DNA from: Flammula alnicola
Lineage: Eukaryota; Basidiomycota; Agaricomycetes; Agaricales; Strophariaceae
Reading direction: 5' to 3'
Length of the DNA stretch: 64,000 nt
NCBI GenBank assembly: GCA_015499995.1
Contig: JADNRV010000059.1
Span: 237,529-301,528 of the forward strand
This document shows, in pieces, positions 1 through 64,000 of this stretch. The first letter of the stretch is position 1, and each line of letters starts with the position of its first letter. Under the pieces are notes generated by a model, which saw only the letters and a program-made list of their open reading frames with translations, did not search any database and had not been told where the DNA came from. The position numbers and the translations under genes are program-made.

Positions 1-705
1 GCTTTAGAAGCTCTCGGAAGGCTTTTGCTGCAAATTGAGGGCCACGGTCGGACCTGAGGCTGTCAGGTAATCCGAATCTTCTGTACAGATTGTCCAAGAG
101 TAGGTGTCCAGTCTCTTCTTGTGTGACTGAAGTGGAGCAAGGAATGGTAATCACCCCCCCTGTAAGACCATGGTCAACCATGACCAGTACAGCATCTTTT
201 CCGTTGATCTCGGGCAATCCAGTGATGAAATTCATTGTTGGATCGGCAAAGGGTCGTTTTGAGTGTGCGGCTTCTTGTGCTATTAAGGCCGGATGTGACA
301 GATTCCTGTTGATCTTGAATTGTTGACAGATTCTGCATCCTTTTACATAGGATTTCATGAAGGTTCACATACCAGGCCACCAGTAATGTTCTCATATAGC
401 GTTATACGTTTCGAGTTCCCCCGGGTGCCCAGCCATTAGTGGTTCATGATATCTTTCCACGATTTTGCGTCGCAGTGTTTGACTATTAGGAATATAGTTT
501 TTCTTTTATAGAACAATAATCGCTTTCCGTTATGTTCGGCAGTGGTCCAGTCCGCTAGTCCTTTTTGCAGGTTTCGTGGTCCATCCTCCAGCAGTATTCT
601 GAGCGCTTCTGCTGCTTCGGTGTTGAGGTTTGGGGAGTTGGCAATCTTTTCCTGTAGTTTGAGGTCTATAAGGTTTACGAAGAGGCCCTCGGGCAAGAAG
701 GTCAT
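1..705 (-). pseudogene. pol: Integrase region of T1 pol (partial, broken)
   Basis: Reading leftward from 705, a linker typical of the RNase H-integrase junction (436-705) is followed by a zinc-binding HHCC part (YHEPLMAGHPGE near 430-450, then CRICQQF) and the DDE core. The usual 'MDFITGLP' block reads MNFITGLP (about 219-245), so the first catalytic Asp appears to be Asn. The second Asp is present in SDRGPQF (about 30-50). The third catalytic residue lies beyond base 1. Several stops interrupt the frame, including TGA codons that sit where CGA (Arg) would be expected. It would have encoded the enzyme that inserts element cDNA into the host genome. Confidence 0.8.
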
Positions 706-744
706 GTCATTATTGTCAGTATCATTGTCTGGGATATGGTCTGG

Positions 745-1455
745 TCATCGGAATAGTGTGTCGGATTGGATGATTTTATTTCCTGCTTGGTGGACCAGTT
801 TGACATCATATTCCGAGAGGAATAGGGACCAGCGTGCTTGTCGTCTGTTCAGTTTCTGGGCGGAACGGAAGTAGGTCAGGTTCTTGTGGTCAGACAGGAT
901 GGTAGTTGTGAACAGTGATCCTTGGATGTAGTGCCGCCATTCTTGCATTGCTCGGATGATCGCCAGAAGTTCTCGGTCATAGATTTCATAGTTTCGTTCT
1001 GCCGGTGAGAAAGTTTTCGAGATGAATGCACATGGGTGTCTGGCACTGTTTGTGTCCAATTGTGAGAGTACAGCACCTGATGCATATTTTGATGCATCGC
1101 ACTCTATCTGGAAAGGTTTGGTCGTGTCTGGCATCAGGAGTACAGGTTCCTCAGTGAAGCACCTCTTCAGGGTGTTAAAGGCCTCTTGTGCGGCTTCCAT
1201 CCGGCGTCCATTGAAGGGTTGGTCTTTCTTTAATAGTTCATTCATGGAATGGGCTATTTCAGAATAGGCTCTGATGAATTTTCGGTAGAAGTTTCCGAAT
1301 CTGAAGAATGATCGAACTTGTTTGAGCATTTTCAGTACTGGCCAGTCCGCGATGCCTTTGAGTTTGGCAGAATCCATCTTAATTTGTCCTTCTTCAATGA
1401 TCATGCCTAGGTATTCCATGGTAGGCAGTTCAAAGAAGCATTTCTCGGGTTTCAA
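745..1455 (-). pseudogene. pol: RT thumb/connection and RNase H region of T1 pol
   Basis: A 236-codon open stretch begins with the end of the reverse transcriptase (KPEKCFFELPTMEYLGMII, the conserved block after the palm) and continues into RNase H. RNase H landmarks are QIECDASKYASGAVLSQ (first Asp), the Glu in YEIYDRELLAIIRAM and ILSDHKNLTYF (later Asp). It ends with the conserved 'ADxLSR' region written as SDTLFR, then a TGA where CGA is expected. RNase H would degrade the RNA strand of the RNA/DNA hybrid during reverse transcription. It is out of frame with the upstream RT piece. Confidence 0.85.
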
Positions 1456-1509
1456 AAAGAGGTCATTTTCTCGAAGCCGTTGTAAGACCCGTCTGGTATA
1501 TTCTTTGAG

Positions 1510-2004
1510 TCATTCTTTGCTCTTAGAAAAAAGCAGGATGTTGTCCATGTAGATAATTATCCAGTGTTCAACTTGGGTGTTGGCGGTCATATCCTTGAAC
1601 ATGTCGTCCATCATGGATTGGAAGGCCGCCGGCAAGTTGCACATCCCAAAGAACATAACAGTGGGTTCGAATAGTCCTTTGTTTGTCTTGAACGCCACTT
1701 TCCATTGGTCTCCATCTCGGATCCGAATATTGTTGTAGCCCCAACGCACATCTAGTTTCGTGAAGTATTTGGCCCCTTTGAGCTTGTCCATAAGCTCAGG
1801 AATGAGGGGTAACAGATAGGCATTTTTGATTGTCCAGTCATTTAGAAATCGATAGTCTTGACAGGGTCTTAGGGATCCATCCTTCTTCGAGGTGAAAAAG
1901 AAGGGTGATGCCATAGGCAAGATCGAGGGTCGGATATAGCCTTTGTCGAGGTTTACTTCTTCGACCCGGTGACAAGGCATAGGTCTTGAATGATTTTGGC
2001 TCAA
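1510..2004 (-). pseudogene. pol: Reverse transcriptase core of T1 pol, catalytic YMDN
   Basis: This 165-codon stretch holds the fingers and palm of a gypsy-type reverse transcriptase: [20 protein letters not shown], then [16 protein letters not shown] (first catalytic Asp in KLDV), then [18 protein letters not shown]. The active-site box that should read Y-x-D-D is YMDN (about 1540-1551), so one of the two metal-binding aspartates is missing. The change is GAC to AAC inside a GACGAC context, a CpG-to-CpA transition. The codons 5' of this piece are in another frame, overlapping the protease/linker ORF. Confidence 0.88.
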
Positions 2005-2850
2005 AGCCTTCCTTCATCTTGATCTTGTGGTCCCAAGGTCGAAATTCAGAGAAGCGAGATGCCGCTTGTTTGTCAAAGATGTCCAAGTATTCGTGGTATT
2101 CTGCTGGTATCATCTCTTCCAGGGTCTTCTCTTCCTTGGGCTTTTCTTGAGCAAAGGCAAAGGTCTGAGCTTGAGTTGTTTTGGCGTTGATCCAAGTCTC
2201 CTTCACTTCTTCGGTAAGTTCGCTATCGATAAAAGAAATTACTAGGTCGTTTGTGGTGTCTGTCTCCAGGTGGGATTCTTCCAGGGTTTCCTCAACAGTC
2301 CTCTTCGATATGGGAGTAAACTCCTCGTACGTGGGGCTCCTGTCAAGTTCTGAACCCGTGGATAGTTTGTCAAGATGTAGGTCCATTTCATCTGATGAAG
2401 GAGTGAAACCCCTTTGTGGTTCCTTTGCTGGTTGGGTCCTAAGGAGTCGAATGAATACATCCCTGAATTTGCGAAGGAAGTTCTTAATTTTCTCTCTCCA
2501 GGTCAGAGTTCCCAGTTCCCAGTCAATGTTCGGGTTTCGTTTTCGGAGCCAAGGGAAGCCTAGAATGATTTTCTGCTTCCCGAGGCCAGTGACTAAAAGT
2601 CGGGTCAGGTCCGTTCTTCCGTTGATGGTGAGGTTGATGATGACATAGTATGATATCATTCCTTCCTTATTAGGTGTTCCGTCCACGTTCTTGGCTTTGA
2701 TCGGTCTCCAAAGCCATCGTAGTTTCAGTCCAAGAGAGTTCGCAAATTGCTGGTGGATGAATTATCTGCCAGCACCTGAGTCCAGGAGGGCAGTGGTTCC
2801 AACGATTTTTCATTGTTCTGACTTTTGCACGAGAGAAAGCATGGTAATTG
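1838..2850 (-). pseudogene. pol: Retropepsin and linker of T1 pol
   Basis: The aspartic protease signature ALLDSGAG is read on the minus strand at about 2780-2805, followed by a flap-like segment and KIILGFPWLRKRNPNIDW, the ILG-type C-terminal protease motif with its usual downstream NPxIDW. A long, charged linker then leads to the reverse transcriptase. Two stops fall immediately around the active site: a TGA just before KIVGTT and a TAA after DSGAGR. The enzyme would mature the gag-pol polyprotein. Confidence 0.75.
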
Positions 2851-3056
2851 CATGGTTTGATTCTCGATCTCGGCTACTAATACAGAGTGAATAGAAAGAT
2901 AGGGAGAGACTGACGTTGGGCAGCATCTCCCTATTCAAAACCCTTGCGTCCTTCAGCCAAGTCATCCAGGCAGGTGTCTTTCTCTTCGGTATCCAATTCC
3001 TCGATGAGTGAATGGATGTGGGCACTGGTCTGCCTACCAGTGAGTTTCTTCTTTGG

Positions 3057-3797
3057 TGGATCATATCATTGAGGACAGTTCAGGAGTGGCTGCGACGGGG
3101 AGTTGTTCTCAGGTGGCTGATCGAGTTACTCGTGACCTAGCTTGCGAAGCTACTGTCAGTCGAGTTACTGAGGATTTCGGAGGCGTTGTGCAGGCTCGGA
3201 CTCTGAGGAGTCCTACTGCAATGAGTGTCGGCGTTCAAGAGGTAGTCGACCACTAGATAGTGGTGGAAAGAAGTAGAAGCTAGTTCTTTTGTTACGACTA
3301 GCAAGAAACAATGTGATTGCGACGTCGGAGTCCAACAATCAGTAATTCCAAAGTCGTGTCAAGAAGTCCTAGATTGGATCATTCGCACTTAGAGGCTCAG
3401 ACGAGCTTAAGTGATCGTGTCTAGAGGCTCAGACGAGCTTAAGTGATCGTGTCTAGAGGCTCGACGAGCTTAGATGTTCGTGGCAAGGAGAGAGGCAAGA
3501 CAATGAAGCTTAGATTCTCAAGAACTAGCTAAAGTACAGGATTGTGTATCTACTGTATATATACTAGTCGAGAGTGCGCACAGACCAATGAGGTATGACT
3601 CCTACTACTGTCAAAAGGAGTCAGAAAGAGAAAGAAAGTCATCTCGATGATGTTGAAGTCGTCGAGGCTATTTATAGTACAGTAATCGAAATAGAACATA
3701 CTAAAGATAGGATGGCTAGATAAGGTAATAGTCCAGATACTAATACAAAGATAGAAAAGAAAGAGAAAAATAGATGCATTGGGAACGGACCGTAACA
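3057..3797 (-). mobile_element. LTR-like insertion (probable solo LTR)
   Basis: On the minus strand this interval starts TGTTACGGTCCG and ends ATGATCCA, so it is bounded by TG...CA. It separates two halves of the T1 polyprotein that would otherwise join: an acidic gag-pol N-terminal part ending near 3798 and a Lys/Thr-rich part resuming near 3056. It has no long coding frame and contains a 32-bp tandem repeat. Target-site duplication is not convincing (TTTGG versus TTCTG), so exact borders are uncertain. Confidence 0.5.
3390..3482. repeat. 32-bp tandem repeat, about three units
   Basis: Two identical 32-bp units (3390-3421 and 3422-3453), each starting TAGAGGCTCAGACGAGC, are followed by a third shortened and diverged unit (3454-3482). 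The repeat lies inside the LTR-like insertion at 3057-3797, where short direct repeats often sit in the U3 part. No function can be assigned. Confidence 0.85.
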
Positions 3798-3804
3798 TTC
3801 TGAT

Positions 3805-4407
3805 TCTTCTATTTCTACTTGACTCTTGTGGTTTCTGTCCTCAGGGGCCTTGGGTCTTCTGGAAGAGGTCAGTTTTTTTGCAGTCCCAGGCTTTCCCATC
3901 CTCGAACTATTCAAAAACCTGACAGTTCTCTTCTTTCTCTTCAATCCCATCCAGGGGTGAGGGTTGCCTGTCTTCTGCTATCATTCTATCCATAATTTCT
4001 CTTCCTAGTAGCTGTGCCAACCCATTTAATAATTGTGAAACCCTTGGATCTTGCATGTCTTGTAGCATCATATCCTGGGTTTGGTCACCTCCATGATAGA
4101 AGGATTGCATATTTACTTTAGCCATTGGTATAATACCCGGCCTGGTTCTATACAACTGTTCAACCACTTCCTTGCATGATTTTTCACCATCTGTAGGTAG
4201 TGGTGAACCATCAGGTAGCTTTAACCACTTGTCTACATGCTTGATCCATTTCAGATCCAAGTGTTTAAGCACGTGCAGACACTCATTCATCCTGTGTCCC
4301 ATTTTCTTACAATAGTAGCATCCGTCAGGATACTGTCTGCTACTACTAACTCCTGGGTTATATGCATTATTCCTTGGATATTGTTGTTGGTAAGAGTAAG
4401 GTTGCAA
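3805..4407 (-). pseudogene. gag: Gag C-terminal part with CCHC zinc knuckle (T1)
   Basis: The 166-codon frame from 4407 to 3907 contains a canonical retroviral-type zinc knuckle CYYCKKMGHRMNEC (C-x2-C-x4-H-x4-C, about 4300-4341), preceded by a Gln/Tyr/Pro-rich tract. A second frame from 3950 overlaps its end and carries a Lys/Arg-rich start (GLKRKKRTVRF) that should be the N-terminus of pol, giving a gag/pol overlap of about 40 nt. The N-terminal capsid part of gag is missing; upstream sequence is unrelated GGCC-rich repeat. Confidence 0.75.
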
Positions 4408-4439
4408 TGTTCCTGTTTGTGGCTAGATAGCTTGAGTTT

Positions 4440-4740
4440 TTATTGCTGAGATTAGCTGCTCAAAGTGTCAGTCCATCACTTGGCTGTACTGTCACATCTA
4501 GACTGTCCACAGTCCGGGCCTGGCCCTGCTGGGCCAGGGGCCAGGGCCACTCCATCCACCATTGGCCCAGCCTTCATAGGGGCCAGGGCCAAGGCCTAAC
4601 TGACCCGGCCCTCAGGGTCGACCATGGTCAGCCCGGGGCCAGCCCTCTTTTTTTGGGTTCCAATTTCAACTTTCAAGTTTGCATTTTATTATTAACATGT
4701 ATACTACCTAAGTAAATGTAATACAACTCTAACTTTTAGG
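4440..4740. repeat. GGCC-rich repeat with inverted subrepeats
   Basis: Between about 4500 and 4650 the sequence is built from variants of GGGCCAGGGCC, in both orientations, so it can fold into several short GC-rich stems. It differs sharply in base composition from the flanking AT-rich DNA and carries no protein signature. It may be the subterminal part of a miniature DNA transposon, but no terminal repeat or target duplication was found. Confidence 0.5.
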
Positions 4741-5195
4741 GTGGAGGTGCCAAGGGTGCAAGAGGTGGCTCCTCATGGTCATATCAAGATAGCAGTAGCA
4801 ACCCCTCGTCACACAGAGGAGGTGCACACCTGCGGCATTGTGGCATCCTCATGGCATTGAGACAGCAGTAGCAACTGCTATTGCTGGTTGCTACTGCTTC
4901 TCCTCATTGCCCATTGTGTCCCCATCATCGTTGCACGTCGACATCATGGCATCAAGATGATGAGCAGCAGTAGCTGCTGCTCTGCATCATCGTTGCATAT
5001 CAGCATCATGGCATTGAGACAGGAGGAGCAGCAGCAGTCACTACTGCTGCTCCTTGTCCGATGTCACCTGTTGCATCCACGACATCATTGCATGTCGATG
5101 TCATAGCATCGAGATGAGGAGCAGCAGTAAGAGGAGCAGCAGTAGCGACCTACTGCTGCTCCTCATCGCCTGTTGCATCCACATCATCGTTGCAC
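4741..5195. repeat. Imperfect tandem repeat, roughly 100-bp period, GCAGCAGTAG-rich
   Basis: Blocks of the form 'CATCATCGTTGCA...GACATCATGGCAT...GAGAT-GAGGAGCAGCAGTAG...CTGCTGCTCCTCAT' recur four to five times with variation. Each block contains a GAGCAGCAGTAG arm and its complement CTACTGCTGCTC, so single strands can form hairpins. The repeat stops exactly at the start of LTR A (5198). There is no open frame supported by composition or similarity. Confidence 0.7.
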
Positions 5196-5197
5196 AT

Positions 5198-6635
5198 TGA
5201 TAGGGTTGCAAACTGGCCACGCGTGAATTTCGCAATATATCATCTTTTACTTATGGAATATAACTGAGACAGAGAGACTATAACGCACCCAAGTTAGTAG
5301 TATAAGGCCTAGCTATGCCACTACTAGTTGTCATATAACCTGTGACAATGGTAATCAGACATGGTTCAGAGCTAGCTGAGTCTGAATGATAAGCCGAGAG
5401 ACAGTTAAAAGTTATCAGGCAGTGAAATATAGAACACATAAGTCATAAATGACTAGCGAGGCCTAAACGCACCATGGGGAATAAATTAAAAAGACTTCTG
5501 GCTGCTTTGGAAATAGTGCACGGGGAATTCAATACAATCAGTGTATTGCTGAAAAGCTAGCTACAAAATACTACAGCTAGGAGTACAAGAAGCAGCTAGC
5601 TAGCATGCGGCAAAAGCGCAAATGACTACTAGTGAGCGTATCTTGTGAATTACTGTGAGATGCACGAGATGCAGATGCGTTAGTTAGACGCACACTCTAC
5701 CCTCTAACCAGGGGACTACCAAAAGTGGTAATAGGACAAGAAAGGAAAGAAGAAACTGGCACCAATGATGGCCATGGATCCGGAATAAAGCGGCACTGCT
5801 AGCTGGGATGCACACATGATGCGCATGGGATGTGGAAGTCAGGAGCATCCTAGCGCACTAAAATGGGATGAATTTCCAAATCCTTGACCTCTATCTGGTC
5901 ACCTGGAATACTCAACCCTATACCCATTGCCTGCAGGCATTATTTACATGAGATAAGAATGTTTTACACTATTTTATTCGCATACTAGAACCACACATAG
6001 CTGTAGTATAAAAGATGTACCTCTGTAGCTAGTTACCTTAAGCAATCTCTTCCCTGTTTTATTTCGAGCTAAGACGCAGTGTCTAGTAAGAAAGAAGGTG
6101 AATAAAGGATCAGTTTGACTTCAATAGAGTTTGTTTGAAGCCAGAGAAGGCATAGTTAATAAAAGAGAAAGCTCTTGAGGACAAGGTCCAAGAATTTAGA
6201 AGCCAGAGTGTGCTTAAGAGTCAGAAACAGAGTCCACAGTGGGCTAGCAGATTGTTTAGAAGGTAGCGCACAGTGCGGCCTTAGTTTTAGATGAGTTCCC
6301 AAAGCTTCAGAGCAGCTAGTGCTTCAAAATTTGAGCTAGCAGCATCCTAGAGAGTTCCTCTCAAATAAAACCCATAAAATCAATAAAACTGTTTATCCCT
6401 GTGATAAAACGAGGCTTGAAACTACAATAAAACATGTATTTGAATAATCCCTCATACCCACTTAAACGAACTGTGAGGCACTGTCTACAAGTCAGCTAGT
6501 TGAACAAAATAGACATTGTGGAGCAAAGCACACTACATATTTCTAAAGCTAGCAGAGCATCGCTCAACCTGGTTAGGATCTCGCTCCACAGTTGTGTGTG
6601 TTGTTTAGGTCACTGAGTGCATAGTGGGTCTCTCA
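5198..6635 (+). mobile_element. LTR 'A' (same family as LTR B)
   Basis: This 1,438-bp block begins TGATAGGG and ends GGGTCTCTCA. It matches 56616-58076 along its whole length in the same orientation; similarity stops at both borders together. LTR B is a 3' LTR with a polypurine tract on its left, which fixes the element sense as plus for this family. Copy A has no polypurine tract on its left and no primer-binding site on its right, so it is most likely a solo LTR or recombination product. It overlaps the 3' end of the neighbouring minus-strand gene by 31 bp. Confidence 0.85.
6007..6013 (+). promoter_or_regulatory. TATA box of LTR A
   Basis: TATAAAA lies in a well conserved part of the LTR (AGCTGTAGTATAAAAGATG), matched exactly in LTR B at 57426-57432. 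Position and orientation suit a Pol II start for the plus-sense element. Confidence 0.55.
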
Positions 6636-8256
6636 TCAGTATTGACAGACCCAGGAGTTTCATCAGTGTCAGGAGCGCTCTCTTGAGGAGGGACGATGCG
6701 AGGTAGAAAATGATGGTCAGGATGAGGGAACCAGCTGGGAGTTGGGACGCCCTCTAGCAAAGAAGCTAGCTCGGACAGGGAAGTCCTCAAATTAGGGTGC
6801 AGATCAGTGGGAGGCAATGAGCCAGGAGCTGAGGCAGACAAAACGTCGACCAAGGCTGCCATGGCATCATTATCCTCAACATATAAATCCTGGAAAGAAT
6901 TGTCGGGGTCCGTCACGACTAAGCGATGCAAGATACCAGAAATCTCACGCAATAACATGGACATTTTGAGCTCGCTCTGGCAGAGGTATTTGCGCTGTAC
7001 CAAATTCAGAGCGCCAGTATGATGAAGTTGGCCAAAGAGATTTTGAAGATCTAAAGAATACATGATTAGCCCAGGGAAAATGCAAAAGACAGAAAGCAAG
7101 GTACTTACTGGTCAGGGACACCTGGCTGACCTCCACAGAAGCTTTGAACTCATGGGCTTGATCCTTGAGTTTTGCTTGGAAGGAACAGATTCCATGGTAA
7201 TTCCTCTTGCAATGAAGGCAGTCATGCTCACCTGCTGGGACAACACACTCCTCAGGTTTTAATCCCTTGAGATGGCATGCAGTGCACACAGGAGGTGCCT
7301 GGTGTACAAATAATAAAGATACATGATCAAAAAGAAAGAACAAGATATAAAGTAGGAATGAGACTCACCAAAGTCATCAGTCCATTACCCAGGAGCAAGG
7401 TAAACTGCTCAGTGAGGAGTCTGCTCGAGGGAGCTGAATCCAGCTCTGAAATGGGAGTATCGGTCTCAAGCTGTGGATGCTTGCTTCTGGCATTGCTGAG
7501 TGCGGCAACCTTATGCTTCAAGGATTTAGGAGGAGGGGTAGAAATGTCCAGGATGACCCGAGAACCAGATGCGACCCCAGGGAGAGCCTGTTGGTGATGG
7601 AAATATGCAAGTCAAATGGCCGCAGCGCGATCAGCAAGCACCGAGCGATCAACGTCCAGAGTCTCCACCGGTCTTGATACAACATCTAGATGAGAAGCTG
7701 CCACTAGTCGAGCAGCCACAGCACGAGTCGTCGGTGCATGAGGAGGAGATGGGGATGTATGGGCATGTGCTTTACCCTTGTAATTCTTGGAAGGATGAGG
7801 GGGTGGTTCGAGCAGAGAATGCAACCTGTCCCCAGAGTCCTCCCTCGCAGAAAGAGCGAGCAGCGAGGGCAGTGGCAGACTTGCCTCATCACCACCCAAG
7901 TCCATACCGTCTGCTATAAGGACAGGTTAAACAAACACAATAATGAGATAAGGAGATAGGAAAAATATGTACCGGGGGTGACTTCAGCAGCCTCTGTCGC
8001 TGGTTGCACAGCAGGAGATGGTGGTGGCGAGGGACACATTGCATCCAGATCCATCCCTGGGACAGCAGCTAAAGAAAGAAAAAGAAGTAAATAGTCTGAT
8101 AGGCTATAATAGGAAAAACTATGCACCAAGAAGAGCCTGGGTGGCCTCCACAACTGGGGAAGAGATCCACTCTGCATCCAAAAGGCGCTGGGCCGTACCA
8201 ACGTACTGGGGATAGGGAGAGTCTGCTGTCAAACCTGCGCCCGAGACCCAATCAGC
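6605..8256 (-). pseudogene. Multi-exon antisense gene of element C, six-Cys protein, 5' end cut off by an LTR
   Basis: Six exon-like stretches separated by short introns read on the minus strand: about 8256-8128, 8069-7975, 7914-7620, 7589-7372, 7299-7112 and 7051-6605. Several junctions are clean GT...AG (for example the intron between 7371 and 7300). The fifth exon carries six cysteines, C-x2-C-x10-C-x8-C-x2-C-x7-C, starting at VCTACHLKG, the same pattern as in the genes at 54176-56146 and 18804-20836. The second and third exons are Pro/Ser-rich. The C-terminal exon is acidic and rich in Leu. An E-family LTR (8257-9670) interrupts exon 1. Function is unknown; the cysteine pattern suggests metal binding. 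Confidence 0.65.
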
Positions 8257-9670
8257 ATGCAGGGGATAAAAACACGTTCCACTCATGAAATTTCGCGATT
8301 TCCCAATCAATCAAACTATTACACTAGGATAATGAGAGTAGGCAGCATATCTCGTGCTGGCCGACTAAGTGGATTACACGCGGGAAACCACATAACCTAG
8401 TACAACGGAAGTAACTATCTACGGTCCGGCGGGCCTAGCTAGTAAGCTCAGAAGTACGCGTAGAACTAAGGTTGATGCCAAAGAAGCATGACCTCCATGT
8501 GTACCTACGAATCAAACAAGAGGCTTCGACCGGAGGAACCCATGTAGAATGAGAATCCTGAAGCCTTGAGGCGCTCAGAGTCTAATATGGATGTGGCATT
8601 AGACGCATCAATTGCGACCCAAAGAACATGTGACTGGATAATGCCCATTGTCCAATGCACCCACCTGTCAGATATCTGCGTAGAACGGTCGAGTAATTCA
8701 GTTCCGAATAAACCGATCTCTCGAAGATCATATCATTATAAAGTACGTGGGGAACGCCGCTATAGAGGCGGCAGTTCGGACTTGACCAACGACCATGCTG
8801 CACCGGCAAAAGAGAAACCCGTGCTAAATGTGCCGTGCATCCCAATCGGGCAATAATGTGTCTAAATGTGGACACAACTGTATTGACCCCAAAAGAGGGT
8901 GTTCCGCGACATAGCAGTTCATCCTTGAAACCAAAACATATGCCAGAAATGGGGACTCACCAGTTACCGTTACCGAATGGACCTGTAATCACAACACCAT
9001 GAACCAGTAGAAATAGCGCTATTAGATGCATAGAATCATATGCAACATGTAGGGGCTTGGCCCTCAGTAGGTATAAAATATGCTTGTAACACACATAGTA
9101 GAGTAGGCAATCCACCCCGCAGTTGACGCTTTAAAACCAGTGAAAACACCTAAGGGAATGATTAAACCTTGTCGCACCAGACCCAATTTAATAAAAGACC
9201 AACGTTTGACGCTTCAAAACAGCTTTGCGATCACTGCAAGTTTGAGAAGTAGTTAACTAGAGTTTGACGCATGTTTCTGTAAAGTGTAGCATGCGCCTGT
9301 CATGACCACGTGAAAGTTGTAGTGCATACTCGTCGTGGTCCCTGCATGAAAGTTACAGGTTGTTAAAGTCAAGTTAAAGTCAAGTTCATACCAGTTGTCA
9401 AGTTAAAGGAAGTCCGAGTTTGGCATTGTTTGAGTTAGAAAGTCACCACACCAAGTTCTACAGAACTAAAACCCACCCCATACCAAAACCCACATAGACT
9501 TGTTTTACAAGTCGAAGCACTTCTCCTTTTTCATACTTTACCCCCGAGACTCGCACACAAGACTACGTCTAGTCAAGTTGTTGGTTTTGTGGTTTGGTTG
9601 TGTTGAGTGTAGAGTTCTTTCTGCACCGCTAGCTAGATCATTTCCAATGTAGACGAAACCTAGCACTTTA
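8257..9670 (+). mobile_element. E-family LTR, copy 4 (plus sense), CpG-poor
   Basis: This is the reverse complement of the LTRs at 16883-18329 and 30438-31881, with many substitutions. It starts TGCAGGGG, where the family starts TGATGGGG, and ends CCTAGCACTTTA. It splits the antisense gene of element C from its own promoter region. TATAAAA at 9072-9078 matches the family TATA box. Most differences from the LTRs of element E are CG to TG or CA, so this copy is old or strongly methylated. No target-site duplication is recognisable. Confidence 0.85.
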
Positions 9671-9903
9671 GCGCTTACCGAGGATCAGGATCAGCAATGA
9701 TTAAGGAAACTATTCCTAGGATGGAAAGACCTTAGAACACAAGTTGGCAACTTAAGAAAGCTTGCTAGATAGAAAGTCTTCACCGTGCTTCTCATTACAA
9801 CAACAAGCTTTGTCGTGAGAATGTACGTGCTCCTAAAAGATTGCATAGGCAAATGTTGAACAGAGAAACAAGAATAAGAGACCCTTGATAGTGTGCAATA
9901 AGG
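9671..9903. other. Remnant 5' region of the element C antisense gene
   Basis: This 233-bp stretch lies between the inserted LTR and the hairpin/polypurine tract of element C. It corresponds in position to the 5' flank of the antisense genes in E and B. I see no credible protein in it, although a minus-strand open frame of 77 codons covers most of it. Confidence 0.4.
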
Positions 9904-9940
9904 TTGACTGAGGACAGTCAAAATCTAAGTTGGGGGGAGA
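9904..9940 (+). promoter_or_regulatory. Inverted repeat plus polypurine tract of element C
   Basis: TTGACTG-AGGA-CAGTCAA (9904-9921) is a perfect 7-bp inverted repeat. Ten bases later comes TTGGGGGGAGA (9930-9940), a polypurine tract, and then the LTR starts with TGAAGAG at 9941. In retrotransposons the polypurine tract primes plus-strand DNA synthesis next to the 3' LTR. The same pair recurs at 18330-18367, 21650-21687, 53595-53627 and 56580-56615. Confidence 0.75.
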
Positions 9941-10985
9941 TGAAGAGACCGCGAGCGGCTAGCTGTGAACGGACTACTATTCTTCTTACCTGAGCTATTT
10001 TTAGCACTTAGTAAAGCTTATAATGTAGTCTAAAATGTTACAAGTCCAGACATTACAATGACAAGACTACTAAGGACTAGAGGAAACTATGCAAGATAAC
10101 GAGGAAGGCGTGGTTTAATAAAGACATTATCATTAGTAACTAGTATTGAGATAATAGTCAATACATCTAATGAAGTGTACAGAAATAGGTGTCTTTCAGT
10201 AATATCTTAACCATCTGGCCTATACAGCGAGGGCACAGATCTCTAGATTAAAGAATGGACATCTAGGCACACTACAGGACAGGTCGTGTGACATTGCCAA
10301 GGGCATCAAGGACAGTGGAGCAGCTCGGGTAAAGCAGACACCCATAGACGCGCCTATAGCAACACCGATAAAAGCTCGGATCAGAGGGATACCTAATTGG
10401 AATACATACCATATCAGGTAATAACTGGGTACAGGAAGATTTCCGGGGTGCATAACTCGACATAGCGAGATCCCAGATGCACGCCAAGGGTACCAAGAGA
10501 CCGGGTACAGAGGACAAAGGGTTACAACCCTGATCACGAGGATTATCACGGACAGAATGTGTGTGGATTGCCCGGGCATCTCCGATGAGATGTAGGCGCA
10601 TCTATGCTCCGGTCAGTCCATAACCAATGACAGGACGAGATACTAATAAAAATGAAAGGTCACGAGCCTGTATACCATGCAGTCGAGGAGGATTAAGTCT
10701 TAGGCACTTAAGTTAGCCGAGCCGATGATGATCTAAGCTCCCGATCCATCCAAAAAGACATGATTAAGTGGATGAGCATGGAAACTGTACTCCACAGGCC
10801 GCCGCTCGCGCACAAATGCCCATGAAATCTCTATATTCTTGTCATTGCATCTATGTAATAATATATCATCTCAATAGTATATAAGCAGCTCTGTAATACC
10901 ATAGAATACAAGCAATTTACCACCCACGAGATACAAGTGCTTAAGAATTATACCCAGTGAGAATGCCAGCAGTTCCATTTGGCTC
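9941..10985 (+). mobile_element. 3' LTR 'C' (right border approximate)
   Basis: It begins TGAAGAGACC directly after a polypurine tract, as a 3' LTR should. A TATA-like AGTATATAAGC lies at about 10876. No second copy of this LTR is in the window, so the right end was set only by the probable TA/polyA side near ATGCCAGCA and is uncertain by perhaps 100 bp. The element body that should precede it is reduced to the antisense gene 6605-8256. Confidence 0.55.
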
Positions 10986-11279
10986 AGATTGGTTGCCCTC
11001 AGTATTTAACAATTCCATGTGTTCAAATCAGTTGTAGTTGGTCAAAATATTATCATTCTATACCCAGCTTAATTCTCCTCAGATAAATCTTAGCTTGGAT
11101 TTCTCAATGTCCTAAATTCATCCAAAAAGCACCCTATTCATTGCAACACAGAGAGCACTTTTGACAAGTTCACATGGCACTGCCACCAGTGTCTTTGTAT
11201 CAAACTGTGATCGACTTGTCTGTCTCTCCCTCTCCTCGCTCTGCTCGACCACTATGTTTTGACACAAGACTATTCCTAA
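10986..11279. other. No gene seen
   Basis: AT-rich sequence without a supported coding frame, terminal repeats or other recognisable structure. It separates LTR C from the zinc-finger-like fragment at 11280. Confidence 0.4.
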
Positions 11280-11480
11280 ATGGCTTCTCAACCAAAGAAA
11301 TTTTGTTGCAACTGCCAGCGCTTCTGCCATGGCTGTGAAACCCTCATATCTCAGGCCACCCACTACAACCATGCACCATACCATTGTCGAAGCCAACTTA
11401 CACCAATTTCTGCTGCTCTTTTGTCCCTCCATGCAGCTAAAACAGCCTTGCGCCATAAGTTCATTGCATTACAGGCATTT
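11280..11480 (+). pseudogene. Cys-rich N-terminal fragment of a possible DNA-transposon protein
   Basis: The open frame starts MASQPKKFCCNCQRFCHGC and has several Cys and His residues (CCNCQRFCHGCE...H..H...C) in its first 45 residues, then a Leu/Ala-rich helix. From memory this resembles the start of large transposase-associated proteins of mushrooms, which begin with a short Cys/His motif; that link is inference. The frame leaves the similar part near 11480 and runs into repeat DNA, so at most a fragment remains. Confidence 0.35.
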
Positions 11481-11534
11481 GTCGTCATCAATTTCAACAT
11501 CTTGATGTTCAAGAGGTCTTTACCTGCCCCACAT

Positions 11535-11780
11535 ATTCCTGGTGGATTCCGGTGGAGTCTGGCTGGATTCCCGGAGTCCATCCAGAGTTCAGTCAGCTTT
11601 TTTTTTGGTGGCAGCACAGCCAAATTATTGTTCTAAATCCACCTGGAGTCCACCCGGAGTCCAGCAGAACTCCGACTGGACCATAGTGAATCAGCAATAT
11701 AGTAATTTCCTGCCGGAGTCCAGCCGGACTCCACGGAATCCAGCCGGAATCCACCAGGATTCCACAGATTTCATCAGAAA
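11535..11780. repeat. GGAGTCCAC / GGAATCCAC subrepeat cluster
   Basis: Variants of 'GGATTCC', 'GGAGTCCA' and their complements recur more than fifteen times in both orientations, around a short T-rich stretch (about 11600) and an AATTATTG spacer. Similar clusters occur at 36440-36580, 37150-37265 and 40400-40560. At 36422-37287 they form the ends of an element with an 8-bp target duplication, so this is probably the end of a related miniature DNA transposon. Confidence 0.6.
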
Positions 11781-11920
11781 TAGCCCACAATCAATATTAT
11801 TTAATTGTTTTAGGGTTATTCCAGTTAATTAAGGCAGAATCTGGGCGGACAAATGCTTATTTCGATTATTTTTACATACTTATTATTTAATTTATTATTT
11901 ACGCAAGGAAAAAGTTAGAG

Positions 11921-11991
11921 CATTACCAGGAATCGAACGCTCGACCGCATGTGCCTAGTCAATGCCGCAATAAACCACTGAGCCACAAAGG
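11921..11991 (-). repeat. tRNA-like sequence with Pol III A and B boxes (SINE-like)
   Basis: On the minus strand TGGCTCAGTGG (A box, plus 11975-11985) is followed about 40 nt later by GTTCGATTCC (B box, around plus 11928-11938), the internal promoter spacing of a tRNA. The acceptor and T stems do not pair well, so it is not a functional tRNA gene. It is better explained as a tRNA-derived repeat head. AT-rich sequence lies downstream in its sense (11800-11900). Confidence 0.5.
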
Positions 11992-12182
11992 CATTATTAT
12001 TGCACTTAATATTAGTCACCATATACCCACCGTGCTCAGCACATTCAGCACGCATGCATGCCATCAATGCCGGTGGCTGCGCATTGCCACGTCATCCTTT
12101 CCTTCCCTCCCACCACCATCCCCATCCCCACTACCCACAACCATTATCCCCCCGCCTCGACATCACTGTGCGCACCCCGCGC

Positions 12183-15018
12183 ATGGCCCACAACACCTGC
12201 TCTGGCACCCAGTGCACTGCTCCCGCCACTCCATCAGCCCCGATCTCGACCCGCAAGCATCTGCAGTCAAACGCGGACCAGAAACCAAGTAAATGAACAC
12301 AGCACAGCAAGAACGACAACAACAAACAGGAGGAGGAGGAGGAGGAGGCTCAGGAAGAGGTGCAGGACAAGGACAACTTGATTGAATATGAGAACGAGGC
12401 CACGAAGGGAAAGGGGAAGGTCAAGGGGCAGAAAGTGAACACGAAAGGCACAAAGACCAGGTAAGTGCCCACAGACCCGTCGATTGCACCCCACTGATCC
12501 CGTTCACACAGGAAAACCACCCTCGACAGGGCCAAGGAGGACACGGTGGCCAAATCGCCCAAGAAATTGAAGTTAACACCATATGTCCGCCCCTCCCCCC
12601 CCCTTTTTTTTTCACTGCATATTCCTTTTTACTAACAAATATTACTATTTTCTGTAGCGCAGAGTGTGTGCTCAAGGCCAGTGGCCTGAGCATTGCCCCA
12701 CCCGCCCTTCGACCTGTACCCACGGCCCCTCCTCCTGCCGCGTCGCCTCCTGCAGCTCCCCATGCATTGAGACGACGCCGCGAGGTTGACGATGATGATG
12801 ACAATGACGGCGATGGTGCCACCACAGACGCCGCCCATCGACCCATACCCACGGCCCTTGCTCCTGCCACATCACCTGCCACGGCTCCCCATGCATCGAG
12901 ACGACGCTGCAAGGTTGACTACGATGACAATGATGATGGCGACGGCGCCGTCACCGTCGCCACCACAGATGCCACCCATCGACTCATACCCACAGCTCCT
13001 GCTGCTGCAGTGTCGCCTCCCGCAGCTCCCCATGCATCGAGGCAACACCGTGAGGTTGACCACGATGACGATGACAGTGCCACCACAAATGACAAAGCAG
13101 ACATGGCTGACGCCACCTGCAGAGAATGCGGCAAGCACGCTGAGGCACGAGGAAGTGACGATGACAGAAACGGCAGAAATGGCAATGACAATGGAAACGA
13201 CGACGACAGTGCAAATGACAATGACGGCGCAAACGATGATGCTGGTCCCAACACCAGGACCAGAGCCTGCCAGCTGTGCACCACCGCTGATGAGCATGAC
13301 AGCACCAATGCCCACACAAGCCCGAAGACCGAATGCAGGCACCGTACCGTGAATGAGGAAGGTGACAAGGCGGATGCTGACGACATCGAGGCCCACGCGC
13401 CAGCCAAATCATGCAAGCGTGGTGCGAACACCAGCAACGACACCGACGTGCAGCCCAACCGCAACATGCCCAACCGCAACATGCCCAACTGCAATGTGCC
13501 CCCTGCTCGTACCCGTAGCATCACACCACCTGACCCCCACTCTCCCACTTGGGTGGGTAAGCCCTCCACTGCCTATGAAGCACAAGAAGATGTGACTACC
13601 TCTTCTCGTGGTCAGGCCAGAGAGTGTGCTGCTCTTTGTGCTAACCACCCGAGCCAGTCTCAGACCCCGTCTCGCAATGATCGTGGGGCTGCTTCCACTG
13701 GTAATTTTATTTTTATTTTTATTTATTCTATATTATTTAGATTAATATGTATGGTAGATGTCCACATGGCTAGCCCACCTAAGGAGCATATACCTGCTTA
13801 TGGATCGTCCCGCTCAACCAGTGACATCTTTTGAGGTCGTGCTCATGGAAACAACTTCAACATGGCTGATGCACCAGATATCTGGCAGGAGGCCAATGTG
13901 TTTTCTGATTATGCTGCAGAAAAGGGCAAGATCTACTTGTATCTTTCTGAGCAAAATCCTGCCAACATCAATATCGCTGATACCAAGCCTTCCTTCACTG
14001 TAACCATTCAAGATGTATTGGAGTACCAGACTGTTCAAGACATTGTTAAGAGAGGGGCAAGAGATTACTCTCCTATTCGCAGTACGTGGTTGATGTCTCT
14101 TTCGAGAGATCTATTAATATTATTTCATGGTAGAGCCTGCTTACTGTTTATTCATTCTTGATGATGGTGATTGGAGCACCCAAGGTCGCTTTGAAAGTAT
14201 CATGCAGTGTCAACCCACCCGAGACGACTATATTGAGTGGTCAAAGGACAGTAACAACAAGAATGCTGTTCGCATTTTGGGTGTAAGTTATATAAGTGAT
14301 TTATTCTTGAATTTCTTTTGATATTTTATATTTTTAGACAACCTTTGACCAAAGCAACTCTTACTTGCCAGGCTTTGCTGGCCGTCTAGGCTCTAGTCTT
14401 GGCTCTCATTCTGCTTGATCCCTTTCACTTCCTGGCTCTCATTCTGGCTCTCGTACTGTTTCATCTAGTCAATGTCCTGATACTCCACCCATGTTTCAGG
14501 AAGGTTCCTCGAATACCTGGTTTATCGGAAAGAACACCCTGAGTCCTGAATTTTGAGAATGTCTCATTGAAGAACTTTCTATCAACCCTCTTTTCACTGA
14601 TCATGCCAAAAAGGGTATGTGATTCTACTGGGGACGTTACTTGGAGTGTATGAAAGCTCTCAAACTTGTGAAGAGTATTTCTGGAGCAGGCAACTGGCCA
14701 ATCAATCTTCCAAAGTACACCGAATTCATGGTTATCGACATTTTTATCAGGAAATCTGCCTGGCACGACAATTATGCCATGAATTTTTCGCTTGTCAAGG
14801 CCAACTTTCCCGAGTTGGTGGATTGGCTTGAAGATGAGAATGCTGATGAAGATGAGGATATAAGAGTCTGGGGTATTGCAAAGAAGGACTATACATTTCT
14901 TGATTTGAAGGAGTTTGTGGAGAATGGAGGGAAATTAAAGGTGAAGAAAAGGAGATCCCCCTCAACTGAAGAAGACCGCTCGGTCAAAGGAAAGCAACAT
15001 TCTCATAAGAGGAAGTAA
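12183..15018 (+). pseudogene. Decayed multi-exon gene with Pro/Ala-Asp repeats, unrecognised
   Basis: Starting at ATG 12183, exons can be followed to a stop at 15018 through GT...AG introns, for example 12460-12510, 12580-12658, 14082-14135 and 14281-14338. The middle holds three repeats of about 56 residues (12700-13110) of the form Pro/Ala-rich, SPPAAPH-R-R, then an Asp-rich run. The C-terminal half (13850-15018) has ordinary globular composition and ends in a Lys/Arg-rich tail (KKRRSPS...HSHKRK). Four in-frame TGA codons (13832, 14416, 14554, 14620) each stand where CGA would give Arg, so the gene was probably inactivated by CpG deamination. The Lys/Arg tail suggests a nuclear protein; no family was recognised. 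Confidence 0.6.
12700..13110 (+). repeat. Coding tandem repeat, about 170 bp x 3
   Basis: Three units encode PTAPP/PTALAP...SPPAAPHA(S/L)R-R followed by an Asp-rich stretch. Unit starts are near 12716, 12848 and 12985. The repeated DNA keeps the reading frame, which supports past coding use. GATGATGAC tracts make the Asp runs prone to length change. Confidence 0.7.
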
Positions 15019-15398
15019 GCAGTAGTTGTATATACACATATATGGCTTTTTTTCTTGCTTTTCTTTTAAATGATACTAATGTTTCCATTTTATGTACTTA
15101 TAACTTGGTTGTGATTCCTTCTATGATTCTTTCTGGATTTCTAGTGACCTCTCTTGGCTATCTTGGTGTTGGCTTTATATGCACTCTGTACTGTCTTGTG
15201 ATGGCTCTATCACGTGCTGTGGTCCTGCCAATATTTCTCAGGCTCTTGGTTTGCCTTGCATTTATCCCACTTGCTTCTGCTGCTCCCCAAACACAAGCTT
15301 TTCCTGATGTACCGTTCAGTGTCTTCAGCACCTTTATACAACAGACATTCAGTTCTAAAGTCTCTTTGGCCACTGTACTGCTTGTCTTGTTTTCAATG
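15019..15398. other. 3' flank of the 12-15 kb gene; no gene supported
   Basis: T-rich sequence with a long open frame on the plus strand (15042-15596) whose translation is hydrophobic. I regard this as a by-product of T-rich composition because the same DNA turns into a gag relic in another frame near 15400. Confidence 0.4.
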
Positions 15399-16881
15399 AC
15401 AGAAAATCCAGAATTGCTAAGCCTACATGCTCATCAACAAAATCCAATGCAAGACCCATGCAGCCAGCTAGTGGACCTTCACAAAGCGGGCTGCAACCCA
15501 GAGGTACACGTAACTCACAAGCCGCTGGTCAAATACTGGGACTACCTAACGAAAACCCAGGAAAGAAAAGAAAAAGAAAGAGAAGTAACACACTGAAATT
15601 GAGCACGATTGCAGAACAAAACGAGCCAGTTGGAGAAACTAGTGAGAACTGAGCATCTGTAGAGCCTCAAATGGAAGAATTCCATTCAGCAAAATCAGAA
15701 CCTCTGTCACCTAGTCTCTCGATAAGCTCGAAAGAAACTAGCTTGCTAAAAGAGAAAATACCTGCAGATTGGGACCAAGCTAATGAATCAGAACTAGGAA
15801 CAGAGTTATCAAAAGAAATTCCGCTAGGACTAGATATAGGACTAGACAAAGAGGAGGATAGCTGTCCATCCACTAGCAAAGAAAAACAGAAACAAAAATC
15901 TCAACCAGAAAAGCAGGAGACATACTCAGCGGCTTTTGTGAGATTTCTAGTAGAGCTAGCTAAAAAGAAACTAGGAAGACCCAATACCACACCCATCATG
16001 CTGATGCCAGCTAGGAATCAGAAGGGGCACCTCAGTTTGATGATAGCAGGCCAGAGGAGTTGTTGAGATATTTCGACAACTTAGAGGAGTGTTTCAAAGG
16101 GAATACAGGTTTAACAGAAACCAATAAAAAGAAATATGCTGGACGATATGTATCGCCCAGAATAGAGGCGCAATGGCAGTCCTTTGACTCATATGCAGGC
16201 GTAGGAAAAACCTACGCTGACTACAAGAAAGATATCATTAAGGACTACCCCGAAGCTATAGGACTATCTACTGGTTCTCTGAAACGCCTTAAACAGGTGT
16301 GCAAAGAAAATCAGAGGATTGGAGAGTCAGATCTCTCAGAGCTGTTGACGTTCAAGAGGGCATTTAAAGTCGAGGCCAAAAAGCTAGCGGAAGCACCGAC
16401 ATTGTTAGCCAATCATATGCTAGTAGCATACTTTGCGGATTGCCTCACGCCAGAGTTCCAAAGCTGAGTATATGCCAAGCTAGACATACAGGCAACTCAG
16501 TCAAAGGACATGTGGGATTTCTTAATCAGAAATAACGTAGGAACATTGACAGTGCTGACTGCACTGCCAGCTAGGGCAGAAGACAGGTACCAGCTAGACG
16601 AGTTCATTCGAGTCGCAGAGGACCTAGCTCGGGTGTTAAATCCTGGATCCACAGGGAGAGATCGAGATGAGTTACCACTAGTTCCTCCAGTCAGAATAAA
16701 AATGGAGAGCATGATGCTAGCTCCAGTGCAAAGAGAACTAGAGAGTATCAAGCAGGAGTTTTCCATCTTCAAAGATTGGATAACAACTAGTGAGAGAAAT
16801 CAGAAGCAGTTGTTGGATGAATTCAAAAATAGTATTCATCAGCAGACAAGGATGGCGCAGCAATTGCCTCCACCCCAGCCG
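15399..16881 (+). pseudogene. gag: Gag relic, plus strand, cut by LTR of element E
   Basis: Three successive frames (about 15455-15652, 15671-16066, 16060-16893) align in order with gag of element E (29059-30192). Matching blocks are the capsid part YFDNLEECF..., the LKRLKQVCKENQRI--DLSELLTFKRAF block (E: LKRLQTVCKQHRGI--DLSDLQALKRAF) and the DCLTPEF motif. It ends in a Gln-rich tract just before the LTR at 16883, so the zinc knuckle is lost. Stops at 15650 and 16465 and a frame change near 16060 show it is not functional. Gag would form the particle in which reverse transcription takes place. Confidence 0.8.
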
Positions 16882-16882
16882 G

Positions 16883-18329
16883 TAAAGTGCTAGGTTTCGT
16901 CTATGTTGGAAATGATCTAGCTAGTGGTGCAGAAAGAACTCTACACTCAACACAACCAAACCACAAAACCAACAACTTGACTAGACGTAGTCTTGTGTGC
17001 GAGTCTCGGGGGTAAAGTATGAAAAAGGAGAAGTGCTTCGACTTGTAAACAAGTCTACGCGGGTTTTGGTATGGGGCGGGTTTTAGTTCCGTAGAACTGG
17101 TGTGGTGACTTTCTAACTTCAAAACAATGCCGACTCGGACTTCCTTTAACTTGATGACTGATACGAACTGTTGACTTTTAACTGGACTTTAACAACCTGT
17201 AACTTTCATGCAGTGACCGCGACGAGTATGCACTACAACTTTCACGCTACCACGACGGGATCGCGCTACAACTTTCACGTGGTCACGACGGGCGCACGCT
17301 ACACTTTACAGAAACACACGTCAAACTCTGGTTAACTACTTCTCAAGCTTGCAATGGTCGCAAAGCTGTTTTGAAGCATCAAATGTTGGTCTTTATTAAA
17401 TTAAGTCCAGTGCGACGAGGTTAAATTGTTCCCTTAAGTGTTTTCACTGGTTTTAAAGCGTCAACTGTGGGGTGGATTGCCTACCCTACTACGTGTGTTA
17501 CAAGCATATTTTATACCTACTGAGCGCCAAGCCTCTACATGTTGCACATGATTCTACGCGTCTAATAGCACTATTTCTACTGGTTCATGGTGTCGTGATT
17601 ACGGGTCCGTTCGGTAACAGTTACTGGTGAGTCCCCGTTTTCTGGCGTATGTTTTGGTTTCAAGAATGAACCGCTATGTCGCGGAACACCCTCTTTTGGG
17701 ATCAATACAGTTGGGTCCGTATTTAGACACATTATTGCCCGATTGGGATGCACGGCACGTTTAGCGCGGGTTTCTCTTCTACCGGTATGGCACGGTCGTC
17801 GGTCAAGTCGGAGCCGCCGCCTCTATAGCGGCGTTTCCCGCGTGCTTCACAATGAGCTGGTTTTTGGAGAGTTCGGCTTGTTCGGAACCGAACTACTCGG
17901 CCGTTCTACGTGTGTAACGGACAAGTGGGTGCGTGGAACAATGTGGATTGTCTGGTCACGTGTTCTTTGGGTCGCGATCGACGCGTCTAACGCCGCGTCC
18001 ATACTAGACTATCCGTGCCTCAAAGCTTCGGGATTCTCATTCTACGCGGGTTCCTCCGGTCGAAGCCTCTTGTTTGATTCGCAGGTACACACGGAGGTCA
18101 TGCTTCTTTGGCATCAACCTTGGTTCTACGCGTACTTCTGAGCTTACTAGCTAGATCCGCCGGACCGTAGATAGTTACTTCCGCTGTACTAGATTAGGTG
18201 GTTTCCCGTATGTAACCTACTTAGTCAGCCAGCACGAGGTATGCTGCCTACCCTTGTTTCCCTAGTGTAATAGATTGATTGATTGGGAAATCGCGAAATT
18301 TCACGGGTGGACCGCGCCGCGCCCCATCA
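16883..18329 (-). mobile_element. 3' LTR of element E
   Basis: In element sense it runs TGATGGGGCGCG to CCTAGCACTTTA. All four family members in the window share the final CACTTTA, and copy 3 with its target duplication shows the LTR ends CTTTAA rather than the usual CA. TTTTATA at 17509-17515 is the TATA box on the minus strand. Immediately left lies a gag relic of another element. Confidence 0.9.
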
Positions 18330-18367
18330 TCTCCCCCACACTTATAATATTGACTGTCCCCAGTCAA
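18330..18367 (-). promoter_or_regulatory. Polypurine tract and inverted repeat next to the 3' LTR of E
   Basis: On the minus strand TTGACTG-GGGA-CAGTCAA (18350-18367) precedes AAGTGTGGGGGAGA (about 18331-18344), which directly abuts the LTR. The G/A-rich strand is the element sense strand, as required for plus-strand priming. Read on the other strand it lies 437 nt upstream of the antisense gene start at 18804 and could also serve that gene. Confidence 0.8.
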
Positions 18368-18803
18368 TGCCGCGTGATCTGAGTCTGTTTCTCCCTAAGT
18401 CCTGGTTGCTGGCCGAAATGCCGCACGGATCTCTCCGTGATTGCTGAGCATTCTTACACTGTCTAGGATCGGTATTTCATCGCGCCGATCAATCCGTTGC
18501 ACATTACATGACCAGATTCGGTCATGACATCATACATCACCACACGCGCCCATTGTATGTTTTTGCCTCAAACTTTAGCGCCCGTCTAGAAGTCAAGGTA
18601 CGGGCAGCGCCCAACTGCTCAAGCTTTAGGCTCGATGCGTGAAACACTTCGTCCCTTGTTCTTCCAGATCTCCGCGTGGTACGTTAGTGGCGCACAGACC
18701 AGGCAATCCCCAATAAATAACGTGTCGCGCCCTCCAGAGTCCAACACTCTTCCACACCACTACCGATTCCTGCTTGTTTTTGACGCTTTTATATTTGTTC
18801 GAC

Positions 18804-20836
18804 ATGTCCTCCCGCGATCTTACCCCCTCGTCTTCGATGGCTGCCGATGTCGGGGTCTTCGACATTTATGAGTTTATACGCCCCGCCTTCGCACAGCTCA
18901 AAAGCTGTTTGCAGGATGGTATTGACCCGGACACTGCTTCTGCAGCTCTCCAAAGCCAACTTTTCCTCATGGTACGTTGCTTCCAGCCTGTACGCGCAGT
19001 CTCCGCTTGTTAACTTATTGCTGCAGGGACGCTTTCTTTCTTTCGCTGATGCCGTGGATAGTGAATATCTGATCCCTGATGATATTCACGCTTTCCGCAC
19101 GCTTCACGCGGACCTCGCCAAACACGTCGCTCCTGACCAACTCGCGGAGCTTTGTAGCGAGAATTGGATTATTGACGACCCCGATCGGGTAGGTCTCAGT
19201 TTCGTTTTACATTTCCCGACCACAACTGACCTGCCTGCTTGTTTGATAGGCCCCCCTTTCCTTGGACTACGAGTTTCCTCCGGCCGTACCTGGGTCGCTC
19301 CCTTTCACGCTTCAAAGGCAGAAGGCAGAAGCAGGCGGAAGACTTCATGCATCGTCAACGCGAGGAACGGGCCCGTCGGGTTGCCGCCCAGAACCTGCGC
19401 GAAGAGCGTAAGCGTCTGGCTGCGGCACGGGCACAAGAGGAATTAGAAAAGGTTGAGCGCGAGGTCGAGGCGCAGCGTCAGGCCGAAGCCGCGCGCCGAT
19501 CCTCCATTGGTCAACAGGCTGCGCTTGACTGCCCCCAGCCTGGTAAGTCCCTCTCGTTTTTGTTCTTTTAGTTGATCTCCCGCCCTTACGGCGCTAGTTT
19601 CACTACTTGACCTAGACGCGCTGATTCCCTTGTCAGAAGGCGACGTTGACGTACTGGACCCTACCCCACCCCTTCTATCGTCAAAGGCCACGGGAAAACG
19701 CAAGCGCGACCCCAGCCTCCGCCGTCCTACCCACAAAACGCCCAAGAGCCGGGCGACGGTTTCCGAGTCAGAGGAGGACGCCGCCCTGCCGGGTTCTGCT
19801 GGTCCGTCTAAACGGACGAAATATGCGCCTTCACGCCCCCACACGAAGATTCGCTCACAAGAGGCGTTTCTGGAAGATGCCCGTTCTTTATGGGAACAGA
19901 CCCCAGCAGGTCTACGCGCCAATCAGCCGCCACCCCTTATTGATGCGGCCCAGCTTAAAGTCTTTCGTCGCGGTTTCAAGCCTCAGGTCGAGTCCCTACT
20001 TTCTGACTTTGTTACGTTACTAAACGAGACCTTTTACGTTTCGCAGATCAATTCGCCTTGTTTTGCATGTGTTATGGGGACACCCAACAGCACTGCAAGT
20101 TCTTAGGTTTTGGTAAGGGGTGCCCCCCTTGTGTTCATCACAAGCGCGGGCGCTGCTCCTTCCTTTGGGCCCCCGAGGAGCGTGCGTATTATCGCGAGCA
20201 CGCTTTCTCTCTGGGACGAGATTCTCTGGCCAGTAAGTCGGGCTGTCCCCTCTTTTTCAGTTTTGGTCTTTCTTTGACTGACCCATTTTATTAGGTTTTC
20301 AGGATGACCTTAGGGACATTCAGTTCCATACTAGCCAAGGCCTTATTTCCGCGCGCCAGGCTGAGACCTCCTTCGCCCAGGCTGACCGCCTTGCTAGGCG
20401 GTTCACCCAGCGCATCTTGGATTTGTACAATGAAGACTTCCCCGCGTCTCTAACACGTTCGCTTTTTACCAGTTCCAAGTGCGTTGACTTCGTACTGGAA
20501 TGCGCGTCAAACGTCGACACTGCTCAGATTGGCTACAACGGTCTCCCGCTCATCGACGAGTTGTTGCTTTTCTTGGATCCCAACGTCTTCGAGTGCCTTC
20601 CAACTACTAGCTGGGAGCACACGGTCCTCCAATACCGCTTGTATCGCGAACGCAAGGTCGCCGCTGAAAAACGCGTGGAACCCAAGGACTTTGTGGATGA
20701 CGAAGCCGAAGAAGCACCAAGCGACGAAGACAGTGACGGTAGTTCTCCGCGTCGTCCTCGCGATCCCGAGGGCCTCTTCAAAGGTTTCAAGGATAGCGAG
20801 GAGTCGGTTGGTAGTCGATCCGACCCGGAGATATGA
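18804..20836 (+). CDS. Antisense gene 1 of element E: coiled-coil, six-Cys protein
   Basis: Six exons can be drawn: 18804-18971, 19027-19188, 19250-19543, 19637-19959, 20047-20232 and 20295-20836. Exons 1 and 2 end on codon boundaries (56 and 54 codons). Exon 3 encodes a long Arg/Glu/Ala-rich coiled coil (RQREERARR...EERKRLAAARAQEELEKVE); its frame differs by one base from that entering at 19250, so a frameshift near 19320 is likely. Exon 4 is basic (KATGKRKRDPSLRR). Exon 5 has FCMCYGDTQQHC, CKFLGFGKGCPPC and RGRCSF, spaced C-x-C-x7-C-x8-C-x2-C-x7-C, resembling a Zn2Cys6 cluster. The last exon is acidic near its end. It lies opposite to gag-pol, between pol and the 3' LTR. Exon number and the Cys exon position match 54176-56146. 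Role unknown; a DNA- or RNA-binding regulator is one possibility. Confidence 0.7.
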
Positions 20837-21078
20837 TCGCGCACCAACGAAGGGTAGCATACTACTCTTTTCATTGGTAAATCTTTATCTTCCTTTCTTT
20901 TTACGCGTCTTTTTCTAACAATCTTTTTAGCTTTTTATTGGATGCTTATCTTTGCGCGTGTCTTTCTTGGTCGGGCTCCTCGTTTTTCTTAACGGGCTGT
21001 GATTTACAGCCCATTTTTATATATATCATACTGCCCAGGGTAGGGGCTAAACTATCCTTATGTATAGATTTTTGGTGC

Positions 21079-21153
21079 GAGGGGTTTTTCACTCTTATAG
21101 TGGAACCCCTCTTTGTTTAATACAGTACGCCAAGTCCATTTGTGAGGACTTGG
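21079..21153 (+). terminator. Two hairpins downstream of antisense gene 1 (E)
   Basis: GAGGGGTT...AACCCCTC with a short inner CACT/AGTG pairing (21079-21111) and CCAAGTCC-N8-GGACTTGG (21130-21153) lie about 240 and 290 nt after the stop codon at 20836. The corresponding gene at 54176 has a similar hairpin series after its stop. They may end or protect the antisense transcript; this is inference from position. Confidence 0.5.
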
Positions 21154-21649
21154 TATTGTCTTGTTGTTTTCTATGCGGGTTTCTAGACAAGCGAACCTAG
21201 CCTCCAACTTGGTGGTGTTATAAAGTCGATCCGGTAACGCTCGATTGTTATTTCATTGTTATCCATTTTCTTGTTCTACCCCAGTCTGCGTCGCCGAAAC
21301 CCGCGTCAATCAAATGTGTTCTATATTAAGACTACTCATTCAATTTTCGGTTAAGTTTTGACCGAGGCTTGCGAATCCTGATTGCCGCTCAGTTATCTAA
21401 TTATAGACTGTCTGTCTTCGACTTGGCCTATTCACTTCAGGTTCCTACTAGATTTGAAGCCGTTTTGTATTGGTTTTTCGGCTCAAGACTTAGCCGTAGG
21501 TGGGCTACCTTGCCTCATAGCTAGTTGATGCATTTTGCGCGTCTTTCTAGCTCCTGTTGTCTCAGATTTATAAGACTTTTCGTCTGTGTTTGCTGCGTAG
21601 ATTTAACGTTCTCAGAATTTTGTGTCTTTTGACCACTCCTTAGTGCCTC

Positions 21650-21687
21650 CCTCCCCCACACTTTACCACCTGACTGTCCTCAGTCAA
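21650..21687 (-). promoter_or_regulatory. Internal copy of the inverted repeat/polypurine signature in E
   Basis: On the minus strand TGACTG-AGGA-CAGTCA (21671-21686) is followed by AAGTGTGGGGGAGGG, with the same order and spacing as the tract beside the 3' LTR but with no LTR here. It lies 253 nt upstream of antisense gene 2. It could act as a second (central) plus-strand primer, as a promoter element for the antisense gene, or be a by-product of module duplication. Confidence 0.7.
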
Positions 21688-21866
21688 ACTTCGAGTGCGT
21701 GCCGTTGGAAGTACCATGTCAGCTAATTTTTCATGTGCAAGGCACCGTCATCGGACCAGGACGCCCGCTTGTAACTAGGCCGTTTCACTCGTAAAATTTT
21801 TCTTTCGCAGGCTCTTGACCCGACACGCCCCGCTCCGTGGCTCGAGCGTCAGAAAGACGCGGGAAG

Positions 21867-21873
21867 TATAAAA
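21867..21873 (+). promoter_or_regulatory. TATA box of antisense gene 2 (E)
   Basis: TATAAAA in GGGAAGTATAAAACCC, 66 nt upstream of ATG 21939. The equivalent antisense genes at 53508 and 51832 have TATAAA 50-85 nt before their ATG, which supports these starts. Confidence 0.55.
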
Positions 21874-21938
21874 CCCAAGTCGACAGACCGGAGAAAGTCA
21901 GGGACTTCAGCGTTTCTAACCTCGCATCCTTCTGTGTT

Positions 21939-23457
21939 ATGTCGTCTCAGGACTCTACGGCCAAAGACGGTTTACCTGGCTTCGACGCAGCTGTCAGCTC
22001 ATTGGACAACTATATCGCGCTTCGTGCGCTTTATGGTCGTTTGCCTAGTGTCACCGTCCGTTACCTGGCTGATGAGCTCGTGGCGGTTGTCAAGCCTATT
22101 GTGCGTAGTGATTGACTCCATCAATGGTACTCAATCCTTTTTAAAGCTGATGCGTCCGTTTCACGCGTTTTTCATAGCTCCCTTGGGCCGCAACAACAGA
22201 CGTACTGCTCGCCAATCAAGCAGCCTGCGACTTGTTACTTCACATGCGCAAAGAACACCTGTCACTCAAAGACCTTGCAGGCCTCGGATACCAGCCACCT
22301 CAACCCCTTATTGCTTTGCTCAACATAACCTATCGAATTTATACTCATAGGAACCCGAAGAGTGCGGAAGCGTTGAAGGGTAAGGAGCGCGACCATATTT
22401 CCGAAGCCCAGCTCAGGGAGAACGCCAAGCGCACCGCCAAGGAGGTAAGATACTACATTTTTCGTTCATCTCTTGTTTAACTTTACTGCCAGGCTCGTCG
22501 TCGCCGCGTCAAATCCAAGGCCGCCCTCACTGATACTGATGAAGACATGGAACCTGTTGTTATTACCGGTGACTGCGAGACACCCCAGTTCAGGGAGAGC
22601 CAGTAAATGGTCCACTCTATTTTGTTTATCCTGACTAACACCAAACTTATTAGATGCATGTCGACGACACCTCTGTCTCGAAGGATGCCAGTCCCGCACC
22701 GTCCGCTGAAGCTCCGAAGGGTAAGACGCCCCCTACTCGGCCCCGTAACATGGTCAAGGAAACCACTGTGCGTGCATTTTTGATTATACGCCTGTTTCTC
22801 AGACCGCTGATTACACGCGTCGTTCATCCTTAGTCCGAGCTCGCCCCGAGGTGCGCTTTCTCCCCTTGGCACTCATCTCAGGCGTAGATACTAACTCCCG
22901 GAATACCGTAAGGCCTCAAAGTATGCTCTTCGTGGTAGCAGCAAGGGGACTATATCCAGCAAGCGCCAGCGGTCCACTGCGTCCATTATGACCGTCACCG
23001 CCAGTCCTTTGCCTGGTACGCTAATTTTCCGCGTGAAACGCTCCTTATGCTCATACGCGCAGCTTCAGCCATTGTTAGTGATCCTCAAGTTGCGGATGCT
23101 CTTGACCGCGTTAAAGCCTTACAGGACGAGGAACAGTTGACTGTTTCTACTCGTCGAGGTATCCTTAAAACGCGCGAGATTCTACTTGGTCAACTTGACG
23201 AACACAACTATCATCTGCGCTACAACCTGCGTATGCGCGAGATAGTTATTGGCGAACTTACTCGCTGGAGCGAGGAGCATGACCCTGGTGCGCGCCCGTT
23301 TGCGCGTGTTTCTAAACCCGGTCTGACGCTCTCATTTTTCAACAGGTTGCCCCGTTCCTCGTTAGACGCGTTAACCGTCCTTTCGTCAGACTTCCGACCC
23401 GATACTGTAGCAAGAGGTTTTTCCACTCCAACGCGCGGAAATGTTCACTTCCAGTAG
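21939..23457 (+). CDS. Antisense gene 2 of element E, multi-exon, helix-rich, unrecognised
   Basis: Exon 1 is 21939-22100 (54 codons, MSSQDSTAKDG...), exon 2 is 22178-22444 and a third starts at 22493; both introns are clean GT...AG. Further small exons follow (around 22654-22718, 22824-22850, 22882-23010). The last large exon is 23057-23300, with a probable intron (23310-23344) before the final residues. The C-terminal part (VADALDRVKALQDEEQ...EILLGQLDEHNYHLRYNL) is helical and charged. The same final exon is found as a relic at 33897-35690, and a related ending occurs at 58077-58636. The stop lies only about 50 nt from the end of pol on the other strand, so the two genes converge. No family recognised. 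Confidence 0.65.
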
Positions 23458-23507
23458 TACATCGTCAATTTGTACTTGTTCGCGTAGAGTTTTTCCCTCA
23501 ATGCTAC

Positions 23508-25300
23508 TTATGCATCTTCATCGCTGTCCGATTCTAAGTCCGGCTCGCTTGCATCGTCTAAGTCTCTAATAGGCACCTTGGCAAATGTCAAGTCTTTGGT
23601 ACCATCATAGTCCTCTTCTCCAGGTTCATCTAAGTCCAGCACTTTTTGTAGTCCTCTGGCAGATATCGCGAGCCAGTCTAATACTTTCTCCGGCAGCTCT
23701 ATCTTTTTACGCGCGTAATAAGGGAGTACGCGGAAAGCGCCTACTTTGTGGTGCCATAAAGCGCCATTCATTTCCGCCACTACATATGAACCGCCCATAG
23801 TTCGTCTTATGACTACTACTGGTCCCACATAGCGTGGCTTCATTTTCTTGTCGAGATTGGATTCAATCGAGCTATTTCGGACCAAAATTAAGTCTCCTGG
23901 TTTGAAATCGAAGTCCTTGATCACCGCCTGGCGATCGTTCTCATATTTCAGCAAACGCGCGGCTTTTTCTTCGCTCATGCGTTCCCTCATTTTGTCAATG
24001 TGGACCGAGTGCTTGGCTAACGCTTTGGCGCGGAAACCAATTAACTCCGCATCTGATAATACTCTGCCTGGTAGTTTAACTAACCAGGTGGCTTCAATCA
24101 CATCTAACGGTACAATAGGATGCGCTGCGGTTACCATGAAGAACGGCGAGCAACCCAACCTTTTCCTAACCGAGATGCGGTCCGCCCACAGTACATGATG
24201 CAGGAACCAGAACCACTTAGCGACATTGCCGCCTGTTGCTTTGTATAACATTTGTCTGATGTCCCAATGCGGCCGCTCGATGGACCCATTCGCCGGGAAT
24301 TGTATGGTGATATGCGTATACCCTTTATACCATACTTGTCCGCTAACCAGCGTACAGCGGCTTTGAAGGGTCCACCATTATCTGTCACAATTTCCACTAA
24401 ACATCCCCAACGGCAAATAATGTCTTCAAACATCCATTTCCCAATTGACGCGGCATCCTCAGTTATGAGCGCTCTCGCCTCAGGCCAGGAAGTTAAATGA
24501 CAACGACCGTGAACAATGTATTTACACCCATTTGACTTAGGCGTCATGTGCATAGTATCTGCGTGGACTACCTGGAATACTGACGGAGTGTGCGTTTCAA
24601 TCGGCGGGATTTCTATTAGCGCCTTTTGGCGTTCTTGGCACATGTTGCAGGTTTTAATATACCATACAACGTCCTTAGCCATCTCAGGCCACCAAAACCT
24701 CTGCCCGATCAATTCTTTTGTTGAGTACACTCCGCGATGTCCCAGACTGTCATGCGCTGATTTTAACATATACATGCGGTGCTCTTTCTCCACAACTAAT
24801 TTGTGCATGGAATTTTCCCCGCGTCGATATAGACGCCCTTCTTTATCCAAGAAGAAGTTACTAGCCCAACGCCTGAACTTTTTATACTCCTTTCCTGTTT
24901 TGCAATGATAGGGTTGTACACTTATATCTTGTAACCATTTCTTTACAATGGGTAACAAGGAATCATAATGTGCGCCGATTTTCCCACGGTGTTCCTCTGA
25001 GTAGGGAGTGCGTTTCTCAGGGCTATCCCTCTCCTCCAGATCAGGAAGTAGTTCATTATTTAATATCTTCGATACCAGGACTGAGACTTGCTCGGGTTTA
25101 TGGTCGGTCTTGCTTTGCCAGAACGTACTTAATTCTGTGCGGTCGTTCCGCGCGTCTTTCTGCGCCTTAAGGGTTTCCGCGTCAAAGTCAGCTATCGAGG
25201 TCGCGAAACCTTCGTAATAGCCTCCCTTGTCATCGATTTTATCATAGAACTCGCTGATTGGGATTGGACGAGGTTGACTCGCGTCTGCCATTACTATCTC
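23508..25300 (-). pseudogene. pol: Integrase of element E (one frameshift)
   Basis: The frame from 25291 to 24131 contains the zinc-binding HHCC part (HDSLGHRGVYST...CNMCQER) and the DDE core: Asp in VVHADTMHM, Asp in IVTDNGGPF, and Glu in the IERPHWDIRQ block. That last block lies in a different frame, so a one-base loss near 24295 breaks the enzyme. The second half (24251-23508) has the GPY/F-type C-terminal domain (PRYVGPVVVIRRT) and an acidic tail (ESDSDEDA). It lacks a recognisable chromodomain. A short segment 'PIPIxEFxDKID-x2-GGY' is duplicated in tandem at 25240-25380. Confidence 0.88.
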
Positions 25301-25323
25301 TATACAGTATCCCCCTCTGGTAT

Positions 25324-26442
25324 CTATTTTGTCGCGGAATTCTTCAATCGGAATTGGCTGAGGCTCAGTTGGGTCCGCAATGATAACTTCAGGCGCCCTC
25401 CTGGGTCCTCTTCGTCTTCATCAATATTAGAGTATTCATCATCCCCTGGGTAACGCTGTCTGCGCGATAATCCATCAGGGCCGAATGTCGCTCCTGCTTT
25501 ATGTCTAAGCGTGAAATGGAATAGCTTGATATTATCTATCCATCTATTAATAGTTGCATTAGGCATCATGTCAGGATTTTCCAACATTCCAATGATATAG
25601 GATGCGTCTGTCTCTACGATGAGTTTTCGCACGCCTATTAGCCAGGTTTTACACGCGTATAACGCCCGCATCATTCCAAATAATTCGCGCTTGGGCTGTG
25701 AGAAGCGTGCTTCTCTCTCGTTAAGGGGTATGGACCCGAAACGCGCGTAGAATTTGTTCTTTGGGTTTTCCGCGTCTTCTTGAAAGATGTAATACCCGAC
25801 CGCTTTGTAGGATGTATCGACAGCTAACACTACCGCGCCTTGTCCATCATAATCAATAGGTCGCAGAGCTTTAACTACTAACAGTCCATCTTTGAGCATT
25901 TGCATACTCTCTTCCTGGTCAGGACCCCATTCAAACGGCGCATCGTCTTTTAATACTTTACTGAGATGCTTGGCTCTTCTACTGAAGTTTGGTATGAAGA
26001 TGCGCAATACGCCCACAGTGCCAATAAACGCGCGTATTCCGCTCTTGTCTTCGCACGGTCCCCAGTTCGTAATGACTTTGATTCTTTCTGTAGTGGGTTT
26101 CCGCCCTTCAAAGGTACACAAGTGCCCTACTACCAGTATTTCACTAGCGCAGATTACGGTTTTATGTCCTGAGAACGTTCCCCCACAATATTTCATTCTC
26201 TGGAGTATGCGGTTAACATTATTCATATGTTCCCATACAAACCGCCGTATCCCCTTATTTTCTGCGATGGTCTCGTATTCACCATCTTTATTTTGGTACC
26301 GCGAAGCTGGACCGCGGACCGGGACATCATCAATGTAAGGGATAGTATAGTCTGGTATTTCTGGTTGTAAGATATGCGTTACATCGTCGTGAAAGATAGG
26401 GACCGAGTTTGTCCAACCCATAGGTAGCGTTACTAGTCTCAT
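25324..26442 (-). pseudogene. pol: Reverse transcriptase palm end and RNase H of element E
   Basis: The stretch starts with RLVTLPMGWTNSVPIFHDDV and has an intact YIDD box (TIPYIDDVPV). The wording 'GWTNSVPIFHDDV' differs from the usual gypsy 'FGL-NAPATFQ', so this belongs to a distinct fungal Ty3-like lineage. RNase H follows: VLAVDTSYKAVGYY (Asp), the Glu in QPKRELFGMM, LIVETDASYIIGML (Asp) and a DGLSR ending. It is joined to the upstream fingers domain by a frame change at about 26445. Confidence 0.88.
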
Positions 26443-28139
26443 CGCGCCAAAGGGGTTTGGAACGTCGTTAAGTCCCTCGAACTTTCCGCGAGTAATCTTT
26501 CGTCATATCCAACAAATAGGTCGAACATACCACCGCACGCTCGCCCCGCAAAATGCGATGCCAATTCGTCCGTCGCGGGCGGTACTCCTGAGTGCGCTAT
26601 GGTCACCGCGTTGAGTGGTTCCAGACTATGCACGATCCTCAGTTTCCCATTCTTCTTTAGTACAGCGAACCAGCGCGAACGATAGGGCGAGTTGGAAGGC
26701 TCATATACATTGGAGCGTCTTTTATCTATGATCATATCACACAATTCCTTATATATTCCTGGCGGGATAGGTATGTTTTTCAACACCCAAGGCTTATGCT
26801 CTATTGTTGGGATTTCTACCGGTGGAAAGTATTCTTCTTTGAAGCGCCCTTTCTCGGTTTCATCCCAGGCGAACGCTTCGTTTTGTAGCATCATAAGGTG
26901 GTGCATTAATTTCTTTTCCTCATCCCACAAGAATTCTTCTGAGTGTACCTCATCAAATTGCTGTTTTCTTTCCTCAGTATATCGCCCTGTAGGTACGAAG
27001 TCCGGTGGATTGGGAGTCAGAGTCGGCATTTCTGCTAAAGGATCACCTTTGATATCACGCTTGATTCTGAAGCGCTCAGGCAAGTCCTGGAAAACTGGCT
27101 TTACTTTCTTTGCCACAGGTTTATACTTCTTTCCCGCGAACTGACTCTTCATCTGAATGATTTGAGCTTTAGTCCTGGGAGGAGACTGCGCCTTTGATTT
27201 GGGTTTTGCGCGGGTTTTTACGCGCGCACCGTCCAGTATTTCCTGCGTGTAAAACTGCTTCCCGCCGTATCGTTGACCCATAATTTCTTTATTTTCTCTT
27301 TTTCGCTATCCTCAATGTCCGCGTGTTCCGCGCTTGTCGAGAACGCGTTCATTAACCCGGCTTGGGTAAATGTTCCATTCTGCGATGTAGTGTATCCTAC
27401 TATCTTCACCTCTTTTGTATTCTCATCATAGTCGAATACCACGGCCGTCTCTCCTTGACTGTTCATCAACTCATCGAGATCTGAAAAGCCTGCCCAGTCC
27501 CTTTCCTTAGGTACTTGGGTGGCCGCCCGCGTTCATAAGTAGGTAACACTACTTTTCGGCCAGACTGAGGGTCAGTCAGTGTGATTGTTTGATCGCCGTC
27601 CGTCGCGTTCTGAATGTTACTTGCGGTTAACACGTCAAACGGACGCCCTAATAGGATTTTATATGCCGGGCCATTTATGATATGGACTTGTAACAAGAGC
27701 GTCATGTCGCGCACTTGAATGGTATATTACGCGCCAAACCTAAGGTTGATTCTATATGGCCTTGGGCGCTTTGCATGTTAATCGTTATTCCGGGATTCCA
27801 GCTGATTCCCAGTGTTACCGCTATATCTTTAGACATCGAGACAATTTGTGACCCGCTGTCCAATAGTGCTTCTTCCTCGTCAACATTGTTAACTGTTGGA
27901 TAGATAGCTCTAAGGGCGTGCGAGTCTCTCGCGCCATAGATAGTCTTCGGTTTCTCTCCTTCCGGTAAATCATTCAGGTACTGCACTATGGGATCATGCA
28001 CCATAATGGCACCCTTTGGGCCATCCTCACAGTCTTCTGTTAGGACCATATAGCCCGCGTACGGTAGATCTTCTAACATTATGCTATCTTCAGGTACTTC
28101 TGCGATAAGTACGTTGCTATTAGCGGGCGCGCTATTCAC
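26439..28139 (-). pseudogene. pol: Protease, linker and RT fingers of element E
   Basis: From right to left: protease with active-site EALLDSGSQIVSM (28139-27702), protease flap and end AYKILLGRPFDVL (27714-27466), a linker (27469-27218), and RT fingers/palm (27281-26439) with RSRWFAVLKKNGKLRIVHSL and the first catalytic Asp in MFDLFVGYDE. The four pieces are in different but overlapping frames, each shifted by one base, either because of single-base indels in the element or in the assembly. Homologous order is kept in element F. Confidence 0.85.
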
Positions 28140-28670
28140 TATTCCTTCATCGCTTTCTGATTCTTCTGAGTCGGTACATCTTCAACCGTGGCGCGAAGTG
28201 GTTGTTCGTGGGCGTAGTAGGAACGCGCACACGCGTAACTTGACGCGCCATTTCTTTCATGACTGCCGGTGATGACCTAGCACTTGACCGATTGTTGCGC
28301 CAATAGGCGTGTTTAGTATGGCTTCGGCAACCTCTCGGTTTAACGCGCCTTTCTGTACTGGGGCCTGAGTTCGGTACGCAGGTCCTTCCTTCTCAGGCGC
28401 CGGTCTCTCTTTGTCTGTTCTCGCAACTTCGGTGAGTGGAGGGACTTCGAGGAATGGCAACTCTGGGGGCGGTTGGGTGTCCGCGGATTCCTGGACCTCA
28501 GGTTCAGCAATTCTAACCGTGCGTTTCGCCGCAGGTCTTGGTGGTATTACAACTTCAACTGTTTTCTTGTTTTTCCGCATGTTTCTTGTCTGACTAAAAT
28601 TATATAGGTCCTCCGGGGCTTTCGATGAAGGGAACTTAGTCATTCTCCCAGCACCAGCTATTCCCTTCAT
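28140..28670 (-). pseudogene. pol: N-terminal part of pol ORF, element E
   Basis: ATG at 28670 lies eight bases after the gag stop TGA (28679-28681). The product begins KGIAGAGRMTK...SKAPEDL, which matches the start of pol in element F (63902). The segment is Pro/Glu/Lys-rich and leads to the protease; frame changes occur between 28260 and 28140. The own start codon suggests that pol is made by reinitiation after gag rather than by ribosomal frameshifting. Confidence 0.65.
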
Positions 28671-28678
28671 TGAACGGT

Positions 28679-30192
28679 TCAGAAATCCGAATCCTCCAGA
28701 TCCTCAGACTCAACACCCCTTGTCCTGCGAGAAATAAGGTATTGATGTACGTCCTCTATGTCAAGGAGGTCCAATAATTCCTCTACTTTATCTTGCGTTT
28801 GGGGCGGTTGCGGCTGAGCGATCTGTGCTAACTGTATAATACCCGGCGCATTTACTCCAGTATAGAAACTGTTTCTATTTGCCGCGGATTGTAGAGCCGC
28901 TGTCGTCTTTTTCTGACACGCGTGTTCTACGCGTTCTTTTGTCGTTGCTCCGCCTTCATATGGAACGGGACGCCCATCGATCATTCTGACGCGCCCTAGC
29001 GAATCTACAGTGATCCAGCCAGCGTCTAGGTGATGTGCACGATGCGAACATTCATTTTTCATATGACCGTCTTCGCCACAGTAGAAACATCCACTGCTTC
29101 GAGGCGCATTGTTCCCGCGTACATCGGCTGCTGTGGTCTATACAGCTGTGGTAACGGTGGACCCATAGGAGGCATAAACTGCTGTTGGCTGACTTGACGC
29201 TGCATAGTGGACTGTTGTTGCATTAGACGTGCCAATTCGCCTAACTGATTAGACATTTTGGCTTCGCGCGCCTCTAGTTGTTTTTCGCGTATATTGAACT
29301 GGTCTTTGAGCGCGGCTACCGTTTGATTTACTTCCTCGATTTTAATAGAGGTAGAGCTGATCCTTTCATAGCCGCCTCCACCGTCCGCATTTTTGTATGT
29401 GACTCGCGAACCCTTAGCCATGTCAATCGCCGCGTCAATGGTCTCATTCAATTTGTACTTGTCTTCTGGTCGTCGGACAGCAGCAGTAGCCGCGCTAGTG
29501 CCGATTCTGTCTAATAAGTCCAGTTGATTTTGTATTAATTGTCTGAACTCGGGGGTCAAGCATGACAGGAACATGTCTACAGCTTCGCGGTTAGACAACA
29601 GTACCGGTTCTTCCTGGAGTCTCAAGGCTTCTGCGCGGAACGCGCGTTTTAACGCTTGGAGATCAGACAAGTCCGACATGCTAATCCCGCGATGCTGTTT
29701 GCACACAGTTTGCAGTCTTTTCAACGAGCCTCTGTCCTCGTCCATGGCTTCTTCATATTCTTCAATAACTTCTTTCTTGAACCTCTTCCAATCTTTGCTT
29801 TTGTAATTCTCCAGCGTTTCCCACTCTCTTTCCGTGCGCGCATCCGCGTATTTCCCCAGCGTTCTAATTCTTTCATCATCGTCTGTAACATTATGCTTCG
29901 CGTATAAATCTTCCATTCGCTTAATGAATCTATTCAACTCTGCCGGTTTTTCCGCGTCAAACTTGGGTGCGTCCCTTGATGAAGGCATAGGCATTTTGGA
30001 TGCCGCTGCTGACATCGTGGCGACCGCTGGCGCTTGAGCAGGAGCAGAGGTTGGGGTAGACATTTGGGAGAAGGGAGGGATTTCGGTAGAGGGGATACTT
30101 CTACGCGTATATTCTCTGGTGTATGGTTCTAATCCTGGAAGAAGTCCTGCGCTTAACGAGTTTTGCGTAAGTCTGGCTCTTGTTTCGGGCAC
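28679..30192 (-). CDS. gag: Gag of element E (two overlapping frames)
   Basis: The capsid-like part is 30192-29059; the first in-frame ATG is 30063 (MSTPTSAPAQAPAV), and the open frame upstream lacks a start. Key blocks are KFDAEKPAELNRFIKRMEDLY, LKRLQTVCKQHRGI and FLSCLTPEFRQLI, followed by a helical region and a Gln/Met/Pro-rich tract. A one-base shift near 29095 then gives a zinc knuckle CFYCGEDGHMKNEC (C-x2-C-x4-H-x4-C) and a C-terminal tail ending EDLEDSDF at 28679. Gag would package the RNA and form virus-like particles in the cytoplasm. Confidence 0.85.
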
Positions 30193-30418
30193 AGAGGAAG
30201 ACGCGGGAACCGTAGTTGCTCGTGCGGTAGTTCTTGATCTTTCAGAATTCGGTTGACTCGACGATGGCCTAGTCTGTCTATTGGTTGACCTACTCGGTGG
30301 AGCAGATGGTCCCGGAATTGTGACCTTTTATGGTCTTGTAATTTTACGCGTCTAGTGCGAACACTAAACTGCGCGTGTTTTTGTTTTTGAAACTCGAAAA
30401 CGACTTGTCCTTTCACCC

Positions 30419-30436
30419 CCCTCGCGGTGGGCTCCA
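30419..30436 (-). promoter_or_regulatory. Primer-binding site of element E
   Basis: On the minus strand, one base after the LTR end (CACTTTAA), the sequence TGGAGCCCACCGCGAGGG follows. Starting with TGG it fits pairing with the CCA end of a tRNA; I cannot name the tRNA without a tRNA set from the host. Its position fixes 30438-31881 as the 5' LTR. Confidence 0.7.
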
Positions 30437-30437
30437 G

Positions 30438-31881
30438 TTAAAGTGCTAGGTTTCGTCTATGTTGGAAATGATCTAGCTAGTGGTGCAGAAAGAACTCTAC
30501 ACTCAACACAACCAAACCACAAAACCAACAACTTGACTAGACGTAGTCTTGTGTGCGAGTCTCGGGGGTAAAGTATGAAAAAGGAGAAGTGCTTCGACTT
30601 GTAAACAAGTCTACGCGGGTTTTGGTATGGGGCGGGTTTTAGTTCCGTAGAACTGGTGTGGTGACTTTCTAACTTCAAAACAATGCCGACTCGGACTTCC
30701 TTTAACTTGACGACTGATACGAACTGTTGACTTTAACTGGACTTTAACAACCTGTAACTTTCATGCAGTGACCGCGACGAGTATGCACTACAACTTTCAC
30801 GCTACCACGACGGGATCGCGCTACAACTTTCACGTGGTCACGACGGGCGCACGCTACACTTTACAGAAACACACGTCAAACTCTGGTTAACTACTTCTCA
30901 AGCTTGCAATGGTCGCAAAGCTGTTTTGAAGCGTCAAATGTTGGTCTTTATTAAATTAAGTCCAGTGCGACGAGGTTAAATCGTTCCCTTAAGTGTTTTC
31001 ACTGGTTTTAAAGCGTCAACTGTGGGGTGGATTGCCTACCCTACTACGTGCGTTACAAGCGTATTTTATACCTACTGAGCGCCAAGCCTCTACATGTTGC
31101 ATATGATTCTACGCGTCTAATAGCACTATTTCTACTGGTTCATGGTGTCGTGATTACGGGTCCGTTCGGTAACGTTACTGGTGAGTCCCCGTTTTCTGGC
31201 GTATGTTTGGTTTCAAGAATGAACCGCTATGTCGCGGAACACCCTCTTTTGGGATCAATACAGTTGGGTCCGTATTTAGACACATTATTGCCCGATTGGG
31301 ATGCACGGCACATTCGACGCGGGTTCCCTTTTGCCGGTGCGGCACGGTCGTCGGTCAAGTCGGAGCCGCCGCCTCTATAGCGGCGTTTCCCGCGTGCTTC
31401 ACAATGAGCTGGTTTTTGGAGAGTTCGGCTTGTTCGGAACCGAACTACTCGGCCGTTCTACATGTGTAACGGACAAGTGGGTGCGTGGAACAATGTGGAT
31501 TGTCTGGTCACGTGTTCTTTGGGTCGCGATCGACGCGTCTAACGCCGCGTCCATACTAGACTATCCGTGCCTCAAAGCTTCGGGATTCTCATTCTACGCG
31601 GGTTCCTCTGGTCGAAGCCTCTTGTTTGATTCGCAGGTACACACGGAGGTCATGCTTCTTTGGCATCAACCTTGGTTCTACGCGTACTTCTGAGCTTACT
31701 AGCTAGATCCGCCGGACCGTAGATAGTTACTTCCGCTGTACTAGATTAGGTGGTTTCCCGTATGTAACCTACTTAGTCGGCCAGCACGAGGTATGCTGCC
31801 TACCCTTGTTTCCCTAGTGTAATAGATTGATTGATTGGGAAATCGCGAAATTTCACGGGTGGACCGCGCCGCGCCCCATCA
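30438..31881 (-). mobile_element. 5' LTR of element E
   Basis: The 1,444-bp LTR matches 16883-18329 nearly throughout. TTTTATA at 31064-31070 (minus TATAAAA) is the likely core promoter for genomic RNA. The right flank (31882 onward) is a spliced gene on the plus strand, unrelated to the sequence left of the other LTR. Confidence 0.9.
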
Positions 31882-31894
31882 CCGCCACCCTGAG

Positions 31895-32817
31895 TATGGA
31901 GAATGCTCACAAGCAGGTACAAGCTGCCATGACACCCCCAACATCTGCATCATTGCATGAGAGATCAACAACGGAGGAAATACCAAAGGTTCCAGATGTT
32001 CAACATCCTCCAGAACTGGCTGCATCTACTGCGATGGAGTCGGTGGTTCCTCTCGAAGAAGTAAAGGACATTGGAATAGGTGGAGATAAGGGTTTAGGCA
32101 GCAGAGAGATCAGGTCGCAGAAGGCATCTCCACCATTCAAAGTACATGTGATTTGCGATCTTATTGAGATGATACTTACTATACTCCTTTTACTAGTTGT
32201 TGCTGAAAAATCCCCTGTGAGTCTTTCTCCTTCTTTCTGTTGGCTGTTAGTCTGTTATTCTGTTACTGACACAGTCTTCTCTAGGACATACTCTGCTCAA
32301 GTTACCTCTGGCCCCGTGGTCTCTCGTCTTGATGCCCTCAAATTGAATGGTATGTTCGTTGACCCTTGCTCTTGTTCTTCGTTAATGGATACCTCTCATC
32401 TCCAGCTACAAAATCTATAAAAAGCGAAATCATCACAGTGCCATCAAGCTCAGGCTTGCCTTCTGCTTGTGAAAGTGTTCTCACCACACCTTTGGCATCC
32501 CCGAATCCACTGAATGCGGCCCTTTTCAAGTTTTCGATGAATAGCTTTCTTGCTACGTTGACACAATATCACGCTGACTAATTGTAGGAATCTTTTCGGG
32601 TATGAATACTGCAAGACGACTAAACGCGCTATGAAGCAAGAGGTGAAGGAAGCATTTGAAGTGCTCTCAGATAGCGAGAAGCTGGTCAGTTTGTTTCTCG
32701 AGCATTCTGCAATCTTTTAACTAATTGAATGTCTAATTTAAGAAATGGACTGCTCTGCATAAAGAGAAACTAGCACAAAAGAAGGAAGCGCAAAATGCTG
32801 TGGCCATGGGGCAGTGA
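31895..32817 (+). CDS. Small spliced gene abutting the E LTR, unrecognised
   Basis: ATG 31895 lies 14 nt from the LTR end, so the true start may be lost. Exons: about 31895-32143, 32199-32218, 32285-32350, 32406-32530, 32588-32693 and 32744-32817, with GT...AG introns such as 32144-32198 and 32694-32743. The product has a Ser/Thr/Pro-rich, low-complexity N-terminal half and a compact basic C-terminal part (FGYEYCKTTKRAMKQEVKE, then LSDSEKLKWTALHKEKLAQ) likely to be helical. No family was recognised; the end vaguely resembles HMG-box helix 3, too weakly to call. It could be another accessory gene of a retroelement or a host gene. Confidence 0.5.
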
Positions 32818-32928
32818 ATGGGCAACGTGGCTCGAGGGTGGGGTGGCGAGGGTCAATATGACATGCTACGTGTTGGTTCTTTTCGGTTCATTTCAGTACA
32901 CTGTATCATGTAGTACATGTAGGGGTAT

Positions 32929-33877
32929 TGTCAGAAATTAACGAATCTCATTCTATTAAAGCTACAACAAATCTTTTATTGAGTCAATGCCAACCCAAAC
33001 TAACCAATTGTCATCAGTTAGATTCTAAATCCTGTGTTGCTATCGGTTTTGATCAGGGAGATGTGCCCAAATCCGATTTCAACCAAAGACAACCAACCTG
33101 AACTGCTGGCAGTCTCACTGGGAATTATATCTTAAGTGTTTTGCCTCTAAGTACCAAGTAGCTTCACAGCGAGAGTCCCATAATATAAAAGAAACCAAGT
33201 AACAATATTTACGAGCTGTTAAAGATAAGATTGTGAGCCTAAGTGGTTCACCAAGTTAAAGAAAGAGAGTTATAAGCCAAGGAACCTGTCTAAGTGACTC
33301 GTTCAAAACTACCCTTTGTCAAAGGACATCTGGGGACCTGGACTGTAGTGTCAGTGGACTAAAGCATCTATGCACCTCTGGCCATTGTTAGGGACTGTAG
33401 TGTCAGCAGATAAGACATCTGGGTGTCTCTTTCCACAAGTATAGTTTTTGAGACAAGTTAAGACAAGTACAAGGGCATAGAGCCATCTTCTCAATTGGAG
33501 AATCAGTTTAAGCGAAGATCAGTTAGCAGTTTGTGCATAGAGCACTAGTTTCAGAGCCACAGTTATAAGAATACACAAGTCTATTGGACTTAAAACGACC
33601 CATTAGCTATTAGCGTGCCTAAGGCCTTGCCCGAGCATTACATAGACAACCACCTTCTTTTATCGTGCACCTACTATCAGGCATTGATATTATAAAACTA
33701 TCATCCTCTTCTTGGACAAACTAAGTCAACTAAACATTGATTTGGGTGTTTGAGTGTAGTAAAGTAGTTATTAAAAGTGAAGCAAGTCAGAATTGATAGT
33801 ATCTCTTTAGTAGACATTACCAGGTCTATTAAAAGTGACTACTTGACTATTCAGTAGTTCACACACACCCCGCAACA
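32929..33877 (-). mobile_element. Candidate solo LTR 'G'
   Basis: On the minus strand it begins TGTTGCGGGGTG and ends TTTCTGACA, giving TG...CA borders and 949 bp. It interrupts the decayed end of an antisense-gene-2 relic at its right border. Flanking pentamers GGTAT and AGCAT match at only three positions, so target duplication is not demonstrated. An internal near-duplicate 'GGACTGTAGTGTCAG' (about 33341 and 33391) is visible. No coding sequence. Confidence 0.45.
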
Positions 33878-33896
33878 AGCATCTTTAATGTCAAGT

Positions 33897-35690
33897 GGAA
33901 AAACCTCTTACTACTATATCAGGTCGCTATCAAACAGAGGAATGGTTGAAGTGTCTAACACGGGATGAGACAACCTGTTGGAAAATAGAGCATCAGATAG
34001 AGATCAGAAACACGTTAAAGTGCTAGGTTTCATCTACATTGGAAATGATCTAGCTAGTGGTGCAGAAAGAACTCTACACTCAACACAACCAAACCACAAA
34101 ACCAACAACTTGACTAGATGTAGTCTTGTGTGCGAGTCTCGGGGGTAAAATATGAAAAAGGAGAAGTGCTTCAACTTGTAAACAAGTCTACGTGGGTTTT
34201 GGTGTGGGGCGGGTTTTAGTTTTGTAGAACTGGTGTGATGACTTTCTAACTCAAACTGTGCCGAACTTGGACTTCCTTTAACTTGACAACTGGTACGAAC
34301 TTTTGACTTTAACTTGACTTTAACAACCTGTAATTTCATGCAGGGACCGCGACGAGTATGCACTACAACTTTCATGCTACCACGATGGGATTGCGCTACA
34401 ACTTTCACATGGTCATGACAGGTGCATGCTACACTTTACAGAAACAGGCGTCAAATTCTTAGTTAACTACTCCTCAAACTTGCAGTGATCACAAAGCTGT
34501 TTTGAAGTGTCAAACATTGGTCTTTATTAAATTTAGACTGGTGCGACGAGGTTAAACCTTTCCCTTAAGTGTTTTCACTAGTTTTAAAGCGTCAACTACG
34601 GGGTGGATTGCCTACTCTACTATGTGTGTTACAAGCATATTTTATACCTACTGAGGGCCAAGCCCCTACATGTTGCATATGATTCTATGCATCTAATAGC
34701 GCTATTTCTACTGGTTCATGGTGTTGTGATTACAGGTCCATTCGGTAACGGTAACTGGTGAGTCCCCATTTCTGGCATATGTTTTGGTTTCAAGGATGAA
34801 CTGCTATGTCATGGAACACCCTCTTTTGGGGTCAATACAGTTGTGTCCACATTTAGACACATTATTGCCCGATTGGGATGCACGGCACATTCGGCGCAGG
34901 TTTCTCTTTTGCTGGTGCAGCATGGTCGTTGGTCAAGTCCGAACTGCGGCCTCTATAGCAGCATTCCCCGCGTACTTCACAATGATATGATCTTCGAGAG
35001 ATCAGTTTATTCAGAACCGAATTACTCGACCGTTCTACGCAGGTATCTGACAGGTGGGTGCGTTGGACAATGGGCATTATCCAGTCACGTGTTCTTTGGG
35101 TCGCGATCGACGCGTCTAATGCCACATCCATATTAGACTCTGCACGCCTCAAGGCTTCGGGATTCTCATTCTACACGGGTTCCTCCGGTTGAAGCCTCTT
35201 GTTTGATTCGTAGGTACACACGGAGGTCATGCTTCTTTGGCATCAACCTTAGTTCTACGCGTACTTCTGAGCTTACTAGCTAGGCCCGCCGGACCGTAGA
35301 TAGTTACTTCCGTTGTACTAGGTTATGTGGTTTCCCACGTGTAATCCACTTAGTCGGCCAGCACGAGAGATGCCGCCTACTCTCATTATCCTAGTGTAAT
35401 AGTTTGATTGATTGGAAAATTGCGAAATTTCATGGGTTGAACGCGTCGCGCCCCATCAACATGCGAAACACATATGCACCAGGGTCATACTCCTTGCTCC
35501 AATGGTTAAGCTCACCAATAACTATCTCACACATATGCAAGTTGTAGTGAAGGTGATAGTTATGCTCATCGAGTTGACCAAGCAGCATCTCACACATCTT
35601 AAGGATGCCTCAATGAGAAGAAACAGTTAACTTTTCCTCATCCTGTAAAGCTTTAACATGGTCAAGAGCATCTGCAACTTCACATGAGTA
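33897..35690 (-). pseudogene. Relic of antisense gene 2, final exons, split by a solo LTR
   Basis: Minus-strand sequence 35690-35464 matches the last large exon of 21939-23457 (VADALDHVKALQDEEKLTV..., LLGQLDEHNYHLHYNL). After the LTR at 34015-35458 the match resumes (34014-33897) with the same last intron (CAACAG at its end) and the block AGAGGTTTTTCCACT. Arg codons CGN are repeatedly changed to TGN/CAN relative to element E, and a TGA interrupts the exon, consistent with CpG decay. Confidence 0.75.
34015..35458 (-). mobile_element. E-family solo LTR, copy 3, with 5-bp target duplication
   Basis: Same length (1,444 bp) as the 5' LTR of E, starting TTAAAGTGC and ending GCCCCATCA on the plus strand. 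It sits inside the antisense-gene-2 relic. The flanking pentamers are ACACG (34010-34014) and ACATG (35459-35463), identical except for one CpG transition, and the gene sequence continues correctly across the site. It is CpG-poor compared with the LTRs of E. TTTTATA at 34640-34646 is the TATA box. Confidence 0.9.
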
Positions 35691-35691
35691 C

Positions 35692-36115
35692 CTACTCATG
35701 AGTTTACTCATGGAAATACTCACATGAGTACCTACCTACTTATGAGTCCAAGTCACTCATGGGAAAATACTCGTGCAAGTGCAAGTATGGATTCTGGAAA
35801 AAGAAATACTTGTGAGTATTTGAGAATATTGCTTAAACATCAATTTTGGCAGTGTAAAAAGCTACTATCATATATTTCTTATTAAAATAAGGATTTTATA
35901 TACCCTATGCTTTCTTAACATACTTATTTTATGTAGCAATGAGTGATCTTGGGCAAGTTACTTGCAAGTTTACTTGTGGGAATACTCATGTGAGTATGTA
36001 CTTGTGAGTCCAAGTACTCATAGAAAAAAATCTTTGAGAGTGCAAGTATGGCTTTCTGAGGTCCAAGTACTTGCAGCTGCGAGTGCAAGTAACTCACGAG
36101 TGCACTCACACTCAG
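35692..36115. mobile_element. Miniature element with ACTCATGAGT / ACTTGCAAGT palindromes
   Basis: Both ends are built from short palindromes (ACTCATGAGT, TACTTGTGAG, CTTGCAAG, ACTCACGAGT) around an AT-rich centre. It separates the relics of antisense gene 1 (right) and gene 2 (left), so it is an insertion or a junction. A related palindrome cluster is at 40258-40385. No clear target duplication was found. Subterminal palindromes of this kind are typical of non-autonomous DNA transposons. Confidence 0.5.
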
Positions 36116-37508
36116 CCTTATATTTGATTGGTGGCTCAATACACAGAGCAGGGGCAACAGGTGTCTCGTAGCTAGAGTCAGACTCTTCAGCATCCTCTGT
36201 GTCCTGCTTACTATCCTCTACCAAAACACCAGTGTACTTATAGTTGGCAAGGAGAAGCATAAATTGAAGAAAGTGGTTGTTCAGCTGAAAAGCAAATTAG
36301 AAAAAGAAGAAGAAAAAATGAGAAGGGAACATATATTGAAGTTGGCTTGGGACTTGCCAATGAGCCAGGCATTGCAGGTGGGTGGATAATAATCAAGCTT
36401 GTATGCAGTGACCGAAAGGGACAATACTTTTCATTCCTCCACTGGTTCTCCTGGAATGACCAGATTCAAGAGGAATAGACCGGAATCCACAGGAATGGAC
36501 TCAATTCTGCAGAAATCCTAACCAGAATCCACAGGAATGACCAAGATTCCAGATAGGACTTCAACTTGGTGGACTTAGACAAAACTCAGAGAAAAATATC
36601 ACTTAAAGATTTTGCATCCCTCAGTAATTGAACCCAGAGCCCCGGAAGAAATCCAGTAGCTGATATCCCAGACCATTTAACTATTTTTTCTAACCTGCCA
36701 AAAACATCGGACTACATACCCTATCTATCTATAATATATTTGTAGATTGTGTAATCAATTCTAAGAGATTCAGGGTCAATGGGGTACCATCAGATTCAGA
36801 ATTTTAAGGAGATTACAAATATGTATATGTCATCTCACTTGGGTAACTGAAATCACCTTATTTGGTCTGTTTTGGGGGCTGTGAGAACTTTTTACCAAAA
36901 AAACAGTAGCTGTAGAGCATGCTTCCAGAATCACAAATATATCAAAATCATGTGACTAGCTGCTTTTGTCATCGAGAAAAATGCAAAAAACTTGCCCAAA
37001 GCCAGTAGTTTTGAAAATTGCACTTGCCAAATATGGAATATCTTGATTAGAAATAGGTCCCACCATTTCATTTTGATGTTATTTTATGTAATAGTGTGAT
37101 ATTTTCACGTTGATGCTAAAAATAACCATATTTCCTTTTGTTGAAAATAACCAGATTCTGGTGGCCATTCCGTTCTGACTGTTCCTGTTGGGTATTCCAG
37201 TTGCAGCTCATTCTGGTCTGCATTTAGCTGGAATGACCAGATTCTGCCAGATTTCAGTAGGAATCAGTGGAGGATAATAAAGACCCTGAAAGGGAGGTTG
37301 CAAATGCACAAAAAGTGTTGCAGTCCAAAATATCATCAGGAAAATGCTTGTGATGCTTCAAGAGGGGTTTGTGGATAGTATCAAGAGTGGCCTTGATTTC
37401 CTGAACCAGAGGATAGGTGTTGGAGGCACAACAAAAGATAAAAATGGTGGTGGTCTGCTTGATGAAAGTATGAATAAGTGCAAAGTAATCAGCAGAAGTC
37501 GAGGTCAT
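36116..37508 (-). pseudogene. Relic of antisense gene 1 (six-Cys class), exons 1-2 only
   Basis: ATG 37508 begins MTSTSADYFALIHTFI, matching MASTSPDHFALIRDLI of the gene at 56146. Exon 1 is split by a miniature element (36422-37287) and resumes at 36413 with the matching block (YYPPTCNAWLIGKSQANFN). Exon 2 follows (36260-36120; VLVEDSKQDTEDAEESDS). The remainder, including the cysteine exon, is missing. The promoter-side sequence also matches the B element, up to about 37806, with CpG sites changed to TG or CA. Confidence 0.8.
36422..37287. mobile_element. hAT-like miniature element, 866 bp, 8-bp target duplication
   Basis: It is flanked by GAAAGGGA at 36414-36421 and 37288-37295. Removing the element and one copy restores the exon of the antisense-gene-1 relic. 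The ends share imperfect inverted repeats, including CCTCCACTG/CAGTGGAGG close to each border, and carry GGAATCC-type subrepeats. It has no transposase. An 8-bp target duplication is characteristic of the hAT superfamily. Confidence 0.82.
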
Positions 37509-37806
37509 GGTTGGGAAATGAAAGAAGGAAGTGAGGGAATGAAAAGTTCAACTTTTCAAAGTTAAAAGGGCAGAAAGCACATAAACAGTCAGGAGCGACC
37601 AAACACCAAAGAATGTAAAAGAAAAGAAAAGAAAAGAAAAATCTGAAAACAATGCACAGGAGAGCGATCATAAAAGCCTGAGCTTAACAATTTCCTAGGG
37701 GGAAGAAGCAGTGCTAGAGATGAAGCATAGGCTCAAAATAGATTCATGTTCAAAGATGAGCGCTTGTGCCATGCAACTTACCCAATTGGGAAGTACACAT
37801 CAAAAG
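37509..37806 (-). promoter_or_regulatory. Conserved 5' flank of the antisense-gene-1 relic
   Basis: This non-coding stretch matches 56150-56440 upstream of the intact gene, including GCCTGAGCTTAACAAT and GCTTGTGCCATGCAAC. Similarity ends at about 37806, short of where the polypurine tract would be. An AAAAGAAAAG repeat (37618-37640) has grown relative to the B copy. Confidence 0.55.
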
Positions 37807-38230
37807 CATCAGGCTGGCATTTTCACATCCAATACTGGCTGACCTGGCACTTTGTAGGATACTATCAGTATGTGCAGGCTGAGCCAGAGCTAGCAGTTTT
37901 ATTCTAGTGTATGTGCTAGACCTATAAATTAACTTGTCCTAGCAATATGGTGGGAATTGCTATCACTGTAATAAAGCACTGCACAATCATACAATTTAAA
38001 ATACAGTCAAAATAAAGTACAGGTACATATCACAATTGTATCTTAAGCATATCTCTACATAAAAAATAAAGCTCCACCTTTTTATGGTCATATATAGGCA
38101 TAAATAAGCATTTCTCAATTGCTCTTTTTTGGAAGCATCCTGGAGTCATGACTGTCATGTACAAGATGCAAGCATTTTTTGTGCGATGGACTGCTATTTG
38201 TGATGTTTTCTGAGTCATTAAAAATATTAT
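37807..38230. other. No gene seen
   Basis: AT-rich sequence with no supported coding frame or repeat structure. Confidence 0.4.
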
Positions 38231-39281
38231 AAAGTAGCAAAATCTTTTACCACAATATTTACTTGTAAAGCATGGATATTAAAATCCCTGGTAAAATACA
38301 AGTATTACTAATTGGTAAAATCTTTTACTACAGTGTTGACTAGGCAAATATAGTAGTAAAATATGGCTGTAAAAATCATTTATAAAATATACAGAAATGT
38401 TATTAAAAACAAACTTTATATTAGTAAAACATGGCTATAAACTCATTGATAAAATAAATGTGAATATTATTAGTAAAACCTTTACCATCTATGTATACTG
38501 GATAAATATAGTAGTAAAATATGGCTGTAGAATACATTGATAATATATATATAAATGTGTTATGTGTCATTGTCCTTCTTATCTTTTAATCTCTATATGG
38601 AATGCTTTAAGGGTTGTGTCAAGGTGGCAACTGACATGTATTTATTTTTTTGTGTGGGCTTTGTTTGTAACAGACTATGTCCTCAGTAATTGGTGAGTTT
38701 TTCAAGAAGCAATGAACTCTAGACCCAAGTCACATTGAAAGGTGCCATCACTTTATAACACTAATTCTATATACTGCATATATGTAAGCATATACAAAAA
38801 AAAATATAAAGTATGTTTTTAATAACATTTTTGTATATTTTATAAATGATTTTTACAGCCATATTTTACTACTATATTTGACTAGTCAACACTATAGTAA
38901 AAGATTTTACCAATTAGTAATACTTGTATTTTACCAGGGATTTTAATACTCATGCTTTACACATATTTTATCAATGTATTTTACAGCCATATTTCACTAC
39001 TATATTTATCCAGTATATATAGATGGTAAAGGTTTTACTAATAATATTCAAATATATTTTATCAATGATTTCTATACCCATGTTTTACTAATATAAAGTA
39101 TGTTTTCAATAACATTTCTGTATATTTTATAAATGATTTTTGCAGCCATATTTTACTACTACATTTGACTAGTCACCACTGTAGTAAAAGATTTTACCAA
39201 TTAGTAATACTTATATTTTACCATTGATTTTAATATCCATGCTTTACAAGTAAATATTGTGGTAAAAGATTTTGCTACTTT
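38231..39281. mobile_element. Foldback element with arms of about 330 bp
   Basis: The left arm (38231-38560) and right arm (38950-39281) are inverted copies. The outer ends read TAAAGTAGCAAAATC... and its complement ...GATTTTGCTACTTTA. A third, partial inverted segment lies at about 38800-38960. The arms are made of variants of AGTAAAATATGGCTGTAAAA. The centre (38560-38800) is unique and without a gene. A transcript across it could form a long double strand. Target duplication could not be fixed. Confidence 0.8.
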
Positions 39282-39481
39282 ACAAATAGTGCATTTGTTA
39301 TAATCCATACTTTTTTTCTATACTGTACAGTCTATGCACATCCATTTCTATAATTTCAGCTATTATTTGCTCAAATAACCTTCCACATTATTCACTTCAC
39401 TTCTATCTGTTTTATCTACATTTGTTTCACTGATATTGTTTCACTTCCATCCATCTTTAATATGTTTGTACAGCCTTGTGC
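39282..39481. other. No gene seen
   Basis: AT-rich spacer between the foldback element and the miniature element at 39490. Confidence 0.35.
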
Positions 39482-39489
39482 AGTCAAGG

Positions 39490-40027
39490 TAGTGTTTGAA
39501 AGTCCGTTTGACCCCAGAGCCCAAGACTGAGATTGAGACCAGTCTTTTGTGGTTAACAGACCAGAAAAGACTGCGCAAGAGACTAAGACCAGTCTTAGTT
39601 GGTCCAGACTAGTTAAAGACTGCAAAAGACCGAAAATTAAAACACCAGTTAAGACTGGCATAGACCGCACCTTTTGTGTTAATAAATATTATTACCTAAC
39701 ATATAACCTTGAAATCAAGCATTAGAACATTAAAAATGGTTAAGAATTGAGTGAAATATGATTTAAGTCTGCCAAGTCTACCATTTCAGCCGATATTTTA
39801 CAGTTTTGGCCATAACTTTGTCAGATTTCAACCGTTTTTTACATTCTCATGGCTGTTTTGACAGGGTTTATGAGGTGCACAAAACTAGCAGTTCAGACCG
39901 GTCCACCAAAGACCAGTCTTTTATTCTCAAAAGTCAAAAGACCGGACCACTGGTCCGGTCTTTTGCAGTCTTGGTCTGGTCTTTTTCTGGTCTTTTTCTG
40001 GTCTTGAGACCGGACTTCCAAACACTA
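39490..40027. mobile_element. hAT-like miniature element, 538 bp, perfect 8-bp target duplication
   Basis: Flanked by AGTCAAGG at 39482-39489 and 40028-40035. Terminal inverted repeats are TAGTGTTTGAAAGTCCG and its near-complement CGGACTTCCAAACACTA. The ends contain many AAGACTGG/CCAGTCTT subrepeats in both orientations. It has no coding capacity and belongs to the same family as 45221-45807 and 40616-40842 (TAGTGCTTG ends). Confidence 0.92.
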
Positions 40028-40254
40028 AGTCAAGGTGTATTCTTGATTTATTGTTTGCTATATAAACTTCAAGTAGTACCAGAGATGTTCTTTAGCTAGT
40101 TCTTGAATGCTTCTCTTGACCTCTCTAAGTGTTTGTGCATACTTTGAACAACTTCAAAACTCAAATTACATTCTTAAAACTATAACTTAGGCATCATTTA
40201 TCTTTACAGACTTATTGTTACTTGCTAGTTATAACAAAATAGAGCTCTTCATAA

Positions 40255-40560
40255 GTTAACTTGCACTTGTACTCACACAAGTTTGTTTCTAGGAGTAACT
40301 TGCACTCATAAGTCAAGTACTCACAAGTTGCAAGTTAACCTGCAAGTTGCAAGTACCTGCAGGTATCTACAGATACTCACAAGTAAGGAGTGCTTTTGTG
40401 TCTCCCACAGATTCCTAGTGGAATCAAGCAGATTCCTAGTGGAATCAAGCAGATTCCACATGGATTCCAGGTGATTCCAGTGGAATGTGTTTGGCAAAGG
40501 GACCAGCCAAAACACTGGATATTAGTCCAGTAAAATAGGTACAGAATTGGCCCAGAATCC
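40255..40560. repeat. Mixed miniature-element debris
   Basis: 40258-40385 has ACTTGCAAG/CTTGCAGG palindromes like those at 35692-36115. 40410-40560 has GGAATC/GATTCC subrepeats like those at 11535-11780 and 36422-37287, including a duplicated 23-bp unit beginning AGATTCCTAGTGGAATCAAG. No complete element can be delimited. Confidence 0.55.
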
Positions 40561-40615
40561 AGCATGGGCAGCAGAATTTGCTAGAACAGAATGGAAAATG
40601 GAATTCAGTCACCTT

Positions 40616-40842
40616 TAGTGCTTGAAAGTCTGGTTAGGTGCAGTTTTTGGGTCTCTGGAGCCTCTAACCGAGACCGAGACTGGTTAGCTGCAGTTATATA
40701 ACTGCAAAAAACCACCCATAACCATGCAAGACCAATTATGAGCAGTTATGAGCAGTTTTTGTAGGTTATATAACCAGTCAAGACTGGTTATGGTTGGGAC
40801 TGGTTTGTAACTGGTCCCAACCAGTCCTAACTGCTCCTAAGA
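40616..40842. mobile_element. One end of a TAGTGCTTG-family (hAT-like) element
   Basis: It starts TAGTGCTTGAAAGTCTGG and keeps about 75 bp matching the terminal part of the element at 45221-45807, then repeats of CAGTTAT and ACTGGTTATG. The opposite terminus is absent. About 55 bp further right lies a fragment of the 3' end of a hAT transposase gene in matching orientation, so this may be the 3' terminus of a formerly autonomous copy. Confidence 0.6.
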
Positions 40843-40896
40843 GGTATGTAGTGACCACATAGCTTATAGGCAGGCACTTCACAATGTCATATTTTA

Positions 40897-40937
40897 ACAA
40901 GAAAGGTACTATGACAGCATATCAAAATTATTGTACA
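40897..40937 (-). pseudogene. Fragment of the hAT transposase 3' end
   Basis: About 40 bp, nearly identical to 49733-49773 (TTAACAAGAAAGGTACTA...), which is the C-terminus and stop of the hAT transposase relic on the right side of element D. It is too short to encode a domain but marks a duplicated boundary. Confidence 0.65.
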
Positions 40938-40984
40938 CCCAACCAGCGCACAACCCTCAAACAACCCTTACCCAATGAATATTG

Positions 40985-41175
40985 CAAGGTGCCCCCTGCG
41001 CAGAATGACAATTCTCCAGCACACACAGCGGGCACCGATAATGTTCTTGTAAGCAACAGAGGAGATTTCGCTCTTTGCCAGTGAGTTCTTGGTCAGAGGA
41101 AGCGACATGCTTCATGTTCTCGACCATTTCTTCATAACAGCTGATCTTGATGAGTAGCATGAATCTAAAAGACAC
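40985..41175 (-). pseudogene. 14-3-3 protein gene fragment
   Basis: On the minus strand the frame reads YEEMVENMKHVASSDQELT-KERNLL, a signature block of 14-3-3 proteins, then, after a one-base shift, VAYKNIIGAR, the next conserved block. Intact 14-3-3 proteins are phosphoserine-binding adaptors of about 250 residues; only about 60 remain here. The fragment ends where element D begins (41176). Confidence 0.82.
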
Positions 41176-41319
41176 TGTGACAGGACATTTACGCTGTGAC
41201 CATGTTCAGCCATGATCAGTCACGGCACCTAGATAGGCTCTCGCATAGATAGAGAATACATCTTTTCCTTTGCTCATGTCTATGACATCGTGTCTACGCG
41301 CACCGACTTGCCATCTCCA
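41176..41319 (+). mobile_element. 5' LTR of element D
   Basis: TGTGACAGGACATTT...CATCTCCA. A possible primer-binding site, TGGTGACAACAGAGG, starts two bases further (41322). Short LTRs of about 140 bp contrast with the 1.4-kb LTRs of E and A/B. Confidence 0.85.
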
Positions 41320-41637
41320 TCTGGTGACAACAGAGGAATTTCATACCATTTGTCCTCCTGCAGCCAATTTATTGCCTGCTCAGAGCCGTCTGCAGAAGTT
41401 TCTCTGATCCCATCTGACTGCTGTTCTGATCGGAAAAATTTTCACTTCATATAATTTTGGCCAACAGATGCGCCCTCCCACCACGCAACACTTGTGGTTT
41501 GTTCTTACGAGGCGGACCCCCACCATTTCCCACACCCAACGCTTCTCTGAGCCGCATACCACGTCCCACACAAAATCTTCCAGTCCACACACCTCCACCT
41601 CCTGCACTACCTACACAATCCATTCCGCAACCAACCC

Positions 41638-42297
41638 ATGAAATCATCTACATGTCAGACACCAGCAGTCTCAGCACCTTCTGGGGTGATGGCGAGAGGG
41701 AAGGCGAGAACCCCCACGACTTTCCTAAACAGTGTTGAGCGACACTTTCTGGTGTGTCCCACCATCAACGAAGCTGCCAAAGTCTGCTTGTTTGAACTGT
41801 GGCTGAAAGCCGGAAGTGCAGCTGAGCTGTGGTTTAGCAAGCTCAAGCCTGAGGACAAGGATAACTGGGAACACCTCAGTGCGGCATTCAATTTACGATG
41901 GCCTGCAAGAATACTCACTGTGATGACCACCGAGGAGAAGCACGCGCTTCTCATGGCAACAGTGATCTCTGAGGACAGCCTTGGGAAGCGAGTCAAGGTT
42001 GGAGGGGTGGAAGAGTTCTCTCACATCATCTGGGCTGACAAAATAGGATGCCTTGTGAAGGCAATCAAAGATGAGAACGGCCTCCTCATTCCAGTCGTGC
42101 GCTGTGACATGCCGCGTGTTCTCAAGTTGCTCGTAGGGACACAACACACCATCTGGCCAATGTTCTGCACTGCTGTACATGCTGTCTCTGTCACAGAGCT
42201 CCTGGAGCATCTAGAGGTCGAGCATGAGCAACGCGCCATCCAAGAGCAGGTTGCATGCCTCCAGGCACTTCAGCAATGCCACACACACCATCCATGA
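41638..42297 (+). pseudogene. gag: Gag capsid part of element D
   Basis: The 219-codon frame contains a retrotransposon-gag fold signature: a helix-rich stretch with FLNSVERHFLVCP--NEAAKVCLFELWLKAGSAAELWFSKL, then WEHLSAAFNLRWP. This matches the usual 'W...L...F...W' capsid pattern. A frame change separates it from the zinc knuckle. The start codon is uncertain, because the frame is open upstream on another phase (41457-41738). Confidence 0.72.
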
Positions 42298-42423
42298 GAC
42301 CCTCAAGGCCACATCAATTATTGCTGCTGCACCCATCCTGGCACTCCGTTTCAACATAGTCGGCCAGCATCAGCTCCATCCGCAGGTCCGCATCCACCAT
42401 TCTGTCCTGATAATGAGTGCCTA

Positions 42424-42843
42424 GTGGACATCACATGCCTCGCGCTGTCTATCCATCCTGCTACGGCTGCAGGTAGAGCCCTCTACCAGGCGCAGATCAC
42501 GGAATGGCACCGCATCAGTGCTGGCAAGGGGCCCAGTGAAATGCATCCCTTTCCACTGAGCCCCGGTATGGCACTGGTGGCTAGCGGCAAGTGCTGGACC
42601 TGCAGAAAGGTTGGCCACATGAACACAGCCTGCACTGGCGAGCGCGTCCCGGAGTTGGAACACAAGTGGCGTTCAATTGCAGCTAGCATCAAGCGACAGG
42701 CAATACAGTCAGCTCCCATCGCTATCAACCTTGTCGGTGAAGCCGACGACGCACTGTGGCCTGACCAGGCTGAATACGATGCAGCGATCATCTCCAATTA
42801 CATTGCTTCGTGCCAGGGAAATGGGCAAGAGCCATTGACGTAG
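42424..42843 (+). pseudogene. gag: Gag zinc-knuckle part of element D
   Basis: Contains CWTCRKVGHMNTAC (C-x2-C-x4-H-x4-C) at about residue 58, followed by a charged tail and a stop at 42841. It would bind the element RNA. Confidence 0.8.
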
Positions 42844-42979
42844 AGCTGCATGCTCCATCGATGGCCCAGTCACAGGATGGCAAGGGAATGAAGGTCCTCG
42901 AGTCGAGCATGGGGTGACTTGAGGACAAGCCTGTCGAACCCAGTGCAGAAGGAATGGACACATACTCTAGTAGCGAATT

Positions 42980-43954
42980 GTGTACATTCCCCGCAATGAC
43001 GATATCATTTTGGATTTGTACTGTGTTGGGGGGCTTGAGAGAGAGGAATCTGTGCCATTCGTGCACAGTGTGAGCTTGTTGGGGCCCAGGGGCAAAGTTG
43101 TGCAGATACGCAGTGTGTTTGACGATGGGGCAATGGTGAACCTGATCGATGCAGAGATGTATGAGTTGGTGAAGACGAGACTGGCAGGTCTGAACGGGTC
43201 ACAGAAGGTCCTCCAGATGGCTGATGGGTGGCTTGTCCATTTATTGGGCACTTGGGAAGGTGACGTACAACTGGGCGAAGTGTGCAGGAAGGGAACATTC
43301 GAGGTCCTGAATAGCGGTGGTGTGTGGTCGCTCCTCTTTGGCAAACCTTTGCTTCGCAAATTTGATGCAGTACACAAGTACAGATCAGACACCATCACTA
43401 TACCAGCTGCAATGGACAGCATGCAGCCAGTTATCCTGAAGAATTGCTATCTTGATGCCAAGACGGTGGCCTCGGATGATCCATTGGTCAGTTTCACGAC
43501 CGACTTTAAACAGTGCAGAAACTCTGGGGGGAACAGCCCATCCCCCTCGAGGCAAGTCCCACAAATCATTCCTGCACTGAGTTTATCAGATAATGTGCCA
43601 ATAGTCAAGCCAATATCATGGCCACTTACATCTACAGGTGCCGAGCGCATCTCGAAAGAGGAGAGAATTGCCTGGCGGCACTCACAGGACCTGCCCGACA
43701 AGAAGTCGAGAAGTGAGAGGAGGTTCCAGAGATGGATAGGGGCACAGAAGGTGGAAAAGATGGAGAGGAAGGGTGGAGAACTGGCTGCTAAGTGTGAACC
43801 TTTGCATACAAACACTGAGGGGGACTTGCAATTTCCCTTGAGGGAAGTCCCACATGAAACAACACCCGCGAAGTCCGAGTGGAGTGCTGACACACTTCCT
43901 CATTCTACAGACACTCTACCTGGCGATCTGGCAGGGAACTGGAGCTCAGTATGA
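42980..43954 (+). pseudogene. pol: Retropepsin and linker of element D
   Basis: The protease active site reads SVFDDGAMVNLID, with Asp in D-x-G as expected (DDGA instead of DSGA). The conserved end LLFGKPLLRKF follows about 65 residues later. The rest is a linker rich in charged residues. The frame ends at a TGA (43952) where CGA would be expected, before the RT frame begins. Confidence 0.78.
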
Positions 43955-43996
43955 ACAGTCGATGAAGCAGCGGGTCCTAGTGATGACCATCCTGGC

Positions 43997-45220
43997 GTGG
44001 AACAGCCAATCCCATTGAAGGTGTTTGCAGAGCCAGTCCTGACAAGAAAAACGGCACCCTTTCTACCTGCGCGGGTAGCAACAGTGCTGTCTGAGATCAA
44101 AATTGGCAAAGATCTCAGCGCCCATGAAAGACGGAGAGTAACAGCCCTCATCGAGGAGTTCGCGGACTGTTTTGCATTGTCGATGAGCGAGGTTTTGGCT
44201 GTCGAAGGGGCTGAGCACAAACTCAACATCCCCGAGGGCTCAACATTTCGCACCAAAGTCAATCAGAGGCCACTCAGCATGCCCCAGCATGAGTACTTCA
44301 ATGGAGTGATTGACAAGATGCTGGCAGCTGACATTATCGAGCCGATCAGCTACCGCGATGTCAAATGTTGTGGTGCAACCACCCTCGCAAAGAAGGCGCA
44401 TGAAGGTGGTGGCCTCACCCTCAATGAACTCCAACACTGTGTCAACAATGAATGCACAGCGGCTGGATTCCCAGCCACATTCCAGGACCTTCCACCACGC
44501 CCAAACGCACATGACCAGGATGCGGATGCACTCACTGCCACGAAATGGCGTGTGTGCCAGGACTTCACGGACCTAAATCGCGTCACCCAAGTCCCAGCTC
44601 TGCCTCAGGGAGACATTCACGCCAAACAGCAGCGGCTTAGCAGACACCGCTGGTTGAATGTATTCGACTCTGTGAGCGGATTCTATGCCTACGAGATCCC
44701 AAAGGACGACTGTCCATATGTATGCTTCTACGTCGAGGACCATGGGTACTTCACATATAAGCGGATGCCATTTGGACTAACAGGTGCCCCCTCCACGTTT
44801 GGCGAGATGACAGCGCGGGCGCTCAGCGACCTTGTGGGCATCCTCTTCGAGCTGTTTGTGGACAATGGTGGAATGGCTGGTGATGAGTTTGAGCCGCTGC
44901 TTGCAAACCTGCAGACATTGTTGGAAAGTGTTCAGGAGAAGGGGTTGTCACTATCAGCCTCTAAGTCTCAGTTCTTTGTGACTGAGGCAGTATTTGCTGG
45001 CGCACGCATTGGCCCTGAGGGTATTCATCTAGACCTATCCAAGCTGACAGTGGTGGTGGACTGGAAACGGCCAACAGACCTCCAAAATCTTGGCGCGTTT
45101 ACGGGCATGACGGGCTACTTCCGTCCTTTGATCAAAGGGTACGCAGCAATTGCACGTCCACTGATGGACTTTGCAAAGGGCCTGGAGCTGCCGAAAGGAC
45201 ATGGGAAGGGCGCATATAGA
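43997..45220 (+). pseudogene. pol: Reverse transcriptase of element D, catalytic FVDN
   Basis: The sequence has RT blocks in order: KWRVCQDFTDLNRVT, WLNVFDSVSGFYAYEI (first catalytic Asp), YKRMPFGLTGAPSTFGEM and ELFVDNGGMAGDEF, where the expected F-V-D-D is F-V-D-N (GAT to AAT after GAC, a CpG-to-CpA change). It continues into the thumb (FAGARIGPEGIHLD). The frame is cut at 45220 by a hAT-like element inside the start of RNase H. Confidence 0.88.
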
Positions 45221-45807
45221 TAGTGCTTGGAAGTTAGGTTAGTTAACTGCAAAATAACTGAGACCTAACCGGACCTCTAACTGCAAATAACCGGACTGCA
45301 GTTAGTGGTTAGTGGTTTCTGAGGATTGACTAACCGGTTATTTTGCAGTTATAGGACCGGTTAGTAACCGGTTATAACCGGTTATTACTGATTATTTTTA
45401 GCCCTCATTTTTCCCGTTAAAACAAGCCCTAAATCATAATTTTAGGTCAAAAACTGACTGAGTTACAGTTGAAACCATAAAATATCAGTCAAAAGAGTAG
45501 ATAGCATGTAATAAAATCATAACTCAGTCATTTCTTTACCGAATTTAATGTTCCCAGGGTCAATTTGAAGCTTAAATGAAGGACAATAAATTGTACTAAG
45601 TCATAAATGTGCAGTTACTAGCGGTTATAACCGGTTTTTAATATTTTCGGTCCTAACCAGTTACTAACTGCAACTAACCAGTTTTTTGCAGTTTTTTGCG
45701 GTTAGGTTAGGTTATTTTGGGTCTGGGAACAAAGGCTAACCGGTCTCGGTCTCGGTTAGAGCCTCTGGGTACCCAAAAACCGGACCTAACCGGACTTTCA
45801 AGCACTA
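45221..45807. mobile_element. hAT-like miniature element in the pol gene of D, 8-bp target duplication
   Basis: Flanked by CATATAGA at 45213-45220 and 45808-45815. Terminal inverted repeats start TAGTGCTTGGAAGTTAGG and TAGTGCTTGAAAGTCCGG. Subterminal parts consist of many CCGGTTAG / TAACCGG motifs in both orientations. With the element and one target copy removed, the pol frame reads straight through (GAYR-CAMK). It encodes nothing and would depend on a transposase in trans. Confidence 0.93.
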
Positions 45808-46550
45808 CATATAGATGCGCGATGAAGGTGCACTCGCTTGTTGACCTATGGAAGACTGAGCACACACACACATTTCTCAGGCTGAAGATTGCACTCACCC
45901 AAGAGCCTGTCTTGAAGGGCCCCAAATATGATGTACCACTGACGGCTGCAAATTCAGGTTTGCGGGTATGCTAACCCAATGCCACTCAATGATCCTGCCC
46001 AATGGAAAGGAGGTGTCTCGACTGCACCCAGTGGCCTTCGCATCAAAGCGCACATCATCTATCGAAGAACACTACCAGCCGTATATTCTAGAATTTGCCG
46101 CACTGAAATACAGCCTCGAAAAGTTCTCAGACATGCTTTGGAGTTACCCCGTTGAGCTGGAAATGGACTGTCAAGCACTGCAGGACCAGCTGCTCAGCAC
46201 CAAGTTGAACTCGACGCATGCAAGGTGGTGAGACGGCGTGCTTGGGTACCATATTGTGGATGTGCGTCACCGACCGGGCTGCCTGAACCCAGTCGCGGAT
46301 GGCCTCAGTCACCAATTTGTCAATCAGGAGTTGGTGAAGGGGGATGGGCATGAGTGGATGGTTAGCGAGGATTGGGAGGTTCGAGTTGGGCTTGCGCACA
46401 ATATTTTCCATGTCAGGGAAGCGGCAGATGCAATGGTAGTGGTGGGAAATGGATTGCGGGCAAGGTTTGCGAAAGAGAAGCTGTTCGTGGGAATAATTGA
46501 AGCTCTGCTAGACCTCGACCATGGAATGAGCTTGAGGGAGAAAAGGTGAG
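45808..46550 (+). pseudogene. pol: RNase H and connection region of element D
   Basis: After the insertion the frame has the end of the polymerase (FLRLKIALTQEPVL), then, after a one-base shift, RNase H blocks (PVAFASKRTSSIEEHYQPYILEFAALKYSLEKF and VELEMDCQALQDQLL) and the 'RHRPGCLNPVADGLSHQ' ending. TGA codons at 46229-46231 and 46547-46549 follow TGG and AGG and probably replace CGA. Confidence 0.82.
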
Positions 46551-46573
46551 CAAGGCATAGGGCAGAAGGATAC

Positions 46574-47607
46574 ATGATTGAGGGAGGGAAATTGTGGAAG
46601 CTGGGGCAGGGGAAGGATATCCGATCAAGGGCCAGGGTTGAGTGCATCACACAGGCGGAGGCAAAAGCTCTGGCATGGGAAGTCCATTGGGATGGAGGGC
46701 ACTTCCACTGTGATAACGTCAAGGTGGCGCTGATGGACAAGGTGTGCAGCCCGGGTCTCGAACGATCTATAACCCAAGCAATTTTAGGGTGCGGAAGGTG
46801 CAAAGGGTTCGGACCTACTCACCTCCACTTGCTGCTGGAACCCATCACCCATCGACACCCATTCAAACTGCTAGTCACCGACACACTGACGATGCTGAGA
46901 GGGAAAGGAGGCTTTGCAAAAATCAGCCTAACGATGGATGTATACTCGCAGCACCTGTGGGGAACACCTCTGAAATCAGCGCCCACGGGGAAATCCTCAT
47001 GTAAATCCTACGCTTCAATATGCGACACGTTCATACCTGCGGAAACCCTAATGGCAGACGGTGGGCCGGAGTTCAACAACAACAAGGTGAAGGAATTGTG
47101 CGAGGCGCAGGGCACAAAGTTGCATATAGTGCCAGCATACTCGCCGTGGATCAATGGGCTGATCGAAGGGATGAACACAGTGCTGCTGGGGAGGCTGAAG
47201 TGGATGTGCGCACCAGATCTGGGTGAAGAAGAGTATGAGAAGATGGTGGATCTTCCAAGCAACTGGCCACTATACCTGGAGGCTGCAATCCGTGCAATGA
47301 ACAACCAAATACTGCCACACCTAAAATTCTCGCCCAAAGAACTCCTCTTGAGCTTGGTGGTCAACACCGCACCCACCCCAGCTGCAGTCACAGGCACCGC
47401 AGTGACACCAGAGGACACAACTCTGCAAATGGTGTATGCCAATCAGCAGCGACTCGATGGATACATGCAGATCATGGAACACGCTTACCTTCGGAAGGAG
47501 GCATTCGACAAACATGTGAATGCGTGGGCTCCTCGAGAGGTTATTTTTTGGGCGGGCCAAGTGGTCGGCACCACGGCGCATGGTCAGCCGCTCATGCAAC
47601 TCATATA
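46574..47607 (+). pseudogene. pol: Integrase of element D
   Basis: HHCC zinc-binding part: HWDGGHFHCDNVK...GCGRCKGFG. Catalytic core: LLVTDTLTM (Asp), LMADGGPEFNN (Asp) and NGLIEGMN (Glu), spaced as D,D-35-E. A C-terminal domain follows (VYANQQRLDGYMQ...). The gene tail is displaced by a mariner-like miniature element at 47608. Confidence 0.85.
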
Positions 47608-47757
47608 CTGTACCATTTCGACCAAGTGTTCACATCACGTGTCACACCGGGAAAAAAAGACCTTTTTTTTATTCGCCTTAAATCAAAAGAAAAATTATTG
47701 GCCTCCTCGGGGAGGCAAAATTCCCAAAATCGTGAACACTTGGTCGAAATAGTACAG
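47608..47757. mobile_element. Mariner-like miniature element, 150 bp, TA duplication
   Basis: Flanked by TA at 47606-47607 and 47758-47759. Inverted termini CTGTACCATTTCGACC and its near-complement extend about 26 bp with one mismatch. The centre has a GCCTCCTCGGGGAGGC hairpin. TA duplication with CTGTAC-type ends fits the Tc1/mariner superfamily. It lies near the 3' end of the D integrase. Confidence 0.88.
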
Positions 47758-47759
47758 TA

Positions 47760-48223
47760 AACTTGAGTCCCTCGAGGGCCTGGCAATTGGTGGGCGGTTC
47801 AGCTCTAGGCGGTTGCATCGATTCATACCGAGAGATGGAACGAGCCTCGGTGCTGCTCAGAAAGCAGTGAAAGAGGCGATGGGAATAGCAGAGGACAAGG
47901 AGGACAGGGCCATACTCGAGGAGGTGGACAACAACAGTGTGGTCGAGCTAGATGACGATGACGTGGTGGAGGATGTGGGTGAAGGGGAAAGCATGGAAGA
48001 AGAGTCAGACAATGACAGCAGCAGTGACAGTGACAGCATGGAAGAGCCGGAAAAAGAAGCAAAAGAAGCACGAGAAGACGCGGTGGCCGCGGTGGCTGAG
48101 AAATCCTCGGAAGACAAAAACGGGCCCGCAAAAATTCCCAGGAGGAGCAAGCGGTTGTGGAGAAAGCTGGTCGCAAAATTGAAGGGGAAGGGGAGTGGTG
48201 AAGGAAAGGGAGGGCCATCTTGA
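47760..48223 (+). pseudogene. pol: Acidic/basic C-terminal tail of the D integrase
   Basis: After the miniature element the frame continues (ESLEGLAIGGRFSSRRLHRF...) with a long Asp/Glu/Ser-rich stretch and ends in a Lys-rich tail (RSKRLWRKLVAKLKGKG) with a stop at 48221. It is one base out of frame with the upstream part. A charged tail is common in integrases that bind chromatin factors; the role here is inference. Confidence 0.6.
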
Positions 48224-48260
48224 GTGTGATGTGGACGTCACTTCTTGGGAGCGGGGCACA

Positions 48261-48395
48261 TGTGACAGGACATTTACGCCGTGACCGCATTCAGCTGCGA
48301 TCAGTCACGGCGCCTAGATAGGCTCTCACGTAGATAGAGAATACATCTTTTCCTTTACTCATGTCTACAATACGTGCACTGACTCGCCATCTCCA
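48261..48395 (+). mobile_element. 3' LTR of element D
   Basis: 135-bp repeat of the 5' LTR. Immediately left is GGGAGCGGGGCACA (about 48247-48260), a probable polypurine tract. Confidence 0.85.
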
Positions 48396-48479
48396 ACACA
48401 AAACTGAATAAGACAGAAGCTGAATAAACGAGAAATGGAAGATCAGAGAGGAAAAGGTACCGGAACAAGACAATTGAAT

Positions 48480-49160
48480 ACCTAGGCAGATGCACTTTGA
48501 AAAGGGCATCTCTAGTATGCAGCTGCTTTGCAGTATCTGTCACGAAGGCTCGGAGAGTTGGGAGTAAAGGCACAAGGGCAAGTTGGATGGGTTGCAGAGT
48601 GCAAATCTGCAATGTGTCGAGGACCGATCTCACTGATGCAAGAAGTGATGAAGAAGCCACGATAGTTCTGAGGTGGTGTCCTGGAAGGCAGTATGACTTG
48701 GAGAACAAGAAGAGGTGGATGAAGGGTGCTCTGCCAGGGACGTTGAGCTGCTGATGAAAAGAGACCATGAGGCAGTTCACCTGTCATGATGAAATCACAA
48801 TAGATCTTGTCAATGATGAGCGTGATATTCTTCTCATGTGCAAGGCCTGTGAATGAGGCAATTAATGCTGGAGAATATGTGGCTTCTGTCAGGTTATTTG
48901 GAGTGACCAGCATATGCACGCAGTATACTGGACAAGATAAACAAGATTAGTTAGATTGGTGATAAATAGAACAAAGAAGGAAGAACATACGGAGGAGCAA
49001 TCATTGTTAAGACTCCATGAGAAACCCTGAATCCCAGTGCAGCAGACATTGTAGACAGGAAAGAGGAATAGACCAGAACGAGGATTGGAGGAAAAGATAA
49101 AGGGGAAGACCAAGAAGTTGTGTTGAGAAATGAACCAGTGGCAGTCAACACCCCGCACAC
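48480..49160 (-). pseudogene. PLP-dependent aminotransferase (class I/II) fragment
   Basis: Minus-strand blocks: VHMLVTPNNLTEATYSPALIASF (the 'NPTG' region), IASFTGLAHEKNITLIIDKIYCDFI (the 'Asp-x-x-Tyr' cofactor-binding block), then in a second frame LFSKSYCLPGH, where the Lys of S-K-S-Y should form the Schiff base with PLP. An upstream exon-like part (about 49160-49020) is joined by an intron (48927-48988, GT...AG). The coding frame is shifted at about 48740, and the N-terminus is missing. A host-gene fragment rather than a working enzyme. Confidence 0.72.
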
Positions 49161-49168
49161 TGAACCCA

Positions 49169-49520
49169 CTACTTTTTCTTCGGATCATGGACACTGAACA
49201 CCAGCATATCCTCATCCTCCAAATTTGATGCTGTGATCAACTTCTTGTTCATCAGCATCTTACCCAACCACAATGACCAGATACGTGATGCAGGCACCAT
49301 ACTCTGCATGTGCTGCAGGATGCAGTTGCACAGCGTTGACACCAGGAGGTTCAGTGGCAGGTCAGGGATCATCACGATCTGGCCCTGCAGCTTCCATTCC
49401 AGCTTCGAGGGATCGCTCAGCATCTGCACTTGCGGCGATGTCGGATGCTGCCATTTCTTCACAATGGCTGATCTTGGTGAGGTAGACAGAGTCATCGTGG
49501 GATTCAGGCCAGAAACCGAT
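49169..49520 (-). pseudogene. Chimeric fragment: 14-3-3 start joined to SF3A1 ubiquitin-like end
   Basis: The frame ending at 49169 reads DPSKLEWKLQGQIVMIPDLP, then ASRI...GKMLMNKKLI and NLEDEDMLVFSVHDPKKK. This matches the C-terminal ubiquitin-like domain of splicing factor 3A subunit 1 (SF3a120), including its terminal basic end. Directly upstream, in another frame (about 49455-49500), EDSVYLTKISHCEEM matches the start of a 14-3-3 protein. Two unrelated host genes are thus fused in the same orientation with no intervening spacer, a pattern expected for transposon-captured fragments. Confidence 0.68.
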
Positions 49521-49732
49521 GTGGTGATGCCATATCTGACAAGTTGCCAGCTGTGTGGCATCTCAATGTTGATCAATGCTGCCAGCTGCCAGCTTGTGCA
49601 ATGATGCGTTGTTGATGTCGAAGTTGGGTGGGGATCAGACGCTGTTGAGGATGGCCATCATGCAGATGGATGTCTGGATTTTGTGTGAAGAACTAGGTAG
49701 TGAGCGAGAATAGATTAGATGAATGTCATTAA

Positions 49733-50940
49733 CAAGAAAGGTACTACGACAGCATATCAAAATTATTCCAGCCCTTTTCCCACTCAGACAAATTAATGTC
49801 ATCAACCAGCATCTCCTCGAAGTCAAAAAGGCTGACCTCCTCAACCTGTGCAGCATTCCAAGTGGCAGCATTGTAAAGCTCAGGTCCTCCTGCTGACTTC
49901 ATAATCATGAGTTCTTCGAAAACTACTGGACCTAAGGATGCTCAGTGGTCAGTAGCAACTTGCTTGGTACCCGAGAATAGCCATTCACATGGTACAGATG
50001 ATGCTTGCAATGGAAGAACATCAAGTGCAATATGCCCAAGTGTCGGATACAGTTCAGCATGGTTCTAGAGCAATTTTAATAAGTGAAGAACAATGTTTAC
50101 ACATATAAATTGCTTACCTGCCACCATTCAACGATATCTGTGTCTCTTTTCACCTCCCGTTGCATTGTTCCAAGATAACAGTGCAGCCCAGATGCCCAGC
50201 CTTCCTCAGCATTGTTGGAGAGGAGAGATTCTCAGTGCTTGTCAAAATCTGACAAAGCAGGAGCTTCGGCGGATGTAGGATCCTCGACAGCAGCCATGCT
50301 GAGTGTAGTAATAGAAGGATGAGTTCTGTAATATTGAGCCATCTATTTTATTTGTAGTTAGCGCAGTAATCTCACGTACTGAGAACAATGACACTCACAG
50401 TATTCTCAATGATCTGCTTGGCTTCATCTTGCCAATCCTTTGCATCAGCATTCCCTGCTGCAATTTCAGCTGCTTGCTCCTCTGGACCACCCCAGGCAAG
50501 TTTGATGTAAGCAAGTTTGTAGTACAGATGAAGGACTATAAGAGTTTCTTTAATAAACACAATCACTCGAGCAATCAGTGCAAATGAAACTCTTACCGAG
50601 GGCTAATACGAAACTGGGCTTTTCATAAGCCGTGAATAATATTTTCGCAGCTTTTGGAGGCCATCAGAGAGAGCGTCCTTGTAGAGGACATATTTGGAGT
50701 CATTGTGCTTCTTCTCCCATGCTGATTGCAGCTCTTCTCAAGCAGGGAGTGCACGCCAGAGGGTTGGTTGCTTTTCTGCAGAGAAGTACTGTTGAATTCA
50801 GTTAGAATCCTAATGGTCGAATTAACCTTTGTACTTGAATGACAAATGAATGACTTACCCCGAGTATATCACGTGCATCAATCACTCGATGCCAATCTGG
50901 TTCAGACATCTTGAACCACCTGTAGCAGCTAGGGTCATGT
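49733..50940 (-). pseudogene. hAT-family transposase relic (C-terminal half)
   Basis: Minus-strand fragments in order: WFKMSEPDWHRVIDARDIL (50935-50880), LWRALPA...EELQSAWEKKHND (50770-50690), GLQKLRKYYSRL, LYYKLAYIKLAWGGPEEQA (50540-50450), then an intron (50396-50340) and the hAT dimerisation domain: DTDIVEWWQ, LYPTLGHIALDVLPLQASSVPCEWLFSGTKQVATDH, FEELMIMKSAGGPELYNAA. Stops and frame changes interrupt it, and the N-terminal DNA-binding part is missing. The family inserts DNA with 8-bp target duplications, as seen for the miniature elements in this window. Confidence 0.8.
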
Positions 50941-51420
50941 ATGATACCTAGGCTGTGGCCTAAAATACATTATACATAGATGACAGGTTTGCGCCACTTA
51001 GACCGTTGCCTAAGACCATGTAACACACTGTATATACATGCTGAATGAGCCAGGGCAGGTTTGCTCACCTTGCAGGGGGCAGGTAATAGTAAATACACAT
51101 CAACAATGTATAGATTTGATGGGCGGGCACAAAACATGGTGCTGCACGTCGTTGGGGGTGCATTTGAGCATGGGAAAAATTCTGTTGGGGTCTATATATA
51201 TTATTTGATTTATTCTAGGTGTTGCCGCAGGTTGAGGAGGGTGGGAATGGATGGATTGGCGTGCCTGGCTTTGGATGACAGTCCCATTTGGGGTGGGGCT
51301 AATGGTAAACAGCTGTCAACAATGCAGCAAATAATGTCCGAGGTTGTATTTTGGGTGTTGCTCATCGTCGCGGGCGCTTCTGGGCACGGGAAAAATACCA
51401 TTGAAAACGCACGGAAGAGC
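50941..51420. repeat. Diverged tandem duplication, about 230-bp unit
   Basis: 'GTAATAGTAAATACACATCAACAATG...GCATGGGAAAAATTCTGTTG' (about 51080-51188) and 'CTAATGGTAAACAGCTGTCAACAATG...GCACGGGAAAAATACCATTG' (about 51298-51406) are two diverged copies. A 120-codon open frame covers them on the plus strand but has no recognisable motif. No gene called. Confidence 0.5.
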
Positions 51421-51832
51421 TAGTGGCAGCAGCGGCCTTGGGACCAGTCGGAATATCACCTTTGAGGGCATGCGGCTGAATGCTCAAGTGCAATGCGCAG
51501 ACTGCAACAGCCTTCTCACTCAGCTTGTAGGGTTTGTGAGTATCCTGGACTCAACAAAGATGTTGGCGACATGGGTAACAGCCTGAGCAGCACCAGGGTT
51601 ACTAGCGACAGTACTAGTGTGCGAGGACCATTTGGACTAAAGAAAAACGAAGTTAGAAAAGAAACAAAGAGGGAGAAGAAAAGCGCACCATAAGATACGT
51701 GGTTTCCTCAAGAGGTTGGGCATAGTTGGCCAGCGTCGCACCGGGCGCGCCACGGATAACATCGAGAAGTTTAACCTTCTGCATGATATCCAGGTAGCTA
51801 GGAAGGTTGCACTGACGGTCAACAGAAGCCAT
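51421..51832 (-). pseudogene. Antisense gene 3 of element B, exon 1 plus broken rest
   Basis: ATG at 51832 begins MASVDRQCNLPSYLD and the exon runs to an ATG|GTGCGC junction at about 51689, giving 48 codons with layout similar to exon 1 of gene 2 in E (54 codons). TATAAA lies 80 nt upstream. Further left a second open stretch (about 51600-51430) may be another exon, but the gene is truncated by unrelated repeat DNA at about 51420. No family recognised. Confidence 0.5.
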
Positions 51833-51910
51833 TGGAAGGAAGAGGAGAAGAGAGATGCAGAAAAGTAGAAGAAGAAACTACTGGAGAACAAGAGCGAAAC
51901 AGCTAGCCTC

Positions 51911-51916
51911 TTTATA
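51911..51916 (-). promoter_or_regulatory. TATA box of antisense gene 3
   Basis: TATAAAG on the minus strand, about 80 nt before ATG 51832. Confidence 0.45.
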
Positions 51917-52054
51917 CCAAAGCTAGCTGCTGTTTTCAGATGACATGAGGCAATAGAGATAACGCCCTAGCTCAAGAAACAGTCTCAGAAGGGAAAACTC
52001 GAACCAATCACATTGAAATGCGCCTAGAGTATAGATTAATTGCAAATATCTACT

Positions 52055-53508
52055 CTAAAAGGCGTAGGAGGTCGGTTAGGAAGACATCGCGGCATTTGTG
52101 GTTGGAATTGAAAAGAATAGGGTCGCATTCAAAAGGAGTAACCTGTCGCGCAGAGCGTATGGTCGATGCCTCAGCCACACCCTGTAAATGAGAAAAACGA
52201 GGCATGATTAGCAAAAACAGCTAGTACTCAAAAAAACTGAGTTCATACCTCGGCATAAAAAATCCGCGATCTCATCCTTGGATAAGCCTAGAAGGTGTAC
52301 ATAACGATGCACCAAAAAGCAGTGAAGCTTGTTGAATAAAGCAGCATTAGCTAGCTGGCGAGCGACGTTCTGCAAGTGGACTAGTTGCTTCAAGAGATCA
52401 AGAAAGCGAGCATCAGAGTCGGGAGTCAGATGGAGAATGAGGATAGGCTCCTGAAAGAAAATGGGGTAGCGAGAATCAGAAAGGGATTCAAACAATGAGG
52501 CGTACGCAAAGGAGGCCTGCATGAAAGACCTCGTGTGCGAAGTCATTAATGTTGAGTGGACTTTGTTCCAAGGTATACTCGGAAAAATACAAAGCACCTG
52601 CCAAAGCATCGAGGGAAGTGGTAGGAATGGGTCGGAAGGTTGCAGGAGAAGACATTGCTGGATATTCAAAGACTGCTGCTCAAAAACGCGTTCAAATCTG
52701 AGTTAAATAACCAGAAGCACGGAGCGCCTTTGCCAAATAAGGAAATAGCTAGCGCCTGCCCAAAGGGATCAAAAAAGGGTCGCATGATGGCAGTGCAAGC
52801 CAAAAATGGCAACTAGCTTGATTGACGATCAACAGAAACACATAACTCCGGCGCGATAATCAGGAGGCGCATGAACAAAAGACAAAGTCTTTAGGCACGA
52901 GGCATGGTGAAATTGCAAAAAGCAAGGCCTCAAGGCAAAAATGCACATGTTATAATATAGCTAGCTAAATGAAATTCGGCTAGTTGTAAGATTAATTACA
53001 TGGCATTTAAGAGAGATTCAGCCTAAAAAGCGAATTGAGAAAAAGCTAGGAGAGAGGAGAGGGAAAATGACGAACTTAACGGCTGTTTCAACGTTGACTG
53101 AAGCCTTACAAAGGTGGAATAAGGTCATGGATGATCAACTGAGATGATAAGATACGCGATCTCCGGGAAAACAAAAAGCAAGAAGCTCTTGTTCGGACTC
53201 CGCAATCGACGATAATATGAAATATACATCGGGACATGCGGCGACATATTCCGGAGAAAGGTGAAGGGCACACTAGGCAATAAAGTTAGACAAGGAGCGA
53301 CAAAGTGTACAGCTAGGAAGCAAGAACGTACAGCGTCAGCAGCTAGCTGCCTAATAACGTCCAAACCAACAGAATGGGAAGCACCAGGGCATAAATAGTC
53401 TGCATCAAATTGCAGAGTCGTGTCCTTGAGGCGTGCTAAAGTCGTGCCAATCAAGGAACGAGGAGGGATCGTCGTAGGATGATCAGAGTCAGCTGAGATA
53501 GTGGCCAT
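52055..53508 (-). CDS. Antisense gene 2 of element B, multi-exon, unrecognised
   Basis: Starts at ATG 53508 (MATISADSDHPTTIPP) with an exon to about 53330. Further exons include 53300-53150 and 52450-52262 (DARFLDLLKQLVHLQNVARQLANAALFNKLH), and a last exon ends near 52055 (GVAEASTIRSARQVTPF...DLLRLLE-stop). The junction at 52255-52198 is a clean GT...AG intron. The product is helix-rich with no recognised motif. Upstream are a TATA box (53558-53564) and an inverted repeat/polypurine tract (53595-53627). The middle exons (52700-53100) are unclear, so the model is incomplete. Confidence 0.55.
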
Positions 53509-53557
53509 GAGGGAAGGAACAAGAAATAGTTCGAGAAAAGCACAACTAGTGGTACCC

Positions 53558-53564
53558 TTTTATA
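53558..53564 (-). promoter_or_regulatory. TATA box of antisense gene 2 (B)
   Basis: TATAAAA on the minus strand (CGCTTATAAAAGGG), 50 nt upstream of ATG 53508. Confidence 0.55.
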
Positions 53565-53594
53565 AGCGAGATAAATCGGACCACACCCAGAATG

Positions 53595-53627
53595 CAACTG
53601 GGACAGTTGATTTCTTGTGGGGGGAGA
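53595..53627 (+). promoter_or_regulatory. Internal inverted repeat/polypurine tract of element B
   Basis: CAACTG-GGA-CAGTTG (53595-53609) is followed by TTGTGGGGGGAGAT (53614-53627). The stem differs from the other copies by compensatory changes (TTGACTG/CAGTCAA to CAACTG/CAGTTG), so pairing is kept while sequence drifts. No LTR follows. Confidence 0.65.
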
Positions 53628-53894
53628 TAGGAATAGCTAGTCGCATTCCTAGCGATACTCCGGACTTACAAAGACAGAAAAAGCGAACTAGCTGACTACC
53701 AAGCAGCAAGTAAGCAGCTAGGACTTAGACATAAACTAGGTCTTAGTAAAAACAAGACATAGATGGACTTAGAAAGAAAGCTAGTCTACTATAGAGACAA
53801 TCTGGGATTGGGCTTAAAGCTTAGAAACTTAGGTTTTATGCTTAGGGTCGCACCAGAAAGACACAGGACAAGAAAAAAATTATATTTAAAACAA

Positions 53895-54018
53895 GTAGTG
53901 AGACTGTAAAGTCTCACTACTAACAAGAGATATCGAGGGGACGACGATCTAAAAAGATCGCCGCCCCCAAAGCAAAAGTAATCGAAGGGGACGATGATCT
54001 AAAAAGACCATCGCCCCC
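53895..54018 (-). terminator. Three hairpins downstream of antisense gene 1 (B)
   Basis: GTAGTGAGAC / GTCTCACTAC (53895-53920, perfect 10-bp stem, 6-nt loop) and two tandem copies of GGGGACGAYGATC...GATCG-C-CCCC (53937-53968 and 53987-54018, loop TAAAAA). They lie 157-281 nt after the stop of the gene at 54176. The stem-pairing bases of the two tandem copies differ together at one pair. They may be 3'-end or boundary signals between neighbouring antisense genes; function is inferred only from place. Confidence 0.55.
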
Positions 54019-54175
54019 GCAGCATGCAACATCCGAATTTTATATACACGATGTAAAATAAAGGCCCCCGAGGCTGCCCAAGACACCAGCTACAACCCAC
54101 AGACCAAGAAAAGTAACAGATTTCTATATACATAAAAAGAGGAAGGGAGGGAAAGGTCGGTCGAGTAGAAATCCA

Positions 54176-56146
54176 CTAATTGTCAGTCTGCATGAGAGCA
54201 TTGTCGAGCTCGTCGAGCTCGTCAGCCTCGCGAGAATCGTCTGGCTCATTGGGATCGCGAGAGCCAGCAAGTGCGTCGTCGTTGAAAAGGTCGTCAGCTG
54301 CAATTTGAGTGGCAGCAACCGAGGACAAGGTAGACGGGGCTTGGCGAGAAGAACTGGCGATGGGAGCATCGGCAGACTGGTATGACTTGAAGGTGGTATC
54401 GGCAGCGGCATAAGCCAGGGCAGTCGACGCATCGTTGCTCAGGAGTTTGGCAAGAAACCCATTAAGAGTGGTCATGGGCGGAAAGCCAGGCTGGTTGGCC
54501 GATTCGTCGAGATAGGAGTCGAGGAGGGAATAGTCGCCGTTCAACAAAGTATCCAAAACATCCATCCCTTCGAAGTGAGGGCCAACGATATGGCCAGGAG
54601 GGAAGTTGGTTTTGAGATAGCGGGCGTGTTCCATCAGCTGCGCGAGGGAGAGTGCCGCCTGTCGATTGGCGCGGGCAGAAAGCTGGGCAAAGAGAGTAGC
54701 GTCCTGAAGGAACTGGTTGATCTGGGCCACAAGGACTTGAAGCTCTGAAAGGAACATCTTAGAAATAAAATCAGGAAAGAAAAGGGGATAAAATGTACGG
54801 TGGTGCGAGGAAGAGACAAGAGGCGAGATAGACGCCATCACTTGGTCGAGCTCCTGAGGGTTGAGCTCGAATGTGCAACGCGACTTGCCACCTCTCTGGC
54901 AAGGCCCACAGCGACGACCCCAGCCGATAAATTTACACTCATGAGGCTCTCCGGTAAAGAGATGAGTGGTACAGGCGAGGCAATGACCAGGATTCTGAAA
55001 AAGAAAGGTCAGAAATCAAATAGGCGAGGAAACTAGTAGGACAAACGCACCTGCAGATGTTCTTGTATATTGAAAACAATCTGGGAAGGGGAAACAGCAT
55101 CCTGGTGGGCAGGACCAGGAGCCGACAAGATTTGTTGAGCGATGACTTCGCGAGGCAGGATGGGGGGTTTGCCTTTGGCTTTGGCTTTGCCCTTCGAAAT
55201 CTTGGGCGCGGGTTCTGGGTCATCCGCAAGCTCATCAATTTGTTCACCATCAGAGTCCGGAGGGGCAACGGCAGAAGCAGTCTTGCGAGCCTTGGACACA
55301 GATGGAGCCACCTTAGTGACAGGAGCTAGCAGTTAAAAAGATTAAGAGAGGAATCAAGTAAAGAAACAAAGAACTCACAAGTAGCCCGAGCAGAAGCCTT
55401 GCGAGGTTTCGAAGAAGAAGCGATGCCAGGAGGAACCGGTGTCACTTTGGAGGGCAAAGTTCCCTGAGGCGGGGGAGCGGTTTTGAGTTGCAAGTGGGAA
55501 CAAGTAGAAATGGAAGGGGCTGGGGAAGGAGCGGTTTGAGGATGAATAGTTGGGGCCGGAGGATCTAAACAGAAGTTAGAAAGTGCAAAGGAAGGAAGGT
55601 TAGAGACGGGGAACGTACCGACTCTCTGACGCTTTTTAGGGGGACCAGTCTTAATGGGAGGAGGAAGTACCTCAGGCGTGGAATCAGACTCCTTGCTAGC
55701 CTCGGCGTCCTCCTCGCTATCCTCGACAGGGGTGCCACGATACTCGTAGGAAGCCAGGAGACGGGTCGACGGGAGAAAATGATTGTCCGGCTAGAAAAAC
55801 AAAGGGATGAGTGAATGGAAAGTAGGAAGATGCAGGAAGAACTTACATTAAAATCCTCTGGAGACTTGTGAATCAGCCAGGTGTTCCACGTGGGGGGACG
55901 ACTACCGAGCTCATGAGCAGCCACCGAAAGAGAGGTGGCAAATGCCCGAAGAGCATCGCACTCTAACAAGTCGTTGGGATAACGTGCTAGGTGTTTAGAC
56001 AGAGGACCGTGGATATTGTTGATAGTATTGAGGATATCAGACGCAGGGGGGTGCCGGCCAGAAGCCCGGTGGGAGCTGAATATCCGGGCAGTAGGTCTGA
56101 TAAGGTCGCGAATGAGGGCGAAGTGGTCGGGGGAAGTCGAAGCCAT
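54176..56146 (-). CDS. Antisense gene 1 of element B: six-Cys protein (best-preserved copy)
   Basis: Six exons join in frame: 56146-55847, 55790-55619, 55564-55379, 55325-55051, 54994-54799 and 54744-54176, giving about 565 residues with all introns GT...AG. Exon 1 (MASTSPDHFALIRDLI) is globular. Exons 2-4 are low-complexity Pro/Ser/Lys, with a basic segment (KISKGKAKAKGK). Exon 5 carries the cysteine motif at residues 316-351 (C-x2-C-x11-C-x8-C-x2-C-x7-C). The last exon is helical with an acidic end (DDSREADELDELDNA). The Cys arrangement is close to a fungal Zn2Cys6 cluster, but the first gap is longer. It lies opposite to the element, 434 nt from the polypurine hairpin. Function unknown; a nuclear regulatory protein is a reasonable guess. 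Confidence 0.78.
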
Positions 56147-56579
56147 GGCGCGAGATGAAAGAAGAGAAGTGGGAGTGAAAAGTTGAACTTGTCGAAGTTA
56201 AAAAGGCAGTGGACACGTGAGCAGTCGGGAGGGACCGAACACTGAAGAATGCGAAAGAAAATAAAAGAAAATGGCAGAAAGCGAGCACGGAAGGGCGATC
56301 ACGAAAGCCTGAGCTTAACAATTCCCTAGAGGGAAGAAGCGGCGCTACAAGATGCAGCATAAGCTAAAAATAGATCTGTGTTTGGAGATGGGCGCTTGTG
56401 CCATGCAACTTACCCAATCGGGAAGTACGCATCAAAAAGTCAAAGAGCCAGAGACGCAGAGAGCTAGCAGCCATGCTGCAACTCGCTAGCTGCACCAGAA
56501 AACAAAGCGTATAAAACAGAAGGTCAACTAGTAGGAAATAAAGAGCAGACCACTAGTGGTGCTCAAGGGACGAGTCCGG

Positions 56580-56615
56580 TTGACTGGGGACAGTCAAGAT
56601 TTTGTGGGGGGGAGA
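56580..56615 (+). promoter_or_regulatory. Inverted repeat plus polypurine tract of element B
   Basis: TTGACTG-GGGA-CAGTCAA (56580-56597) and TTTGTGGGGGGGAGA (56601-56615) directly before LTR B. Same order and spacing as in E and C. Confidence 0.8.
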
Positions 56616-58076
56616 TGATAGGGCCGCAAACCGGCCACGCATGAATTTTGCAATATATCATCTTTTACCTATGGAATATTACCGAGACAAAGAGACTATA
56701 ACGCACCCAAGTTAGTAGTCTGAAGCCTAGCTATGTGACTACTAGCTGTCATATAACCTGCGACAATGGTAATCAGATGTGGTTCAGAGATAGCTGAGTC
56801 CGTATGATAAGCTGGGAGACAGTTAAAAGTTAGAAAATAGTGAAACATAGAACGCATAAGTCATAAATGACTAGCGAGGCATAAACACACCATGGGGAAT
56901 AAATTAAAAAGACTTCTGGATGCATTGGAAATAGTGCGCGGCGAATTCAGTACAATCAATGTATTGCTGAATAGCTAGCTACAAAATACTACAACTAGGA
57001 GCACGAGACACAGCTAGTGAAAGCTAGACGCGAATGCGTCGACTACTAGCGAGCGTATCTTGTGACTTACTGAGAAACGCACGGGACGCGGACGTGTTAG
57101 TTAGATGCACGCTCTATCCTCTACCTGGGGGGACTACCAAAAGTGGTAATAGGACGAGAAAGGAAAGAAGGAATCGGCATCAATGATGGCCGCAGATCCG
57201 GAATAAAGCGGCACTGCTAGCCGAGATGCACACATGATGCGCATGGTACGCGGAAGTCAGGAGCGTCCTAGCGTGCTAAAATGGGATGAATTTCCAAATC
57301 CCTTGACCTCTATCTGGTCACCTGGAATACCCAACCCTATACCCATTGCCTGCAGGCATTATTTACACAAGATAAGAATGTTTTACACTATTTTATTCGC
57401 ATACTAGAACCACACATAGCTGTAGTATAAAAGATGTACCTCTGTAGCTAGTTACCTTAAGCAATCTCTTCCCTGTTTTATTTCGAGCTAAGACGCAGTG
57501 TCTAGTAAGAAAGAAGACGAATAAAGGATCAGTTTGACTTCATAGAGTTCGTTTGAAGCCAGAGAAGGCTTAGTTAAATAAAGAGAAAAGTTCTTGAGGA
57601 CAAGGTCCAAGAATTTAGAAGCCAGAGTGTGCTTAGAGGCCAAGAGAGCGCCTAGAGAAACAGAAACAGAGTCCACAGTGGGCTAGCAGATCGTTCAGAA
57701 GGTAGCGCACAGTGCGGCCTTAGTTTCAGACCAGTTCCCAAAGCTTCAGAGCAGCTAGTGGCTTCGAAATTCGAGCTAGCAGTGTCCTAGAGAGTTCCTC
57801 TCAAATAAAAACCATAAAATCAATAAAACCGTTCATCCCTGTGATAAAACGAGGCTTGAAACTACCATAAAATGTGTATTTGAATAATCCCTCATACCCA
57901 CTTTAAACGAACCGCAAGGCGCTGTCTACAAGTCAGCTAGCTAAACAAAACAAACACCATGGAGTACAGCACACTACATATTTCTGAAGCTAGTAGAGCA
58001 TCACTCGACCTAGTTAGGATCTCGCTCCGCAGTTGTGTGCGTGGTTTAGGTCGCTGAGCACGTAGCGGGTCTCTCA
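56616..58076 (+). mobile_element. 3' LTR 'B'
   Basis: 1,461 bp, starting TGATAGGGCCGC immediately after the polypurine tract and ending CTCTCA. It matches LTR A (5198-6635) but keeps more CpG sites. To the right, 58077 starts in the middle of an exon of another element, so this LTR lies within element F. Confidence 0.88.
57426..57432 (+). promoter_or_regulatory. TATA box of LTR B
   Basis: TATAAAA, matching LTR A at 6007-6013. Confidence 0.55.
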
Positions 58077-58636
58077 CCGGGCACATCTCCTTCGAAGGTT
58101 GCTGAGGAGCATGAGCGTCCTAACTCTCGCAAGAGACGCTCGCCTCCTAGTGCTGAACCTAGTGCCAAGGTATGCATCTATTTTTATCTTCTCTATTTTT
58201 AGCTGACACCCTATCCAGTTTTCTGCTAAACACGCGGAGGTGGTACATCTCCCATACACGCTAGTTCCCAACATGGATGTTGACAGTGTTGCATATCTCA
58301 AGGCTTCCAAGGCCTTGGCTCATAGCTCTGACAAGTCCCCGGCCCGGTCTGATAGTGACTCTTCTAAGCGTGCGCGCACTGAGGATAGCTATGTTTTTGG
58401 TGACTCGGCTGTTCTTGTCGAGGGTACATCGTCTTTATATCTTTATGATCAACATTTCTTTTCTAACTTTTCTTTTAACAGCTTCTGACCTCACTGTCAA
58501 CAACGCGCACTCTCAAGAAGTCTTGGCGAAGGCTTCTGCCCTTGTCGGTTTGCACCACATCGAGTTTCACTTGCAGCACCGCGAGCTCCTTCTCAAGGAG
58601 CTTAAACGTATGCAGAATAGCCTCAACCTTGCCTAG
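58077..58636 (+). pseudogene. 3' exons of an antisense gene of element F
   Basis: Three exon stretches: 58077-58170 (GTSPSKVAEEHERPNSRKRRSPP, basic), about 58219-58421 (FSAKHAEVVHLPYTL...SSKRARTEDSYVFGD) and 58481-58636 (DLTVNNAHSQEVLAKASALVGLHHIEFHLQHRELLLKELKRMQ, ending LNLA). Introns 58171-58218 and 58422-58480 are GT...AG. The last exon is helical and resembles the end of gene 2 in E in place and composition. The 5' part is missing because LTR B abuts at 58076. The gene is antisense to the F pol and ends about 130 nt from it. Confidence 0.65.
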
Positions 58637-58765
58637 CTACTTCGTTGTTACAACTAGCTCGTTCCATAGCCTCAAAGTGGCTTTATAGATTTCTGTTTCA
58701 CTTGTTGTATGTAGCCTAGCTTGCTAGCGCAGACTTGAATACACTGTCGTCTCTTTTGTGCCTTT

Positions 58766-59554
58766 TTACTCTTCATCCCACCATAAGTCTTCATCCTCAA
58801 ACTCTTCCTCTTCCTCTGGCTCTTGCTCTAGCTCGTGCTCGTACTCAGGCTCTTGCCTCCTGCTCGCTTTTTTCCGAGCTGGTGGATCACTGAATATGAG
58901 ATCTGGGCCTAAGGCTTCATCATCATCCTCTGGTCGCTCAGCTAGCTTCCTCAGAGTCTCTAGATTATGATCAATCACATCTTCTAGGTTGTCTGGAAGC
59001 TTTATATGTCACCTAGCGAAATAAGGAATGACTCTAAAGGCTGCCACTTTATTGTGTGAAACCGAGCCATCCATTTCTGCAACTATATAGGCACCTCCTG
59101 GGTTCCTAGCCATGACTATCATTGGTCCAAGATATCGCGGCTGCATTTTACGATTCAAAGAGGACTCTACTTGTGTGTTTCTAACTAGCACCAAATCTCC
59201 TGGTTTGAAGATGAAGTCTCTTATTTTTGCGGACTGCTTTTCTTCGAACTTAGCTAGTGCATCTCGCTTTATTTTTGAAATATGCTTGCGCATTTCATCT
59301 ATATGAACTTTATGTTTGGCCAAAGCTCTCACCCTATAACTAACTAGCTCTTCGGTTGTGAGAACCCTGTCAGGTAATTCTACAAGCCATGTCGCTTCCT
59401 GTATATCTAGTGGTATTACCGGATGCACGCCCATTACTAGAAAGAATGGTGAACATCCCATTCCTTTTTGGATGGTGATCCTATCCGCCCATAGTACATG
59501 GTGAAAGAATGCAAACCACTTGTTGTTTAATCCTCCCATCGCTTTATACAGCAT
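58766..59554 (-). pseudogene. pol: Integrase C-terminal domain of F
   Basis: [27 protein letters not shown]... to [25 protein letters not shown] (GPY/F-like module), then, after a TGA at 59010-59012 in place of an expected Arg codon, a Glu/Asp-rich tail ending at 58766. Confidence 0.82.
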
Positions 59555-60622
59555 CTGTCAGATATCCCAATGTGGTCTTTCTATTTTTCCATTTGCGCAA
59601 GAGTTGTAGGCAGAGATACTGATCCCTTTTATACCATACTTCTCTTCTAGATATTTGATCGCTTTTATAAATGGTGCTCCATTGTCTGAAATAATCTCTT
59701 GAAGACATCCCCATCTACAGATAATATCTTCGAACAACCAAAGTGCGATGTTCCTAGCTGTTTCTGCTCTTAACGGTCTCCCTTCTACCCAAGAAGTCAA
59801 CGCGCATCTTCCGTGTACTATTTGTCCACAACTCTGCGACTTTGGTGTCATATGCATGGTGTCCACATGTAGTTGCTGGAAGATTGACGGTGTATGCGTC
59901 TCAGTCCTAGGAATTAATATCATAGTCTTTTGTCGCTCTTGACACAACTGGCAGGTCTTGACATACCAGTGAACATCGTGTTCAATTTCTGGCCACCAAA
60001 ATCTTTCCATCAACAAGGTCCTAGTTGCATAAGAACCTCGATGTCCCAAGCTATCATGAGCTGAGTGCATCATATGAGTTCTATGTTCCTTTTCCACAAC
60101 TAGCTTGTGCGCTTGATTAATATCTCTTCGATACATGCGCCCTTCTTTATTTAAGAAGAAGTTCCTTGCTGTGCGAGTGAAACTATAGTATTCTTTTTCT
60201 GTCATGCCTGGTGGGCGCTGCATCGGGTTTTCCAACCAGTGACGAATGAGAGGTAATTTCTCATCCATAGCTTTTCCAGCTGGCGTCCGGTTTCTCTCAT
60301 CATATTCTTTACTAGCTGCATCCTCCGCTGAGATTTGACCATCCGGAATCTTAGTTCCTAGCATAAACTGCTGTAGGCATTGTTTCTGAGGTTCTGGGAC
60401 GGCATCTTCACTCATGAATTTCGCAGCTAGCTCTCTTTCGACTCTATTTTCTCTCCTAGCTCGGTCTATTTCGATCTGGAAGCTTTCCAGCAACGTAGCT
60501 AGGTTATCATACGGCTCTTCCTCTTTCACTTCATATGTATATCCTCCTCTAGTGTCGATGGTATCTTTGAACTCGTCAAATTCCAAGGGATCCGGGTCAG
60601 ACTCATATTTCTTCACGAACAC
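59555..60622 (-). pseudogene. pol: Integrase N-terminal and catalytic domains of F
   Basis: HHCC: HDSLGHRGSYAT...CQLCQERQK. DDE: LHVDTMHM (Asp), IISDNGAPF (Asp), GKIERPHWDI (Glu); all three catalytic residues are present. A TGA (59556-59558) stands directly after HWDI, where E has an Arg codon. Confidence 0.88.
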
Positions 60623-62120
60623 CGGGGACCTGAAGGTTCATCCTCATCTGCCTCCGGGTTCTCAAAGACTTCATCTCCTGGTTGCCCTTCTTTGCGAGAT
60701 AATCTGTCTGCTCCAAAGGTCTTTCCTGCTACATGCTGCAAGGTGAAATGGAACATCATAATATGATCTATCCATCTATTTATAGTAGCATTGGGACCGA
60801 GCCCCGGATTGTCAAGCATTCCCTTTAGATATTTGGCATCTGTTTCGACTACTAGCTGTCTTACACTGATCAACTAATAATAGCAAGCGTGCAGAGCCTC
60901 TCAATAAGCCAAACAACTCTCGCTTCAGCTGCGAGAATATTTGTTCTCAATCCGTTAATAAAATTGATCCGAACGGGCATAAGCTTTCTTCTTCTTGTCC
61001 GTCGGGTCTCTTGATAAATATAGAACCCAACTGCATGCCATGATGTATCACAGCTAGGACTATATTTCCTGGTAGAGAATAGTCTAGTGGTTTAATACAT
61101 TTGGCTTCTCTGCTCCTTCCTTCAACAACCTCATGCTTTCTTCTTGTTTCGGTCCCCATTCAAAGGGTGTCTTTCCTCTCAACAGCTTTTGTATGTGCTC
61201 TGCGCAGCTAGCATAGTCTGTAATATATACTCTTAACAAACCAATGGTGCCAATGAATGAGCGCACATCGCTGATAGTTTTGCATGGACCCCAGTTTGTG
61301 ATAGCTAGCAGTTTGTCTGGTGATGGCTTTCATCCCTCATAAGAGCAGAGGTGACCCATGACGACTATTTCGGCCGCGCATAAGGTCGATTTATATCCAG
61401 AAAATGTTCCTCCGCTATATTTCATCCTCTGGACAATGCGATTTACATTCTGCATGTGTTCCCAGACAAGCGTCGGATTCCTGGATTTTCTTTGATAACC
61501 TCATACCCTCCTTTAGCTAGCTCATATCTGTCTTAGGCCTCGAATCAGTACATCATCTATGTACGGTTCGGTGTAGTCCAGTATTTCTTCTCTCAAAATA
61601 TATGTGACATCTTCATGAAAGATTGGCACAGAGTTGTCCATCCCATTGGCAGAGAAACTAAACGAAGGGCTCCAAAGGGTGTCTGGAACGTTGTCAGATC
61701 TCTCGATGATTCAGCTAGGAGCCGTTCATCATATCCAACATATAAGTCCAAGATTCCGCTGCAAGACCGTCCTGAAAATGTTCAGCTAGCGCATCAGCTG
61801 CTGGTGGTAAACCTGAATGCGCATAGTCACGGCGTTTAATGGCTCGAGACTATGTACAATTCTAAAGGTTACACCATCTTTCTTCATGACGGTGAACCAT
61901 CTGATCTGTATGATGAGCTAGATGGTTCATAGGTCTTGGCTTGAATCTTTGTCCAAATAAAGTCGCAGACCTCTTTGTGCATTCCCGGTGGTATTGGAAT
62001 ATTCTTCAATACCCAGGGTTTATGCTCTATTGTAGGAATCTCTACCGGCGGGAAGAATTCAGATTTGAATCTCCCTTTTTCTGTGTCATCCCAGGCGAAT
62101 CCTTCATTTTGTTCCATCAT
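60613..62120 (-). pseudogene. pol: Reverse transcriptase and RNase H of F (several frame breaks)
   Basis: RT start PPVEIPTIEHKPWVLKNIPIPPG (62120-61884) is nearly identical in wording to E. The palm reads YIDDVLIRG at about 61545-61570 (both Asp present). Connection MRSFIGTIGLLRVYI...TPFEWGPKQEESMRLL (61266-61084) and the RNase H end QLVVETDAKYLKGML...TFGADRLSR (60873-60613) follow. At least five frame changes occur between 61900 and 60870. Confidence 0.82.
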
Positions 62121-62259
62121 TAATTGGTGAACTAGCTTCTTTTCTTCTGGCCAGAGAAAGTCCCCTGCATGCGCCTTGTCGATTATCTTTTTCCTCTCCT
62201 CGGTGTACCTCCCTGTGGGTGTAAACTCCGGGGATTGGGACTCAACTGTGGCATATCAG

Positions 62260-63902
62260 CTAGCGGGTCTCCCTTGATGTCCCGTATAATTCGGAATTTA
62301 TCTGGAAGCTCTTGGTACACTGGTCGCACTTTAGTGGCCACAGGTTTATATTTCTTCCTGCTAGCACACTAGCCGTCTCAGTTTCTTCCCCTAGTTCGTA
62401 TTCTTTTACATCTGGCCCTCTGTTTATTGGGAATATTTCTTGCCCAAACACTCCCCTAGGTTGAGGAATACTTGGTTCCGTTCCCTGCTGATAGACCGTC
62501 TGATACAAGTACTTATGCACTTTCTCCCGGTCATTGTCCTCTACTGCCGACTCCAATATTCCTTGAGCTAGGTACGCATTCCTCAGCTCTTTCTTTTTAA
62601 AACTTTTGCTATCGAGAGGGGTTGTGTATCCTATGATTTGGATACTCCCATCTCGATCATCTCTTTCAATCATTAGTGCGACCTCTCCTTGATAACTCAT
62701 CAACTCATCGAGGGTTGAAAAGAACTGTCGGGCTGCTTCTTTAGAATGCCCGGTGGTTGTCCTCTATCGTACGTGGGCATAGTAATTTTTCTAGACGTGT
62801 TTGGGTCTGTGATAGTGAGGAGCTGAGTGCCGTCTGGGGCATTCTTCACCTCGCTAGATGTTAGACATTCAAACGGTCGTCCTAGTAGCACCTTGTACGC
62901 CGGGTTCACCATTACATGTACTTGGAAATATAAAGTTATTTCTCCAAACACAAATGGCACATTCCTAGCTAGTCCCAATGTCTTCTCAATTTGCTTATTG
63001 GCGCTCTGCATATGTATAATAATCGCAGGGTCCCAATTAAGTCTGAGTTTGACTGCCGTATCCTTTCCCATTGAGATGATTTGCGAACCACCATCCAATA
63101 ATGCTTCCTCGGTGGCCACCCCGTTGATCACAGGATGTACCGCCTTTAAAGGGTGCGATTCCTTTGCCACTAGCAGCTTCCTAGGTTCTTCACCCGGAGC
63201 TAGCTCGTTCAAATACTGCACAAAGGGATCTTCTATAACAATGGCTCCTTTTGGTAAGCCATCGCAATCCATTGCAAGCACTCGATACTTAGGCGGCGGT
63301 AAATCCTCTGCTAGCATATATTGTGGTAATGGTTCCTCCTTCTCATAGTCGGTTACCACTTCCTCTTCTTCTCCCTCTTCTATCATTGTCACCTTACGCG
63401 TCTCAATATTGGTTGGTACACGCCTAGCTGAGAATTCTTTTACAAATTTCTTCTGCATCTGGCTGTTCGCCACGCCCAAGAGCTGCGCTTGAGTGAGTTC
63501 AACTTTCAACTGCTTTAGTTGTTCCACCATTTCACCGATATCGACTTCATCTTCAATAGGCGCCCGGTGTTTATATGCCGGACCCTTCTTTTCCACATTA
63601 GGAATTGGCTCATCCCTGGGCTTCGGTCTCATTTTGACAACCTTGACAGGGGCGGTACGTCAATGTACGGCATCATCTTCGGCTTCGGCTGCGCCACAGT
63701 CTCAGGATTAACCTCGGCGATCTCGAAGTCCACCCGTTTCTGCTTCGATTTCGGGGCGCTGTCCTCTGTCGCGGAGCTAGCTCCTCTTCTCCTCATCACT
63801 ACTCTCTATTTCCTCTACGTGTTTCTTTTTATTTATGTCCTCCGGCGCTGTCAGTCTAGGAGCAGTCGCTTTCTGTCTCCTAGTACCCGCTTTTGCCTTC
63901 AT
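62260..63902 (-). pseudogene. pol: Pol N-terminus, protease and linker of F
   Basis: ATG 63902 (MKAKAGTRRQKAT...TAPED) lies five bases after the probable gag stop (63908-63910). The protease in 63632-62700 has EALLDGGSQIISM, with the catalytic Asp kept and the usual Ser/Thr changed to Gly, and the end AYKVLLGRPFECL. The linker 62703-62260 (SYQGEVALMIERDD...IIGYTTP) matches E (27469). Confidence 0.8.
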
Positions 63903-64000
63903 CGAACTCAATCGAAACCTGGATCCTCAACTTCTCCTCTAGGTGGCTGCCCCGACCTAGTTAATACTAGCATGGTCCCCTGTTTTTCCGCAGCTAGCAT

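Follow-up and report, generated by a model that had tools for sequence, protein, structure and literature searches.

The best overall explanation of our data, to which we assign a probability of roughly 0.6, is that a Ty3/gypsy family in the mushroom Flammula alnicola (Agaricales) carries two resident, spliced accessory genes between pol and the 3' LTR, antisense to the element, and that the first of these (gene 1) is exchanged between elements. Comparison of the genomic copies indicates that both genes are multi-exon, have the same introns from copy to copy, are under purifying selection, are flanked by LTRs and have been carried through recent retrotransposition. From the DNA alone we infer that both are spliced, transcribed antisense to the element and functional.

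The family is represented by element E, which covers ~15 kb of the window (the whole 64,000-nucleotide stretch of DNA that was analyzed). All hallmarks of a retrotransposon that the initial annotation had placed on the minus strand were confirmed. A 5' LTR (30439-31881) pairs with a 3' LTR (16883-18329) at 98.48% identity over 1447 columns, the primer-binding site (30420-30436) is the complement of a tRNA-Lys-like 3' end, and the polypurine tract, AAGTGTGGGGGAGA on the minus strand (18330-18343), is accompanied by a second, internal polypurine-tract-like block (21651-21663). On the same strand Pfam recognizes an aspartic protease-like ORF (27702-28181; 1.3e-4, below the curated cut-off), RNase H in the reverse transcriptase (RT)/RNase H ORFs (25324-27305; 2.4e-9, with RVT_1 weak at E 0.12) and Integrase_H2C2 in the region of the integrase and pol C-terminus (23508-25417; 2.9e-18); the gag ORFs (28679-30327), one with a zinc-knuckle-like stretch by eye, match Ty3_capsid weakly (0.027). 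The order protease-RT-RNase H-integrase, the LTR pair, the tRNA primer-binding site and the polypurine tract are those of a Ty3/gypsy element. A genome search for the primer-binding-site complement plus a T-loop gave 12 hits, 9 of them exact and the others with one mismatch, and none with a reversed control; of two slices inspected, one is by eye a tRNA-Lys with an intron and the other is not tRNA-like, and ARAGORN reported a tRNA gene on neither. The window is dense in nested elements. The same layout had also been claimed for three of them (B, C and F, without coordinates); we do find it, but only in fragments, namely an F-type gene with palindrome, polypurine tract and one LTR (54176-56197, minus strand) and a G-type exon (6605-7111, minus strand).

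Copy comparison likewise upheld two multi-exon genes on the plus strand, precisely at the positions first given for them. Gene 1 (18804-20836) has six exons (18804-18971, 19027-19188, 19250-19542, ~19598-19986, 20047-20232 and 20295-20836) and five introns, and gene 2 (21939-23457) has seven exons (21939-22100, 22178-22444, 22493-22602, 22654-22767, 22834-23015, 23063-23305 and 23346-23457) and six introns. Both frames are broken in the window copy, the first in-frame stops falling at codon 163 of 576 in gene 1 and at codon 237 in gene 2. Among the aligned copies the spliced frame is open in 6 of 14 rows for gene 1 (573-588 codons) and in 8 of 15 for gene 2, the C-terminus of which is variable. 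Intron positions are common to the copies and intron sequences have diverged. For gene 1, intron 1 is counted in 14/14 rows, a figure that takes in copy C6 without its exon 1; GT-AG stands at the projected columns in 11/14 rows for intron 2 (the donor GT of copy C745 falls in an alignment gap) and in 10/14 for intron 3, where the AG of exceptions lies a few bases off; copies C819 and C601 differ at introns 2/3, and for introns 4 and 5 the assessment covers 13 rows, C601 excluded. Gene 1 is annotated in nine F. alnicola protein clusters. For the C223 copy, which belongs to the class of the window copy, the database model (P0006) treats intron 4 as coding, and the intron 4 donor is poor (GTCGAG) in this class. 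Other models in the database disagree at the intron 3 acceptor. Two models of our own were discarded: a home-made exon-intron predictor run on the window copy alone fused the two genes, together with filler, in a single 1202-aa model, and an initial gene 2 model ending at 248 aa used a wrong exon 5 acceptor.

The gene 1 protein has a basic stretch (AGKRKR), a predicted long helix, a six-cysteine motif encoded in exon 5 and an acidic tail, and its most likely role is nuclear regulation of the element. These proteins are strongly divergent (65-67% identity to the first of four aligned). We found no Pfam family at E<=1, a PDB sequence search gave no function, and the predicted structure is of low confidence (mean pLDDT 48). 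In a protein-database search that needs shared 5-residue words, gene 1 matched proteins of F. alnicola only and gene 2 had no match. The six-cysteine motif, spaced CX2CX8-11CX8CX2CX7C, is common to the antisense genes of three element families, and in all three a phase-0 intron lies, by eye, four codons before it, which points to a long time depth. Motif and intron are all that ties the G-type exon to gene 1 of element E, the two having no significant BLASTP similarity; a visual impression that gene 2 of the E family has a homologue in the G family found no support on comparison.

Across the assembly we count ~19 gene 1 loci (typed one per contig from 99 match rows) and 16 gene 2 loci plus two window fragments; these are lower bounds, the genome search scoring best candidates only. 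Copies lacking the antisense genes, or carrying them outside the LTRs, had been named as the case that would refute a resident pair. We sought such copies, and 16 of the 19 loci keep the pair, with gene 2 in the same place and orientation relative to gene 1 and with the same introns. Gene 1 stands without gene 2 at C9, where the sequence is unrelated beyond the second palindrome, at C214, which has an internal deletion, and at C117. An E-like RT lies within 20 kb of 12 loci and is absent at this distance from 7 of the 19; gene 1 is antisense to it and 3' of it in 11 of the 12. The sole exception is C9, 18.7 kb from a different, truncated unit; a further RT copy on C9 ends abruptly within the last exon of gene 2. 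A search for full-length copies found both LTRs around both genes in four (E, C745, C534 and C246). C745 is young, with LTRs 99.86% identical, the target-site duplication CCGT on both sides (CCGG/CCGC, imperfect, at the window copy, the other of two checked) and both intron-bearing spliced frames open. Therefore the introns survived retrotransposition, as the initial annotation had suggested. In the 6.4 kb read of C714, a sister element with a related LTR, there is no antisense gene, so these genes are not needed by every relative. A candidate tandem element, C300, with three LTRs 15.2 kb apart, gave no gag-pol or antisense match in 6 kb, and we treat its LTRs as solo LTRs within a repeat.

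For both genes dN/dS is mostly 0.06-0.15 in a chosen subset of pairs (dS >0.02 among named copies, with C601 left out for gene 1 because its row is interrupted and poorly aligned), and, in each of the eight comparisons made, differences at codon position 3 outnumber those at either of the other two positions by a factor of two or more. Together with the open spliced frames, this excludes chance as the origin of the coding signal in both genes.

A region so dense in nested elements invites the explanation that a single chance insertion placed two host genes, or another element, on the opposite strand. This is refuted by the copies, since both genes recur across loci in fixed position and orientation with the same introns, and with LTRs on both sides in four of them; we give it almost no credence. 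That all copies are segmental duplicates is excluded by the divergence of gene 1. It is also improbable that the ORFs are incidental and the antisense RNA itself is functional, through dsRNA/siRNA or interference, as a review proposes for other elements (PMC7264820): low dN/dS and the third-position excess point to translation, and in 6 of 14 rows the long gene 1 frame has stayed open although synonymous sites are saturated. Translation is compatible with an additional RNA role. LTR elements do capture host genes, according to the same review (PMC7264820), and both genes might be recently transduced cargo without function for the element. We consider this equally improbable, for capture from mRNA would have removed the introns, the motif and intron position are common to three element families, and all 19 gene 1 loci adjoin an E-type LTR, palindrome, gene 2 or pol.

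We find that gene 1 lies in an exchangeable cassette (18680-21300, plus strand). In sliding comparison of E with C734, identity is 34-71% inside the cassette, 85-96% in the LTR and 86-100% beyond 21.38 kb, with sharp borders. For this pair dS is 0.006-0.044 in pol and 0.119 in gene 2, and gene 1 is saturated (pS 0.78). The groupings conflict as well: outside its own class, gene 1 of E is nearest to C12/C47 (76.8%), while gene 2 of E is 97.1% identical to C734 and 89.2% to C12. More distant pairs have diverged in pol itself (dS 0.20-0.45 for E-C745), so a strong contrast is limited to close ones like E-C734. Judged from these comparisons, gene 1 is moved between element lineages by recombination, probably by template switches among RNAs packaged together or by gene conversion within the shoulders on either side. 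The strong differences among gene 1 proteins could also reflect rapid evolution in place, but saturated synonymous sites beside a nearly unchanged pol, the sharp borders and the conflicting groupings make this very improbable.

A palindrome, TTGACTG-N4-CAGTCAA, lies ~450 bp upstream of the gene 1 ATG (18350-18367) and again ~270 bp upstream of the gene 2 ATG (21670-21687). It has 109 genomic copies (0 for the control) and in three element families stands beside the polypurine tract on the promoter side of the antisense genes. It is in the expected place at 17/19, 22/27 and 28/44 loci of the three families and never in the wrong orientation; this placement rests on 100 of the 109 copies, a limit that may account for part of the misses (as at C819, where direct reading of the antisense regions finds the palindromes), and weak matches, with E values as high as 1.7e-4, are among the 44 G loci. 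Our script left 26 of the 100 unassigned to a gene; by our own count 15 of these belong to the second E block and 11 adjoin neither that block nor a gene of the three families. A TATA-like box, AGTATAAAA (21865-21873, plus strand), recurs in 14/15 antisense regions examined and is suggestive, though only that, of an own antisense promoter, a trait of plant antisense genes. The palindrome is a candidate binding site of the gene 1 protein, or a hairpin of the polypurine tract. There is a nearly even chance that it is an RNA hairpin aiding plus-strand priming, unrelated to the antisense proteins. It adjoins a polypurine-tract-like block in the copies read, its RNA (UUGACUG-NGGA-CAGUCAA, with a stem invariant by construction of the search pattern) folds as a hairpin in three examples (z -1.6 to -2.2), and C543, C45 and the window F locus have a single copy each, at the LTR-side tract. 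Against this, 14/15 E-type regions keep the second copy by gene 2, far from the LTR (young C745 is without an exact one), and a dimeric DNA-binding protein would be just as well served by a perfect palindrome.

Based on these data, we propose that transcription of the antisense genes would start at promoters close to the palindrome and polypurine blocks, immediately internal to the 3' LTR in one case and ahead of gene 2 in the other. The genomic RNA would carry their introns in reverse, and because of this they would not be spliced out and would be copied faithfully. Element E and its relatives would thus be a natural record of introns kept through rounds of reverse transcription, and the exchange of gene 1 among otherwise almost identical elements points to recombination and to diversity that is being maintained. 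To our knowledge, antisense accessory genes elsewhere have not been examined for such exchange or diversity. A bolder proposal, which we regard as rather unlikely, is a fungal gypsy clade with a two-gene antisense control module and palindrome-marked promoters, in which gene 1 is an identity or copy-control locus kept diverse by recombination. If true, an element that arrives with a gene 1 class not yet present would escape repression by residents, following a logic like that of immunity or incompatibility alleles. The role of antisense genes in retrotransposons becomes testable here, since alleles are defined and there is a candidate binding site.

Several known systems invite comparison. Zn(II)2Cys6 regulators have the cluster spacing CX2CX6CX5-12CX2CX6-8C. 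The gene 1 protein resembles them in its six cysteines (CX2C ... CX2CX7C) and nuclear appearance, but its spacing (CX2CX8-11CX8CX2CX7C) and the lack of a Pfam match place it outside that class. MpSaci is reportedly a possible precedent. The antisense gene of HTLV is spliced and called HBZ; it too lies at the 3' end of a retroelement, but its protein is a different one (sequences not compared). In HTLV-type viruses the antisense promoter is in the 3' LTR, according to PMC7264820. The same review describes plant elements with antisense genes (aORF-3R), namely maize Grande (gene23), rice RIRE2, Silene Retand and PvRetro13, and for Grande an own promoter and a nuclear protein (PMC7264820). Element E differs in its two multi-exon genes, one in an exchangeable cassette, and no plant protein matched either gene in the 5-residue-word search, which gives no sign of a relationship to Grande, RIRE2 or Retand. 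Closest in kind are the Boty-like elements of Botrytis cinerea with the antisense gene brtn (Zhao et al. 2011, PMID 21802103; cited in PMC8365987 and PMC7264820). Boty is reportedly also an LTR element of a fungus in which an additional antisense gene separates pol from the 3' LTR, but has one gene, in an ascomycete, where element E carries two; no Botrytis protein was among the gene 1 or gene 2 matches, within the limited sensitivity of that search (brtn itself was not compared). The initial claim that such an arrangement is not described in fungi therefore fails for a single antisense gene and holds at most for the spliced pair. Antisense genes are known from Grande and Boty brtn; a spliced antisense pair with an exchangeable cassette would be a new form of them.

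Comparison of element E with its other copies in the host assembly (74.4 Mb, 861 contigs) bears out the initial annotation, which had read the region 16883-31881 as a minus-strand LTR retrotransposon with two multi-exon plus-strand genes (gene 1, 18804-20836; gene 2, 21939-23457) between pol and the 3' LTR. On the minus strand, the LTRs (3', 16883-18329; 5', 30439-31881) are 98.48% identical, the 5' LTR adjoins a primer-binding site (PBS, 30420-30436) and the 3' LTR adjoins a polypurine tract (PPT, 18330-18343). Minus-strand ORFs match RNase H (Pfam, 2.4e-9) and an integrase zinc domain (2.9e-18), with an aspartic protease below the cut-off (1.3e-4) and weak matches to RVT_1, rve and Ty3_capsid. 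A pattern of PBS complement plus T-loop finds 12 matches in the host assembly at no more than one mismatch, 9 of them exact, and a reversed control finds none. One matching slice, L041, looks by eye like an intron-containing tRNA-Lys(CTT) gene; another, L040, could not be read by eye as a tRNA, and ARAGORN called no gene on either.

The distribution of copies indicates that the two antisense genes are part of the element. The assembly holds at least about 19 gene 1 loci, at least 16 gene 2 loci plus two fragments in the window, and at least 41 matches to the E-type LTR. All 16 gene 2 loci share contigs with gene 1. Three contigs carry gene 1 without gene 2 (C9, where the sequence is unrelated past the second palindrome described below; C117; and C214, which is internally deleted). 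An E-like reverse transcriptase (RT) is present within 20 kb at 12 of the gene 1 loci, and at 11 of these gene 1 is antisense to it and on its 3' side. The exception is C9, where gene 1 pairs with a separate RT copy at 18.7 kb, the similarity of which ends inside the final gene 2 exon. The other 7 of 19 loci have no E-like RT within 20 kb, and contig ends explain several of these. LTRs flank both genes in the window copy and on C745, C534 and C246, so copies sharing the LTR pair and the antisense exons, which the initial annotation had proposed to look for, do exist. A related element on C714 (E-like LTR at 90%, RT 63% identical) showed no antisense gene within the 6.4 kb read, and among the matches listed for gene 1, F, G and the palindrome there is none on C714. 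Elsewhere, a solo E-type LTR (34013-35458) lies between opposite-strand, diverged gene 2 fragments (33894-34014 and 35476-35680), as if inserted into another gene 2 copy. Contig C300 (slice L034) has three E-type LTRs at 15.2-kb spacing; the 6 kb of it that were read contain no interior part of an element, and it is perhaps a large tandem repeat with solo LTRs.

C745 is a young copy. Its LTRs differ at 2 of 1445 positions, it has a 4-bp target-site duplication (CCGT), and its spliced gene 1 and gene 2 frames are both open, so both genes, introns included, were carried along when this copy recently retrotransposed. That antisense introns could survive retrotransposition had been suggested from the sequence of E, and this insertion shows that it happened. 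From the geometry, the genomic RNA would hold the complement of the introns, which would not be spliced out, so the introns would persist. The antisense genes are presumably transcribed.

Alignment of divergent copies, from which the exon models were built, shows that gene 1 and gene 2 are real genes. Gene 1 has six exons whose sequence is kept between copies, with diverged introns (41-50% ungapped identity to the window copy in four comparisons). Introns 1, 4 and 5 are GT-AG in all rows judged (14, 13 and 13; intron 1 includes C6, whose exon 1 is missing, and introns 4 and 5 were judged without C601). In 6 of 14 rows (C47, C745, C734, C71, C776, C534) the spliced gene 1 frame stays open for 573-588 codons. 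Database protein models have most exons in common; the intron 3 acceptor varies, and one model, P0006 (C223), reads through intron 4. The seven exons of gene 2 are conserved, and 8 of 15 rows (C745, C734, C71, C6, C776, C246, C223 and C702, the last ending early, at 377) have its frame open for 366-397 codons; the C47 frame is open up to the contig end, and six rows are interrupted. Most differences between copies fall at third codon positions. Among the pairs listed, dN/dS between gene 1 classes, as we call its divergent types, is 0.06-0.12 where dS is computable (dS is infinite for several pairs), and for gene 2 it is 0.02-0.15 in most pairs; values of 0.22-0.37 occur only in the close pairs C776-C534 and E-C223. 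Both genes are broken in the window copy, where the first stop is codon 163 (576 in all) for gene 1 and codon 237 for gene 2, and there are small length differences from other copies. Database proteins of gene 1 form nine clusters, all hypothetical proteins of Flammula alnicola (the 8000 candidates with most shared words scored), and its conserved part gave 8 matches, in F. alnicola only (all 2372 candidates scored). Gene 2 found no match among 7997 scored candidates, despite its seven conserved exons and low dN/dS.

Gene 1 appears to be an exchangeable cassette. Between the window copy and C734, dS is 0.006-0.044 in pol and 0.119 in gene 2, whereas the synonymous difference in gene 1 is 0.78, beyond Jukes-Cantor correction. 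The contrast is weaker in more distant pairs because pol has diverged as well (pol dS 0.027-0.151 for E-C776, 0.20-0.45 for E-C745 and 0.31 for E-C12; gene 1 1.66 to saturated). C214 is the extreme case, with gag synonymously identical to that of the window copy over 250 codons and gene 1 at about 70% and 67% over two retained parts. Its slices (L021/L022) run from a (near-)identical gag and protease piece into an other-class gene 1 remnant and then an LTR. In 150-base sliding steps, identity of the window copy to C734 is 85-96% within the LTR, 76-82% at 18.38-18.68 kb, 34-71% at 18.68-21.38 kb and 86-100% beyond 21.38 kb. The two genes also group the copies differently. In gene 1 exons the closest relatives of the window copy, its own class aside, are C12 and C47 (76.8 and 76.7%), whereas its gene 2 identity is 97.1% to C734 and 89.2% to C12. 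Between C12 and C745, identity is 67.8% for gene 1 and 96.4% for gene 2. Rapid change in place would not easily account for gene 1 diversity, being hard to square with the saturation, the sharp drop in identity and the conflicting groupings, all of which fit recombination between co-resident elements. The cassette is flanked by two blocks, each a PPT-like run plus a palindrome, and its shoulders of about 300 bp are conserved in part; template switching there would be a plausible route of exchange.

In 15 of 15 regions the palindrome, TTGACTG-N4-CAGTCAA, is set a few bases inward of the 3'-LTR PPT, some 450 bp ahead of gene 1. A second precedes gene 2 by some 270 bp in 14 of 15 (C745 lacks the exact form), and a TATA-like AGTATAAAA follows it in 14 of 15, being missing from the truncated C9. 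The host assembly has 109 occurrences of the core, TGACTGNGGACAGTCA (reversed control, 0), which also adjoins two further antisense gene families of the window, F and G. With 100 of the 109 palindromes used, 17 of 19 E loci, 22 of 27 F loci and 28 of 44 G loci have one no more than 4.5 kb upstream and oriented as expected; no locus has one in the wrong orientation. Eleven of the 100 have no E, F or G antisense gene assigned and possibly mark further families (C32:647, C73:31824, C79:469043, C110:89427, C142:63877, C170:44494, C170:45086, C221:57264, C334:1270, C416:31205, C487:23844). Three examples fold as a hairpin in single-stranded RNA (z -1.6 to -2.2), so the palindrome could equally well act as RNA at the PPT or as an operator in DNA. 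The second PPT and palindrome (21651-21687) sit amid the 3' region, and may be a former 3' end, which would suggest that the element was assembled from two antisense-gene modules, or a central PPT.

Conserved cysteines suggest a common origin for the antisense genes of E, F and G. The F gene (54176-56197, minus; at least 27 loci) matches E gene 1 at 37% over 52 residues of the Cys motif (E 4e-8, single comparison). All three families have CX2CX8-11CX8CX2CX7C followed by S/T-F, and in the examples read a phase-0 intron (phase by eye) ends four codons ahead of the first motif cysteine. The tested G exon (6605-7111, minus; at least 44 loci after merging, some weak) is not alignable with E gene 1 outside the motif, and homology of gene 2 across the families was tested and unsupported. 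The F and G regions also contain further antisense ORFs. Of the 27 F loci, 18 lack an E-like RT inside 20 kb. At seven of the other nine the F gene is antisense to the RT and on its 3' side; the exceptions are C601 (RT 16.5 kb off) and the window locus, whose neighbouring RT lies past an LTR. In the window, F's own pol seems to be missing: a plus-strand gag-pol of a different clade (41551-48223; RT 73% to C568/C590) adjoins 52208-56581, which has F-type antisense genes, and a single LTR (56616-58076). Fragments of several families are also interleaved around 8275-9905, where a plus-oriented E-type LTR (8275-9673) lies by a G-family palindrome/PPT block (palindrome at 9905). Nested direct and inverted repeats occupy 38219-39282, in an AT-rich 2-kb bin (30% GC).

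Features of the gene 1 protein are a basic stretch, a long helix predicted at residues 132-215, an acidic C-terminus and the six-Cys motif; the protein has no Pfam match and no PDB match by sequence, and its predicted structure is too poor for use. Our best guess, with a probability of about 0.4, is a nuclear regulator of the element. That exchangeable gene 1 classes serve copy control, or the exclusion of superinfecting elements, is unlikely.

Antisense genes in LTR elements are a known kind. PMC8365987 cites the paper on brtn (PMID 21802103), the single antisense gene of Boty, an LTR element of a fungus, and PMC5408684 has rotifer extra ORFs as its subject. Our literature search, whose coverage mostly excluded subscription papers, returned no fungal, basidiomycete or intron-bearing antisense case by title or abstract start. 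As far as searched, what is new in this known kind is the spliced gene pair, the cassette exchange and the palindrome.
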